Shown here: positions 1 to 64,000 of the stretch, piece by piece
Layout: each line of letters begins with the position of its first letter
How positions within the stretch are numbered: the stretch's first letter is position 1
NCBI GenBank assembly: GCA_031763025.1
Contig: JASSKH010000026.1
Span: 8,358,408 to 8,422,407 of the forward strand
Length of the DNA: 64,000 nucleotides
Reading direction: 5' to 3'
Source: Macrocystis pyrifera
Taxonomy: Eukaryota > Sar > Phaeophyceae > Laminariales > Laminariaceae
Program-made: the position numbers and the translations under genes
The notes under the pieces: generated by a model
Told to the model about the DNA's origin: nothing
The model's input: only the letters and a program-made list of their open reading frames with translations
Databases searched by the model: none

Positions 1-1828
1 CCGTCGGGGAGGACCGCACACGAGCTCAGCAGCTGGGGCCGGCTCCCCCCGACAGTACGGGGCCGGACCCGGAGTCAGAGCCAACGCCTGGAGGGTGAAC
101 CTTCCATGCACCAGGAAAGGATGGGTAAAGGAGCCGCAGACGCGCTGCTTGCGGCAGCGTACGAGTCGTGGACGAAGCCTGGGAGTATGCCGGACCGTAC
201 GCCCTGGACGACGGAGGACAAAGTGGCTTTGATGGCCGGAGGACCTGCTGTGGAGAACAAAGGGGAGTTGAGCGTGTGCATGCCGAGTGGTTTCCCGGAA
301 GACGTAGAACCGCCCCCACAGTCCGTAGCAGAAGTAGAGCGTTCTGAATACAAAGCGGCGTGGCACGAGGCCATGAATGTCAGGAAATATCGTCGGCCTA
401 AACAGATCACTGTATGGTCTAAAGCAGAGCGGACGGCAGTGGGCCGGATTATTGGTAGAGACCGTGGTAGAGTACGGAGTGCAGCAGTGTAGGTCTGACC
501 CCGTGTTTGTTTCGCATGGTTGTGGACGGCAAGGTAGAAATGAGCATGGCCGTTCATGTAGATGACATCGTGATCGCAGGATCGGATGAGACATGCAAAG
601 ATTTCCATGCCGCGCTAGCTATGAAATTTCCCAAAAATAACCTCGGCGAACTGACTTGGTACACTGGTTGTGCTTTCAAACGCGACTGGGAACTGGGGAC
701 ATTAGAGATTACCCAGATGGCGTTCATTGAGAGCATGCTGAATCGTTTTGGTGTTAACTCATCCTCTGATATCCCCGCGACCCCCGGTGTGGAACTAGGT
801 CCAAGAGAGGAGGGCGAACTTGGAGGAGACTGGCCGTACAGGGAGACTGTAGGCAGCTTGATGTGGCTGTCGACCATGACGAGGCCGGACATTTCGAACG
901 CTGTACGTGCTGTGGCGCGCCACTCCCACAACCCTACGGAGAGGCACTGGAAGGCAGTTTTGAAGATTATGGCTTACCTCCACGGGACCAGGTTTATGGG
1001 ATTGACTTTTGTACGGGGCTCGGGTTTGGATTTGACTGCGTATAGTGATGCTGATTATGCGGATAAGTCGAACGATAGGCGATCGATATCGGGGACGGTA
1101 ATTACCCTAGGGGGTGCGGCCGTCAGTTGGGCAAGTAGCACGCAGAGGTGTGTTACGTTGTCGACAGCAGAAGCAGAGTATGTCGCCCTGGGTGAAGGGG
1201 TGAAGGAAGCTTTGTTTACGGGCGCGGTGTTGTCGTTTATCTGTCCTGAGCTAAGCGGATCATGCGTCCGGGTTTTCGAGGATAACCAGGGGGGCATAGC
1301 GTTGGCTGAAAACCCTCTTAGTTCTGTTCGGAGTAAGCATATCGACGTGCGTTTTCATTTTGTCAGAGAGCTACTTCGTGCTAAGAAGATCGACATTCAG
1401 TTCGTAGCTTCAGAAGAGCAGCACGCGGATATTTTGACGAAATCCCTGGCTGCGACCCCTTTTAAGTCTCACCGTAGGTTCTTGTTGAATCTGCCTTTGG
1501 AGGGTGAGTAAGGGAGTATGAGCATTATTCGATGAGTACGATGTTTGAGTGATGCGAGGAATAATTTGTCAGGTCGCCAACCCTGCGCTACTTTGAGGGG
1601 CATGGGGGAGTAGGGCACCGCTTGGCATTTTATTTCCTGGCCATGGTCATCGTTTGGAATGCGGCCGTTGTTTCAATTGCAATGGTTTGGAGTATATGTG
1701 TTATACAGGGGGTTTTGACCCGGTGGCCGGGTTTCCTCCTGCGGGACTGTCGTTGGCTGTTCTTAGGTCCTAGCAAGTCTTGAATGTCTTGTCCGTCTCG
1801 TCACTGCTGTGAAGAGCCAGGGAGGGAA
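1..1828 (+). pseudogene. Copia-1a: decayed Ty1/copia pol remnant (reverse transcriptase C-half plus RNase H)
   Basis: The element enters from the left edge of the window. A linker and the start of the RT region are read at 106-375. The frame then shifts to the SLYGLKQ block near 400. The main open frame, 507-1511, holds the catalytic VHVDDIVIAG block followed by RNase H motifs (YSDADYADK, STAEAEYVALGEG, EDNQGGIALAENP, KHIDVRFHF, HADILTKSL). About 150 residues expected between the first RT block and SLYGLKQ are absent, including the first catalytic aspartate block (usually FDVxxAF). With that deletion and two frame changes the copy cannot encode a working RT. 1512-1828 is untranslated sequence ending in a purine run at about 1819-1828, the expected polypurine tract. 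A near-identical copy lies on the minus strand at 58282-63293. Confidence 0.93.
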
Positions 1829-2084
1829 TTCGTTTGGATCGTTCCAACAGCGACGGTTACAAGTTGTAAAGGGTTGCGTATTTCTTCGCAGGCGTTATTA
1901 TGAATTATGCCGTGTGTTCACGAGGAGAGTTTGAGCACTCCGTTCTCTGCTCCGTTCTCTGCTCCGAGCTACGAGTTAGGCTCCGCTCTCTCTCCCCCCT
2001 CCTCTGTCCTCTAATATAACGACTATAAAGCAACTCATCAGACCACGTGGTGGTCAGGGCATCCAGGCTTGGACTCTACGAACA
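1829..2084 (+). repeat. 3' LTR of Copia-1a
   Basis: This 256 bp block follows the purine-rich tract and ends in ACGAACA. It matches, in reverse orientation, the two LTRs of Copia-1b (58282-58532 and 63039-63293). The boundary is set by Copia-1b, where the LTR abuts a 5 bp target duplication. The matching 5' LTR lies outside the window, so the target duplication of this copy cannot be checked. Confidence 0.88.
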
Positions 2085-5000
2085 GTTTTGTCCTATTCTT
2101 GTTCGTTGCCACCTCTATCAGGATGATCCCGTCATCACGAGCATGATGAGATCTTCTTCTAAGCTATAATAGTATCGGCGGCCCATTTGGTGGGTCAATC
2201 TGCTCAAAGAACCAGCAATCTTTGCTGAGGGAGGAAGCGAGGAAGGCTGCACGTCAAGACTGACTGACAGACTGACTGATTCCGACGGCCTGCCAAAATA
2301 GTATCCAGGCAAGGGAGTATTCTGCGGCTGGCTTTCTAATGTATTAGCGTGTGCTTGCAGTACAAATGGTGCAGAAGAGTGTATATGCATCTGCTCGCAT
2401 GCAGGGAGATTGTATGGCCACTCTTGATCGCCACGATCTTGATATCGCTGACGTAGGGAGTGATGGGGTGTACTATCACGGGGGACCATGGTAAATAGGA
2501 CCAAATATTGTGAGTGAAAACAGCGAACTATATAGGTTTTGTGTGTGCCGTAGGTCCTATTTAATGTGGTCTCTCGTAATATATATCATGAATGGTCGTA
2601 GTCGTACGACCATAGACCCTCGCATCCCTATCATGCAGGAACGGAGCATAACTTTCAAGGGGGGTGTGTGAGCAGCTGGTACACGGGGCCATGCAGGAAT
2701 AGTTTGATCGAGTGCTGGATACGGTGCCACTGACTTAATCAGTGTTTTGTTCCGACATTGAAACGCAATATTTGCTATTGCCTTCATAGGTTGTACTCGC
2801 CGGTGTGAAATAATCGTCTTCGTATTGTTGGGCAACGCGAAGTATCCGAACTGGATTTCCACAATATTTTACTGTGACATTGGGGCCCAATCCAGTTATC
2901 GTAGCAGGATGCCAAACGCGTGGGAGGTATTGGATGTCAAACGTGCGGGAGGTATTGAGGAATTATGTCACGATATAATCGATGCTACTACGCAATCCTG
3001 GAGCTTGGTGCATACCCCTCGAGCAGGGCTTTTTCGCTTCCGATTTGTTCGAGTCGCCTGCCGCCCTAGTAAAACATACCGGCCACCCCTCCAAGCCCAG
3101 CACCACTTTAATGACGCTCGTCGTACCGACGGAGCTCTGTACACTTTCCCAATCCGCCATTGAAGTGTACGATGTCGTCGCGGATATGGAAGCGGAAAAA
3201 TATTGCGGTCGTCTCGATTCTGAGCAACAAGGCCGGCCACCTTGAGGCGTACTGTTAAAACATCGAACAAAACCTATCCCGTTTTCTTCAGTTCTGGGTG
3301 CTCGAGCGAGGCCCTATACCGTTCTGGTCATGTATTCACTGTTTTCGGGCTAGCATGACACGTGCTACCCACATCCCGCGCCCCGCGGGTGGTGACGCAG
3401 GCATCAGCAGGGAAGCGCTAAGGCCCGTTCGAGAGAAATATGAGCCCACCAGGACAAGCTGCGCGCTCCCGTGGATAGTGGAGGTCCTGCTGGCGCCACG
3501 CGTGGCAGAGTGAATCGACGACGACCTTCAGTTTAAACAGATAGTATGCAGAAAACCAAGCTGTTCGAGATTAGGGGACACCAGAGTATTGCTGTGCAGT
3601 CACCGTTGACATCGGTGTTTTCGCACGTTTGCCCGCACGTCGTGTCAACTGGGTATTATGAGACAGCAGGGGCATAAAAATAACACCAGAATCAGTTGTT
3701 TGGATCACAAGGTGGGAGGGCACATTCACTGCTGTGTACCAGACGAGCGTTGCCGCGACTTAAAAGACAGTCGACGGAGAAGAACGCCATTTTTTATTTC
3801 AGTCGGCGGTGCGAGTTGGATGCGCTTGAGACGAAATACATCAGGCGGGCTTCAATTATGGCCGGTCGCACAAGCAATAGTAGTGTGTGTCAAGTGCAGG
3901 CAATTTGCAGAGTATTACTCAGATCAAACTATATGATGCACGACGCGTGCAGCGTGTACATTGACTCCAGATGTTTCAAGTAGATAGCATAGGTTGTAGC
4001 CGACCTTGTTACCCCTTTGAGAACAAGATGATGGTGTTTTCTTGTGTTGCGCATTCTGCCAATCAACGTTTTCACGTGCCTTGATTGTTTCGCACGAATT
4101 GTAGGTATACTCTGCATGCAACTACACCCGACACTTTCGGTCGGTGCACAGCGTCCAAGAGCGGGGTGCGCTTGAGCTATATGTGAAAACCTTTTTTTTG
4201 TTTGTACGCTTCGGGGGGCTGTGGGAGCAGTTATCAACGAAGACTGCTTCTGCGCGGTTCAACCAAATAGAATTCGCGACTGCTACTGTCGAGGGGCAAA
4301 CCATTAATAATGTCAAAACATGATACCACATTGTGGTACTCGTTTATACTTGTTCATTTAGCTCGGTCGGCAAAGCTGCTCACCCACGGTGAGTGTGCTC
4401 GTGATGTTGTCATATCAAACATCGATCAATTCAAAATTCCAAGAAGAGAGGGAAGAAGACCTATCTATCTATACAGGCAGAGCGAAATAAGAAAGAGAGA
4501 GTGCACAGCATCTCTGTTGTGTGCGAGTATAAATGGTCCCCAAAGCTTCATTTTAGGCAAGTACTGCAGCAGAAATATAGAGATACATGAGGCAAGGCTG
4601 CACATGCGGTATGTAGGCCTTGTGCGCTCGTATGAAAAAAAAACGGAAAGAAAACCAAATCCTGCTGCACTTAAAACACACCAGTACCACGGCAAATGCG
4701 AGCGCCACTCGAGATGGCTTGCAACGAAACAAGTCCCACGCTTTAGCTCAAGATTGCCCGCTTCTGCAGATACCGGGGTTGCGGAAATCGGTAACGTACA
4801 GCTCTCGCAATCGATAATTCAAAAAAACACGACTATTACAGGAAGACACTCGTAAATATTGGGAGCCTGTACACACCGCGTTTTGTTTGGTCGCTTCGCT
4901 CCGAAAATGTTTTGGGCGCTTCGCGCCAAATGAGGTTAATTGCCCATAGGAGGTAAGACCATGAAAGTGCGGCCCAAGGTTGGACGGAAGTATGAAAATT

Positions 5001-5700
5001 CTCTCGCGACGTCGATATTTGCCGCGTAGAATATTACTTGTTTGAAGATAGATGCTGTAGTTGCCGCTATTTCGAAGCAACCAAAACATAATGTCACGGT
5101 CGCATCGCGCAGATTGCGATGACCTCGACGTGTCGCGAACACAGCCATACCAAATAAAACGCCGCAGTGAAAGTCCAAGATGACAAAAGGCATACAAACA
5201 AGTAGACTTTTCGCCGATGATCGCTACGTACATGCACCCCGTAAGTATACTACTATTAATTACTAGGTATTAATATTATTAGTACCGCTGACAACAAAAC
5301 GGACAACGTCATGGTAAACAGATAAGTGAAATAACCACGCGGTACCATGGGTTGGGGCATGACTAGTACGATATACTACAGCTGTTATTATACGCCACAA
5401 CCCGTTACACGTAAATGCAGTACAGGTAGAAGCAGCATGAATAAATACATACACTACTATACCTACTACTTGCTCCTAAACTAAAACTGCCATACCACGG
5501 CGGCGACGTAGCATGCCAGCGGTACCATGAGTTGGGGGTACACCACTACCACTACTACACAGATACATGTACTGCTGTGTAGTAAAGGCAGAAGTAGCAT
5601 GCACGCGCTACAAACTACTACCACCAGGTACGTACCTGGTATACTACGACTGACTATACTAGTAATAATGATTTAACAAGTGCACAGGCCACGTACAGTA
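2085..5700. other. Intergenic stretch without a recognisable gene
   Basis: Apart from one MITE at 2476-2579 I recognise nothing here. Short open frames (for example 2982-3245 plus and 4310-4855 plus) lack recognisable motifs and are not supported as genes. From about 5460 the sequence becomes rich in short TACCTGGTA-like and CTGCTG-like motifs that recur throughout the window. Confidence 0.6.
2476..2579. mobile_element. MITE-1 copy (TA target site)
   Basis: 104 bp with terminal inverted repeats of the type TTACGGGGGACCATAGTAAA, flanked by TA on both sides. It is the most diverged of seven copies (others at 10755, 21719, 37930, 42442, 42593 and 42772). The internal consensus has TAGGACCAAATATT on one side and ATATATAGG before the right repeat. 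TA duplication and small size fit a non-autonomous Tc1/mariner-like family; no transposase is present. Confidence 0.85.
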
Positions 5701-6289
5701 TTATAATGAGGCGCGCGAAGCGCGCTAAAAGCGGGCGAGCCTTTTTTTTCTTGGAATTTTCCAAGAAAAAAAAAGCCTCTTTATAGCGGCTCGGATACGA
5801 GCGTGGGGTGCCTTGTTTTGAGTTTCTCTGTATGTGTGTGTGTGTGTGGTGAGGCGTGTATGTGTGTGTGATTCAACATTTTTTTGGGCAACGTTTGACC
5901 ACCGCCCTCGACGCACACCGCACCAATTCCAGTCCCGGCGGGCTCTGTGGACGCGCACACACAAAACAGACCTCCTGGTGCTGGTGCGGTGGTAAGTCGT
6001 TCACAGCAGCTCGAGTTAGGTGTGGCAACGTGTGTAGGCACATGTTGGTGCTGGGCCATGTTGAAAAAACACAGAACCAACAACACATTATATTTTGAAA
6101 CCCAGCTAGCTCTACGAGTACTCGTAGGTAGGCAGACTGTGTCTGTCCACAGCAACGAGCGTTCGGGTCATGTCCCCGAGACATGCTGCAGGCCCACCCT
6201 CCTGCTGATGAGGGGACTGAGAAGCAGGAGAGTATCTGCTGTATAATAGTTGTTGTACAGCAGTAGTAGTAGTGGTGGCACTGCTAGAA

Positions 6290-7270
6290 GAAGCTCTGCT
6301 GGACACACGTCAGATTGTAGATTTTTCGTCTTATAAATTATGAGTTCGGGACCAGGAAACACATGTACGAAGGGTTCACACACAATCCGAGCGTACAGCG
6401 ACGCTGACCTGGCCTCGTGTGTCCTGCTGCTGCTGCTGTTTTGCTGCTGGAGAAGCTCTGCTGTAGATGTCGTACATCATCTGTAGTAGCGGTGGCACCT
6501 GCTACCTGCTACGAGAAGTTCTCTCTTGGACAGAGCACGTCGAGTGCAGATTTTTCGTCTTGAAATTATTTTGCGCTCTGCTGGACACACGTCAGATTGT
6601 AGATTTTTCGTCTTCAAATTATGAGTTCGGGACCAGGAAACACATGTACAAAGGGTTCACACACAAGCCGAGCGTACAGCGACGCTGACCTGGCCTCGTG
6701 TGTCCTACTGCTGCTGCTGTTTTGCTGCTGGAGAAGCTCTGCTGTAGATGTCGTACATCATCAGTAGTAGCGGTGGCACCTGCTACCTGCTACGAGAAGT
6801 TCTCTCTTGGACAGAGCACGTCGAGTGCAGATTTTTCGTCTTGAAATTATTATGCCGAATTTCGAGTTCAAAACCAACACAGGACAAAATCGAGTACGTG
6901 TACAAAGGGTTCAAGGGGTGAGATTGACACGCCGAGCGTACAGCGACGCTGACCCTGGCGTCGTGTGTCCTACTGCTACTGCTGCTGCTGTTTTGTTGCT
7001 GGAGAAACACTTCTGCTGCTGTAGATGTGTACAAAGGGTTCAAGGGTTAGATTGACAAGCCGAGCCGCCGAGCGTACATCGACGCTGACCCTGGCCTCGT
7101 GCGTCCCACTGCTACTGCTGATGCTGCTGTTTTTGTTGCTGGAGAAACACAGCTGCTGTATGTAGATGTCGTACATCAGTACAAGCAAGTAGTGGTGGCA
7201 CCTGCTACGAGAAAGAAGCGTCTTCTGTTGGACAAATATTTTCAGATGCAGATTTTTCGTGTTCAAATTA
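6290..7270. repeat. Tandem 250-300 bp units inside the left arm
   Basis: A block with CAGATTTTTCGTCTT, ACAAAGGGTTCA, CCGAGCGTACAGCGACGCTG and a CTGCTGCTGTTTTGCTGCTGG-like run recurs about four times with variation. The blocks begin near 6320, 6600, 6840 and 7030. The same array is present in inverse orientation at about 24680-25660. Any coding capacity looks incidental because phase and length vary between units. Confidence 0.75.
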
Positions 7271-7412
7271 ATTATGCCGAATTTCAACCAGAAAACACTT
7301 GCTGTTGGAAAAAGGGAAGGCTTGTGAGGAGACTCTGGAACAGATCGAGAAACAATCCGTGTTTTGTTGTGAACGGGCGAATTGCGAATTTAGAGGTTGA
7401 AATATTCTATGA

Positions 7413-7781
7413 TTGATGAGCGAAAAACCAACGCATACTTTACGTGTATCCCTGAGGAGGTCAGGGACTAGCCGAAACGAAACTAAGCGTGAGCAGTTTA
7501 AGCGGATGTCGGAAAAATACGACGTAATTGACATGAGTCCAATATTTAGATACCTGGTGAACAAGAAGAGGGCTCGCACACGAGATCATTCCCATACAGT
7601 TCGACAAGCACAGCAATCTCAAACGGGAAGCGCGCGACCTCAGCTGACCAGTGAACTACGTGATAAAGAGCAAAGCCTTCCTGAAAAATTGAAGGTCAAT
7701 CTACCAGAATTTCCGTACTGTCAGGAGTTGGAATGGTCGAAGACCATTTGGGGTACTCGGTCGTCCGAGACCTCACAGTAG
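7413..7781 (+). CDS. Hypothetical 122-residue open frame in the TIR arm
   Basis: I do not recognise this protein. It begins MMSEKPTHTLRVSLRR, is rich in Lys, Arg, Ser and Gln, and has no visible membrane segment, zinc-binding pattern or nuclease motif. An apparently identical frame lies on the minus strand at 24184-24552 in the other arm. The partial third copy (20209-21231) keeps only its last 22 or so codons and fuses them to other sequence. Identity between arms reflects recent arm homogenisation, so it is not evidence of selection. It could be a small protein of the element, an exon fragment of a captured gene, or chance. Confidence 0.25.
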   Translation: MMSEKPTHTLRVSLRRSGTSRNETKREQFKRMSEKYDVIDMSPIFRYLVNKKRARTRDHSHTVRQAQQSQTGSARPQLTSELRDKEQSLPEKLKVNLPEFPYCQELEWSKTIWGTRSSETSQ

Positions 7782-7819
7782 GCCCCAGTCGAGGGGGCCC
7801 AAGGGAGGGAGTAATAGGA

Positions 7820-7906
7820 CTATTACATGGAGTAATAGAGAGAACTATTACATGGAGTAATAGAGGCTGTTACACGGAGTAACAGGGCTGTTACACGGAG
7901 TAACAG
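7820..7906. repeat. Four tandem 19 nt hairpins with a compensatory base-pair change
   Basis: Four perfect inverted repeats lie at 7820-7838, 7845-7863, 7867-7885 and 7888-7906. The first two read CTATTACATGGAGTAATAG and the last two CTGTTACACGGAGTAACAG. The third stem pair changes from A-T to G-C on both sides and the stem stays perfect. The array is repeated in the other arm (about 24055-24145) and in the partial copy (about 20985-21075). Confidence 0.85.
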
Positions 7907-8389
7907 GGTGTCGGTATGAACATGGAAAACCGTCAGTGACGTCGGTTTCATGCCGAACAATGGAAAACTCCCTCCCACGTCTCAGAGAAAAAGAATAACA
8001 ACAACCCAATTCGAAAGATAAAACAACAAACGGAAAAATATCAGGTGTGTGTCTATTTGTCGTCTTGTTCTTTCCACCCGTCGACAGCCAGTTCCGTGGT
8101 CACACAGCAGTAGTACATATTTTCGTCTTCAAATTACTATGCCGGATTTCGAGGTGGAAATACCAGGATACACACGACAAAATCCAGTACCTGGTATTTG
8201 TTTCAGGTGTGTCCGTACTGCTGTGCTGTCTGTGTTTTTCAAGAGCAGGATATGATGCCAAGAATATTTACGGTTATGAGATTCACCAACGACGGCGTAT
8301 AGGTAGTAGGTACAGCAGCAGCAGCAGTAGATGTTCGTTCGTGTTGGTTCAGCACAAACAGGGTTCTACACTATTTGACCTTGTCGTGG

Positions 8390-8735
8390 GCATGCCGTGG
8401 CATTGCCATGGTACCGCCCATGGCATACCATGGCATCACCACGGCATACCATGGTGTGGCAATAGATTCCATGGCACGCCGTGGGGGTTGCCATGACATG
8501 CCATGGGTAGTACCATGGCAACCCCCGCAGCTACCGCCACGGCGCTCCATGGCAACCCCACGGAATGTCATGGCAACCCCAACGGTACCCCAATGTCCTC
8601 GGCACCTAGGTTAGGGTTAGGGGTTGGGGTTAGGGTTAGGGTTAGGGTTAGGGTTAGGGTTAGGGTTAAGGTCCCATGGTATGCCGTGGAGGTCCGTGGA
8701 GTGTTCCATGGTGCCACGGCATGCCACGGCATTAT
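8390..8735. repeat. CCATGG / CCGTGG / CCACGG lattice around the telomeric tract
   Basis: The six-base palindrome CCATGG and its one-step variants recur every 10-20 bases from about 8390 to 8600 and again from 8671 to 8735, on both sides of the telomeric tract. The same lattice flanks the tracts at 20215 and 23294. Open frames through it are composition artefacts, seen on both strands. Confidence 0.85.
8611..8670 (+). repeat. Interstitial telomeric repeat tract, left arm
   Basis: About ten tandem TTAGGG units including the variants TTAGGGG, TTGGGG and a terminal TTAAGG. The unit is the telomere repeat of many eukaryotes including brown algae. The tract is internal, with single-copy flanks on both sides, so it is not a chromosome end. 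Confidence 0.95.
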
Positions 8736-8751
8736 TGCGAAAAAAGACAAT

Positions 8752-10161
8752 ATAGGGTTTCCCCGTATTTTTTACAAAACGCCGTGAAAGAACGTCGCGG
8801 AGAACGTCGTCTCAGTTTCTAAAATATCGTCGTGAAGTTCGCCGTGACGTTTGAAGGACAGTTTGGCGAGTAGTCTGCGAAAGTTATGGAGATCTCGCCG
8901 CTCGTGCCTTTTCGTGAACAACGAAGGCCCGGTTTTTGCTAACAGCTGCTCAAAACTGGCGCTACTGCCATTTTATAAATTTTGAAATACGTCAGCTGTG
9001 AGTTCGACTGATCAATAAATAGTTGATACTTAACTTTGCAAGCTGCGCTGCCATTGTACACCCCTTCCGTTCGTGGGTCCAATCACGTGTGTGTTGTTTA
9101 CTGGATGCCTGAAGATCGTACAGCAGCAGTTGCCGCACGTACGAGTACATACAGCAAACAGCACTTCCTACCAGGTGTCATACCTGGTGTAAAACACTCG
9201 TACCTGGTCATTACAGCACAGCAGTAGCACATCTTAAAAAACGCAAAATCACGTAGGCAGCGATGCAGCGATCCTCCGTGCATGTAGCTTCGTACATCAT
9301 ACGAAGGCCATATGCTCCGAATGACCCGCTACATACAACCCCAAGCATATATATCCTGCTGCGGTACCGCCGCCTGCGTTATTCCCCCCCTGCTCATCCT
9401 CGTCCTTGTGTGATCTGCCTCCTCCACCCCGCTCGAACCTCCAACCACTGCTGTGACAGCAGCAGCTCCCCCACCCCTCGTGCTCACAAATTACAAAACT
9501 CCGGTGAGAGTCCCAGCGAGCCAATTTGAAAACTATCACCCAGACGCACAGAAGAGCCGTTGCTCCCGGTCGCCCTCACTGGCCCAACGCCACCCCCCTC
9601 CACCCCCAGTCCGGCATGCTGCGGCTCTCCATACCCTTCGCGACGGCCTAGGCTCTGCGGGGTGCGAGTACGAAGGGAATGTCTTGCGCTCGTTGTTGGT
9701 GTGATTGCATGCCCCTTGCTGCGTGCACCCGAGGACATGTTACCGTCGACAAGAAACTCAACTGGCGATCAGCGCAGAGCTGTAGATGGGTCGCACCCAA
9801 ACAGAAAGCAGTATCTCCTGCGGTGTGCCGGCCGGCCCCACGTTGAAGCGGTATTGTCGTCGTGGTTTACACTGCTGCTGTGGATTGCTTTCAGCGACCC
9901 AGATGAGGGATGCCAAGGTTGGGATATATATATGGAGCAGGGGCGGATGGGCTGGGTGCGGTCTGTTCGCAGCTGTTCATCCTCACGACGAAAAAAAACA
10001 GGCCGTAAAAGTACCTCTCGTGAGATTTTTTCGTCGTGGTAAAATTCCCAGATTTTCGTATTTTTACGGATAATAAAGCGGCGTAACCTCGAGACGTCTT
10101 TTTTTTTTTTCCCCCAGACGACGATCTTCGCGACGTTTTTTTTTTCACGGGGAAACCCTAT
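8752..10161. mobile_element. 1.41 kb non-autonomous TIR transposon inserted in the left arm
   Basis: The ends are ATAGGGTTTCCCCGT and its exact inverse. Similarity continues about 60 bases inward, with an AACGTCGCG block and CGTCGTCT on both sides. The element is flanked by AAT at 8749-8751 and 10162-10164. Uninterrupted copies of the target (GACAATAATGT in inverse form) near 12244-12254 and 23210-23220 prove the insertion and give a 3 bp target duplication. No open frame inside resembles a transposase. A 60 bp piece of dispersed repeat R3 lies at about 8985-9045. A 3 bp duplication suggests a PIF/Harbinger-type family, but AAT is not the usual TWA. Confidence 0.85.
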
Positions 10162-10754
10162 AATAATGTACATAAAATGTTTTGTGCATGATGCATCGCA
10201 GATATGACTACTGCAGGTATTGCTGAGGTCGCGCCTCATTACCACCAATTACTAGTATACGGTTGAGGGTATCTATCTGCTGTTGGCTAGGTGGAAGCAG
10301 CCGGGGGCAACGCTTGCACCGACGTGCTGTGCACGCCGCCCCGCAGTAGGAAGCAAGATGTCGTTGACTTGAAATCCCGGGGGTGTCGCTAGTTGAAACT
10401 GGGGGGAGCAGCATAATCGTCAGTGATCCCTATTTACTGGTACTCCTGTGCTGTGTGACAGGACGAGAGGTTCGACGACGTGTACTGTATTTTAAAATTG
10501 TACTGCTGCTGTTGGACACTGCACACACATACACTATACGAACATTGCTGCTGTATCGGTGCTGCTGCTGCTGCTGTATGCAAAGCCCGGTCCAGGGAAC
10601 AGGGAACAAAGAAAGAGCAAAGTCCGCACGAGAAAAAGCAGAAAAAAAAGTTGTGCTTGAGTTTGAGATGCTGACCGAATTTTGCGAATTTCTGGCCGGC
10701 TGATCTGATGGTGACGTATTGATGAGCAGGTTGAGGTTGTGCGTTTTACTGGTA

Positions 10755-10859
10755 TTACGGGGGACCATAGTAAATAGGACCAAATATTGTTAGTAAAAAT
10801 AGGGGAATATATAGGTTTTTGTATTTAACGTAGGTCCTATTTTCTATGGACCCCCGTAA
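10755..10859. mobile_element. MITE-1 copy (TA target site)
   Basis: 105 bp, with nearly perfect inverted ends TTACGGGGGACCATAG and CTATGGACCCCCGTAA, flanked by TA at 10753-10754 and 10860-10861. The copy at 21719-21823 arose by duplication of the surrounding segment, not by a separate insertion. Confidence 0.92.
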
Positions 10860-11392
10860 TAACAATTTCTCATCACCAGCGGATCATGCAAACAACCATA
10901 CGAGATGTTTGTACTTTTTATCTGTGGTTTCCGTACTTCCGTTCCTTCGTACCAGGTGTCCGTTCCTTCGTACCAAGGTACTTCCGTTCCTCCCCCCCCA
11001 GGGCTGCTCATTGATATGTACGTCATGACCTACCTGTCGAAAGAAAACATGTTCGTTATTGATATTTCCGGAGTTTTTCTGGTGCGTTGAAGTTGTGGTT
11101 CGTTTGCTGTTGTTCTGTGCGTGTGTGTGTGTGTGTGTGTGTTTTTTTTTTTATCCCCCCCAGGGATTGTGGGGAGGATTGATAAAAATAAAGCCACCAC
11201 ATGTCCACACGTTCCAATTTCTTTCGTCGAAATCGGAACGATTCGCTTGCAACAGTTGTGTGAAGGTTGCAGGTGGTGTAGTTTATGCGATTGGTGTTGA
11301 TGGCATAGTATTATTAATAGTAGTAGTACTCGTACACGTCGACACTCCGCACGACGCCGACTTGACGACAGCGTATATTGTGATGATGGCAT

Positions 11393-11571
11393 CGGCTCAG
11401 CAAGAAGAACAGCGGGCTTCAGGCATGAACGAGGTCCGGGTTGGCTTCATTAATGCATCGCCTTTGGTTCAGGTCTGCCAAGGAGGCGGGAAGAAGGAGA
11501 TGGAGCAGCTTGGCGCAGCGAAGGTGCGAAAACTGGAAACTGAACTACTACAGCAGCAATTGACGAGTTGA
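11393..11571 (+). CDS. Short frame resembling the N-terminal strand of a CHAT domain (weak)
   Basis: The last 59 residues of an open frame begin MMASAQQEEQR and include EVRVGFINASPLVQ, then a helix-like LGAAKVRKLETELLQQQ. CHAT domains often open with a hydrophobic strand ending in an N/A-S-P motif, then a leader into a Leu/Glu-rich helix. That is the part missing from the CHAT gene at 45217. A donor-like GT follows the Q of ASPLVQ. The match is a pattern impression over about 15 residues and could be chance. The same frame is repeated at about 22356-22534. Confidence 0.2.
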
Positions 11572-11629
11572 CTGCTGTTACGCGGTGGTTATAGTACCAC
11601 AGGTACCAGGTATATACATACATACATAT

Positions 11630-11946
11630 TTTTTTATTCATCACTTTTACTTTCCAGCCCACTCGTAGGAGGTTTTACCCTCGACGATCTTCTGGACAAG
11701 CCGTGGTCACAGGTGTCGTCCCTTCTCCCCCCCGGTACGTGCCTTTATTTTTTGTCGCGCATAGGGTTCAGCATTCCCACTGCTCGTCGATTTTCATCGA
11801 ATGTAGCCAACTCACGCTTTCGCGCTTTCCGCTTATCAATTATTTATGCAAGAAAAATCCCTATGAGCATGCACTCGGTGAGACTTGAACCCACGAAATT
11901 GATCTTGACAGGCACGCGGACCACCTACCAAGCCACCGGGGACGCC
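11630..11946 (-). mobile_element. SINE-1 copy, tRNA-derived
   Basis: Read on the minus strand from 11946, the head starts GGCGTCCCCGGTGGCTTGG. It has an A-box-like TGGCTTGGTAGG and a B-box-like GTTCAAGTCTC spaced as in tRNA. A body of about 230 bases follows, with the landmarks GCGCGAGAGCGTGAGTT and TCGATGAAAATCGACGAG, and an A-rich tail past 11640. Other copies lie at 22591-22910, 26497-26818, 35716-35920 (plus) and 35921-37788 (split). No reverse transcriptase is encoded; a LINE partner elsewhere would be required. Confidence 0.85.
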
Positions 11947-12156
11947 GACCACTATACTGAACCGTGTGTGTTCTTCACATTAAACCGTCCTTCTACTCGT
12001 CGACATCCAGCAAGCCGAGCGTCCGTGCTGATTCTTCACCCTAGAAAGACACGAGCTCTGTGGTCACAGACTACGACACACAGATAACACACCGTAATGC
12101 ATTAATAGCCTACGCAATACCGTGCCTTCGCACTAGGTGCGGCCGACGCCGTAGTC

Positions 12157-12330
12157 TACTAGTAATTGGTGGTAATGAGGCGCGACCTCAGCAATACCTG
12201 CAGTAGTCATATCTGCGATGCATCATGCACAAAACATTTTATGTACATTATTGTCTTTTTTTTTTCGCAATAATGCCGTGGCATGCCGTGGCACCATGGA
12301 ACACTCCACGGACCTCCACGGCATACCATG
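12157..12330 (-). repeat. Inner part of the right arm, first duplicate
   Basis: The inverse of the inner left arm (10162-10257 and 8671-8751 without the transposon). It supplies the empty site for the 1.41 kb transposon and runs into the left LTR of Copia-2 at 12331. Confidence 0.85.
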
Positions 12331-12830
12331 TGTTGAGTAGCCCCTGTGCTCCGGGCGCCCTTGTTGTTGTTGCCGAGGGGGATAGCCCGATGCTCGGCGG
12401 AAAAGAAAGACGAAATAAACCCTATAAACAACCCGTACCCTTGTCGTGGCTGAGGAGCCCTGTTGATGATATGAAATGTATTGAAGCTGGACTTGATAGC
12501 AGCGGTGGCGGTGGCGTGTTAGCCCCTGGGTGGACGGACCCCCTTTTGTACGGTGGCTGATTAACCCCGGTTTAGTAGTTTGGATTGAAGGACGCGGAGT
12601 CCTGGACACGGAGTCCTCGACACGGAGTCGGGAAAGGAAGTAGATTACAAGAAGAAGTAGCAAGCCACAGCGTACGTCACAGACACATGCGGCCTAAAAC
12701 ACAATTCAGGGGTAAAGATGGTATCCCGATCGTAGATCCACTCAGACACGAAACCCCCCCGAATCTCCGCAATACCTCACGGGATATTTCCTCTCAAGAT
12801 AATCTGACAATGCTGTGAGTATACTTTTCA
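12331..12830 (-). repeat. 3' LTR of Copia-2
   Basis: On the plus strand it begins TGTTGAGTAG and ends ATACTTTTCA (TG...CA). It is adjacent to a purine-rich AGCAGGGGGC (minus strand, 12831-12840), the likely polypurine tract. The short open frames inside are LTR sequence. Confidence 0.95.
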
Positions 12831-12840
12831 GCCCCCTGCT

Positions 12841-13442
12841 CGCGACATTGTCATGATTTCGACCCGAATCTTCAACTCCTCGTCAAATTGTCATACCGGA
12901 AATCATACTTGTACTCATTCAATACAGAAAACAACGTTCTCACTATCATTCAAATCATTCCTCAATCAATACCAAAAATAAATTCCAAGAAAATCAAACC
13001 ATCCTCGCATCCTGGAATTCAAAAATATTTCGAACAGAGAAGATAACTCCAACGATTCAAACATTGTTTTCGAAACCTACCCAAATCGTCAATGTAAAAC
13101 GGCAATTCTGCGAGGTTTCATCAATCCTAAAATGTAGTCCCTTTTCAAAATCGCCAGGGTAAAACGGCAATTCTTCATTTCTTCAAATATCCAATTTCGT
13201 GAAATCGCATGGTAAAACGCCAATTTCACGTCAAGGTATCAAAACTAAAAAATATAGATTGCGCAGTGGAAACCACCCTTGTAAAATGGTAATTTCATGT
13301 TATCCTCCACAAACTGCGCTCCAACAGAACCAACCAGAAAAAACATGCGGTGTCACCAAGTGAAAACGGTGAACCCGACAAACTCCATAAAATCACGAAC
13401 ACTTAATCCTCCATCTGAAAACAAAAACTGTCATCCGAAAAA
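12841..13442 (-). other. Copia-2 3' untranslated region with a degenerate short repeat
   Basis: AT-rich, non-coding. The motif GTAAAACGGCAATTTC recurs about four times at roughly 60 base spacing (near 13095, 13160, 13210 and 13280). No open frame of interest. Confidence 0.7.
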
Positions 13443-14984
13443 TCACCTCAAATTCATCACAAAATTCCGGTGGAACTCAAACTCTCTCTCAGGCAACGGC
13501 TTCGTGAGAAAGTCTGCGTGCTGGTACCTCGAAGCTACGTGAATAATTTCCAATTCCTTCCTCTCCACTAGCTCCCTCAGAAAGTGGTGCCGCACGTCAA
13601 TGTGCTTCGAGTTCGAATTCGAAATCGGATGCTTCGCGATCTGAATCGCCCCCTCGTTATCCTCAAACAAAGGAATGCACGGCATACCAGCCTTCGGCAA
13701 CATGAACCGCCATACCTGCCTCAGAAACAAAATATCGTGCGCAACCATAGCCATGCTCACATACTCTGCCTGCGTCGTAGATGTTGTCACACAATTCTGC
13801 GTCTTCGAGATACAGCTGACCGGCCCCCCCGCACACAGAATCACTCCTCCTGACACCGACCTCCTGTCTGCTGCCTTGCTTGCGTAGTCAGCGTCTGCAA
13901 ATGCAACCAAGTTCAGCCCCTCGACAGTACCTCTCTGAAATGAAATACCAAAATGGCTCGTCCTCACTGCATACCCCAGGATATTGAGCGCCGCATTCCA
14001 GTGAATCAGTTTCGGCGAACTGCAATACCTCGCTACTGCCCGTACTGCGTTCAAAAGATCGGGTCTGGTCAACCGAGCGACCCACAGAAGCGATCCGACC
14101 AATTGTCGAAAAGGTTCGTTCACCTCCGGCTCATCTACATCAAACTCCCAAAGTCTGTACGTCGTGCTCAACGGCGTACTTTTCCCCCACGTAACACCGT
14201 ATTCTCCTGCCAGGTTGTCGACGTATGTCTTCTGGGAAACCGTCAATCTTCCTGCCTCCCTGTCTCTCTCGTAATAGCACCCGGAATACCACGTCAAATC
14301 CCCCAAGTTCTTCACTGGAACCAATTTGTTCAGGTCTTCCTTGAACTGATCACACCTTGCCTGTTCTCCCACTGCAAAAATGTCGTCGACGTGAACCACC
14401 AAGAGCAAAACGACTTTTCCTTCCTCAATCAGACGAAACACACATGGATCTGCCAGGCACTGTTCGAAACTCAGACGCAAAAGACATTTCTTCAACTTCG
14501 CAAACCACTGCCTGGATGCCTGCCTCAACCCGTAAAGACTCTTGCCCAAATTCACGATCTTCCCCGACAACGCACCACATCCCTGCGGTAAACGCATGAA
14601 CACCTCTTCCTCGAGTTCCGCTCGGACGAAAGCCTGATCAACATCCAGGTGAAACAACCCCAAGTCAAGCTCACACGCCAAGGCTGCCAGCAAACGAACA
14701 CACGACACATCTACAGTAGGTGCATACAGTTCCCCAAAATCCAAGAATTCTCTCTGCATATCACCTCTGGCAACAAGTCTCGCCTTCGCTTTCACAGGCC
14801 AACCGAACGCATCAACCTTCCAGTCAAACACCCATTTCGACCCGATACAATTGTCTATCTGCTGTTGCTCCGGCACAGGCTCGAAAACCTGTCCTTCAGC
14901 CAACCCGTGAATTTCTCTCTGCATGGCATCTGAAAACTGCACCGAATGATCACCCTGCACGGCATCCCTGTAACTTTTCGGCAC
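13443..14984 (-). CDS. Copia-2 reverse transcriptase and RNase H
   Basis: 513 residues, complete. The RT has its N-terminal KWVFDWKVDAFG block (about 50-61), FHLDVDQAF with the first catalytic Asp (111-119), SLYGLRQASRQW (149-160) and VHVDDIFAVG with the catalytic Asp pair (about 197-206). RNase H follows with FADADYASK, TTSTTQAEYVSM, FEDNEGAIQIAKHP, KHIDVRHHF and HADFLTKPL. It copies the element RNA in virus-like particles and removes the template strand. It is in the same frame as the preceding integrase-tail segment, separated by one TGA codon at 15003-15005, so it would be made only by readthrough or if the TGA is a recent mutation. The first ATG used here is internal to the polyprotein. 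Confidence 0.93.
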   Translation of the reverse strand: MPKSYRDAVQGDHSVQFSDAMQREIHGLAEGQVFEPVPEQQQIDNCIGSKWVFDWKVDAFGWPVKAKARLVARGDMQREFLDFGELYAPTVDVSCVRLLAALACELDLGLFHLDVDQAFVRAELEEEVFMRLPQGCGALSGKIVNLGKSLYGLRQASRQWFAKLKKCLLRLSFEQCLADPCVFRLIEEGKVVLLLVVHVDDIFAVGEQARCDQFKEDLNKLVPVKNLGDLTWYSGCYYERDREAGRLTVSQKTYVDNLAGEYGVTWGKSTPLSTTYRLWEFDVDEPEVNEPFRQLVGSLLWVARLTRPDLLNAVRAVARYCSSPKLIHWNAALNILGYAVRTSHFGISFQRGTVEGLNLVAFADADYASKAADRRSVSGGVILCAGGPVSCISKTQNCVTTSTTQAEYVSMAMVAHDILFLRQVWRFMLPKAGMPCIPLFEDNEGAIQIAKHPISNSNSKHIDVRHHFLRELVERKELEIIHVASRYQHADFLTKPLPEREFEFHRNFVMNLR

Positions 14985-15002
14985 GTGAAGGTCACTCGCG
15001 TG

Positions 15003-16025
15003 TCAAGTGGGCATTTCGGGACGCTGAAGAGGCGGAACCTCGTCACGAATGACCGCATCGATATGCTCCCTCGTCGCACAGGCAGTCCTCTCCCACGCCG
15101 CCATCACGTTCGGCCCGACCTGAGAAGCAAGACCCAAACGGTGCCCATCTCCCGGCGAAGACTCCGGCAGCGGCGAGTTTACGGCCCCATCCACCATCGG
15201 GGAAAGCATCCTCTGCTCCGCGATCGCCCGTGCTTGCAGCCGAGTGCGCCCTTGAATCCGACGATCCCCTTCACCCCCGACCTGTCTCATAGCATGCGGA
15301 GTGAGAGGCGGAAATCTCGCGGCAGCTGCCGGCGGCGGGCGCTGTTGCCGCGACGACGCCGCCGGCGTCGGCTCAGATGATGATGAACCACCAAGCGAAG
15401 AAGCTCCATGGATCGGGGACGGAGACCATGCCGGAAGCGGGTGCGAGCCGGACGACGGCGCTCCCGATGCTTGCTGCGGCGACGGCGCCGGCGATGACGC
15501 GGCCGGCGCAGAAGACGGCGAAGCTCCTCTGGGCAGCGGCATGGCTCCGAACCTGGGCGGCTCCACGGACAACGGCGACGGCGCGGCGGCCCTGAACGGC
15601 GGCGGAGCGGCAGGCCCTTGCGGCGGCACGAACTGGATCTGGAAACCTGGGTGCGGGGGCGGCGCAGGCGCGGAAGGGGAGAGAGGGACACCGACTCCAC
15701 GTGAATTCCCCCCCCCCGACGACGGCAGCGACGCCCACGATACGTTGCTCGTGTAGCAAACATGCCCCGTGCGCGCCTTCACGACCTTGACGCAGCAGTC
15801 CGCGTGGTTGTCGCCTCCGTTCAGGTAGTGGCAGACGACGGCCTGGTCCTCCATCTTGTTCCGCCGCTCGACGCGCATGTATCCTCGCTGGAAAAAAAAA
15901 ACGGCAGGACACGGAAAGGCCCCTTCTTCCCGGTGAACAGCTCCTGCGGCGACCGGCGGCCCTCGTTTGCGGTCGTCCCCGACTGGTTGAACGCCTCCGT
16001 CGCCCATTTTGCAGACTCGGCCCAC
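15003..16025 (-). CDS. Copia-2 integrase C-terminal region and linker
   Basis: This frame picks up after the frameshift at the poly-A run near 15891-15900. The region VFFFQRGYMRVERRNK to CYTSNVSW resembles the end of the copia integrase. It continues as a long Pro/Ala/Ser-rich low-complexity linker (about residues 120-260) and ends EVPPLQRPEMPT followed by TGA. Mirror open frames on the opposite strand at 15301-15756 are shadows of this GC-rich linker. It is part of the polyprotein and not a separate protein. Confidence 0.8.
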   Translation of the reverse strand: MGRVCKMGDGGVQPVGDDRKRGPPVAAGAVHREEGAFPCPAVFFFQRGYMRVERRNKMEDQAVVCHYLNGGDNHADCCVKVVKARTGHVCYTSNVSWASLPSSGGGNSRGVGVPLSPSAPAPPPHPGFQIQFVPPQGPAAPPPFRAAAPSPLSVEPPRFGAMPLPRGASPSSAPAASSPAPSPQQASGAPSSGSHPLPAWSPSPIHGASSLGGSSSSEPTPAASSRQQRPPPAAAARFPPLTPHAMRQVGGEGDRRIQGRTRLQARAIAEQRMLSPMVDGAVNSPLPESSPGDGHRLGLASQVGPNVMAAWERTACATREHIDAVIRDEVPPLQRPEMPT

Positions 16026-16873
16026 AGCTTGTCGCCGCGCTCGTCGAGGCCGGGGATGTTCGAGAAACCCCCAGGCCCGAGAAGACGGGCGGCACAGCGC
16101 CGCGCAGCCATCCCCGCCTTGTTCGCCCGCCAGATCGCGCTTTCGGCCACTCCGTTGTACTGCTGGACGCCGGGCGGAGAAAACTCGACGGCGATGCCCG
16201 CGCTCGCGCAGAAATCGCGGAAAGCGACGCTGGTCCAGACGGCGTCGTTGTCCACGCGAATGCAGCGGACGGGGCGCTTGGCGATGCGAGCGAGATCCAC
16301 GATGAGACGCTTGAACACCACGAGACCCTCCGATCGCCGCCGCAAAGCGTACGACTTGGAAAACCGCGTCGCGCTATCCACGGCGTACAGCATGTAGCAA
16401 TTGCCGCCGAGGGAAGCGCTGTACGGCCCGCAGAAGTCGAGGTGCACGAGGTCGTTCGGCTCCTCCGCCCGCGAGCCCGCCCTTTTTCTCACGGGTGTGT
16501 TCCTCCCCTTCGCTGCCATGCAATCCCCACACGGCTGCATCACACCTGTGAGAGTGATACCCTGTTGGCGGGCGGTCTCTCGCAACAGAAATTCGGAAAG
16601 GTGGCCATTCGCACGGTGGAAGTCGTTAACGTCGATGTGTGACGTGCGGTTTCCCACAAAGAACGGATTCGAACCGGGACCCAAAACAGCATTCGCCTGC
16701 TCATGCTCTATTCTGTCAAACTGTCGCGCGTCCATTTCTGCTTCACTCTCTGGGATCACTTCAGGCGAGAAACACCAACTGGAACTCTCATCACAACCAC
16801 CGTCAGGCCTCACGTCACTCAGAACTCCCTCGACTTCCCGACGAGGTGCATGTCGGGATGCGTTTCTGCACAC
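15821..16873 (-). CDS. Copia-2 integrase core
   Basis: It has the HHCC zinc-binding motif (FHRANGH with CGDCMAAKG) and then the DDE catalytic core. The catalytic residues are Asp in HLDFCGPY, Asp in RVDNDAVW and Glu in YNGVAESAI. It inserts the cDNA into the genome. The frame begins after a shift near 16870 and is lost at the A10 run near 15891-15900, where translation runs into an unrelated tail. All three catalytic acidic residues are present. Confidence 0.92.
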   Translation of the reverse strand: MCRNASRHAPRREVEGVLSDVRPDGGCDESSSWCFSPEVIPESEAEMDARQFDRIEHEQANAVLGPGSNPFFVGNRTSHIDVNDFHRANGHLSEFLLRETARQQGITLTGVMQPCGDCMAAKGRNTPVRKRAGSRAEEPNDLVHLDFCGPYSASLGGNCYMLYAVDSATRFSKSYALRRRSEGLVVFKRLIVDLARIAKRPVRCIRVDNDAVWTSVAFRDFCASAGIAVEFSPPGVQQYNGVAESAIWRANKAGMAARRCAARLLGPGGFSNIPGLDERGDKLWAESAKWATEAFNQSGTTANEGRRSPQELFTGKKGPFRVLPFFFSSEDTCASSGGTRWRTRPSSATT

Positions 16874-17701
16874 AAAGACAAGTCGAAAAAAAACGAATTC
16901 GCAACATTACGTACGTCATCTGATGCAGGCGGGCAAGACGGAGTCGGAAACAATCGGGGAACACTGATCACCTGCCTGCTTGGGTCGTTGGGCAAACGTG
17001 TGGCATACAAGAAATCGCTCGATTTACCACGTGCAAAGTTGAGTTGCCCTTCCATGAGGTGGGTACCCGTGGGATCGAGGGTAACGACCTGGCGGTGAGA
17101 AGCTTTCCACGCGGAAAAAAGGTTGAAGCCGATCTGTGGTGCATACAAAACTTCCTTCAATTGCACGTCAAAATCCTTCACGAATCCGTCTTCATCATAC
17201 ATGTGGAATCGCAAGTTGATGCTTCCTACCCCTACCACGGGAATCATGCCTTTGTTTCCAATCTGGATGAACTCGCGGTTTGGCTCAACGTCACGCAAAT
17301 CGTACATGAGAGTCTTGTCGTTCGTTACGTACGACGTGGATCCAGAATCAGACGTCCATTTCTCACTTCCGGGAGGGGAGGGAGTGAGCGAGGATTGGGG
17401 TTCGCACAGCAGAGCAGCACTCACAGCAGATTCCGTCACATGCGCACTCACAAGCACAGTCTCACTCTCCTTAGTCACACCAGACTTGCACTCAGAAGCA
17501 GGAGATTCCACACCGAAATCAATCAAGTCAGACGCCGAATCAGACACCAAATCGGACACCAAATCAAACTTGCCTCGAGACACATTCAATGCCACACAGC
17601 TACGAAGAGGCCCTTGAGACGACGGCGATCCGGAAGAGGGAGACGACGAAGTGAGAGAGAATGAGGCGGCGCTGGCGGGCTGCTGAACTCCGTATTGCTG
17701 T

Positions 17702-17746
<45 letters not shown>

Positions 17747-18759
17747 TGCTGCTGTGACGCGCCGTTCGGTTCCAGATACCGCATCGGCTGAAAGGCGTCT
17801 GGTCCAGCTGGAGAGTATCCTGCGTAAGAGCCGTATGTGCCATCGCCATGAACGGCGGGCTGCGGCGGGTAAACTCCCCCGCCGCCGGAGAAATAGCCTG
17901 AGCCGTATCCTCCGCTCACGTCTCCGTAGCCTTCCCGAGAGCCGCTCGCTTGAGCTGCGAGGCCGTACTCTTGCGTCTCGGGGGAGTACTGCTGCTCCTC
18001 GTAGGATTGCCATTCCGAAGCAGCCCAGCGCTCGTCCGCAGTAGCGTTGTACCCGTAGCCGTCGTTGTGCCCAGCGTAGTTCGCGTAACGCGGGGGCCCG
18101 TTGTGGGTGGCAGAGCGAGGCGGAAAATTAGGGCGGAAATTCGGTGCTCTGCTCGCCCCCCTGCCGCCGGAGGAGGAAGGACGCCCGTCCGCGAAACCTC
18201 TCCCCCCCGGTTGGCGACCCGTGTACCCTGCAGGCCCGCGTCCACGACCAGGTGCCTGCCTTGGCGGGAGGCCTCGACCCCAATTCCCGTCTGAACGTTG
18301 TGGCTGCTCCCTGGGTCGATCTTGCACGAAGTCCGGGCGGCGAATTCCGTCAATTTCCCGCCCCGTCTGTCGGCCTTCATGCGCAAATCCCTGGGCTCCT
18401 CTCTGCTCGCGGAAGGCCAAGAATTCCTCGAACTCCCGTCGAAGGGCCACGCAGTCCGCGGTGTTGTGGGAGTCGTTCGGGCCGTGTCGTCTGCAGAACA
18501 TCGGTGACTGTTGGTGAGGGCCTCGCTCGCCTGCTCCGCCACCGTTCCATCCGGCAGCGCCTGCTCCTCCACCGTTCCATCCTGCAGCGCGTGCTCCTCC
18601 ACCGTTCCATCCTGCAGCGCGTGCTCCACCATCATCCTGGCCCCTGCCGTAGGATGGTCCACTCCGACCCATGCCGCCAGTGTAGAGCGCGTGCCTCGTC
18701 TCCTCACTTCGGTGTCCCTCTCCCCCGGACTGCCGACGCTCGTGCTGGGCCTGTGTCAA
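16819..18759 (-). CDS. Copia-2 gag C-terminus, zinc-knuckle-like motif and protease
   Basis: The N-terminal third carries Gly/Arg-rich repeats and one Cys/His motif (CRRHGPNDSHNTADC), a variant retroviral knuckle. A pure glutamine tract of about 19 residues (CTG repeat on the plus strand near 17697-17753) follows. The protease motif is TSDSGSTSYVTN (aspartic protease D-S-G), followed by a region typical of copia protease. Mirror frames encoding poly-Ala or poly-Ser on other strands are shadows of the CTG run. The frame is joined to gag by a shift at the A12 run near 18790-18801. Confidence 0.88.
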
Positions 18760-19663
18760 GGTAAACTCCAGGTGTTTCCTCGAGAGATTCGGAAAAAAAA
18801 AAAATAAGGGATTCCCGAGCGCGGGTAAAAGAGGTGTTTAGACGTCGGGCGATATGACGACATACAACATCTTCAGGCTTTTTACCGTGGCCACTAGGGC
18901 CCAAGCGGGAGTTCATGTTCATCACGATAGTCTCCCCACGACGAAGGTATTCCAAGACATCTTCACCATCGCCCTGCCACAACTCGTTCCATTCCCTCTC
19001 TAAACGCTCTCCCTCCATGTCATATCCTTCTCTGTACTGTGACACAAAAATCCTCCATCCTTGCTGAGGGCTCCCAGACGCGACGATTCGGTTTTGAGTC
19101 GGACCGTCGGTGATTTTTGTCAGCAGCAAGTTCCATACTCTCAAAGACTTCTCCACTCTTTCTGCACCTCTGTTCAATTTGAGCATTTCCAAATCCACGT
19201 CAGGCAACCCTACGGGAATGTCCTCGTACCCAAGAACGTCAGACAATTTCTCAGCTGCCAGATATGCACGAAATGAACTCTCAAACACCCTAAACTTAGT
19301 GTGAAGGCTTTCTCCTTTTCCTACCATACCAGTCCACTCTCTAATCTCAAGTTTAGTTCGTACTTCTACAGTTGTAGACATGCCTGAAGGGTGGGCGGCC
19401 CCGCTCTGTTGCCCAACCCCTTGACGTATCAGATCCGCCAGGATTGTCAGCCGCCGGATGTCCTCTGGACTCGGCAGGTCCTGTCGTGCATCCTCCCTCC
19501 TTTCCTCTGAGGCCACCCCTCGCTGATCAGCCTCATCCTGACCAGAATCCTGAGGAGATGCTGCTGCTCCTCCTCCTCCTCCCATCGCCATGTCTCCATC
19601 GATGACTGGCGTAATCCAAGTCCCCAGATAAGGAATCCTAAACGGGAAGAACCTCATCCTCAC
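18704..19663 (-). CDS. Copia-2 Gag
   Basis: 319 residues, the first large frame after the 5' LTR and the tRNA primer site. The middle (about 100-290) is helical and charged, like UBN2-type copia gag, with WTGMVGKGESLHTKF and VLEYLRRGETIVMNMN. It would form the particle shell. The last 30 residues (from about LIFFFSESL) are out of frame with the next segment because of the A12 run, so the true product probably continues into the protein encoded upstream of 18759. The start ATG at 19663 is the first in-frame one; a downstream Met (MAMGGGGG) is an alternative. Confidence 0.88.
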   Translation of the reverse strand: MRMRFFPFRIPYLGTWITPVIDGDMAMGGGGGAAASPQDSGQDEADQRGVASEERREDARQDLPSPEDIRRLTILADLIRQGVGQQSGAAHPSGMSTTVEVRTKLEIREWTGMVGKGESLHTKFRVFESSFRAYLAAEKLSDVLGYEDIPVGLPDVDLEMLKLNRGAERVEKSLRVWNLLLTKITDGPTQNRIVASGSPQQGWRIFVSQYREGYDMEGERLEREWNELWQGDGEDVLEYLRRGETIVMNMNSRLGPSGHGKKPEDVVCRHIARRLNTSFTRARESLIFFFSESLEETPGVYLDTGPARASAVRGRGTPK

Positions 19664-19708
19664 AGCCCTTTTGCACAGAAGCGTGGACGACTCGTACCAA
19701 TGCTAGCG

Positions 19709-20208
19709 TGTTGAGTAGCCCCTGTGCTCCGGGCGCCCTTGTTGTTGTTGCCGAGGGGGATAGCCCGATGCTCGGCGGAAAAGAAAGACGAAATAAACCC
19801 TATAAACAACCCGTACCCTTGTCGTGGCTGAGGAGCCCTGTTGATGATATGAAATGTATTGAAGCTGGACTTGATAGCAGCGGTGGCGGTGGCGTGTTAG
19901 CCCCTGGGTGGACGGACCCCCTTTTGTACGGTGGCTGATTAACCCCGGTTTAGTAGTTTGGATTGAAGGACGCGGAGTCCTGGACACGGAGTCCTCGACA
20001 CGGAGTCGGGAAAGGAAGTAGATTACAAGAAGAAGTAGCAAGCCACAGCGTACGTCACAGACACATGCGGCCTAAAACACAATTCAGGGGTAAAGATGGT
20101 ATCCCGATCGTAGATCCACTCAGACACGAAACCCCCCCGAATCTCCGCAATACCTCACGGGATATTTCCTCTCAAGATAATCTGACAATGCTGTGAGTAT
20201 ACTTTTCA
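19709..20208 (-). repeat. 5' LTR of Copia-2
   Basis: It appears identical to 12331-12830 over 500 bases. Just inside (minus strand, from 19708) lies CGCTAGCATTGGTACGAGTC, whose TTGGTACGAG part resembles a primer-binding site for an initiator-type tRNA. Copia-1b has a similar TGGTACAAG sequence inside its 5' LTR. Confidence 0.95.
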
Positions 20209-21231
20209 CATGGGACCTTAACCCTAACCCTAACCCTAACCCTAACCCTAACCCTAACCCCAACCCCTAACCCTAACCTAGGTGCCGAGGACATTGGGGT
20301 ACCGTTGGGGTTGCCATGACATTCCGTGGGGTTGCCATGGAGCGCCGTGGCGGTAGCTGCGGGGGTTGCCATGGTACTACCCATGGCATGTCATGGCAAC
20401 CCCCACGGCGTGCCATGGAATCTATTGCCACACCATGGTATGCCGTGGTGATGCCATGGTATGCCATGGGCGGTACCATGGCAATGCCACGGCATGCCCA
20501 CGACAAGGTCAAATAGTGTAGAACCCTGTTTGTGCTGAACCAACACGAACGAACATCTACTGCTGCTGCTGCTGTACCTACTACCTATACGCCGTCGTTG
20601 GTGAATCTCATAACCGTAAATATTCTTGGCATCATATCCTGCTCTTGAAAAACACAGACAGCACAGCAGTACGGACACACCTGAAACAAATACCAGGTAC
20701 TGGATTTTGTCGTGTGTATCCTGGTATTTCCACCTCGAAATCCGGCATAGTAATTTGAAGACGAAAATATGTACTACTGCTGTGTGACCACGGAACTGGC
20801 TGTCGACGGGTGGAAAGAACAAGACGACAAATAGACACACACCTGATATTTTTCCGTTTGTTGTTTTATCTTTCGAATTGGGTTGTTGTTATTCTTTTTC
20901 TCTGAGACGTGGGAGGGAGTTTTCCATTGTTCGGCATGAAACCGACGTCACTGACGGTTTTCCATGTTCATACCGACACCCTGTTACTCCGTGTAACAGC
21001 CCTGTTACTCCGTGTAACAGCCTCTATTACTCCATGTAATAGTTCTCTCTATTACTCCATGTAATAGTCCTATTACTCCCTCCCTTGGGCCCCCTCGACT
21101 GGGGCCTACTGTGAGGTCTCGGACGACCGAGTACCCCAAATGGTCTTCGACCATTCCAACTCCTGACAGTACGGAAATTCTGGTAGATTGACCTTCAATT
21201 TTTCAGGAAGGCTTTGCTCTTTATCACGTAG
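20209..21231 (-). repeat. Truncated third copy of the TIR arm
   Basis: It matches 23291-24309 and, in inverse, about 7670-8690: telomeric tract at 20215-20277, CCATGG lattice, hairpin quartet and the end of the 122-residue frame. It breaks at CACGTAG and continues directly into the central segment (GGTATCTATC). This is the junction of a tandem duplication of about 3.1 kb. Confidence 0.9.
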
Positions 21232-21718
21232 GGTATCTATCTGCTGTTGGCTAGGTGGAAGCAGCCGGGGGCAACGCTTGCACCGACGTGCTGTGCACGC
21301 CGCCCCGCAGTAGGAAGCAAGATGTCGTTGACTTGAAATCCCGGGGGTGTCGCTAGTTGAAACTGGGGGGAGCAGCATAATCGTCAGTGATCCCTATTTA
21401 CTGGTACTCCTGTGCTGTGTGACAGGACGAGAGGTTCGACGACGTGTACTGTATTTTAAAATTGTACTGCTGCTGTTGGACACTGCACACACATACACTA
21501 TACGAACATTGCTGCTGTATCGGTGCTGCTGCTGCTGCTGTATGCAAAGCCCGGTCCAGGGAACAGGGAACAAAGAAAGAGCAAAGTCCGCACGAGAAAA
21601 AGCAGAAAAAAAAGTTGTGCTTGAGTTTGAGATGCTGACCGAATTTTGCGAATTTCTGGCCGGCTGATCTGATGGTGACGTATTGATGAGCAGGTTGAGG
21701 TTGTGCGTTTTACTGGTA

Positions 21719-21823
21719 TTACGGGGGACCATAGTAAATAGGACCAAATATTGTTAGTAAAAATAGGGGAATATATAGGTTTTTGTATTTAACGTAGGTC
21801 CTATTTTCTATGGACCCCCGTAA
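21719..21823. mobile_element. MITE-1 copy (duplicated with its surroundings)
   Basis: Same sequence and position within the central segment as 10755-10859, with TA flanks at 21717-21718 and 21824-21825. Confidence 0.9.
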
Positions 21824-22080
21824 TAACAATTTCTCATCACCAGCGGATCATGCAAACAACCATACGAGATGTTTGTACTTTTTATCTGTGGTCTTCCGTA
21901 CTTCCGTTCCTTCGTACCAGGTGTCCGTTCCTTCGTACCAAGGTACTTCCGTTCCTCCCCCCCCAGGGCTGCTCATTGATATGTACGTCATGACCTACCT
22001 GTCGAAAGAAAACATGTTCGTTATTGATATTTCCGGAGTTTTTCTGGTGCGTTGAAGTTGTGGTTCGTTTGCTGTTGTTC

Positions 22081-22116
<36 letters not shown>

Positions 22117-22590
22117 TTTATCCCCCCCAGGGATTGTGGGGAGGATTGATAAAAATAAAGCCACCACATGTCCACACGTTCCAATTTCTTCGTCGAAATC
22201 GGAACGATTCGCTTGCAACAGTTGTGTGAAGGTTGCAGGTGGTGTAGTTTATGCGATTGGTGTTGATGGCATAGTATTATTAATAGTAGTACTCGTACAC
22301 GTCGACACTCCGCACGACGCCGACTTGACGACAGCGTATATTGTGATGATGGCATCGGCTCAGCAAGAAGAACAGCGGGCTTCAGGCATGAACGAGGTCC
22401 GGGTTGGCTTCATTAATGCATCGCCTTTGGTTCAGGTCTGCCAAGGAGGCGGGAAGAAGGAGATGGAGCAGCTTGGCGCAGCGAAGGTGCGAAAACTGGA
22501 AACTGAACTACTACAGCAGCAATTGACGAGTTGACTGCTGTTACGCGGTGGTTATAGTACCACAGGTACCAGGTATATACATACATACAT

Positions 22591-22910
22591 ATTTTTTTTA
22601 TTCATCACTTTTACTTTCCAGCCCACTCGTAGGAGGTTTTACCCTCGACGATCTTCTGGACAAGCCGTGGTCACAGGTGTCGTCCCTTCTCCCCCCCGGT
22701 ACGTGCCTTTATTTTTTGTCGCGCATAGGGTTCAGCATTCCCACTGCTCGTCGATTTTCATCGAATGTAGCCAACTCACGCTTTCGCGCTTTCCGCTTAT
22801 CAATTATTTATGCAAGAAAAATCCCTATGAGCATGCACTCGGTGAGACTTGAACCCACGAAATTGATCTTGACAGGCACGCGGACCACCTACCAAGCCAC
22901 CGGGGACGCC
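22591..22910 (-). mobile_element. SINE-1 copy (duplicated with its surroundings)
   Basis: Same as 11630-11946 except for tail length. Its body contains the uninterrupted AGCATTCCCACTGC that serves as the empty-site reference for the hAT-like insertion at 36082. Confidence 0.85.
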
Positions 22911-23120
22911 GACCACTATACTGAACCGTGTGTGTTCTTCACATTAAACCGTCCTTCTACTCGTCGACATCCAGCAAGCCGAGCGTCCGTGCTGATTCTT
23001 CACCCTAGAAAGACACGAGCTCTGTGGTCACAGACTACGACACACAGATAACACACCGTAATGCATTAATAGCCTACGCAATACCGTGCCTTCGCACTAG
23101 GTGCGGCCGACGCCGTAGTC

Positions 23121-26100
23121 TACTAGTAATTGGTGGTAATGAGGCGCGACCTCAGCAATACCTGCAGTAGTCATATCTGCGATGCATCATGCACAAAACA
23201 TTTTATGTACATTATTGTCTTTTTTCGCAATAATGCCGTGGCATGCCGTGGCACCATGGAACACTCCACGGACCTCCACGGCATACCATGGGACCTTAAC
23301 CCTAACCCTAACCCTAACCCTAACCCTAACCCTAACCCCAACCCCTAACCCTAACCTAGGTGCCGAGGACATTGGGGTACCGTTGGGGTTGCCATGACAT
23401 TCCGTGGGGTTGCCATGGAGCGCCGTGGCGGTAGCTGCGGGGGTTGCCATGGTACTACCCATGGCATGTCATGGCAACCCCCACGGCGTGCCATGGAATC
23501 TATTGCCACACCATGGTATGCCGTGGTGATGCCATGGTATGCCATGGGCGGTACCATGGCAATGCCACGGCATGCCCACGACAAGGTCAAATAGTGTAGA
23601 ACCCTGTTTGTGCTGAACCAACACGAACGAACATCTACTGCTGCTGCTGCTGTACCTACTACCTATACGCCGTCGTTGGTGAATCTCATAACCGTAAATA
23701 TTCTTGGCATCATATCCTGCTCTTGAAAAACACAGACAGCACAGCAGTACGGACACACCTGAAACAAATACCAGGTACTGGATTTTGTCGTGTGTATCCT
23801 GGTATTTCCACCTCGAAATCCGGCATAGTAATTTGAAGACGAAAATATGTACTACTGCTGTGTGACCACGGAACTGGCTGTCGACGGGTGGAAAGAACAA
23901 GACGACAAATAGACACACACCTGATATTTTTCCGTTTGTTGTTTTATCTTTCGAATTGGGTTGTTGTTATTCTTTTTCTCTGAGACGTGGGAGGGAGTTT
24001 TCCATTGTTCGGCATGAAACCGACGTCACTGACGGTTTTCCATGTTCATACCGACACCCTGTTACTCCGTGTAACAGCCCTGTTACTCCGTGTAACAGCC
24101 TCTATTACTCCATGTAATAGTTCTCTCTATTACTCCATGTAATAGTCCTATTACTCCCTCCCTTGGGCCCCCTCGACTGGGGCCTACTGTGAGGTCTCGG
24201 ACGACCGAGTACCCCAAATGGTCTTCGACCATTCCAACTCCTGACAGTACGGAAATTCTGGTAGATTGACCTTCAATTTTTCAGGAAGGCTTTGCTCTTT
24301 ATCACGTAGTTCACTGGTCAGCTGAGGTCGCGCGCTTCCCGTTTGAGATTGCTGTGCTTGTCGAACTGTATGGGAATGATCTCGTGTGCGAGCCCTCTTC
24401 TTGTTCACCAGGTATCTAAATATTGGACTCATGTCAATTACGTCGTATTTTTCCGACATCCGCTTAAACTGCTCACGCTTAGTTTCGTTTCGGCTAGTCC
24501 CTGACCTCCTCAGGGATACACGTAAAGTATGCGTTGGTTTTTCGCTCATCAATCATAGAATATTTCAACCTCTAAATTCGCAATTCGCCCGTTCACAACA
24601 AAACACGGATTGTTTCTCGATCTGTTCCAGAGTCTCCTCACAAGCCTTCCCTTTTTCCAACAGCAAGTGTTTTCTGGTTGAAATTCGGCATAATTAATTT
24701 GAACACGAAAAATCTGCATCTGAAAATATTTGTCCAACAGAAGACGCTTCTTTCTCGTAGCAGGTGCCACCACTACTTGCTTGTACTGATGTACGACATC
24801 TACATACAGCAGCTGTGTTTCTCCAGCAACAAAAACAGCAGCATCAGCAGTAGCAGTGGGACGCACGAGGCCAGGGTCAGCGTCGATGTACGCTCGGCGG
24901 CTCGGCTTGTCAATCTAACCCTTGAACCCTTTGTACACATCTACAGCAGCAGAAGTGTTTCTCCAGCAACAAAACAGCAGCAGCAGTAGCAGTAGGACAC
25001 ACGACGCCAGGGTCAGCGTCGCTGTACGCTCGGCGTGTCAATCTCACCCCTTGAACCCTTTGTACACGTACTCGATTTTGTCCTGTGTTGGTTTTGAACT
25101 CGAAATTCGGCATAATAATTTCAAGACGAAAAATCTGCACTCGACGTGCTCTGTCCAAGAGAGAACTTCTCGTAGCAGGTAGCAGGTGCCACCGCTACTA
25201 CTGATGATGTACGACATCTACAGCAGAGCTTCTCCAGCAGCAAAACAGCAGCAGCAGTAGGACACACGAGGCCAGGTCAGCGTCGCTGTACGCTCGGCTT
25301 GTGTGTGAACCCTTTGTACATGTGTTTCCTGGTCCCGAACTCATAATTTGAAGACGAAAAATCTACAATCTGACGTGTGTCCAGCAGAGCGCAAAATAAT
25401 TTCAAGACGAAAAATCTGCACTCGACGTGCTCTGTCCAAGAGAGAACTTCTCGTAGCAGGTAGCAGGTGCCACCGCTACTACAGATGATGTACGACATCT
25501 ACAGCAGAGCTTCTCCAGCAGCAAAACAGCAGCAGCAGCAGGACACACGAGGCCAGGTCAGCGTCGCTGTACGCTCGGATTGTGTGTGAACCCTTCGTAC
25601 ATGTGTTTCCTGGTCCCGAACTCATAATTTGTAAGACGAAAAATCTACAATCTGACGTGTGTCCAGCAGAGCTTCTTCTAGCAGTGCCACCACTACTACT
25701 ACTGCTGTACAACAACTATTATACAGCAGATACTCTCCTGCTTCTCAGTCCCCTCATCAGCAGGAGGGTGGGCCTGCAGCATGTCTCGGGGACATGACCC
25801 GAACGCTCGTTGCTGTGGACAGACACAGTCTGCCTACCTACGAGTACTCGTAGAGCTAGCTGGGTTTCAAAATATAATGTGTTGTTGGTTCTGTGTTTTT
25901 TCAACATGGCCCAGCACCAACATGTGCCTACACACGTTGCCACACCTAACTCGAGCTGCTGTGAACGACTTACCACCGCACCAGCACCAGGAGGTCTGTT
26001 TTGTGTGTGCGCGTCCACAGAGCCCGCCGGGACTGGAATTGGTGCGGTGTGCGTCGAGGGCGGTGGTCAAACGTTGCCCAAAAAAATGTTGAATCACACA

Positions 26101-26266
26101 CACATACACGCCTCACCACACACACACACACACATACAGAGAAACTCAAAACAAGGCACCCCACGCTCGTATCCGAGCCGCTATAAAGAGGCTTTTTTTT
26201 TCTTGGAAAATTCCAAGAAAAAAAAGGCTCGCCCGCTTTTAGCGCGCTTCGCGCGCCTCATTATAA
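23121..26266 (-). repeat. Right arm of the giant palindromic element
   Basis: 3146 bp and uninterrupted. It is the inverse of the left arm and carries the telomeric tract at 23294-23356, the hairpin quartet at about 24055-24145, the 122-residue frame at 24184-24552 (minus) and the tandem units at about 24680-25660. The outer edge ends in TTATAA at 26261-26266, followed by TAGCTAGC. It serves as the reference for the empty sites of both insertions. Confidence 0.92.
23294..23356 (-). repeat. Interstitial telomeric repeat tract, right arm
   Basis: CCCTAA units with the same variant order (CCCCAA, CCCCTAA) as the left tract, which shows arm homogenisation. A third tract lies at 20215-20277. Confidence 0.95.
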
Positions 26267-26496
26267 TAGCTAGCTGAAGTTTTTCTGGTACGGAGAGAAA
26301 TATGTACATACATGTATATATATGAATACAGCATTGCTGCAGTGTGCCGGTGTGCGTGTATCTCTCTTTACCCTATACATATACGGGTAGACTAGGTAAG
26401 GTAGAATCGGATTTTTGATGCTGCATGAAAAAACAAAAAGCAATGCCCAACATACCCAGCGTGTCTCTGTCTACGAAAAACGTACCCACCCGTGGT

Positions 26497-26818
26497 ATTT
26501 TTTGTTTATCATCACTTTTACTTTCCAGCCCACTCGTAGGAGGTTTTACCCTCGACGATCTTCTGGACAAGCCGTGGTCACAGGTGTCGTCCCTTCTCCC
26601 CCCCGGTACGTGCCTTTCGTTTTTATCGCGCATAGGGTTCAGCATTCCCACTGCTCGTCGATTTTCATCGAATGTACAGCTAACTCACGCTCTCGCGCTT
26701 TCCGCTAATCAATTTTATGCAAGAAAAAGTCCCTATGAGCATGCACTCGGTGAGACTCGAACTCACGAAATTGATCTTGATAGGCTCGCGGACCACCTAC
26801 CAAGCCACCGGGGACGCC
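26497..26818 (-). mobile_element. SINE-1 copy
   Basis: An independent insertion just outside the palindromic element. Its tRNA-like head ends at 26818 (plus coordinates), with A box TGGCTTGGTAGG and B box GTTCGAGTCTC, and its body has the same landmarks as at 11630. The head is the best-preserved in the window. Confidence 0.88.
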
Positions 26819-26819
26819 G

Positions 26820-29800
26820 GTATAATAAAACTTGTCGTAATATCCCACCACAGATTATTGATAGTTGCACGAAAAGTTTGCCACGAGACCAGTTAGTTTT
26901 TATCGATTGGCTGGAAGCTCGATCGCTCCACATTGACAACCGGGAGGGTGCCAATTGCAATGCAGAAGAGGTGGTTTTGAAAAGAGCACGTTGAGAGCTT
27001 TCGTCAGACGAGTCGGTCAGCTGTCGCAGCCCCTTGGTAGTGGAGTAATCAAGCTTTGAAAATCGCGGTCTCATACTGCTGCTGCTGTATGTATGTGGTA
27101 ATAATGTGAACCGACGCCATCATTGTTGCGGAGACCATACGCTCTCACACTCATGATGAAGAGACATTATATATACTGTTTTTCATATATCAAGAGCAGA
27201 AGAGGCCAAGAACATGTACAATATTAATAATAGTGAGATTCACCAAAAACACGTACGTACTTGTACATACACAAGACCTGCTGCAACATCTACGGGGAGT
27301 ATTCAAAATTTCCAGTGTGTCTTGGTGTGCATGTCACGTGTGAACTGCTGTAAACCAACTTTCGACTGTCTTGTGTACCCCGGCCCTCACGTGTCGACCT
27401 GCTGTTTCAGTGTACGAAATGGTACTGGCCGAAATCAATTGGAAATCGAACCAGCTGTAAGTATTATCGTCTCGTCGACCCTGGTGGCATCCAGGGGAGT
27501 CTCTGGCCAGTAGTCAATCGCGAGGGAAATGATAGAAAACGCGCGCGGTTCACGCAGCTTGCAAAGTTGAGTATCGACCGATCTGCCGATCGGTTGAACT
27601 CACAGCTGACTGACATGCTTTCTTAGTTTTTTTTATAAAATAACACGACCCTTGCCTCAGTAATAACACGAGAATTCAATATAAACGTCCTTGTGTACAT
27701 ACTCACTCCGTTCAGGTGCCGAAAGCAAAATAGATACCTGGTACACACATACAACAAGTCTTAGAGCTTCGCATGGGTGCCGGCAGGCACCCATGCTCCG
27801 GATACGGAAATATACCTCAGTGCCAATTCGTGATTACTTTTTTTAGCAATATAAATACACATTCGATATTATTAATAGTACGAACATGATCAGGTCAATG
27901 CCAAGTGGTGCAGGAAAAAGGCAATGCCGAGTTTCAGTTCTCAGTTTTGAATCTCTGTCTCACTCGCATTATACTATTGACCAACTTTTACTTGACTTTT
28001 TTATGATTTTTTTTTGCGACGTTGTTTCGTTTTTTTTCAGCGAACCGAAGCCGAAAAATCAGAACCGCCTACTATTATGGGGCAGGAAACCATCGATACT
28101 TTAGATCTTTGTCCTGGAGGGGGCAGAAGTCAGCTCAGATCTGAGAGGTTTCTCACATTTCTCAGAACTGAGATTACATGCATTTTGTGGACCATAGTAC
28201 TGCTGCTGCCCTTTATCTGCCCAGTTGTCATGTGCCCCATACCCACGCCGAAGTATATATCATACGCACCTATCTACGGCGAGCTGTACCTACTGCCAAC
28301 GGTGCTTGTGCCGGAGAGATGGCCTCTCCTTTTCACATGAAAGCGATATAGCAGTAGTAGTAGCAGCAGCAGCAGCAACACAACAGCACCATTGCTGCTG
28401 CTGTGTGCAGACGCAGCCGCAACACCAGCAGCAGCACTACCGAAGCAGCAGCAGCAGCAGACAACATGTCAGCTTGCAGTATCCGCCCAAATTACTGCGA
28501 GTACAGGACGCGTTCCGGGTATTTTTACCAACCAGTATACGCGCACTATCTACACCGGTATGAAATACTCCATCATGACTACAGGCAGTAATCGCAGCAT
28601 ATATTCCGAGATGCTGCGAGTAGGAGCAGTATCAAACACATGCTACCTGATACTTGGTACCTGATGTCGATCGGCAATTCAGAACAACCTGACAACCGCA
28701 AAGTACACTTCTAACATGGGCTGAATTCTCAGTGTGAACCCCGAATTATTCAGGTCGGATACACGTGAAGCACACACAGTGTCACGCAGCACAATATCCA
28801 CAGCACCACAGAACCCCGATATACTGCGAGTGCTCGCAGTGGAAGCAAACAGTCTCGAACCCTCGATTACCTCCAGTAGTGCTCGCCGAAATAACTTGAC
28901 GTGTTTTCACCAGAAAATGGTAAGGCGAACATCTTATTTCGCAGTAGTATACCGGTACCTGGTAACGAAGGATCGTATCTTCAAGCGGGACTGTATGAAA
29001 TTGTATCTTAAACTTCTTTATATTATTATTAATAGTAACAACATAACAACAGTAGATACCTGGCGGCTGGACATGATTTTATAAATTTTGAAATTTTATA
29101 AAATAAGTCAGCTGTGAGTTCGACTGATTAAATAGTTGATTGAAAAAAGTGAAAACCGTCTGCTGTGAGTACGACCGATTGAGTGGTTGAAACTCAACTT
29201 TGGAAAATTGCGTGATACGTCAGACACGCTCATCGGGCGCGCTTGTTATGGATAATTGGTTTAGCTTTGTACATCTTCCAAGTAGAATACCTCTGACCTA
29301 CTGCTGTACTGTTGCTGCCATAGTATTACTCGTCGTATTTCAATGCGCCTCCAGAGATCAAACCTTGCAGGGGCAGCAGACAGTCCGGGCATGTACGACC
29401 ACCTATATGATATCCTCCGTGTGGAATCCCAGCCTAAACTCAAGACGAAATCGGAAGCGAATGCTGCGCTCTCAGGCGTCGGGAAACATTGTATATATAT
29501 TTATATTTACTTTCCAGGAGGGAAGAAAATAGAACCTCCATGTCTCCTCTCTGCAGCAAATATCCCTCGAGTTCGGGGTCGCCGCGCTCGTCGGCGGCGC
29601 GAGACTCCGAGACGCGCGCACGGGAGAACACCGGTCGGAAGCCGGCTCGCGCGACCGTCGAGGAAAGCGGTCGAAAAAGCAAGCACGAAGCCAGGAAAGC
29701 GAAGACGTGTGGAATCCCAGCCTAAACTCAAGACGAAATCGGAAGCGAATGCTGCGCTCTCAGGCGTCGGGAAGCATTGTATATACATTTTATGTCTGAA

Positions 29801-30740
29801 CCAAAATAATTTCTTGCTAAAAAAGCAGGTACGCCTCTGAACTATATATAACTTCTTGCTAAAAATTCTTCAAATAAGATCCCACCAGTATGACCTGTCA
29901 TAGATCTTCGACATATCTTGACACATACATACATACCTCGTATACACTACTTTCGAATCTACACAAAAAATCACACCAGGTATAAAATAAAATCTAGACA
30001 TTAAAACAGCAGAAGAAGTACTAGTAGCAAAAACAGCAGCAGCTCATCCCCGGAAGAATTATTCATACTTAGAACCATACCATCCTAAAAAATCAGTAAC
30101 ACTCAAATCAATCTATAAATAAAAAATGTTTGTGAACTCACAGCTGACATATTTCAAAATTTATACAATATTTGTGAAATGAAAAGGTTTCAACATGTTG
30201 CAACATCATATCATTATCCCTTGTTCGGGTTATATAGTATCAGTGCGCAAAAAATGGTTATTTAAAATTGCCCTGTTGACCCGGGCAGCATCCAGGGGAG
30301 CCGCTGGCCTATACCTTTTGACAAGGAATTACATACCAGGTATATAACAAGCGCGTTCGGTTTATCATAATACTTGTAAAATTCGGTAAAAATGGAATAT
30401 AGACGAGACGTATTACGCAGCTTGCAAAGTTGAGTATCAACTATTTAATCAGTCGAACTCCCAGCTGACGTATTTCAAAAATTATAAAATATACTGCTGC
30501 TGTACGTAGATGTCGCTATTATTAATAATAGAAACTCGCGCACCAAGATATTGGTAACTGCTGTCATCTACTTGTTGTGTGCGCTGGTAGGTTCGGAAAT
30601 TGATTCGATTTAATACCCTTACTTTGTCGTACAGTTTATTAACTCCACTTGGAATAAAACGTGGATCATTAAACTAAAACCACCGTACTTACCCTGAAAG
30701 TTCTAAGCTTTCCGTTCTCATCTCGAGTTTGTTCGTCCGC
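26820..30740. other. Repeat-rich intergenic stretch
   Basis: No supported gene. It holds copies of dispersed repeat R3 (core AACTCACAGCTGACGTATTT) at about 27478-27620, 29085-29205, 30125-30175 and 30265-30490. A perfect 10 bp stem hairpin lies at 27771-27796, CTG and CAG microsatellites at 28340-28470, and an 80 bp direct repeat at 29419-29495 and 29707-29785 around a GC-rich cassette. Open frames here lack recognisable domains. Confidence 0.6.
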
Positions 30741-31129
30741 AGATTCATATGTTTCGGAGCCCGGCCAACAACCTATGGGTGGCGATGGCTATTATTGGAC
30801 ACAATCGCGTACCTATGGTTGGCGGCAATAGAAGCTTCGACGGTCGTCAAGAATGGCCATCGACATGCATCATTCCACGGTATACAATAGGTTTAGACAA
30901 TAGTCTACTGCGAAAACACGCCCAACAGTCTATTGTGGGCGACGATGGCTATTGATGGATACAATTGCATGTATATTGTTGGCGGCAATAGCCAGCGATA
31001 GGCAAACGTTTTTAGTCTATTGTTCAAACAATATATATCACGTTTGCTTCCCCAACATCTATTGTTCAGGACAATGGCCATCTATGGACAAACTTGTGAC
31101 TCCATTGTTAGGGCAAAGGCATAGTGTCT

Positions 31130-32110
31130 CCATTGCCGAAAATATGTTGTTCCCTGACAATATCTATCGATAGACAGCGTTGCCAGCCTATTGTCGTTAT
31201 CAACATCTATCGATAGACAGCGTTGCCATGCCATTGTGGTTAACAGCGTCTATCGATAGACAGTGATGCCAGTCTATTGTGGTTCACAATGTCTATCGTT
31301 AGCCAGCGTTGCCAGTCTATTGTCGTTTACAACATCCATTGACACACGCTTTTTCGGGGCTACTGCTGTAGCGGCAATGTTCTATTTCCTTTCTGTTGCC
31401 CAGGGTATATGCACATCTTACCCCATCAATCTTGTCCGTACAGAGTGTAACCGATTAGGAATCACTAATAATAATACAGAGTACCAACCACAACAACACA
31501 AACGACAATGCAACACACTTGACCCCCATGACGCCCACTGCCCTGTTGAGACACACAACGTTGCAGCCCTCCTTCACGCTAATAGTATATCATGCACCGA
31601 CATTGCTGCTCATCACGATACACCATGCACTCATTCCATACTGGTGGTGAGCTCAAGATGAAAATATGAACATTACTGCGGCACAAAATATTCCGTTGCT
31701 TAGTAGATCAGAGTCCATTGTAGGTGTGGAAATAGGCGGGTGATGGTGTCCATCGATAGACATTGTCCACCACAATCGATTCTCAACGGTGCCCATCGAT
31801 AGCAATTGCCGGCCACAATAGATTAGAAATGTATCTATCGATAGCCATTGCTGGTCACAATAGATTCAGAAACATATCTATCGATAGACATTGCCGGTCA
31901 CAACAGATTAAGAAATGCATCTATCGACAGCCATTGCCGGCCACAATAGACCAAGAAATGTGTTCATCGATAGCCACTGTGGATCGCAGTAGATTCTGCA
32001 AGCTATCCGTCGATAGCCATTGTCGGTGACAATAGCTTTCAACCCAGGTACTTCAGCACGCTCCTGCCTGAACAATATGTTGGGGACGTAACTATCGATA
32101 GACATTGCCG
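31130..32110. repeat. Minisatellite built on the CTATCGATAG palindrome
   Basis: Units of about 47-55 bases carry (T)CTATCGATAGACA, then GTTGCC or ATTGCCGG, then CACAATAGA. The first cluster is at 31160-31330 and the second at 31745-32040, with looser units from 30760. The open frame at 31763-32029 translates the array into a degenerate protein repeat and is not a gene. Confidence 0.85.
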
Positions 32111-33344
32111 ACGACAATGGGTCGAGGAACGTGCCAATCGACAGCCTTTGAAGAGGACAATAGACCCGTCCATTGCACCAAAATTCTATTGCTATTGCGG
32201 GGGCCATTGTCTATTGTCCAGGGTGTCCAACCAGGTCGCGATTTCGCGCCGAGTACATAGGTATAAACTAACCCTGAGGGACCGCCAGGCCGCTAGGGGA
32301 AGGGAGCAGGAAGAAGCCGGAGGAATGCGGCCAATGACCTGGGGATGGAACGTTGATGAGGAACAGGATATACTATACCGGTAGCTAAAATGAAATGATG
32401 TGGGGAATGGAAATTGGGAAACGGCCGGCAGAGGAGCGTATGAGGGATACTACTGATTTACGGAAGGATATTCGGTTTATATCGGAACGGCATCTACGCT
32501 ATATTGTCGGAAGGCAAGCATAATAATAGGTAATCGGTAGGTCCCTATTCCAATGATAAGACGGCTATTGTTGCTTGCGATAGGTATCGATTGGCACTTT
32601 TTGAAGCCCATCGTGGCCGACAATTATAGTATCGATTGGCATTTTCACTCACACGCTGTTCGGCCAATAGCCTATTGTACCTATATCCATCTTGACACAT
32701 TGGTCGAAGAAATAGGTATCCATCGACAAAACCACACACACTTACCCTAACAAGAACAACAGGCTACTGTATTGCACAAAAATTATCTGAACATACATGT
32801 GTGGGGAGGACGCCCAGGTTCGACTCGACATCTATGGCACTTCCCTTTCTTAGAGGGTAGCGTGAAGGACACGCCAGGGTTTGGTATAGGATCGGTACGG
32901 ACGATCCCACGAAACGACCATCAACGATGATGGAGAGGAACAGAGTGTGTGAGGCACGGGCCTCGCATTCCAATCTGCTGTGATTACTTTCACGGGACAA
33001 TGTCACTGCTGACGACAACAAATAGTCCAGGAATAAGGGTGATCACAGCAGTCGTACAATCAGATATACGGATGTCCACGACCGACGGTCTAGTCGAGAA
33101 GCTGGAACCCACACATGGAGTAGGTTTAGCAATCTGGGAGAAGGGATCTTTAGGGCTGTTTTTTACAAAAAAAAATGCGTAGCGCGGTCTGCAGTTCGGT
33201 TCGCGATAGGAGGTTTTGGCAACTTTAGGGAATTTTTGGCTTGTCAAAATAGCAAATTTTTCAGAGTTTTTCGCTAATTTATTCGGTCTAGAAACGACCC
33301 TTAGACCACAACTATTATTTCCGCGAGATTTGGAAGGCCTTGCT

Positions 33345-34130
33345 CTTGACCCAACCCGACCCGACCCGCGAGATTTAAAAAGTTGTTGACCCGACCCAAC
33401 CCGACCCGCGAGAATTGAAAATATCCTGACCCGACCCGACCCGACCCGACCCGACCCGCCACCTTCGGATTGACCCGTGAGACACGGGTTTCATGCGGGT
33501 CGGGTCACCTTGACCAGCGAGACTATTTATCTTGACCCGCAAGTCCGGCCTGCGGATCCAGCCCGTGGGTCGACACTTCAAAAACAATTTTTAATATTAA
33601 TTTTTGTGCCAATAAGCGATATGTGATCTGGCTGTACCATGGTAGTGGGTATAAATAAATGGATGCGGGCATGCGTATGTATATGGATTTGGCAGTGTTT
33701 TAATGTTTGAATAATATAACAAAGGGGTATTATTGAGTATTTGTACGAGAAGAGCCTTTGGGTAAGAGAGCCGGAAGTGTTTTGAGTGTCGGATCCGCGG
33801 GCCGGATGCGCGGGTCCGACCCATGGGCCAGCAGAAAAGAACTCGCGGGTCACGCCAGCCCGACCCGCGAGTAACCCGTTTCTCGCGGGTCATGACCTGA
33901 CCCGACCCGTGAGCTTTTTATCACCTCTTGACCCGGCCCGACCCGACCCGTGAGATTTAAAAAAATTCTTGACCCGACCCGGCCCGACCCGTGAGAGTTG
34001 AAACTCTTGACCCGACCCGACCCGACCCGTGAGATTTTGAACACGTCCTGACCCGACCCGACCCGACCCGACCCGTGACATTGTGTGAACACCCTGTGAC
34101 CCGACCCGCGGGTCGGGTCATAACCCGCGA
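33345..34130. repeat. GACCCG-rich degenerate tandem repeat in two inverted blocks
   Basis: Runs of GACCCGACCCG separated by CGYGAGATTTRAA spacers occur at about 33345-33570 and 33790-34130. An AT-rich unique core lies between, and the repeat is in the opposite sense around 33500 (GCGGGTCGGGTC). Flanking ends AGGGCT and AGCCCT hint at a TIR element, but I found no target duplication. Confidence 0.7.
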
Positions 34131-35715
34131 AAAGCCCTGGAAAAAATTACGCAGAAATTGACACTAGGGGTTCTCCTATTATTTGTGCGACTCTTGCCTG
34201 TCGACCGAACTCAACCATTTATTCCCACATTTCCACCCACCAGGAAAAAAATACATGCGAATCAAAGGACTCCGTGGTCACTCACGAAGGTGCTGGGGCG
34301 CTCGGAATATTCTGACACCCATGAAAAAACAACATTCGGCTGGGAAGCACGACGCTTCCCACTGCCTAAAAATACACGAGACGAAGAAGGCGCGTACAAA
34401 ATGAAATCAATATGCAAACTAAACTAAGTGGCCGCGGGTATCCACTCAACTACAGCATATAGAGTTCCCCCGTTCCCACGACTACCCTATTCGTGGCTAT
34501 ACTGACTACATACAGCGGTTGCTGTCTGGAGTGCTGCCTGCACCGTACGAAACACACGGTAGTCGTGAACACAGAAAGGAACACGCCAGCTGTCTGGGGT
34601 GCTGTCAGAGTGACAACTCGCGGACATGCAGTGAGAAAAGAGCAATCGAACCAAAAACATCATACAAGTACCTGGTATCTTCGATCGATCGCCATGTCTT
34701 CCCGGAATGTCTGACAAGAAAGGTGCAGTACAGCGATGATACCACGCCCCTAATAATTGCAAGGGTCATTCCCCATGAAGGGTGCACAATTCGCCAACAC
34801 TACAAATATCAGTGACGTAAATAACAGGTACCAGGTACATACTAAGCTACTGCCTCGTAAAAGAAATCAGAAAAAACGATGACTGCTGCTCTCGTGATGG
34901 TGTGCGCGCCGGTCGTCGTGGGTCTCCGTGTGCCGTCCTGCTGCCGTTCTCCATGGCCGCCTCATCGGAACCCAATCGGTTCGCTCCTTCGCACGTGTTA
35001 CGTATATTATTACTATTATACTATTGCTACTATTAATATTATTATGCTTTGTGCATAAAGATGAACCACCGACCGGAACCCGAACCCGAACCCTACCCCG
35101 GTGACCAGCGCTTAGATGTTGTGCTTGGTACAACTCTATCAATAGGTTGATTGAGCCGGCTTGGATGCTGTGTCTGGCAAGGTTGACTCAGCCACGTACA
35201 GCAGTAATATCAATAGTATTTATAGTATAAATAAATGGGTGATACACTACCACGCACGCATGCAACTCAACCACGATATGATACTCGTATGATACGTATG
35301 ATACGGCGGTACTGAACCTTACACAGCAATGATGTCAGGAGACAGCACTTTCACCCCTTGACAGACAACAACTTTGCCTTGACATGCCTCGACTGACGCC
35401 AAACTACCATTAGTACTAATATTAATAGGTTTTAGTCTTGAACACTCGGCCCTTACACCCTTGACAGCATTCCGTGACATGTCTCCTGACATTCTTACAC
35501 AGAGTAGTACAATAGGTATGACATCTATTCCGATATCCGAATTTGACATGAACGCAAGGTCTTTCGCCGCCGACGTAAACTTTACCCGCCCCTCCCTCGC
35601 CTGCAAGCTTACAACATACCCCTGGGTAATGATAGCTTGTATTATACGAGTATATGTATATGCGTAACTTATACCTGATATACCTGGTAGATTTTACATA
35701 ACAATGCATTTCAGC

Positions 35716-35920
35716 CGGCCTCCAGCGTCGCGGGTGGGTTGGTAGAGGTGTGGCACGCGTGCGCGCGTAAGTTTTAAGATTTTAGTTTGCTGGGTTCGAG
35801 TCTCACCGAGTGCGCACGTTTTCTTGCATCAAAATTGATTATTAAAAGCAAAAAGCGCGAGAGCGTGAGTTGGCGACATTCGATGAAAATCGACGAGCAG
35901 TGAGAATGCTGAATCCTATT
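35716..35920 (+). mobile_element. SINE-1 copy, plus strand, diverged
   Basis: The head from about 35716 has GGGTTGGTAGAGG and GGGTTCGAGTCTCACC. The body has GCGCGAGAGCGTGAGTTGG and GATGAAAATCGACGAGCAG, ending in a T run where a minus-strand SINE-1 begins. The two copies meet head-away, forming an inverted pair. Confidence 0.75.
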
Positions 35921-36081
35921 TTTTTTTTTTTTTTTTTCAATCATCACTTTTACTTTCCAGCCTAACTCGTGGGAGGTTTTACCCTCAGCGATCTTCTGGA
36001 CAAGCCGTGGTCACAGGTGTCGTCCCTTCTCCCCCCCGGTACGTGCCTTTATTTTTTGTCGCGCATAGGGTTCAACATTCC

Positions 36082-37611
36082 ACACCTCGGACAGATCAGC
36101 TCACGGTAGCTCGAGCTAGCTCATTAAGGAGCTTGCTCACCGGTGATCTACGTGAGCTACGTGAGCTACGCATGTTTTCCTGGCTTGAGCTATAGGAGGG
36201 CAGCTCATCTGTACATGTTTCCCAAGCTTGAGCTATAGAGGATAGCTCATCTACACATATGTGTCCAGAGTGAGCTATAGGAGCTACACGAGCTAGCTCA
36301 TGTACCCCCGAGATGAGCTATAGGAGCTACATGAGCTACACATGTTTTCCCCGGCTTGAGATATAGGCGGTAGCCCATCTGCACATGTTTTCGATGCTTG
36401 AGCTATAGGCGGCAGCTCATCTGCACAAGTTTTTAAAGTTTGAGGTATAATAGGCGATAGCTCATCTGCATGTGTTTATAGGCGGTAGCTCATCTGCACA
36501 TATTTTCAAAGCTTAAGCTGTAGACGATATATAGCTCGTCTGCACATGTTTTTAAGGCTTGAGCTATAGGAGATAGGTGGGCTAGTTCATGAGCTGTACA
36601 AGTGACCAATACAAGTACGCAGAATGTAACGATATCAACACAAACTACCATACCTGGTATATTTTTTGTACGTACCAGGTACAGAAAGTGATATTGTATG
36701 AGATCGGATCTGTTGCTTCAGAATCTGTTCTGAAGATGCCTGACGATAGGTCGACATCCAACATAATTTGAATTTTCGCTTTTTGACACCAGAACAGCTA
36801 TATACAGCAGCTGTCAGCTGTCACCATGCACACCACAAGAGGCGCTCGCACAGAACACAACACCGACACCACACAGCAACACCCCTAGCATGCCCTCGAC
36901 CCGGGGTAGCAGCTCTAGCGGCGCTTCGGCCGTAGACCAGGCTGGCGGCGGGCAGCAACCGGATCCATCGATGGATGTGGACCCCATGAACAACGTCATC
37001 GATGTGGACGAGGACAACGATCAAACCCAGGCCAAACCCATACTATTCGTATACATACGCAATTGTCCCGGAAGGTGGGCTTTTTTAGCTACATATATTA
37101 TTAGACGCATGTATTGCTGAGAAAGAGCTACAATGAGCTGCGTGCATGAGCTATGATTACGTTCTCCGGGGGGTGAGCTATAGGCGATAGCTCATCTACA
37201 CATGTTTTCCCTGCTTGAGCTATAGGCGGTAGCTCATCTGCACGTACGTTCCCGGCTTGAGCTATAGGTGGCAGCTCATCTGCACATGTTTTGAAGGCTT
37301 GAGCTATAGGTGGTAGCTCATCTGCACATGTTTTGAAGGCTTGAGCTATAGGCAGTAGCTTATCTGCACATGTTTTGAAGGCTTGAGCTATAGAGGATAG
37401 CTCATCTATACATGTTTTCCCAGGCTGAGCTATAGGAGCTGCATGAGCTAGCTCATCTGCCCCCGAGATAAGCTATAGGAGCTACATGAGCTACACATAC
37501 ATGTTTCCCCCGGCTTGAGCTATATATAGGCTGTGGCTCATCTGTACATGTTTTCGAAGCTTGAGCTATACACGATAGATGAGCTAACTCATGAGCTGTC
37601 CGGGGTGTGTA
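36082..37611. mobile_element. hAT-like non-autonomous element carrying a minisatellite
   Basis: It is flanked by the 8 bp duplication AACATTCC (36074-36081 and 37612-37619), verified against uninterrupted SINE-1 copies. The ends are ACACCTCGGACAG and, on the other strand, ACACCCCGGACAG. Two arrays of about 43-46 bp units (TTGAGCTATAGGCGGTAGCTCA core, itself an inverted repeat) lie at about 36100-36600 and 37120-37600. Between them is a GC-richer core with a 76-residue frame (36890-37120). An 8 bp duplication is typical of hAT. No transposase domain was seen. Confidence 0.82.
36890..37120 (+). CDS. Short acidic frame inside the hAT-like element
   Basis: 76 residues: an N-terminal Ser/Gly-rich stretch (MPSTRGSSSSGASAVDQ), an acidic run (MDVDPMNN, DVDEDNDQ), then ILFVYIRNCPGR followed by GTGGGC that could be a splice donor. 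Its composition differs from the AT-rich arrays around it. It could be a first exon of a lost transposase or a captured host exon; function unknown. Confidence 0.3.
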   Translation: MPSTRGSSSSGASAVDQAGGGQQPDPSMDVDPMNNVIDVDEDNDQTQAKPILFVYIRNCPGRWAFLATYIIRRMYC

Positions 37612-37799
37612 AACATTCCCACTGCTCGTCGATTTTCATCGAATGTAGCTAACTCACGCTCTCGCGCTTTCCGCTGATCAATTTATATGCAAGAAAAAGT
37701 CCCTACGAGCATGCACTCGGTGAGACTTGAACCCACGAAATTGATGTTGATAGGCACGCGGACAACCTACCAAGCCACCGGGGACGCCGGTGCGAGATG

Positions 37800-37895
37800 A
37801 AAATGAAGGCACGTGCTCGTACCGGGGGGGAGGAGGGACGACAGCGAAGCTGTGACCACTGCGTGTCCAGAAGATCGCCGAGGGTAAAACCTCGT
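37800..37895 (+). repeat. SINE-1 body fragment, plus strand
   Basis: It matches the SINE-1 body from AGGCACGTGC to GGGTAAAACCTC but lacks the tRNA-like head. It is directly followed by a truncated MITE-2. Confidence 0.7.
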
Positions 37896-37897
37896 TT

Positions 37898-38090
37898 TCG
37901 GACTGCAGTCCCGTTTTGGGGATGTACTACTACGGGGGTCCATAGTTAGGGGGACCTATCGTATACACACATAGAAACCTATATATTCACCTATTTTTAC
38001 TAACAATATTTGGTCCTATTTACTATGGTCCCCCGTAATACTTAGAATTTGATTGCTTTGTCCCAAAACGGGACTGCATTTCTAAAGGGG
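37898..38090. mobile_element. MITE-2 (piggyBac-like) with a nested MITE-1
   Basis: The outer element has inverted ends built on GGACTGCAGTCCCGTTTTGG, the right end reading CTAAAGGGG then TTAA at 38091-38094. The left end is truncated. A MITE-1 in inverse orientation is inserted at 37930-38039 with TA flanks. Confidence 0.8.
37930..38039. mobile_element. MITE-1 copy nested in MITE-2
   Basis: 110 bp, inverted relative to the other copies, TA at both sides. The ends are CTACGGGGGTCCATAG and CTATGGTCCCCCGTAA. Confidence 0.9.
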
Positions 38091-38135
38091 TTAAGCTGGG
38101 AAGTACAAGTGATGAGAAAGATATATATGTTAAAA

Positions 38136-40825
38136 GGGTAATGCTATTTGCGACACCGCGTCACGTTCGCGGCACATACCTCACATTGGCTCCGCACCGC
38201 CAGGGATGTGTTGGCATGGTGCACAGGGCCATCATTGAAGCTATCGCATGGCCGAAACGGGCCAGGACTCGACGAGATATATCTGGCATACTCAGCACTG
38301 GTGCACCCACTAAACGTCCAGATCGGTGTCGCAAATAAGTCTTATTTGCGACACGCGTGTCGCAAATACCGTATTCACGACACCGCGACGTGGTTGCCCC
38401 ACACCCTCCGGATCGGCAAATCACTGTCATTATAGTCTCAGCACGGTGTAGGGCGACCATTGAAGCTATCGTGTAGCCAAAACGGGCCAGTACTCGAGGG
38501 GATATGGGGTATCCTGGTACACCCGCAGAATCGTCTGGCTGGTGTCGCAAATACCGTATTTGCGACGACGCGACGTGGTTGCCGCATACGCTCCGAATCC
38601 GCGACGCACTACTAGTAGGGTCTCAGCATGGTGTAGGACTACCATTGAAGCCATCGTGTAGCCAAAGCGGGCCAGTACTCGAGGAGATATGGGGTATCCT
38701 GGTACAACCCGTAGAATCTGGCTGATGTCGCAAATAAGGCTTATTTGCGACACGCGTATATCCAGAACGGGCCAGTACTCAAGAGGATACTACTGTATGT
38801 GGTATCCTGGTGATCCTAGTTCACCGTCAGAATATTCAGACTGGTGTCGTAAGGCTGCATTTGACGACATCGCACGACGTTCGCCGCGCGCGCCCCCGTT
38901 TAGACCAGGACTACCACGGTGTCTTATTAATATCATGAGCTCGGACTACCACTGCTGTACACCATTTTCCCACGAGTACAGCGATCTTAGCCACGTCATC
39001 ATGAATCGATGGATTTGAAATTAACTTGGCTATTGCCGCGCCGTGTTCTTCGGGCGTACGTACCATTATGCATAACTGAGAGCGCTGGTATCGTTCAAAG
39101 CGCCGGGTGCTCTGTTTACGCGTCAATGAACATTGGGCACCAATAACGGGCAAAGACGTAATGTTGTGCATGCTATGCTCTGCATTGTACGTTTTTTGCA
39201 CTAGTCAGTGGATGCTATTATATAGCGAAATAGGTGGGTGTAATATATGTCATCCACAGTATCATAGTACCACAGTAAAATCAGCGTTCGTTCCGTGCAA
39301 CCATCATCACCCACCAATCTGGTTGTTTAATTGTTTAATTGCCCTTCAACATCCGTGTAAAAGCGCCTATCGCTCAGGCGTTTACCAACGCCTATCGTTC
39401 TGGCGCACAAAACTGAACAAACCTTCGAAACGCTGTACACAGTTTTTGTCGGAATAATTCAGCAACGAACACACCCTATACATGCACAGAGAGCGGCCAT
39501 GCTATAGCTTCCCTAGTTATGCGTCATGTTATTAATAGCTGTGCGCGCTCTTTCCGACATATTATCCTGCTTGTCGTTGCACCAGCAGCAGTCCACAGTA
39601 TCCGCACTGCTGTAGTATTGACATACACTATAGTCTTCTACTAGTAACTTGGGGCACATGCGTAGTACGTAGTTTGTAAACAGATTCCCGATGTTTTATC
39701 GGTGGTGAAACATACAATAGAAACCCTCAGCGGACTGCACTGCACGAGTTCAATGTAAGCGGCAGAGGGGTGAACCGTCTTGTTCATGGTGATGAAATCG
39801 GAATGTATAACGCGTGTAGAAGGTCGTGGGGTTCGTAGGCTGCTTGTAAGGTGTCCTCCGATGCCCTGAGGTATTGTGCAGAGTTCCCACCGTGCTGCTG
39901 TACACAAGGGTGCTGGTTGGGGGTTTCCATACCATACCTTTAGGCAGATGTATACGAAGGGAACCCCAAGCAATAAGGAAGACTCACCAACATCCCGCAA
40001 CTCCAGCAGATTGTGCGCGCAGACCTGCCCCACTCATACCATGCGGAGTCTCCTCGTCCAGCTACGCAGTCAATTCCCGATTGCTTTGGATGCCCTGGTC
40101 GTCGAGGCAGTCTGGTGGATTATGTACAATTTTCGCGCTCCTAGCCTATCGTATTTTTGTGTCTGCTCTGTGTAGCACAGTAGAAGAGCTACGTTGAATA
40201 TTCTGGGGGTGTACTAGGAGACCCCATACCTCCTCGAGTACACGCCCATTTTGGCTACACGATAGCTTCAATGGTAGCCCTACACCATGCATAGACTCTA
40301 ATAGTGGTGCTCTGCCGATCCGGAGGGTGCACGGCAACCACGGCGCGGTGTCGCAAATACGGTATTTGCGACACGCGTGTCGCAAATAGGACCTATTTGC
40401 GACACCAGCCAGAAGATTCTGCGGGTTGTACCAGGATACCCCATATCTCCTCGAGTACTGGCCCGTTTTGGCTACACGATAGCTTCAATGGTAGCCCTAC
40501 ACCGTGCTGAGACTATAATGATAGCGATTTGCCGATCCGGAGGGTGTGGGGCAACCACGTCGCGGTGTCGTGAATACGGTATATACCGATCTGGACGTTT
40601 TGCGGGTGCACCAGTATGCCAGATATCTCGTCGAGTCCTGGCCCGTTTCGGCCATGCGATAGCTTCAATGATGACCCTGCACCATGCCAACACATCCCTG
40701 GCGGTGCGGAGCCAATGTGAGGTATGTGCCGCGAACGTGACGCGGTGTCGCAAATAAGCCGCTTATTTGCGACACCGTGTCGCAAATAAGAAATTACGAC
40801 ACCGATGTCGCAAGTAGCATTACCC
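38136..40825. mobile_element. MULE-like non-autonomous element with long inverted ends
   Basis: It starts GGGTAATGCTATTTGCGACA and ends in the inverse. It is flanked by ATGTTAAAA (38127-38135) and ATGTTGAAA (40826-40834), a 9 bp duplication with one mismatch, which fits Mutator-like elements. Inverted arms of about 650 bp consist of diverged units with the palindromic pair TGTCGCAAATA and TATTTGCGACA, plus a GGGCCAGTACTCGAGGAGAT-like block. The core (38930-40190) is unique with no transposase found. Confidence 0.8.
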
Positions 40826-40924
40826 ATGTTGAAACGTCATGCACTGATCCTGCTGTATCTAGGCAACATACCAGGTAGGGTATTGACTGGCTTGAATTTC
40901 GATACGTGGGAGAGAGCGAAGCGA

Positions 40925-41110
40925 GCCCAATTACCCCCTCTCCCGACTGGCGAGATGGGCCATTTTTTTTTTCTTGTTGCCAATCTCATTTCTTATCCTT
41001 CGCCCTTCTTTCTTCTCTCCTTCCCACAACGGTTCTTGCCTTGCATTTTTATCCCGACAAGACGTCAGCCCTTTCTTCCCGCGTCGACTCGCATCAAATT
41101 GCGATCCCCC
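40925..41110 (-). repeat. SINE-2 body fragment
   Basis: It shares TTCGCCCTTCTTTCTTCTC, ACGGTTCTTGCCTTG, GACAAGACGTCAGCC and GTCGACTCGCATC with the fuller copies at 43570-43795 and 48876-49207. Confidence 0.7.
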
Positions 41111-41164
41111 TCATGCATTGTCTACTCTGCTTGGTGCATATCAAAGTAATATATCTGATGCTGT

Positions 41165-41285
41165 GTCGTAGGTTCGTGAGCACAAAGCTGGTATGTAGGA
41201 TTGAAGAATCGGCACGGACACTGGTTGTCCCGGATGTCCACGAGCAGAAAGAAGAACGAACGGTTTATTAGTGTGAAGAACACAC
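41165..41285. repeat. Dispersed repeat R4
   Basis: The core GGATTGAAGAATCGGCACGG, then GGACACTGGTTGT and GTGTGAAGAACACAC, is shared with about 55975-56090. In inverse it is shared with 11950-12085 and 22915-23045, and a piece lies near 8065-8115. Class unknown. Confidence 0.7.
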
Positions 41286-41354
41286 ACACACGCTGTTGAC
41301 AATAGGCGCTCTCAGCAGTTGGTTCCGTTTTGTAGCTCCGTTTACAAATAAACT

Positions 41355-41590
41355 TTATTTTTAAAATTGTCTTGTTGACCCGGGCAGCATCCAGGGAAGC
41401 CACTAGCCTACATCTTTGGCAAGGAATTACATAAAGAATACGCGCGTTCGGCTTATCGTAACACTTGTAAAATTCGGTAAAAATGGAATATAGACGAGAC
41501 GTATTGCGCAGCTTGTAAAGTTGAGTGTCAACTATCAATACTTAATCGGTTTAACTCACAGCTGACGTATCTCATAAATTTATAAAATAA
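41355..41590. repeat. Dispersed repeat R3, longest copy
   Basis: It matches 30250-30490 over most of its length: TGTTGACCCGGGCAGCATCC, AAATTCGGTAAAAATGGAAT, AGACGAGACGTATT and AACTCACAGCTGACGTAT. No coding potential; ends not resolved. Confidence 0.7.
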
Positions 41591-41595
41591 ACTCC

Positions 41596-41692
41596 AAAGT
41601 TAGACCCATCTGGGATTCGAACTCCAGCCATCAACCCATAGCAGCACTCGAGGGTACCACTATAAATACCCCATCAAAGCGACCCAATCAAT
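41596..41692 (-). repeat. SINE-2 tRNA-like head (isolated)
   Basis: Minus strand: GGGTCGCTTTGATGGG, GTGGTACCCTCGAGTG and a B box GGAGTTCGAATCCC. It shares GTGGTACCCTCGA with the SINE-2 head at about 49125-49207. An insertion in the A-box side and mismatched stems argue against a working tRNA. Confidence 0.6.
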
Positions 41693-41844
41693 TTAACGGA
41701 CGACGGCGAAACACAATGTAGACGGCCAAGCACGTTCCGACAGCAGCATTTTTATAGTACGATCGTATTAATAGTAGTGAACCACAACACAATCGAAACA
41801 TTTTTTTCGATCCCGCCGTTGATTGAAACGCACGATTAAATCGG

Positions 41845-41995
41845 GTAAATACACAGTTCGATGCGAGTCGACAAGGGAAGACAGGGCCGAAGTCTTCTCG
41901 CGATAAAAAATGCCTGCCAAGGCAAGAACCGCAGCAGTAGGGAGGAGAGAGAAAAGAAGGGCGAGGATCATAAATGGGACGGAAAAAAAAAAAAA
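41845..41995 (+). repeat. SINE-2 body fragment, plus strand
   Basis: GATGCGAGTCGACAAGGGAA, GAAGTCTTCTCGCGATAAAA and GGCAAGAACCGCAGCAGTAG match the SINE-2 body. It ends in a long A run. Confidence 0.75.
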
Positions 41996-42441
41996 CGCAC
42001 ACACATACACATTTATAGCACATATCACACTGGCCCTCCGCGTCGTCGTCGGGTAAATACATCATGGTGGCCGCGGCAAAATAGAATCGTCGCAATGTTA
42101 CCTGCCGGGTTCATTACGGTACAACAAAAAACAAAACTAGGCTTGCAACTTGCAAGGTTGAAGCTCAGAAGTATCGACTATTGTTTAGCGATGAGTCAGT
42201 CAGACACACAGTTTACTATTAATAACTGGCGTATTTATAATCTCTCCTCTGTGTTAATACAATAAATATGTACCATTACGAGCGAATGAATGCGTTTCTG
42301 CAGTTAAGAAGGCGCCTCGAAGACAGGTACCCCTCTCGAGTGGCCTGACGCCTTCTCCTCCGCCGTGACGCTCACAAAATTTCCATCAACCCACACAACA
42401 AGTTGACGACATTTACAAACATCCTCCTGAGTGAACTCCTA

Positions 42442-42550
42442 TTACCGGGGACCATAGTAAATAGGACCAAATATTGTTGGTAAAAATAGGTAAATATATA
42501 TATGTTTTTTAGTGTGTACCGTAGGTCTTATTTACTATGGACCCCCGTAA
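42442..42550. mobile_element. MITE-1 copy
   Basis: 109 bp, TA flanks at 42440-42441 and 42551-42552. First of three independent copies within 440 bp. Confidence 0.92.
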
Positions 42551-42592
42551 TAGTTCAGTTATACCTGGTACTCTCTTTGAATAACCCTACTA

Positions 42593-42702
42593 TTCCGAGG
42601 GACGGTAGTGAATAGGACCAAATATTCTTAGTAAAAATCGGGCAATATATAGGTTTTTGTGTGTATCGTAGGTCCTACCATATTTACTATGGTCCGCCGT
42701 AA
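42593..42702. mobile_element. MITE-1 copy
   Basis: 110 bp, TA flanks at 42591-42592 and 42703-42704. The right repeat carries a short insertion (CCTACCATATTTAC). Confidence 0.9.
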
Positions 42703-42771
42703 TACTGTAGTTACAACCTCTGTGGGTCACTGGTTCACAATGTCCTGAGCCAGTGGGTGGCACTATTACTA

Positions 42772-42877
42772 TTACGGAGGGCCATTGTTAATAGGACCAA
42801 AATATTCTTAGTAAAAATAGGGAAATATATAGGGTTTTGCGTGTACCGTAGGTCCTATTTACTATGGTCCCCCGTAA
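42772..42877. mobile_element. MITE-1 copy
   Basis: 106 bp, TA flanks at 42770-42771 and 42878-42879. The left end is slightly diverged (TTACGGAGGGCCATTG). Confidence 0.9.
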
Positions 42878-43089
42878 TAGGTGCTCCGCGCTTGCCCTCG
42901 GTATAAGGCTAGATTCACCTTCGAGAAGCGATATGTCATAAAGGCTTAGGTTGGGTAGGCGATTGGTGACCTGTTTGCTACGAGTGGCCCGACAAACTAC
43001 GACCGAAACAAATGGCGTCGTCGGCAGCACATGGGTCGTTCGGCGTGAAGTTCGAAATCTCACGTCCGCCATGAAAAAAGGCTTTTTAA

Positions 43090-43184
43090 CCCTTTTAGAA
43101 CCGCAATCCCGTTTTGCCGGCAAACTACTTAGAATTTGAGTGGTTTGTCCCCCAATCGGGACTGCAGTTCTAAAACAAAAGGGG
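43090..43184. mobile_element. MITE-2 (piggyBac-like) copy
   Basis: It begins CCCTTTTAGAACCGCAATCC after TTAA (43086-43089). It ends GGGACTGCAGTTCTAAAACA plus AAAGGGG before a slightly altered TTAA (TAA). TTAA targets and CCCT ends fit piggyBac. Confidence 0.8.
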
Positions 43185-43569
43185 TAAGGAAGAGTGAATT
43201 TCCTCGTGTCAAGAATCTTATTGAACACTCTTCCTGGGTCCCCAGAAATGGTTGAGATTTTCGGACCATTAATAGGCACGTAGGGCCTCATACGAAGACC
43301 AAGAACCTCGCTGTTCCGGAGGGGGAGAGAGAGTTATAAGGCTTATATTGTGTAGGCGATTGGTTATAACCTTTTACCAGTAGCCTAACGGACTATTAAT
43401 AGGACTTTAACACGATACCTTTGCATCACTTACCCTGCCTATCGTACATATCATGTATCTATCGTGTGTATCAACACGCAAGACAGATAACACTCCACCT
43501 GGGGTCGCTTTTCCGGGCCGGTTTTGCTCAAAACAAGGGGGATACACGCAAAACAAGAGCGCTTTGGGA

Positions 43570-43795
43570 AAGATCTCGTAGAGATCTTTTTCTTCTTCTT
43601 TTTTTGCCATCCTACTTATTATCTTCGCCCTTCTTCTCTCTCTCCTTCCTAGTCGTGACGCAGATCCAGGGGCACACAGCAGGCTCTTCTCCCTCCCTCC
43701 CATTACGGTTCTTGCCTTGGCAGGCGTTTTTATCGCCACAAGACTTCATTAAGGCCCTTCCTTCCCTCGTCGACTCGCATCGAGTTATATATGTG
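43570..43795 (-). repeat. SINE-2 body copy
   Basis: It matches 48876-49080: TTATCTTCGCCCTTCTTCTC, CTAGTCGTGACGCAGATCC, CACACAGCAGGCTCT and GTCGACTCGCATCGAG. No tRNA-like head found adjacent. Confidence 0.75.
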
Positions 43796-45216
43796 ATGAG
43801 TTATATACTGGTATATATATAATTTATAGACGCATCGCTCGAGTTTTGCTCTCTCCTGGTTGTCGTGGAAAATTGGCCTGGAAATTCGTATTGCACGTAC
43901 GAAGCGGTGTGTTGTTCTGCGTGTTAAACGGGCAGGCTGGGTTCAATAGCGGTGCGTCAGACACAACGCATTACTCCTGGTGCGCGGATTTCGTAGTACG
44001 GCGTACCTGCAGCCTCGTCTGGGTGCGGTGTGTCCGGAGGCAGGTTGGCACCGTCGCGGAAAGCTGATAGGTGCTGCCTGGACAGAGGAAGCGCTCACTG
44101 AGGGACTCAGCTGGGTTCGGCAATAAGTAGGGAGTAGAGGCCGATCGTCGACGAGCGGAGAATGGACTTGGTTGACCTCTTGCCGAATTAGATTGTTTTT
44201 TACACGACCAGGACGAGGGAGGCGCTTCGGTGGAAACATTGTTTTACTGTGCTCACGAGAAGAGAAAGGGACACACGGGGAAGGGGCGGCGGCAGAGCGT
44301 GCGGGGCGCTGTAGAGCATTGAGTAGGGCCTCCCTGAGACTGAAGTACGCCCGGAGCAACACCAGCCAGCGCCAAGATGATATCGACCCCCGTACGAGAG
44401 TGTGGGCTCTCCGCATTGGCGTTCACGTATTCTTTCCCGATATTTCCAGCCCTCGTGCCGGTGCTTGTTGTTGCTGGCCTTGCTCGTCATGCGCATGGCT
44501 GTCATGCTGGCATGTAGGGTCGCGGATGTCAAGCGCGAACATGCTTTTGCGCCGCGAGCGTGGCGTGTTCGAGCCGTTGTAGGAGGGGGGGGGGCGCCGT
44601 GGTGCGAAGACGGCGACCGACTCCTCTCTTGTACACACGCAGGCGTCAATACCTCGCCCCCCACCCGCCTCCTTCATTATTTTCGTTGTCTTGCCCGCGC
44701 CTTCGGAAAACGAAAAGGCTTTGGCATGCCTATACGAACATATGAACGGGGAGGAAACATGGTGCCATTCAATCGATCCAGAACCGCCTGGCAGCGCGCG
44801 CGTTCGATTGCGTTGCTTCTGAAACTGAGCAGACGGCCAAAGGAGACGCACTCAACGATATTGGTCCTGAAGCATTTATATCATGTTTTCACAAAATAAA
44901 TAAATAGAAACACGAATATTTTACCTAAAACCCAAACAAACATTTAAGTAGCTACTTCACCCACCCTCCCCCTTTATTCCCGTAATAATCATACTATAAC
45001 ACAGTTTGATTGTGGGCTCTACATGTTTGCGCTGTTTGCCGAGAGAAGACTGTACGTTTCTGACGCAGCAGCGAGCTAGCTCGCTGTGTCACGTCGAGTC
45101 CAGTTAGGACGCATTTTTGACCAAAATTCCCCTTTCTGCCGTCCCGTGCTGTGCATCCTTTTCTGATCAACGTCCGATGTGGGCAACGAAACGCGCACAC
45201 TGTTTGCTTCATGCAG

Positions 45217-48200
45217 GACGAGGAGGCGATTCGAGAAATACTGAAGAAATCGGGGTTCCGAATTCGTTTCCGCTCGGTGGTAGCGACGCCTACGCGTGTC
45301 TGTGAACTCCTCAACGATGGCTGTCAGATTATCCACTACGTCGGTCACGGGGACGAGGATTACCTTTCGTTCGAGTCTGACAACGATCGGCATTGCGGAA
45401 TCATGGAACCGCTCAAGGTACCGCCGCCGCCTTTTTTGTCAATTTAAGTTGCTAATGTCAGGCTTGTTGCGAGTTCGTTTTAGCATGTCACGTTTTATTT
45501 GTGCAAATGTGGCGACCTTGACCCTTTTGAGTAGTGCACTGCACAGAAACCGAAATATGACACTTATTCCTAGTGTTTCTTCCTCACAACGAAAGTGCAG
45601 TCCTGAAGGGGTTAAGCTCTAATTTTGCCCGTCCGTCGAGCAGTAAAGGAAAACAAGAAGAAAAAAGTTGTGTATCGGAGGCGTTCGGCCTGAGAAGACT
45701 TGGAAGGCCGCGATGCACGCCTTTCGCGCGAATCTTGTTTCCAAAAATGACGTAATTTTAATACTTGGGCCACGGGATTATTCATCGGGATGCAATTTTG
45801 ATTTTGCTGAAGTCAGTGTTCGGGTGAGGTGTGGAGCTCCTCAAGTGAAAAGCCTCAGAAAAAATTAGGGTGAACCTCTATATCGTAGAACGCCTCTTCT
45901 CGACCTCACAGCAGATGTTTTATTTATTCTTATTTTTTTCGTCATGACCATGAGTTTTTCCCGTGGGGGCATCGGTGGAAAGGTTCTGATATCTCACGTT
46001 CCCCGTGTTTGTTGAGGCACGAACAATCGCTTGCCCCTCGGGACAATACAACGCCAAACTTGACACTCATATATACATTCCAGTGACACTGCCGTCGAAA
46101 AATTGCTAATTGCGCAACTCGCTTTTTTCTATTGCGCAGCTCCTTTTCTACCACTACTACTGTTGTAGGACCACGCCTCCGACATATTGCTGCACTGCTC
46201 CCACAGACGGAACGTGTCACATTATGAAGCAAAACCTGCATATTACCAGTGGTGAACCTTGAGCATTGCTTCCACAGAGAGCGTCAATAGCAGACGATGA
46301 GAATGTCAGTCGTGGGCTATTCACAACCTGGGCACCTCTCGCCTACCGCCAGGTGAACGTCCTCAAGAACCTCTTCAAATCGAAGCACGTGAGGACGTAT
46401 CTGGTCTTTGTCAGCTCGTGCTGCTCGGAATCGAGCGGGAAAGCTTTCGTCGATGCTGGGGTGCCGCACGTCGTAGCAGTCAAGGCAGGGGAATCGGTGG
46501 CCGGTAAGATGTCGGTGTACCCCCATGCGTCAAGAGTAGCTTGTTGAATATTTCCTGGACCATCCTTGAACCCACACGGGTGAAGCGCTGAACTCACGCA
46601 CATGTTTTTTTGCATTGGGCTATGAAGATAAGCAGCAAACAAACACGCGGCGTAAAAAAGGGAAAGTTGACGTGATGCAGGATGCAGCTATCATACCCTG
46701 CACGTTCGAATTCACCGTGACTGGTGCTGATTGTTGCCAGGCCATAAACCAAGACACCCCGGCCGTCAAGCATGAGGCTAGCACCACATACTGAGCGTGC
46801 TGATACCGTTCAGTACCGCCTTGAATTCTCCAGCGATACTTATCCAACAACCCGAGAGCGAAACGGAAGAATTATTTTTTCTCATTTTTTTACGAAACAC
46901 CTCGTCAAAGGTGACATAATGTATGTCACCTAGTACAGCAGCAGTGCACAGCCGCGCTTTACTCCCCAAGGAATGAACAATGAGCTCTTTTAGTTCCGTC
47001 GTTCATGTTGGTTCGTTGTTCGGCCGTGCAGTAGTTCCCCATGTACCCCGCCCTCATTTCCAACAGAACAACTCGCTTGCAGTACCACGAAAGCCCCTTT
47101 TCGCGATTTCGCGAGACACAGCATGGCCGTCTCTCGACGAGAGGGTTGACGTGGCTCGTCCGTTCGTCTGTTTGAAAAGTTCCTTGCCGCCGCCCAATTC
47201 CCTCGCGCTCTTCTACCGGTGTCGACAGACGAAGTGGCGCACTTGTTCGGGAGATTGTTTTACGGCGCGCTGTTGGGCCCACAAAGATACGGAGTGCAAG
47301 AAGCATTCGACAGGGCTTCCGTCGTAGTCTCGATCGAGGCTAACGCTAGAAACTCTGAGGGGCAGGGAGGACCTTTTGTTCTGCTGCCTCGCGGTGAGAA
47401 GAAGGGGCATTGATACGAAGACGAAGAACGTAAAACGCGTCCGTAGTCCCGTTAATATTGTTGCTGTACGGTGCTGAGCCAGTTTCTGAACATTGGTAAT
47501 CAGGCAAATACACCCGTTTTCGGTTGTGCTTTTTCTTTGTTGAAGTTTTGTTGGAGCACACCTGTAGGTTTTGAACGGTGCACAGCCGTTACGTGCCTCC
47601 AACGCTGTCCCACATAAGCTCCCGTTGCAATCTTCTTTCTTTGGGGCATAGGTTCTCCCACGTGTCGTTTTGTTGGACAAGGTTCTGTTCATGGGTGTCT
47701 TCCTTATTGACGCTTTGTCTTTGTCCCGCAGGACAGCTGGTCTAGAGCTGGTGTCTGTGTGCATATTTCAGCCGGATTGACATGGTTTGGTCTGTTATTA
47801 ACGCTGCAAACGTTTGTTAGGGCCACTCCTAACGAACAAAAAAAATCACGATTCGTGAGATTTTTGTCGTGAATCGTGATTTTTTTTGTCGTGAATCACG
47901 ACAAAAAAAATCACGATTCATGACGCCAATTTTTTCAGCTTTTCTCTAAAAAAAAAACAAAATCACGATTCGTGACATTTGTCGTGTCTCAAAATACGCC
48001 TGATCAAGGCACTACGCAACCCGCGTGCACTAACGGTATCCGATGGTCGGCATAGGGGCATGGCAGACTTTGCTTCGTACGCCGCTTGTGGGCAACGGGC
48101 GGCTACCCAAAGACACCGCTGGGCGCGGGCTAACGAGGAGGTTGTGGCCTCGAAATTTCCAAGAGGAGGAGCCACTGCTGGAAGGTAAACGCGAAAATGA

Positions 48201-49572
48201 CCTGGGGATGTCACAGGCCAGGCCGGGCCGACGGCCTGCGAGATGGAATCTCGCGAAACGAGCTTGGCCGACGGCCGGTGAAGTTGGAATCTCGCAGGCT
48301 GGGTCAGGCTTCGGCCCGCAATTCGAATATGTCACGGGCTGGGCCAGGTGCGGACGGCCCAGCCCGGCCTGGCCGTGCCCCACTCTCGAGAGTTTGCTCC
48401 ACACCCCCAAAAAAAACGTTGGGTTTGAAATATCAGAACTTAACTATTTGAAAATATCACGAAACGCGACGTTTTTCGGCTTTTTTCGTTAGAACTGAAA
48501 GGTCACGGATCGTGATCTTTTGGCACGCCTAAAAATCACGAATCGTGATTTTTTTTCGGTTCGTTAGGAACGGCCCTTAGCTGGGGTGGGGTGGGGGTAG
48601 GGGGCGATCAACGATCACTATTTTTCATCGGGGCATAACATATAGCGCGATATATTTCCAGCCGAGGAGCATCGTCTTCCCGTAGTATTTACGACGTACG
48701 GCTATTTATTTTGTTTTTTATACCCGGCTCAGTGGTAAGAGTTGCGATGGTTGGTCGCACTGTCCCTCCCGCGTGACGTGACGCAACGGCTTGTCACCCA
48801 TCACGCCTGCTTTCTGTATCGCAAGAAATAGGACGCCGTAAGCTTTTCCCAGGCAACACATGAATCACCCAACATCGTATTTTGTTTTTCTTCTTCCCGT
48901 TGATTATCTTCGCCTTTCTTTTCTCTTTCGCTCCTAGTCGTAACTCAGATCTGGGGTCACACAGCAAGCTCTCCTCTCCCCTCCCCACTACGATTCTTGC
49001 CTTCCTTTTTATCGCGAGAAGACTTCAGCCATTCCTTCTCTCGTCGACTCGCGTCGAAATGGACCCACCCACGCTACGCCCTCTCAGCAGTTGATTTATT
49101 TTCTGTCTGATTGTACGTAAAGAAATTCTCACCACGGTGGGATTGGAACTCACAGAATCAACTCTAGCAGGGTTCGAGGGTACCACTGAACCACCGGGGC
49201 GACCGGCTCTTGGAATACCTTTAATAGTATGTGTTTTTACAGTATTATTCGCTGTATACCTAGGTCATGGGATTACAATTCGGGTTGCAATTTCAGTTTT
49301 TCTCAAAGTCAGGCTTTCAGTTTTTTTTGTCACATGTGGTATGGAGCTCCCCTAAGCGATTAACGTCATAAACCGTAGGTGTGCTGTTAATACCCCTATT
49401 GAAGCACTGCGTCACACGCTTATGCCCTCGTCGTACAGGCGGAAACCACGACGATCCCATCCTCGACCAGGTGCCCAGAGGCGACTTCATCGAGGAAACC
49501 CTGCCCCTACCGGAAGTCCGTCCTTGTCTACCGCGTGCCCGACAGCCCCACATGGGCATACCGGCCCTTCAG
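45217..49572 (+). CDS. CHAT domain half (exons 1-4 of the fusion gene)
   Basis: Exon 1 (67 codons) starts DEEAIREILKKSGF and contains IIHYVGHGDEDYLSFE, with the GHG histidine motif of CHAT proteases. Exon 2 encodes TYLVFVSSCCSESSGKAF followed by VDAGVPHVVAVKAGESV, the strand with the candidate catalytic Cys and the following strand. Exon 3 completes ADEVAHLFGRLFYGALL, AFDRASVVVSIEA and GGPFVLLPR, the standard end of a CHAT domain. Exon 4 is a linker (GGNHDDPILDQVPRG) ending MGIPALQ. The order His then Cys and the spacing fit clan CD peptidases. The expected N-terminal strand and helix are missing, so at least one upstream exon lies before 45217. Confidence 0.85.
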
Positions 49573-52500
49573 GTGTGACGAGCGTGTTTGCTTCTTTGCT
49601 GCCTTTGTTTTTTAAAATAAAGCCGACGGAGTCATGAATAGTGTGCGACGTTGTGTGATACGGCAATTCTGTCTTGGCTGCGTATGGAGCTGGTGCTCTT
49701 GAATCGTTCGTTGCTGGTGTTGCCAATCGGTTGGGGCCGTTGTCTGCACAAGGTACTATTTGTTGGCCGCCTATAAGTCGCCGACTGGTTATTAGTTGGC
49801 TAGGTATGCTGGTTTGTTGCGTACAGTGTTGCGTACAGTGTTTTGCGGGGCTCTGCACCTTTGGTATATGTCTGACTGGCGCATTTGCGGCTGGATGTGT
49901 GTTTCTGCTGACGAAACATATTTAAGCTATTCATTTGACTTACTCCGCCACCCAAATAATAACTAGCCGTGAAGTCCAGCCACCCGACAGCTCTAGCTGT
50001 TTTTGTTGTTCTTTCGCGACAACTCTTGTACCGCGTTCCACATTGTTTTTACGGCGACCGCGATTCCAAACCCTTTTTGCGATAAGGCCGCGGGAATCCA
50101 GCGGTTGCCGCCCACGAGGGTCATGACTCACCGGCGTAGTCCCCGGTGTTGCAGTGTTAATCAAAGCGTGGGCGGTGAAAATGTCTCTTAAGCTATCGGG
50201 CAGCAAATACATACCAACGGGCGGCTGTTGAGACACAAAGCTGACATACGCACACGATAATGGACTCTCTTGGATCTTATGTGTCGCACGCCAGAAACTC
50301 TTGAAGCCGCTGCTATGCCCTTCGGTAGCATGCGTGACGGTGGTCGGCAAGCGCGGATCGGGTAAGACTCAGAGGGCTATCCAGCTGTGCAAGTACGTAC
50401 GAGAGCGGAGGAAGTTCGATGGGATGTTCTTCGTGAGGTGCGACAAAATCATGGAGAGCGCCGGCGTGTCTCCATCACGGGGTTGGGAGCCAGCACAGGA
50501 CCCCTGCTGGTTGGTAAGGGCGAATTCTGTATTACATACATATGTCTCCTGGGGTGTACGTTTTGTTTCAAGCCACTTTACTTTATCGTCTGTGACAGTC
50601 TTCTCGCGTCTGAAGTGTTTTTGGTCCTTGGGTTGTCGGAATGACTGTCGGAAGAGAGAAAAAAGCAATGTGAAACCTCCCCTTTGACTATGAATAGTCG
50701 CGCGCGCTGTACTGTCTGTGGATTGGGTGCTCCGCAAAGACCGTTGGTGGGCGGAATGGCCACCCTACTTACGCACTAGACCAATGACATTGGAGGCTTC
50801 GGGGCGCAACTTATATTTTTTAGAGTGTCAGGTCGTGCTCTATTCAGCAGTGCTGCGCAACGCGCTGTTTATCTCGGCACGTTGTTCGCCTTTGTGTGTA
50901 CTTAAGGGTTTATGGCTTGGTGCTTGCCTTTCTAGCACCGGACTTATGGGATGCTGTACCGTCACCATTCCTGAACCGGAAGAACGGGGCAAAGGGAAGA
51001 TCACAACGTACTTTGCAGTTCACCTCTTGGAATCACTTATCTTCTTTTTGCGTTCTGTCCGCGCGTCCTACATAGGATGGTGAGCGCTCCCCTTTAGTGG
51101 ACGCCATTAATTATAATCCAAACGTTTGACGCGTCTCAACCCACCGTGAATGGCGCGCAGATTGGACGAGCCGTTGGGATGAACCCCCCCCCAAGCTCCG
51201 TCCAACAGCTGGCCGATCACCTCTTCAGCCGGAATGAGGGGGGTTCCCATCCTCGCACTGTAAGCGGGATGTGCTGCCTGTAGATTGCTGTTGTTTTTTT
51301 TTTCGTCGGTGCCTGCTGTTACCGCTGGTGTCTCGCGTGGCTTCCTGTGGTTCTATATAAGTCATATCGACCGCGCCTGCTTCGTATGGTTCCACCTCAC
51401 ATAGGCTTGTTCTTATCTCGCGATGCTGCCGCGGAAACGGATATGTTCTTATTGTGTGCGCTGTCGGCGTGCTTGTGCTTGGGGTCGTTCTCCGTCTGTA
51501 CTCGCGCGCGCACGACCCTCACCCAGAGGTTTGGGTAGCTGACGCCGTGAGTGATTTCTGCTTTTCATCGATTGTCATTCGGTCCCCAACGTTACCGTGA
51601 TGCGGCCCACATGTAGCGTATCGAGCACGTAGTCGGTGACTTTAGGCATGTAGGGGTGTTGTTCGTGATAGAGGTGTCTCCGCCAACACTTGAAAGGTAT
51701 ACCTTTGGACGCCCGCGAATTTGCGTCAGCCGCGAGCACGCAAGAGACCATTGCCAAACAGCCCCTGTAACCAGAAGGAAAAATAACGACTACACGTAGA
51801 ATTGACTACTTATTTCGTATTTTTGGTTAGCGCCGCGGTCGCGGTAGTGTGGGTTGCACTTTCTTGGGGGAGGGGCTAGCAGGTGAGTGGATTTTCAGGG
51901 CGTGTATCTCGCACACGTGGGAACAGCCCATTTGCTTAGTGAGGGGTAAATAATGTTGCGTTTCGGTGTGCCCAACTAGCCGTTCGTCGTCCGCGCATTC
52001 TGTCTCAAAGCGTACGGGAGCGCGTTATACTGCTCCATGGTGCTGGGCTTGAGATCGTTTTATTTAGCTTGTCCAAGCCTGCGTCACGTCTAATTGGTGT
52101 GTTTAATTCGCTCGACGGTGACCATAGGCCCGTCGGCTGTAGCTCTAGGGCGGTAGAATCGTCATTTCACGTTTCTCTGCCTCTTTTGTCGACAATGTCG
52201 TTGTCAGGTTCTCCTCGTCCTGGACGGCGTTGACGCGCTGGTCGAAGAATGGGATCGGGATGCGCGAGGCAGATTCTTCGACTTTGCGAGCTCCCTCTGC
52301 TCCAGGCAAGACTCCTACACGCTGAAGCTGCTTGTGACAAGCAGCTTCAGGGTGGACCACGATTCGTACACTTGCTTCGAAAGTGGTCGCGAACAGGTGA
52401 AGGTTGAGCTTGCACTGTAGTAGAAGGAAGGGAGGGGGGGGATGTCAACCACAGTCCATGCAGGCAACATGCATGTTTTTCTTGACCATCGAAAGAGGCG

Positions 52501-53916
52501 TGGTCGGCGTTGCATTCCCATTTTTCGTTTGTTTTGGAGGAGGGATCCTCCTGCGGAGAACCCTTTTTACCCCAACCGAACCGTCTTCTATGCGGGCACG
52601 TGTTACTGATTGTTTGCGAAGCGTTTGCGAGGCGAGAGAATACAGAAAAGCAAACAATGCCTTTCATCTGTTTTTGTTTTTATTTTTGGTGAGTTGGCTG
52701 TGTTGCCACGGGTCCTGTCTTTCCTCCCTTCCACCAAGGTTATTTCGACACTAGACAAGTGGCCGGGACCCCCCCCCCCGCTCGCACAACATGGACGTGA
52801 AAAAAATCCTTGTGGAGACGATGAAGACTGTAGCACACCTTAAGAGTACCAAATTAGGAGATTGTCGACACCTTGCGAGGTTAGCTACATTGTTCAAAGC
52901 CTCCACAATGTAGCAAACCCCACAAGGTGTCGACAACGACTCGATTCGGTACTCCTCATGGTGAGCTACATTGTTCAACGTCTCCGCAAAGGTTTGTTTA
53001 CGCCCACATTGTGGAGCGGGGGTCGCGGCCGCCTGTGCACTTACGCCAGCTTGATCATGTTAATGCACAGGCCGTCATTTGGTTGTAGTTCGTTGAATCG
53101 AACCATTGCCCATTTGAGGTCCCTTCCACGAACCCTCCGGTTGAATGGCTGAAAATACGATAATACAAAAAAGCATGCCTTGTAGCCGGTCTGCCGAGGG
53201 AATATTGCGCTACACGTTCGGTCGGTTTTCTGCGGTGGTCGGCGAAGTAGATGGCCTAGATCAGCGCTAGCCACGCACGACAGGACGAGAGACAACATAC
53301 CGCAGGCACACAACTGGCGGGCCAGCCTGCTACAATATCAATAGTAAACTACTCTCCCCGCTACCTCGCCCACCCCGTATTTGCCCATGTTGCTCCTATC
53401 CCCTCATTCCGATACCTATCGATCATAAGCATGACCATTGCCCGTTCTTGTGCTCGGTTTGATGGCCTCGCGGGGAAATAGGTAGTGACCATAGCACCTC
53501 TGGAGGGCACGGACCCCGCCCAGCTGTTTCACGACGCTGTTTCACGGCCATTGACACGGGTTGAGGTCGGCATTGATCCGGGCTTCTCGCGCAAAGAATT
53601 GTTGGAGGCGTTGCTAGGGCGCCTTGAAGAGGCGAGGGGGCATCCAGGGACATTGGTGAGGGACGCTCTTGCTGGTGGTTTAGAGCAGACGGTGTATGTT
53701 TCGGCTGATGTACAGTAGTTACCGATGCTGCTGATGCTGATGCTTCAACTCAAACTTATCCTCGTCCGCGTCATTGCGATTAGCATTGATCCAAGAAGAG
53801 GAGACAACTACCAGTACCTTTTTTCCTTTCCTTCTGACCGCTTGTTTTCATGGTTTTCCCGGCTTTCACTTTTCGGAATCAAGCTCGTGAGTCGGGAGAT
53901 GTCCGCGCGCGCGCGT

Positions 53917-53971
<55 letters not shown>

Positions 53972-54254
53972 AAAAAACCTCGATGCAAGAAGAAGACGGG
54001 TGAAAGCACCCGTTCCTTTACAAACGTTTCCGATCGCCTCGGCGCACGACGTATCCGCCCCTGGTGCAGTAGCAGCGTTTGCTCCAAACCCTAACCCCAA
54101 CACCCCAACCTGAAGCAACTTAACTGCCTGGTACTGCATACTGAGCTGTTTCGGCTACCCATGCACACGCGCCTTCTTGTTTTTAGGTGACCCTTGCTTC
54201 GACAATTCACGACGTTGACTTGCGCTCAGCTTCCTTCGTAGAGAAGGCAGCCAG
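45217..54254 (+). CDS. CHAT protease - NB-ARC/STAND NTPase fusion gene (partial, at least nine exons)
   Basis: Exons read from splice signals and conserved motifs: 45217-45417, 46353-46503, 47229-47393, 49439-49572, 50295-50513, 51161-51259, 52208-52396, 53482-53655 and 54187-54254. All introns start GT and end AG, and all joins keep frame (phases 0, 1, 1, 0, 0, 0, 0, 0). Exons 1-4 encode a caspase-like CHAT domain with its His and Cys motifs. Exons 5-9 encode a P-loop NTPase with Walker A, Walker B and an NB-ARC-type GxP motif. No stop or frameshift falls inside. The first exon(s) and the 3' end were not identified. A possible continuation at 54697-55027 fits the phase but has no recognisable domain. 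The product is likely a cytosolic nucleotide-gated switch controlling a protease, by analogy with STAND immune receptors; substrate and trigger unknown. Confidence 0.82.
45522..45611. mobile_element. MITE-2 (piggyBac-like) copy in intron 1 of the CHAT-NTPase gene
   Basis: CCCTTTTGAGTAGTGCACTG at the left after TTGA; AGTGCAGTCCTGAAGGGG at the right before TTAA. About 90 bp. Confidence 0.75.
47820..48576. mobile_element. Harbinger-like MITE in intron 3 of the CHAT-NTPase gene
   Basis: 757 bp with ends GGGCCACTCCTAACGAAC and, on the other strand, GGGCCGTTCCTAACGAAC. It is flanked by TTA on both sides (47817-47819 and 48577-48579), as in PIF/Harbinger. Subterminal blocks consist of repeated ATCACGATTCGTGA palindromes. 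The centre (about 48200-48390) is GC-rich with GGCCGACGGCC repeats. No transposase. Confidence 0.88.
48876..49207 (-). mobile_element. SINE-2 copy with tRNA-like head, in intron 3
   Basis: Minus strand from about 49207: GGTCGCCCCGGTGGTTCAG, A-box-like GGTTCAGTGGTA and B-box-like GAGTTCCAATCCC. Then a 230 base body with GTCGACGAGAGAAGGAATGG, GAAGTCTTCTCGCGATAAAA and GGCGAAGATAATCAACGGG. Fullest copy of the family in the window. Confidence 0.82.
50295..54254 (+). CDS. NB-ARC/STAND NTPase half (exons 5-9 of the fusion gene)
   Basis: Exon 5 has Walker A in TVVGKRGSGKTQRAIQLC, then FDGMFFVRCD. Exon 6 (33 codons, IGRAVGMNPPPSSVQQ to GGSHPRT) is the helical segment before Walker B. Exon 7 starts VLLVLDGVDALVEEWD (Walker B) and has LKLLVTSSFR (sensor-like RNBS-B position). 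Exon 8 has VVTIAPLEGTDPAQLF and ends GHPGTL, the GxP motif of NB-ARC. Exon 9 (VTLASTIHDVDL) follows. Exons 5-8 each encode whole codons (219, 99, 189 and 174 bases). No TPR, LRR or WD40 repeats were found downstream before repeat DNA resumes at about 55.1 kb. Confidence 0.83.
52845..52953. mobile_element. Foldback element in intron 7 of the CHAT-NTPase gene
   Basis: A 109 bp inverted repeat from AGTACC to GGTACT, with stem blocks TTGTCGACACCTTG / CAAGGTGTCGACAA and GCTACATTGT / ACAATGTAGC. A partial repeat of one arm follows at about 52960-52995. Confidence 0.75.
53919..53966. repeat. GA dinucleotide microsatellite in intron 8
   Basis: About 24 GA units followed by an A run. Frames through it (Arg-Glu repeats) are artefacts. 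Confidence 0.95.
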
Positions 54255-55027
54255 GTGTGGAAATATTTTATTTATGTTGGCGGCCGTGCTTATTGCCATG
54301 ACGTATATCTTGTTTTAGACATTACAGGGGTGATCAAGACGCCTTTCCTTTTGCTCGATGAGATTAGGTCAATATTTGTCGCCGTTGCTTGCACTGCTCA
54401 TCGGCATGTTGGCGTGCTGCCCGGGTGGACCGAGTTGGCATATAGGGAGAAAATGGGAGGGTTTAAGAATGCGGATCGGAAAAAAATTGTCGTGCAGCAA
54501 CCGTTCGTCCTCAGAAGGCGGTAGGTCCGTAGCGACAGATGGTGGGATACGCTGTCATGTTTCGTCTGCGGACGGAAGGCTCCTCGCTAGTTTTTTACAC
54601 TAAGAGATAACCCCCCACCTGCACCACCCCTGCCCTCCCTTTTGCACCTCGTTTCTTCCAAGCCTTTGGGAGTCGTTCCAATCGGCATCGAGACAGCATC
54701 CCCTCCGGAACGACGGTGGCACGCGCGGAACAAATCCCCACGGCCCCGGGGCGCGCGGCCACAACTACGCACGCTGTCCCCAGCAACACGACCCGAGATG
54801 GTCGTGTACCCGAGATGGCTCGTAGCTGGTGTGTACGCCTAGACTCGATTGCCGATGGCCGGTCAATACACAGTCAAAATAAAGGTTCGAGGCAAACCTA
54901 TAGCCACTGTCAGGTGACTTGTACGAGAAGCTTCAATAGAAGAGAAGAAGAAGATGGTGTGGTGACCCCAAGCCACAGTGTTGATTCATTTGCTCAGCTG
55001 GAAGCTGATGATGGTGAGCTAACGTAG

Positions 55028-57240
55028 AGTGAGCTCAAAGGGGAGCGGTGCGCGTGTGCGCTCACGGCTCGAAACAAAGGACGACCCCTACAATTCGTTA
55101 AAAAAACAAAAATAGGGAAATACCTTGCATTCAGGTCAATATAAAACAACACGGAGACCCGCAGTTCTACTGCTAAAAACTATGTAACTTGGGGTACGTA
55201 CTCATGACCTCTTGTAGCCTATGTTGTTACTTCAACCACAACTAAAACTATGCTACTGGTCCCGGCGGGATACTGAAGATACCCTGTCCATTATTTACCT
55301 TTGCACACGTACCAGGTACTGCTGTACATGTTCTGCTGTAGATTCTGTACGTACGTAATACAGTAGATCCACGATGCTGCTTGTTATTGAGACCTATTAT
55401 GCAATGTGTACGAGTGCACAGCAGTAGATATTGTAGGACTGCTGCTGCTGTATACTGCTATTACTCACAGACTGGAAAACTGTCCGTTGTACTTAGAATG
55501 CGTAAATGTATACCAGATGACGCAAGTGTTATCGAGTAACGACTATGATGGCTACTGACAAGTATCATCCCTAATACCTCCTCCCGTTAAGCATAAACTA
55601 TCTTACTCTGCGTTACATGCTAAAACTTCTCCAAAAGAAACACACGCAACATCAAGTGGTGATGTTGTCATTATTGGGAACAAACACTTGTACGTAATGT
55701 ACCTACATGAGTTCCAAGGAGTGAATTCAACACGTACAGGACAACAAAATAACCGAACATAGAATCGTTCTGTTCTTCTACTGTTGTAACACCTGCTTGT
55801 ATTAGATGGGTGTGTACCTGAATTATGGTTGCTACAGGAGTACCTGGTAGCCCTGTGTTATGCAGCAGCGACTGGATGATACTGGCTTCTGCTGTAATGG
55901 GTGTAATCCCTAATATTGCATTGCCCACTGCTGTTCTTACTGCATACGTGGCAACGTAGTATCTCTGTGGCGTAGCTTTGTGACCACAGAACTTGTATAG
56001 GATTGAAGAATCGGCACGGACACTGGTTGTGCTGGATATCGACGGGTAGAAAGAACGGTTTAATGTGAAGAACACACATGTCATCATACTGGACACGACA
56101 GGCATGACAGACACATTCTATGAAATAGAGAAACCAAAGAAAACAAAGAAGAGAAATCGAAAGAGAAAAAGAAAAAAGAAAAGAAACAAACTGCTATCGT
56201 GCCACCCCGCAGCAGGCAGGGGATGTGGCAGACACTTGAAAAGAACGAGCTGGAAAAAAAAGAAGAAAACACCAACTACTTGTAAACATAGTAAGACTAG
56301 GAACCAATGGAAAATAACAGGCCAACCAAAGCACAAAGCACCCTCCAGGTAGCGGCAGCAGTTTGTGGTACAAGTAGCATAGCCAGGTTCTCCTTGCTAG
56401 TCCGCCTGGTACCTACTTGCTACCCCTCTTCCCAAAAGGTCAAAATGAAAAACAAACCAATTCAGTCAGGTGGGATTTCTGGACGAAAACTGTACGTATT
56501 GATTGATGAGGCTGCCAGCGGACTCATATCACACAGCCCTGTTCCTTGCCCCTTTTGGAAACCTATAGGCAAAGCGAGCGAAATATTTGAAAGCACGGTG
56601 ATACCGCGCCCGTTTGGCATCTAGCGTGAGCGCGCAGCCCTTCTATAAATAGTAGTACCCGTATCACACGCCTGGTGAGAAAAGAACACACCCTCCGTGA
56701 GGAATTTCCGAGCCGATTTTCTGGGCAACAAGGGGGATTAGCCACGACGAAAATGACGGCTTTGGAAATATCTAAATGGGTGCGATATTTTCATACATAC
56801 TATACGTAGACGCATCGCTCGGCGCTTTGCACTGTCCTCATTGTCAAGAAAAAACAACTTGGAAAACCTTCCTAGGGGATGTGTTATGTTGTCACGTGTT
56901 ACAAAAAAGGGGTTTTCCGTACATATACGTATTACGATTGATTCATTATGTGCACCTCAGACACAGTTGAGACACTGAAACGTGTCACTGTCAGATATAA
57001 AAAAATGGGATCACAGAAATACATGGAAATAATAAGCTGATAACTACGGCGACGCGGTGTATGTGCTGTACGGACAGAGGGAAACCCGACCCCCGAGGGT
57101 GAAGAGATGGCCGAGGTAAGGGTAGGGGACGCACGTGTATCTGGCAGCTGGGAAGCAGTGCTTCGCTTCTTCTGGCTAAGATCTTCATTGATGGCGAGAT
57201 GTGAAGGTGTTACCTACTGAGCTATCGGGGTGAAAGATCG
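55028..57240. other. Repeat-rich intergenic stretch
   Basis: No supported gene. It holds short TACCAGGTA / CTGCTG motifs (55300-55460), an R4 copy (about 55975-56090), an A-rich Lys-encoding run (56110-56280) and the tRNA-like inverted pair at 57205-57275. Confidence 0.55.
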
Positions 57241-57275
57241 ATCGATTACCCCAATAGCTCAGTAGGTAACACCAT
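57205..57275. repeat. Inverted pair of tRNA D-arm-like sequences
   Basis: CCAATAGCTCAGTAGGTAAC on the plus strand (about 57251-57271) and CCGATAGCTCAGTAGGTAAC on the minus strand (about 57210-57231) face away from each other around a GATCGATCGATT spacer. Each resembles the 5' half of a tRNA with an A box, but neither is followed by a B box or a complete cloverleaf. They lie next to the outer edge of the Copia-3 LTR region. Confidence 0.6.
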
Positions 57276-57479
57276 CATAGAGAGTTAAGGAGGTGCTCTG
57301 GTAGAGAATTGAGAGGTAGGGGGGGAGAACTCGACACTCAGATATATTATGCTCGTCCCACCCCACGCCACAAGCTCTCCTACATTCCTCTTATCTGATG
57401 TACTCCAATAAAACTTTCCAATGGCTGACGATCGTTCTCTTCCTAATACAAGAACTTCTCATTTTATGGTCCTATAACA
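57242..57479 (-). repeat. Probable 3' LTR of Copia-3
   Basis: Read on the minus strand it begins TGTTATAGGACCATAAAATG straight after a purine tract (AGAGAGGAA). This is the usual copia pattern downstream of RNase H. The far end is not resolved, and only one LTR is in the window. Confidence 0.6.
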
Positions 57480-58276
57480 TTCCTCTCTATTATGGATATT
57501 GTGATATACCCTGGCACGGTGGCTGAGAGGCTGTGTCGTCGACGTTAGTCGAGGTGATGACACGTCCGAGAGGGTAGCCTGGAAGACGAGAGTCCTTCCA
57601 CTGTGTGAAGAAGATGTTGAGATATTGTAACACTGGCGCTTAGTTAGCCAACACACACAGATATAAACCGCAGAGTATGCAGGAATCCAGACGAAGGCTG
57701 CTTCCCAGAGCTGACCAGGACAGCTACGAACCAGCTCCGTCTCCATGGATGGCAGTCAGACCTTGTAGTCCCGACTTGAAGCTCATCGGTGCGTTTCCTA
57801 GCATCGTCAGGTAACAAGAGGTGAACTTTCCGTTGTCAGGGTTGTTGGCCCAGTTGGAGTCCGAAAAGGCTGTAAGCTTGAAGCCTCCCTTCTTGTACGT
57901 GATGTTGAAATCGGTGGTGCCGGCCAGATAACGAAGAGTATGCTTTGCTGCCACCAAGTGCGTCTTGCTGGGTTTCGCCATTGGGCGAGCCAGCTGGCCC
58001 GTAGCATATATTATGCCGTAACGGAGCCCTCGAGCAATGTACATCAGGCACCCCACGATGCCCTGATAACGTCTCGTTTCTTCTTCGTTCAGTAGTGTAT
58101 CCTCCGGCCGGTTGTTGGAAATCTCCGGACCATAACCAGGCGTGCTGGTTGGTTTACAGTCCGACATCCCGGACCTTTCGAGGATAGACTTAGCGTAGGC
58201 TTCTTGAGAAATGGTCAATGTCGCTTTCTCACGGTTCCTTTTCATTTCCATTCCCAACACAAGCGATACCTCCCCC
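57480..58276 (-). pseudogene. Copia-3 pol, C-terminal part (RT end and RNase H), downstream of a nested insertion
   Basis: 58276 down to 57724 reads GEVSLVLGMEMKRNREKA, then SILERSGMSDCKPTSTP, YQGIVGCLMYIARGLR, AKHTLRYLAGTTDF and FSDSNWANNPDNGKFTS. These are the classic RT-thumb and RNase H blocks. The frame degrades after LTAIHGDGAGS: the STxEAE block is damaged and a shifted METELVRS and QLWEAAFVW follow. It continues directly from 63294-64000 once the inserted Copia-1b and one copy of the target duplication are removed. Inactive because of the insertion and the damaged RNase H. Confidence 0.9.
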
Positions 58277-58281
58277 ATGTC

Positions 58282-58532
58282 TGTTCGTAGAGTCCAAGCC
58301 TGGATGCCCTGACCACCACGTGGTCTGATGATATTTTTATAATCGTTGTATTAGAGGACAGGGAGGGGAGAGAGAGCGAGCCTAGCTCGTAGCTCGGAGC
58401 AGAGAACGGAGCAGAGAACGGAGTGCTCAAATTCTCCTCGTGAACACACGGCATAATTCATAATAACGCCTGCGAAGAAATACGCAACCCTCTACAACTT
58501 GTAACCGTCGCTGTTGGAACGATCCAAACGAA
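58282..58532 (-). repeat. 3' LTR of Copia-1b
   Basis: Plus strand TGTTCGTAGAGTCC to GATCCAAACGAA. The adjacent CTCCCTCTCTGGC (purine-rich on the minus strand) is the polypurine tract. Confidence 0.9.
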
Positions 58533-58849
58533 CTCCCTCTCTGGCTCTTCACAGCAGTGACGAGACCGAAAAGACATTCAAGACTTGCTAGGACCTAAGA
58601 ACAGCCAATGACAGTCCCGCAGGAGGAAACCCGGCCACCGGGTCAAAACCCCCTGTATAACACATGTACTCCAAACCATTGCAATTGAAACAACGGCCGC
58701 ATTCCAAACGATGACCATGGCCAGAAAATAAAATGCCAAGCGGTGCCCTACTCCTCCATGCCCCTCAAAGTAGCGCAGGGTTGGCGACCTGACAAATTAT
58801 TCCTCGCATCACTCAAACATGGTACTCATCGAATAATGCTCATACTCCC

Positions 58850-59848
58850 TCACTCACCCTCCAAAGGCATATTCAACAAGAACCTACGGTGAGACTTAAA
58901 AGGGGTCGCAGCCAGGGATTTCGTCAAAATATCCGCGTGCTGATCTTCCAAAGCTACGAACTGAATGTCGATCTTCTTAGCGCAAAGTAGCTCTCTGACA
59001 AAATGAAATCGCACGTCGACATGCTTACTCCGAGCAGAACTAAGAGGGTTTTCAGCCAACGCTATGGCCCCCTGGTTATCCTCGAACACACATGATCCGC
59101 TTAGCTCTGGACATATAAACGACAACACCGCGCCCGTAAACAAAGCTTCCTTCACCCCTTCACCCAGGGCGACATACTCTACTTCTGCTGTCGACAACGT
59201 AACACACCTCTGTGTGCTACTTGCCCAACTGACGGCCGCACCCCCGAGGGTAATTACCGTCCCCGATACCGAGCGCCTATCGTTCGACTTATCCGCATAA
59301 TCAGCATCACTATACGCAGTCCAATCCAAACCCGAGCCCCGTACAAAAATCAATCCCATAAACCTGGTCCCGTGGAGGTAAGCCATAATCTTCAAAACTG
59401 CTTTCCAGTGCCTCTCCGTTGGGTTGTGGGAGTGGCGCGCCACAGCACGTACAGCGTTCGAAATGTCCGGCCTCGTCATGGTCGACAGCCACATCAAGCT
59501 GCCCACAGCCTCCCTGTACGGCCAGTCTCCTCCAAGTTCGCCCTCCTCTCTTGGACCTAGGTCCACACCGGGGGTCGCGGGGATATCAGAGGATGAGTTA
59601 ACACCAAAACGATTCAGCATGCTCTCAATGAACGCCCTCTGCGTAATCTCCAATGTCCCCAGTCCCCAGTCGCGTTTGAAAGCACAACCAGTGTACCAAG
59701 TCAGTTCGCCGAGGTTATTCGTGGGAAAATTCATAGCTAGCGTGGCATGGAAATCTCTGCATGTCTCATCCGATCCTGCGATCACGATGTCATCTACATG
59801 AACGGCCATGACCAGTTCTACCTTGCCGTCCACAACCATGCGAAACAC
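58850..59848 (-). pseudogene. Copia-1b reverse transcriptase C-half and RNase H
   Basis: 332 residues in one frame, nearly identical to the Copia-1a frame at 507-1511. It has VHVDDIVIAG, LTWYTGCAFKRDWGLG, YSDADYADK, STAEVEYVALGEG (Ala to Val change in the usual TAEAEY), EDNQGAIALAENP and HADILTKSL. The RT fingers and first catalytic Asp are absent. About 170 bases that Copia-1a still has between VEPPPQSVA and the DP-C/V-FRMVVDG region are also gone. The deletion joins two AGCAG motifs. Confidence 0.92.
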
Positions 59849-60079
59849 ACACGGGCCAGACCGACACTGCTACGGACTGTGGGGGCGGTTCTACGTCTTC
59901 CGGGAAACCACTCGGCATGCACACGCTCAACTCCCCTTTGTTCTCCACAGCAGGTCCTCCGGCCATCAAAGCCACTGCGTCCTCCATCGTCCAGGACGCA
60001 CGACTCAGCATACTCCCAGGCTTCGTCCACGACTCGTACGCTGCCGCAAGCAGCGCGTCTGCGGCTCCTTCATCCATCC

Positions 60080-60697
60080 TTACCTGGTGCACGGCAGGTT
60101 CACCCTCCAGGCGTTGGCTCTGACCCCGGGTCCGGCCCCGTACTGTCGGGGGGAGCCGGCCCCAGATGCTGAGCTCGTGTGCTGTCCTCCCCGACGGGAC
60201 CCCGGGGGATCCTCACCGTTCCCTTGGACGGTGTCGGAGGTTGATGCTGTGTCCGGGTCGCTTCCGGCCCTCCCTGCCGGGACCGAGGAGGCGTCCACGG
60301 CGCCCCCTTGAGACGAACCCATCGTCTCGGGTGTTTCGGCCCTCCCTGCCGGGACCGAGGAGGCGTCCACGGCGCCCCCTTGAGACAAACGCATCGTCTC
60401 GGGTGTTTCGCCGCCGGCCTCGCCGGCGGCAGGTGCCTGCTGTGCGCGCTCCAGCATAAACGCGTCCAGGTCAAAACCCCACGTCACGTCGAGGTCGTTC
60501 AAGTGAACCAGACCGTCGTCCAGCTCATCCACCACCCCCCCACCACCTCGATCCGACGTGCTCACGTCGTCTGCCTCTGACCCCCCTTTTTCCGTAGACA
60601 GGGAGCCATTCGCCTCGGCAGGTACAGGTGGTGTAGGCGACACTCGTTGCCAGGTGACATTGCGCGTTATTAGCACAGTGCGTTTCTTTGTCAGCAC
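60080..60697 (-). pseudogene. Copia-1b integrase tail and gag-pol linker
   Basis: The start VLITRNVTWQRV resembles the C-terminal strand of copia integrases. A low-complexity acidic linker follows with a 2-fold tandem repeat (TPETM, SQGGAVDASSVPAGRA). It is out of frame with both neighbours. 1-105 of the window is the same linker in Copia-1a. Confidence 0.8.
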
Positions 60698-60818
60698 TCG
60701 TACTGAGTCTCGGGAGTTGTTTGTTGCAGGGCCAAGGTAAAAGCAATCTTGTGTTTTCGATGTGACTTGTTTTCCCTCTTAACCTTGCAGTAGCCAGGCT
60801 TGAGGAAGGGCAGTAGTA

Positions 60819-62855
60819 CTACCGGGGGGGGGCTACCATGCCACATCTCATGCGGCAACTTGCTCTGCGGGTTAGCTGTTGTTGCTGTGCTCGTGATCTA
60901 CACAGGTCGCCAAACTTTCCCCCGCGGAATTCACCACCCCCATCAGATCGGACGATTACCACCGTAGAAGGGATACCGTCTGCACGAGAATCCGCAAGAA
61001 ACTGCTCGAACATTTCTGCGTCGTCCGACTTGTGGCGCATAGAGTACACCCACGTATATCGTGAAAAATCGTCGCGCACGATGAGAGTATACCGCTTCCG
61101 CCCGAGAGACTCCACCACCTTCGGTCCACTCAAATCCACAAAAACCCTCCCGAGCTTCTTATCTGCTCGTTTGTGTGTGGACTGCTCGATACCTTTGCGG
61201 AGACCCTTTGCCATGGAACACCCTTTGCACTCCAGCAGCCCTCCCTCGAGGACAATCCCTTGCTGCTCCGCGGTCTTGCGAAGTAGTACCTCGTGGGAGT
61301 GTCCAGCAGCGCAGTGAAAATCGTTGATGTTTATCGCAGACTCGTTGGGCAGTTGTCCCGGGGCGAGTACAGCACAGGCATTTTCCCCACAACTTCGGTC
61401 GACCCGGTAGCCGTACAGGCTGTAGAGGGTCCCACTCAACGGAAACACGATCGAACGCTCTGACTTGAGCCTGACTACAACCCCCGCGGGGCGCCCTTCG
61501 AAAGTATGGCCGTTTTTGACGAGAGTGGGCAGGGAAAATAAGTGGTAGCGGAGATCCGGCACGTGCGCAACGTTCGTAAGCAGCACTTGCACGGGACCGT
61601 TTCCGGACCGAAAGACAACGCTTACGTCGCCGAAACCTTCGATCGCTCGGGTGGATCCGTCAGCGATTCGGAGAGTCAAGTTGCATTCTCTATAGTTAAT
61701 CATGCAGTCAGCGGAGGGCGTCATGTGAGTAGACGCACCACTATCACATATCCAAGCCTCGTCTCCTACCTGCCAAGCAGACTCCCCTTCCCCCGAACCA
61801 TCGCTCCACTTGCCTGCCTCTTCGGCCTTGAAAGCTGAGGCCTGGACCGTACCTTTTTCTTGGTCGTCGTCCCTTGCCCCATCCTTGCTCGTCACCGCCA
61901 TGGCAGCTTCTTCTTTCGATGAGGGGCAGACATCAGCAGCGTGCCCCAGCCCGTTGCATCGACTGCATCGATCCGTGGACGTGGGACAGGCATCGGCAGA
62001 GTGCCCGCGTCCCTGGCATCGACTGCATAGCTTCGCCGTGCACTCGCTCCTCCAATGGCCCTTCTTGCCACACCTATGACACTTGCCCACTGGAGTATTT
62101 CCGCTGGCGGCTTTGGCTTTGCTGCCATTGCCACCAGCAGCCGCGGCCGAGCCACCACCGTCCTCGTTGGTGCCTCTATCGCCTCGTCCGTGACCCCGTC
62201 GTCCACCTTTTTCTTTGCCATTTCCTCCACCTTTCCCGCGACCACCGCCACCACCGCCGCCGCCGGTGTACATCGCATGGCCTGCGTGGCCAGCGTTGGA
62301 CCCGTTCTTCCTGTTTCCAGAAAGTCGGTAATGATGTTCTCGAACAGCCTTAATGATGTCATCTCGGCCGATGCTGTCACGTGATGCCAGGTTCCGAGCC
62401 TCCACCTCGTATTCAGCGCCAGGGTATGCACCCCATCCTCCTGTCCTCCCATACTGGTCTGGATGACCCCTCGGTGGGCCAACCTCGACAGGCAACGCAG
62501 TTCCTCCGCGTCCAGTTGTTCCCAAATCTGGCGAGGCGCCCTCACGCAAATTTGTCTCTTCTTGTTCTGCTGCAATATCCCTTGCCATGCCTACAGCAGC
62601 AGCAGGGATCTCTCTCACAGCATTGGGTACTGCCCCTTGTGGGCTCTCCCCTACAGCAGCGCTACCCTCAGCGCTGCCGGACTCCGATCGACCAATGCCT
62701 GCTTCAACAGCAGCAGTAGTATCACGTACTTCAGCAGTGGGTACTGCCCCTCTTGGAATTTCCCCTACAGCAGTAGTTCCTACCTCTGCTGGACTCTCTC
62801 CTACAGCAACGCTGGCTTCAGCACTGCCTGGCTCCGATCGACCGTTGTTCCTCAT
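60819..62855 (-). pseudogene. Copia-1b gag, three zinc knuckles, protease and truncated integrase
   Basis: 678 residues. Three CCHC knuckles are clear: CHRCGKKGHWRSEC, CSRCQGRGHSADAC and CSRCNGLGHAADVC. The protease motif is WICDSGASTHMT. The integrase has HCAAGH with CKGCSMAKG, Asp in FVDLSGPK and Asp in VRSDGGGEF. The reading then breaks and the catalytic Glu block is deleted. The natural gag start is at 62996 (MPSKGSAQQEHDSLSDVE, a coiled-coil-like N-terminus), one frameshift away from this frame near 62860. Three knuckles are more than the single one usual in copia. Confidence 0.9.
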
Positions 62856-63038
62856 GAACTCGGGCCATCATGCTCCTCATGGCATACATCATCGATGCCT
62901 GCCTCTGCTCCAACGCCAGCTTGATCTCGCGTCGCAGCGTTTCAACGTCACTCAGAGAATCGTGCTCTTGTTGAGCCGATCCCTTCGAGGGCATCGTGGG
63001 CTTCTTGTACCAGACCTCAAACGTTCAAGACACTAGTG

Positions 63039-63293
63039 TGTTCGTAGAGTCCAAGCCTGGATGCCCTGACCACCACGTGGTCTGATGAGATTATTTATAA
63101 TCGTTGTATTAGAGGACAGAGGAGGGGAGAGAGAGCGGAGCCTAGCTCGTAGCTCGGAGCAGAGAACGGAGCAGAGACGGAGTGCTCAAACTCTCCTCGT
63201 TGAACACCCGGCATAATTCATAATAACGCCTGCGAAGAAATACGCAACCTTCTACAACTTGTAACCGTCGCTGCTGGAACGATCCAACGATCA
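63039..63293 (-). repeat. 5' LTR of Copia-1b
   Basis: 255 bp. On the minus strand it begins TGATCGTTGGATCG right after the target duplication GACAT and ends ACGAACA. It is followed by a leader with TCTGGTACAAGAAGC, a candidate primer-binding region, and the gag start at 62996. Confidence 0.92.
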
Positions 63294-64000
63294 ATGTCAA
63301 CCATCTTGAAACGTTGTTTCAACTTCCTCTTAACCATCGAGATGACATTCGAGTCGTTGCCGGCTACCAGAAGGTCATCAACATAGAGCGTCAAGATGAT
63401 CTGGATACCGTCGTGGTTGTACAGGTAGACGCAAGTTTCAGACTTGAGCGGAACGAAACAGATTTCAACAAGGACGGGGTCAATGGTGTGGAACCAATTC
63501 CCGGGGCTTTGGGCTAGCCCGTAGAGGCTCTTCTCTAGCTGCATTACTAGATCACCTCCGCCCTTGTTCTTGACCTCGAAGCCAGGTGCCTGTTCGACGA
63601 ACACTTTCTCCTGAATGCCGGCGTATAGAAAGGCAGTGAACACGTCCATGTGGTCCAAATCCAGGTTGAACTCCACGGCTACGCACGCTACCAGCCGAAC
63701 GCTCTGTAGTCTGCACACCGGAGCGAAGGTACTGCCGCAGTCAAGTCCAGGTACTTGGTTCCAGCCTTGAGCCACTAGACGTCCCTTGTATGATCCGTCT
63801 GCCTTACGCTTGAATACCCACTTGGACTTAATCCGCTTCCTCCCAGGGGGAACTGCCGTAGGCGGGACGAGCTTGTAGACTTTTCGTTCGTTAAGACTCG
63901 TTATTATCTCGCTTTCAGCAGCTGCATTCCATTGCGCACCATCCGGCATGGCCCGTGCTTCTTGGATCGTCCGTGGAACACCCGGTTGAGATGTCCCCAC
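63294..64000 (-). pseudogene. Copia-3 pol, N-terminal RT part, upstream of the nested insertion
   Basis: It enters from the right edge. RT blocks in order: WNAAAESEIITSLNERKV, KSKWVFKRKADGSYKGRLVA, FAPVCRLQSVRLV, LDHMDVFTAFLYA (first catalytic Asp), QLEKSLYGLAQSPGNW and LTLYVDDLLVAGND (catalytic Asp pair), then LKQRFKMVD. The frame is then cut by Copia-1b at 63293. All visible RT catalytic residues are intact, so this element was probably functional before the insertion, but the RNase H side is now also damaged. Confidence 0.93.

What the first reader, a model, noticed from the sequence alone, without database searches (positions are those of the whole stretch)
45217..54254. CHAT protease fused to an NB-ARC/STAND NTPase in one intron-rich eukaryotic gene
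Nine exons assemble in frame with canonical splice sites into a protein with a caspase-like CHAT domain (IIHYVGHGDED and SSCCSESSGK motifs), followed directly by a P-loop switch (GKRGSGKT, VLLVLDGVDAL, GHPGTL). A death-type protease and a STAND NTPase in one chain would be a self-contained sensor-effector, comparable in logic to bacterial CHAT effectors and to apoptosome-type NTPases. Its domains and splice sites are intact amid dense transposon debris, which suggests selection. This is the strongest candidate here for a little-described system.
Basis: partly seen in the sequence, partly recalled or inferred. Interest (0 to 1): 0.9.

Follow-up and report, generated by a model that had tools for sequence, protein, structure and literature searches.

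The report
Truncated brown-algal protease–switch gene copy
In a brown seaweed genome, a caspase-like protease fused to a cell-death-type molecular switch is a real gene, but this copy is a recently shortened duplicate from a family whose full members also carry a STAT-like phosphotyrosine-binding domain, a combination I did not find described.

Summary
The product passes Pfam cut-offs for CHAT and NACHT, not NB-ARC. Its close relatives are brown-algal wherever a name is given. A relative's model folds as the SAVED-CHAT protease plus a CED-4/Apaf-1-like NTPase.

Two things change the story. (1) Nine relatives also carry a C-terminal SH2 domain, closest to STAT: the family is CHAT–STAND NTPase–linker–SH2, not described in the papers my searches listed. 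(2) The source genome holds three clustered copies. The window copy (W) has its first exon 22.7 kb upstream, in a tandem duplication. It loses homology to its roughly 94%-identical twin at 54804 and hits a stop at 54825, so it lacks linker and SH2. Since that duplication its exons diverged as fast as introns (3.36% vs 3.54%): the intact frame is no evidence of selection.

The parts
11383..11523 (+). Exon E0 (first coding exon), upstream duplicate
   Evidence: N-terminal family HMM E 3.7e-6; identical to the other copy
22346..22486 (+). Exon E0 (first coding exon, ATG, 47 codons), the nearer copy
   Evidence: HMM E 3.2e-6; same exon found 42 kb before E1 in twin P
45217..45417 (+). Exon E1: CHAT, GHG His motif
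46353..46503 (+). Exon E2: CHAT, SSC Cys motif
47229..47393 (+). Exon E3: end of CHAT (ends LLPR)
49439..49572 (+). Exon E4: CHAT to NTPase connector
50295..50513 (+). Exon E5: NTPase Walker A GKRGSGKT
51161..51259 (+). Exon E6: NTPase
52208..52396 (+). Exon E7: NTPase Walker B VLLVLDGVDAL; twin P has a one-base insertion here
53482..53655 (+). Exon E8: NTPase, GHPGTL
54187..54254 (+). Exon E9
54663..54825 (+). Exon E10: cut-off linker exon; homology to twin P ends at 54804, stop codon ends at 54825
10266..12330 (+). Tandem unit holding E0, copy A; its second part is 20209-21231
   Evidence: self-comparison, 99.4% to 21230-23290
21230..23290 (+). Tandem unit holding E0, copy B; followed by 23287-24309, 100% identical to 20209-21231
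12330..20208 (-). Copia-type retrotransposon inserted in the first tandem unit
   Evidence: 501-bp LTRs 100% identical; RVT_2 and rve

Best explanation
W is a recently truncated, weakly constrained member of a brown-algal receptor-like family, CHAT protease–STAND NTPase–linker–STAT-type SH2. SHOWN: gene structure, domains, a three-gene cluster, loss of the SH2 part in W, neutral-like divergence from twin P. INFERRED for full-length members: the SH2 domain reads a phosphotyrosine (on a partner, or on a second chain as in STAT dimers); this releases the NTPase, which exchanges nucleotide and assembles several chains, as CED-4 and Apaf-1 do; the clustered CHAT domains then cut a substrate, probably to trigger cell death or defence. 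W has the protease and the switch but no SH2. It is most likely a relic; if expressed it would be an ungated or interfering form.
Against: No transcript or biochemical data. dN/dS of 0.63 and fewer indels in E1-E9 than in introns (1 vs 40 events, p 0.024; E0 adds one in-frame 6-base indel) leave room for some constraint. W keeps 92 of 112 family-invariant columns (Q 99 of 112) and its frame is open while P's is shifted, so W may still make a shorter working protein. Non-STAT SH2 domains (ABL2 7.1e-7) follow the STATs closely, and AAA+ proteins such as NSF and ORC follow CED-4 within about 1-1.5 Z. Phosphotyrosine and assembly steps are untested. Two relatives lack the CHAT His and two of 12 lack an intact Walker A. 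No gasdermin substrate was found in this genome, but such family searches are insensitive here.
Confidence: 0.7

Rival explanations
1. W is a functional, SH2-free short form: truncation turned a phosphotyrosine-gated receptor into an always-ready or decoy CHAT–NTPase protein that is changing fast.
For: Open frame over E0-E9, catalytic and Walker motifs kept; fewer indels in E1-E9 than in introns, p 0.024, though repeats in introns inflate that contrast; W branch 0.78 vs 0.31 for copy Q.
Against: Substitution rate in exons equals introns; dN/dS not different from 1; with 2% neutral change 335 of 1000 simulated copies stay open, so an open frame is unsurprising.
Confidence: 0.2
2. Exon E0 is an orphan or belongs to another gene, and the W gene starts near 45.1 kb with a different, unseen first exon.
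For: A 22.7-kb intron is very long; E0 is duplicated in tandem with a retrotransposon between the copies.
Against: Twin P has the same exon 42 kb upstream of its E1; the join is gap-free against P0001 around the junction; no other N-terminal candidate among 2718 six-frame segments (next E 0.49).
Confidence: 0.1
3. The missing linker and SH2 are an assembly error, so W is really full length.
For: The region is repeat-rich; blocks within 5699-26268 are 99-100% alike, a setting where assemblies fail.
Against: SH2 matches below E 0.01 occur only in copies P and Q; homology breaks inside an exon at 54804 and a stop follows at 54825; nothing found in the next 40 kb.
Confidence: 0.1

Closest known systems
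Fungal NLRs with an N-terminal CHAT protease (PMC10197012, PMC12881547: passages read)
   Same: Caspase-like CHAT protease at the N terminus of a STAND NTPase in one chain
   Different: The fungal proteins described there use WD40, TPR or ANK repeats and are often encoded beside gasdermins; the algal family has a STAT-like SH2, no recognised repeats, and no gasdermin was found in this genome (weak control)
Oomycete CHAT–NACHT–TPR proteins (P0016 Aphanomyces, P0017 Saprolegnia)
   Same: Same CHAT then NACHT order; used as outgroup in the trees
   Different: TPR at the C terminus instead of linker–SH2; 27-30% identity over 58-60% of the query
[quoted passage not shown]
   Same: Brown-algal STAND NTPases; tandem duplication is reported for them in PMC11378527 (passage)
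   Different: NB-ARC and TPR there; here CHAT, a NACHT hit, SH2 in relatives and no TPR
SAVED-CHAT (PDB 8tl0)
   Same: CHAT fold and His/Cys columns
   Different: CHAT joined to a SAVED domain, no STAND NTPase (bacterial CRISPR-linked: recalled)
CED-4 and Apaf-1
   Different: They recruit a separate caspase through CARD (recalled); here the protease is fused
STAT proteins
   Same: Closest SH2 match of the relatives, including part of the segment before the SH2
   Different: No STAT coiled-coil or DNA-binding domain match in Pfam scans

Membership tests
CHAT protease (PF12770) | Profile match above curated cut-off | tested here: met
   29.7 bits vs 24
CHAT protease (PF12770) | His and Cys of the catalytic pair | tested here: met
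   IIHYVGHG and VFVSSCCS in W; columns align with GHG and NAC of 8tl0. That these are the catalytic residues of 8tl0 is recalled
CHAT protease (PF12770) | CHAT fold | tested here: met
CHAT protease (PF12770) | Proteolytic activity | not testable with these tools
   Needs biochemistry
STAND NTPase / NACHT (PF05729) | Profile match above cut-off, Walker A and B | tested here: met
   W: 32.4 bits vs 26.7; GKRGSGKT, VLLVLDGVDAL. But 0 of 12 brown-algal relatives reach the NACHT cut-off
NB-ARC (PF00931) | Profile match above cut-off | tested here: not met
   11.4 bits vs 23.5
NLR receptor | C-terminal repeat sensor (LRR, TPR, WD40, ANK) | tested here: not met
   None listed by Pfam in the joined protein or in nine SH2-bearing relatives
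NLR receptor | Winged-helix/ARC2 after the NTPase | tested here: inconclusive
   No Pfam match; a low-complexity linker follows soon after GHPGTL; structure rows do not decide it
Brown-algal CHAT–STAND–SH2 family | CHAT plus NTPase colinear with members | tested here: met
   42-46% identity over 97-100% of the query for three; 37-44% over 92-98% for most others
Brown-algal CHAT–STAND–SH2 family | Linker and SH2 at the C terminus | tested here: not met
   Absent in the window and the next 40 kb; homology ends at 54804
STAT | STAT coiled-coil and DNA-binding domains | tested here: not met
   No such Pfam match in the nine SH2-bearing relatives

The most novel reading that the evidence does not exclude
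Brown algae evolved a one-chain, phosphotyrosine-gated apoptosome: a caspase-like protease, an Apaf-1/CED-4-like switch and a STAT-type SH2 reader. In this species truncation has begun to turn one copy into an SH2-free short form with a new role.
Probability: 0.3. Interest if true: 0.82.

Novelty: new variant of a known kind. Interest (0 to 1): 0.6.

Why it matters
Brown algae became multicellular independently of animals, plants and fungi. If full-length members work as proposed, they join in one chain three steps that animals spread over receptor/STAT signalling, apoptosome and caspase, and link tyrosine phosphorylation directly to a death-type protease. The family gives a concrete test of whether regulated cell death was built again from the same parts. 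The window copy shows how such a gene decays: duplication, loss of the sensor part, transposon insertion.

Tried and rejected
Rejected: an SH2 or linker exon of W nearby (best HMM E in the window: SH2 8.9, linker A 1.6, linker B 0.29; with 40 kb added: 2.5, 2.5, 0.47). Less likely: a natural end at 54361 by acceptor 54319/54328, or at 54318 by read-through with a hydrophobic tail. Twin P reads in frame into the linker from the acceptor equivalent to 54663, so E10 at 54663 is preferred; the other ends are not excluded without cDNA. Not used: the first structure model (P0010, mean pLDDT 46) and its fold search. PADLOC, NCBIfam and Rfam gave nothing useful. Plasmid tblastn with P0001 and the GTDB scan with P0006 found no kin. 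The HET-S search rang nowhere, controls included, and says nothing. The CHAT family search of the own genome gave 0 matches although the exons are there, so profile searches of this genome are insensitive, the gasdermin one included (its control rang in 1 of 14, below cut-off). The count of SH2 genes in the own genome was not obtained. One search sliced exon E0 one base too early; corrected. Literature: no paper in the held library with SH2, NACHT, CHAT and STAND as whole words; no description of this family in the listings. The library lacks most subscription journals, and I judged most listed papers by title and abstract start only.

Full report
WHAT WAS CLAIMED AND WHAT IS THERE. The nine exons stand at 45217-54254 with AG/GT borders and matching phases, giving 466 aa without a stop. 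On the joined protein Pfam gives NACHT 1e-7 (32.4 bits, cut-off 26.7) and CHAT 5.7e-7 (29.7, cut-off 24); NB-ARC stays at 11.4 against 23.5. So CHAT is right and the NTPase is a STAND-type P-loop domain, but NB-ARC is not the model its sequence fits. None of 12 brown-algal relatives reaches the NACHT cut-off either, so the subfamily label is loose.

THE HOST AND THE FAMILY. The first protein search returned six proteins. The three strong ones are brown-algal: Discosporangium (46% over 97%) and two Ectocarpus sp. 12 proteins (43% and 42%). A profile search returned 16: eleven brown-algal-type (P0001-3, P0007-14), two oomycete CHAT–NACHT–TPR proteins and three others. For P0012 (EukProt, unnamed) the brown-algal origin is inferred from the tree. 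Eight of the eleven carry a C-terminal SH2 domain; with P0020 (also EukProt, unnamed) nine proteins have both CHAT and SH2 above Pfam cut-offs. P0021 and P0022 have SH2 but no CHAT match. P0001-3 are labelled partial and show no SH2. The family profile matches STAT2, Dictyostelium STATa and STAT6 best among solved structures (2.6e-8 to 5e-7), with ABL2 and other SH2 domains close behind (7e-7 and weaker). The SH2 Arg is kept in 11 of 11. No STAT coiled-coil or DNA-binding domain shows in Pfam, so these are not STATs.

THE GENE IS LARGER THAN REPORTED. A family N-terminal HMM finds two candidates among 2718 six-frame segments: identical exons at 11383-11523 and 22346-22486 (E 3.7e-6 and 3.2e-6; next 0.49). 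They sit in a tandem duplication of a 3.1-kb unit, with a copia-type retrotransposon (12330-20208; 501-bp identical LTRs) between the two parts of the first unit. The exon joins E1 in phase 0, gap-free around the junction against P0001. The twin copy has the same exon 42 kb before its E1, so a very long first intron is a feature of this gene.

THREE COPIES IN ONE CLUSTER. The window is C207:8358408-8422407 of a 537-Mb genome. That size fits a kelp (recalled; the species was not identified). A search with the W protein gave 29 exon matches, 28 on C207 and one doubtful elsewhere (E 0.56). They form W (this window), P (8599568-8655875) and Q (8719498-8731239), all on the plus strand. P is a 94-96%-identical duplicate of W over four aligned blocks and has linker and SH2 exons soon after E9. 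P has a one-base insertion in E7 relative to W, and its linker and SH2 lie in different frames, by an intron or a shift. Q has CHAT with both catalytic residues, NTPase, linker and SH2 in order within about 12 kb; one stretch of its low-complexity linker changes frame, by an intron or a shift, which I did not resolve, and its first exon was not found in the stretch fetched. W and Q are sisters in the tree (97/99), W's branch 0.78 against Q's 0.31.

W HAS LOST ITS C-TERMINUS. Homology between W and P stops at window position 54804, inside the exon that in P runs in frame into the linker; W then meets a stop ending at 54825, giving 567 aa. No SH2 or linker was found in the window or the next 40 kb, and genome-wide only P and Q give SH2 matches at E below 0.01 (a fifth match has E 0.68).

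IS W UNDER SELECTION? Since the W–P split, E1-E9 changed at 47 of 1400 sites and introns plus flanks at 285 of 8043 (3.36% vs 3.54%, p 0.81). Over E0-E9, dN is 0.030, dS 0.047, ratio 0.63, not different from 1 (p 0.13; 511 of 513 codons used, P read in W's frame). Indel events are rarer in E1-E9 (1 vs 40, p 0.024); E0 adds one in-frame 6-base indel, and intron repeats inflate the contrast. W keeps 92 of 112 family-invariant columns, Q 99; against 124 of 347 majority matches at variable columns this points to coding constraint over the older part of W's history. An open frame is not evidence for the recent part: with 2% neutral substitutions 335 of 1000 simulated copies stay open, with 5% 66 of 1000.

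HOW IT PROBABLY WORKS. For full-length members I infer: phosphotyrosine binding by the SH2 releases the NTPase, ATP-bound chains assemble, and clustered CHAT domains cut a substrate. For W, lacking the SH2, a relic is most likely; a short ungated or interfering form is the main rival.

NOVELTY. CHAT proteases fused to NLRs are known in fungi (PMC10197012, PMC12881547: passages read). Brown-algal NB-ARC-TPR and ROCO candidate receptors are known (PMC11378527: passages read). I found no paper joining SH2 with CHAT and NACHT, within an open-access library only. The SH2 proteins exist as database records, one named 'SH2 domain containing protein'. I therefore call the family a new variant of a known kind, and this copy a probably decaying member.

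Noticed in passing
window 12330-20208: Full-length copia-type LTR retrotransposon on the minus strand, 501-bp LTRs 100% identical, with reverse transcriptase and integrase matches: a recent insertion.
   Followed up: partly
window 5699-8752 and 23213-26268: 3-kb inverted repeat at 99.9% identity; a 1023-bp part occurs three times at 100% (7656-8678, 20209-21231, 23287-24309), with short TTAGGG-type telomere-like arrays at 8630, 20222 and 23300. Recent rearrangement or assembly problem.
   Followed up: no
window 58279-63290: Another copia-type element on the minus strand with about 255-bp LTR-like ends at 95% identity and reverse transcriptase, zinc-knuckle and integrase matches.
   Followed up: partly
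P0002 and P0003 (Ectocarpus sp. 12): Catalytic His of CHAT replaced by Gln (GQG) while the Cys stays: possible pseudo-proteases within the family.
   Followed up: partly
P0019: A protein with a leucine-rich-repeat match and a CHAT-like segment at its end, from an unnamed source.
   Followed up: no
P0012 (g2338.t2) and P0020 (g2344.t1): Two family members with close gene numbers from EukProt, in different clades of the tree: perhaps a similar cluster in another brown alga; a shared source genome is only inferred from the numbering.
   Followed up: no
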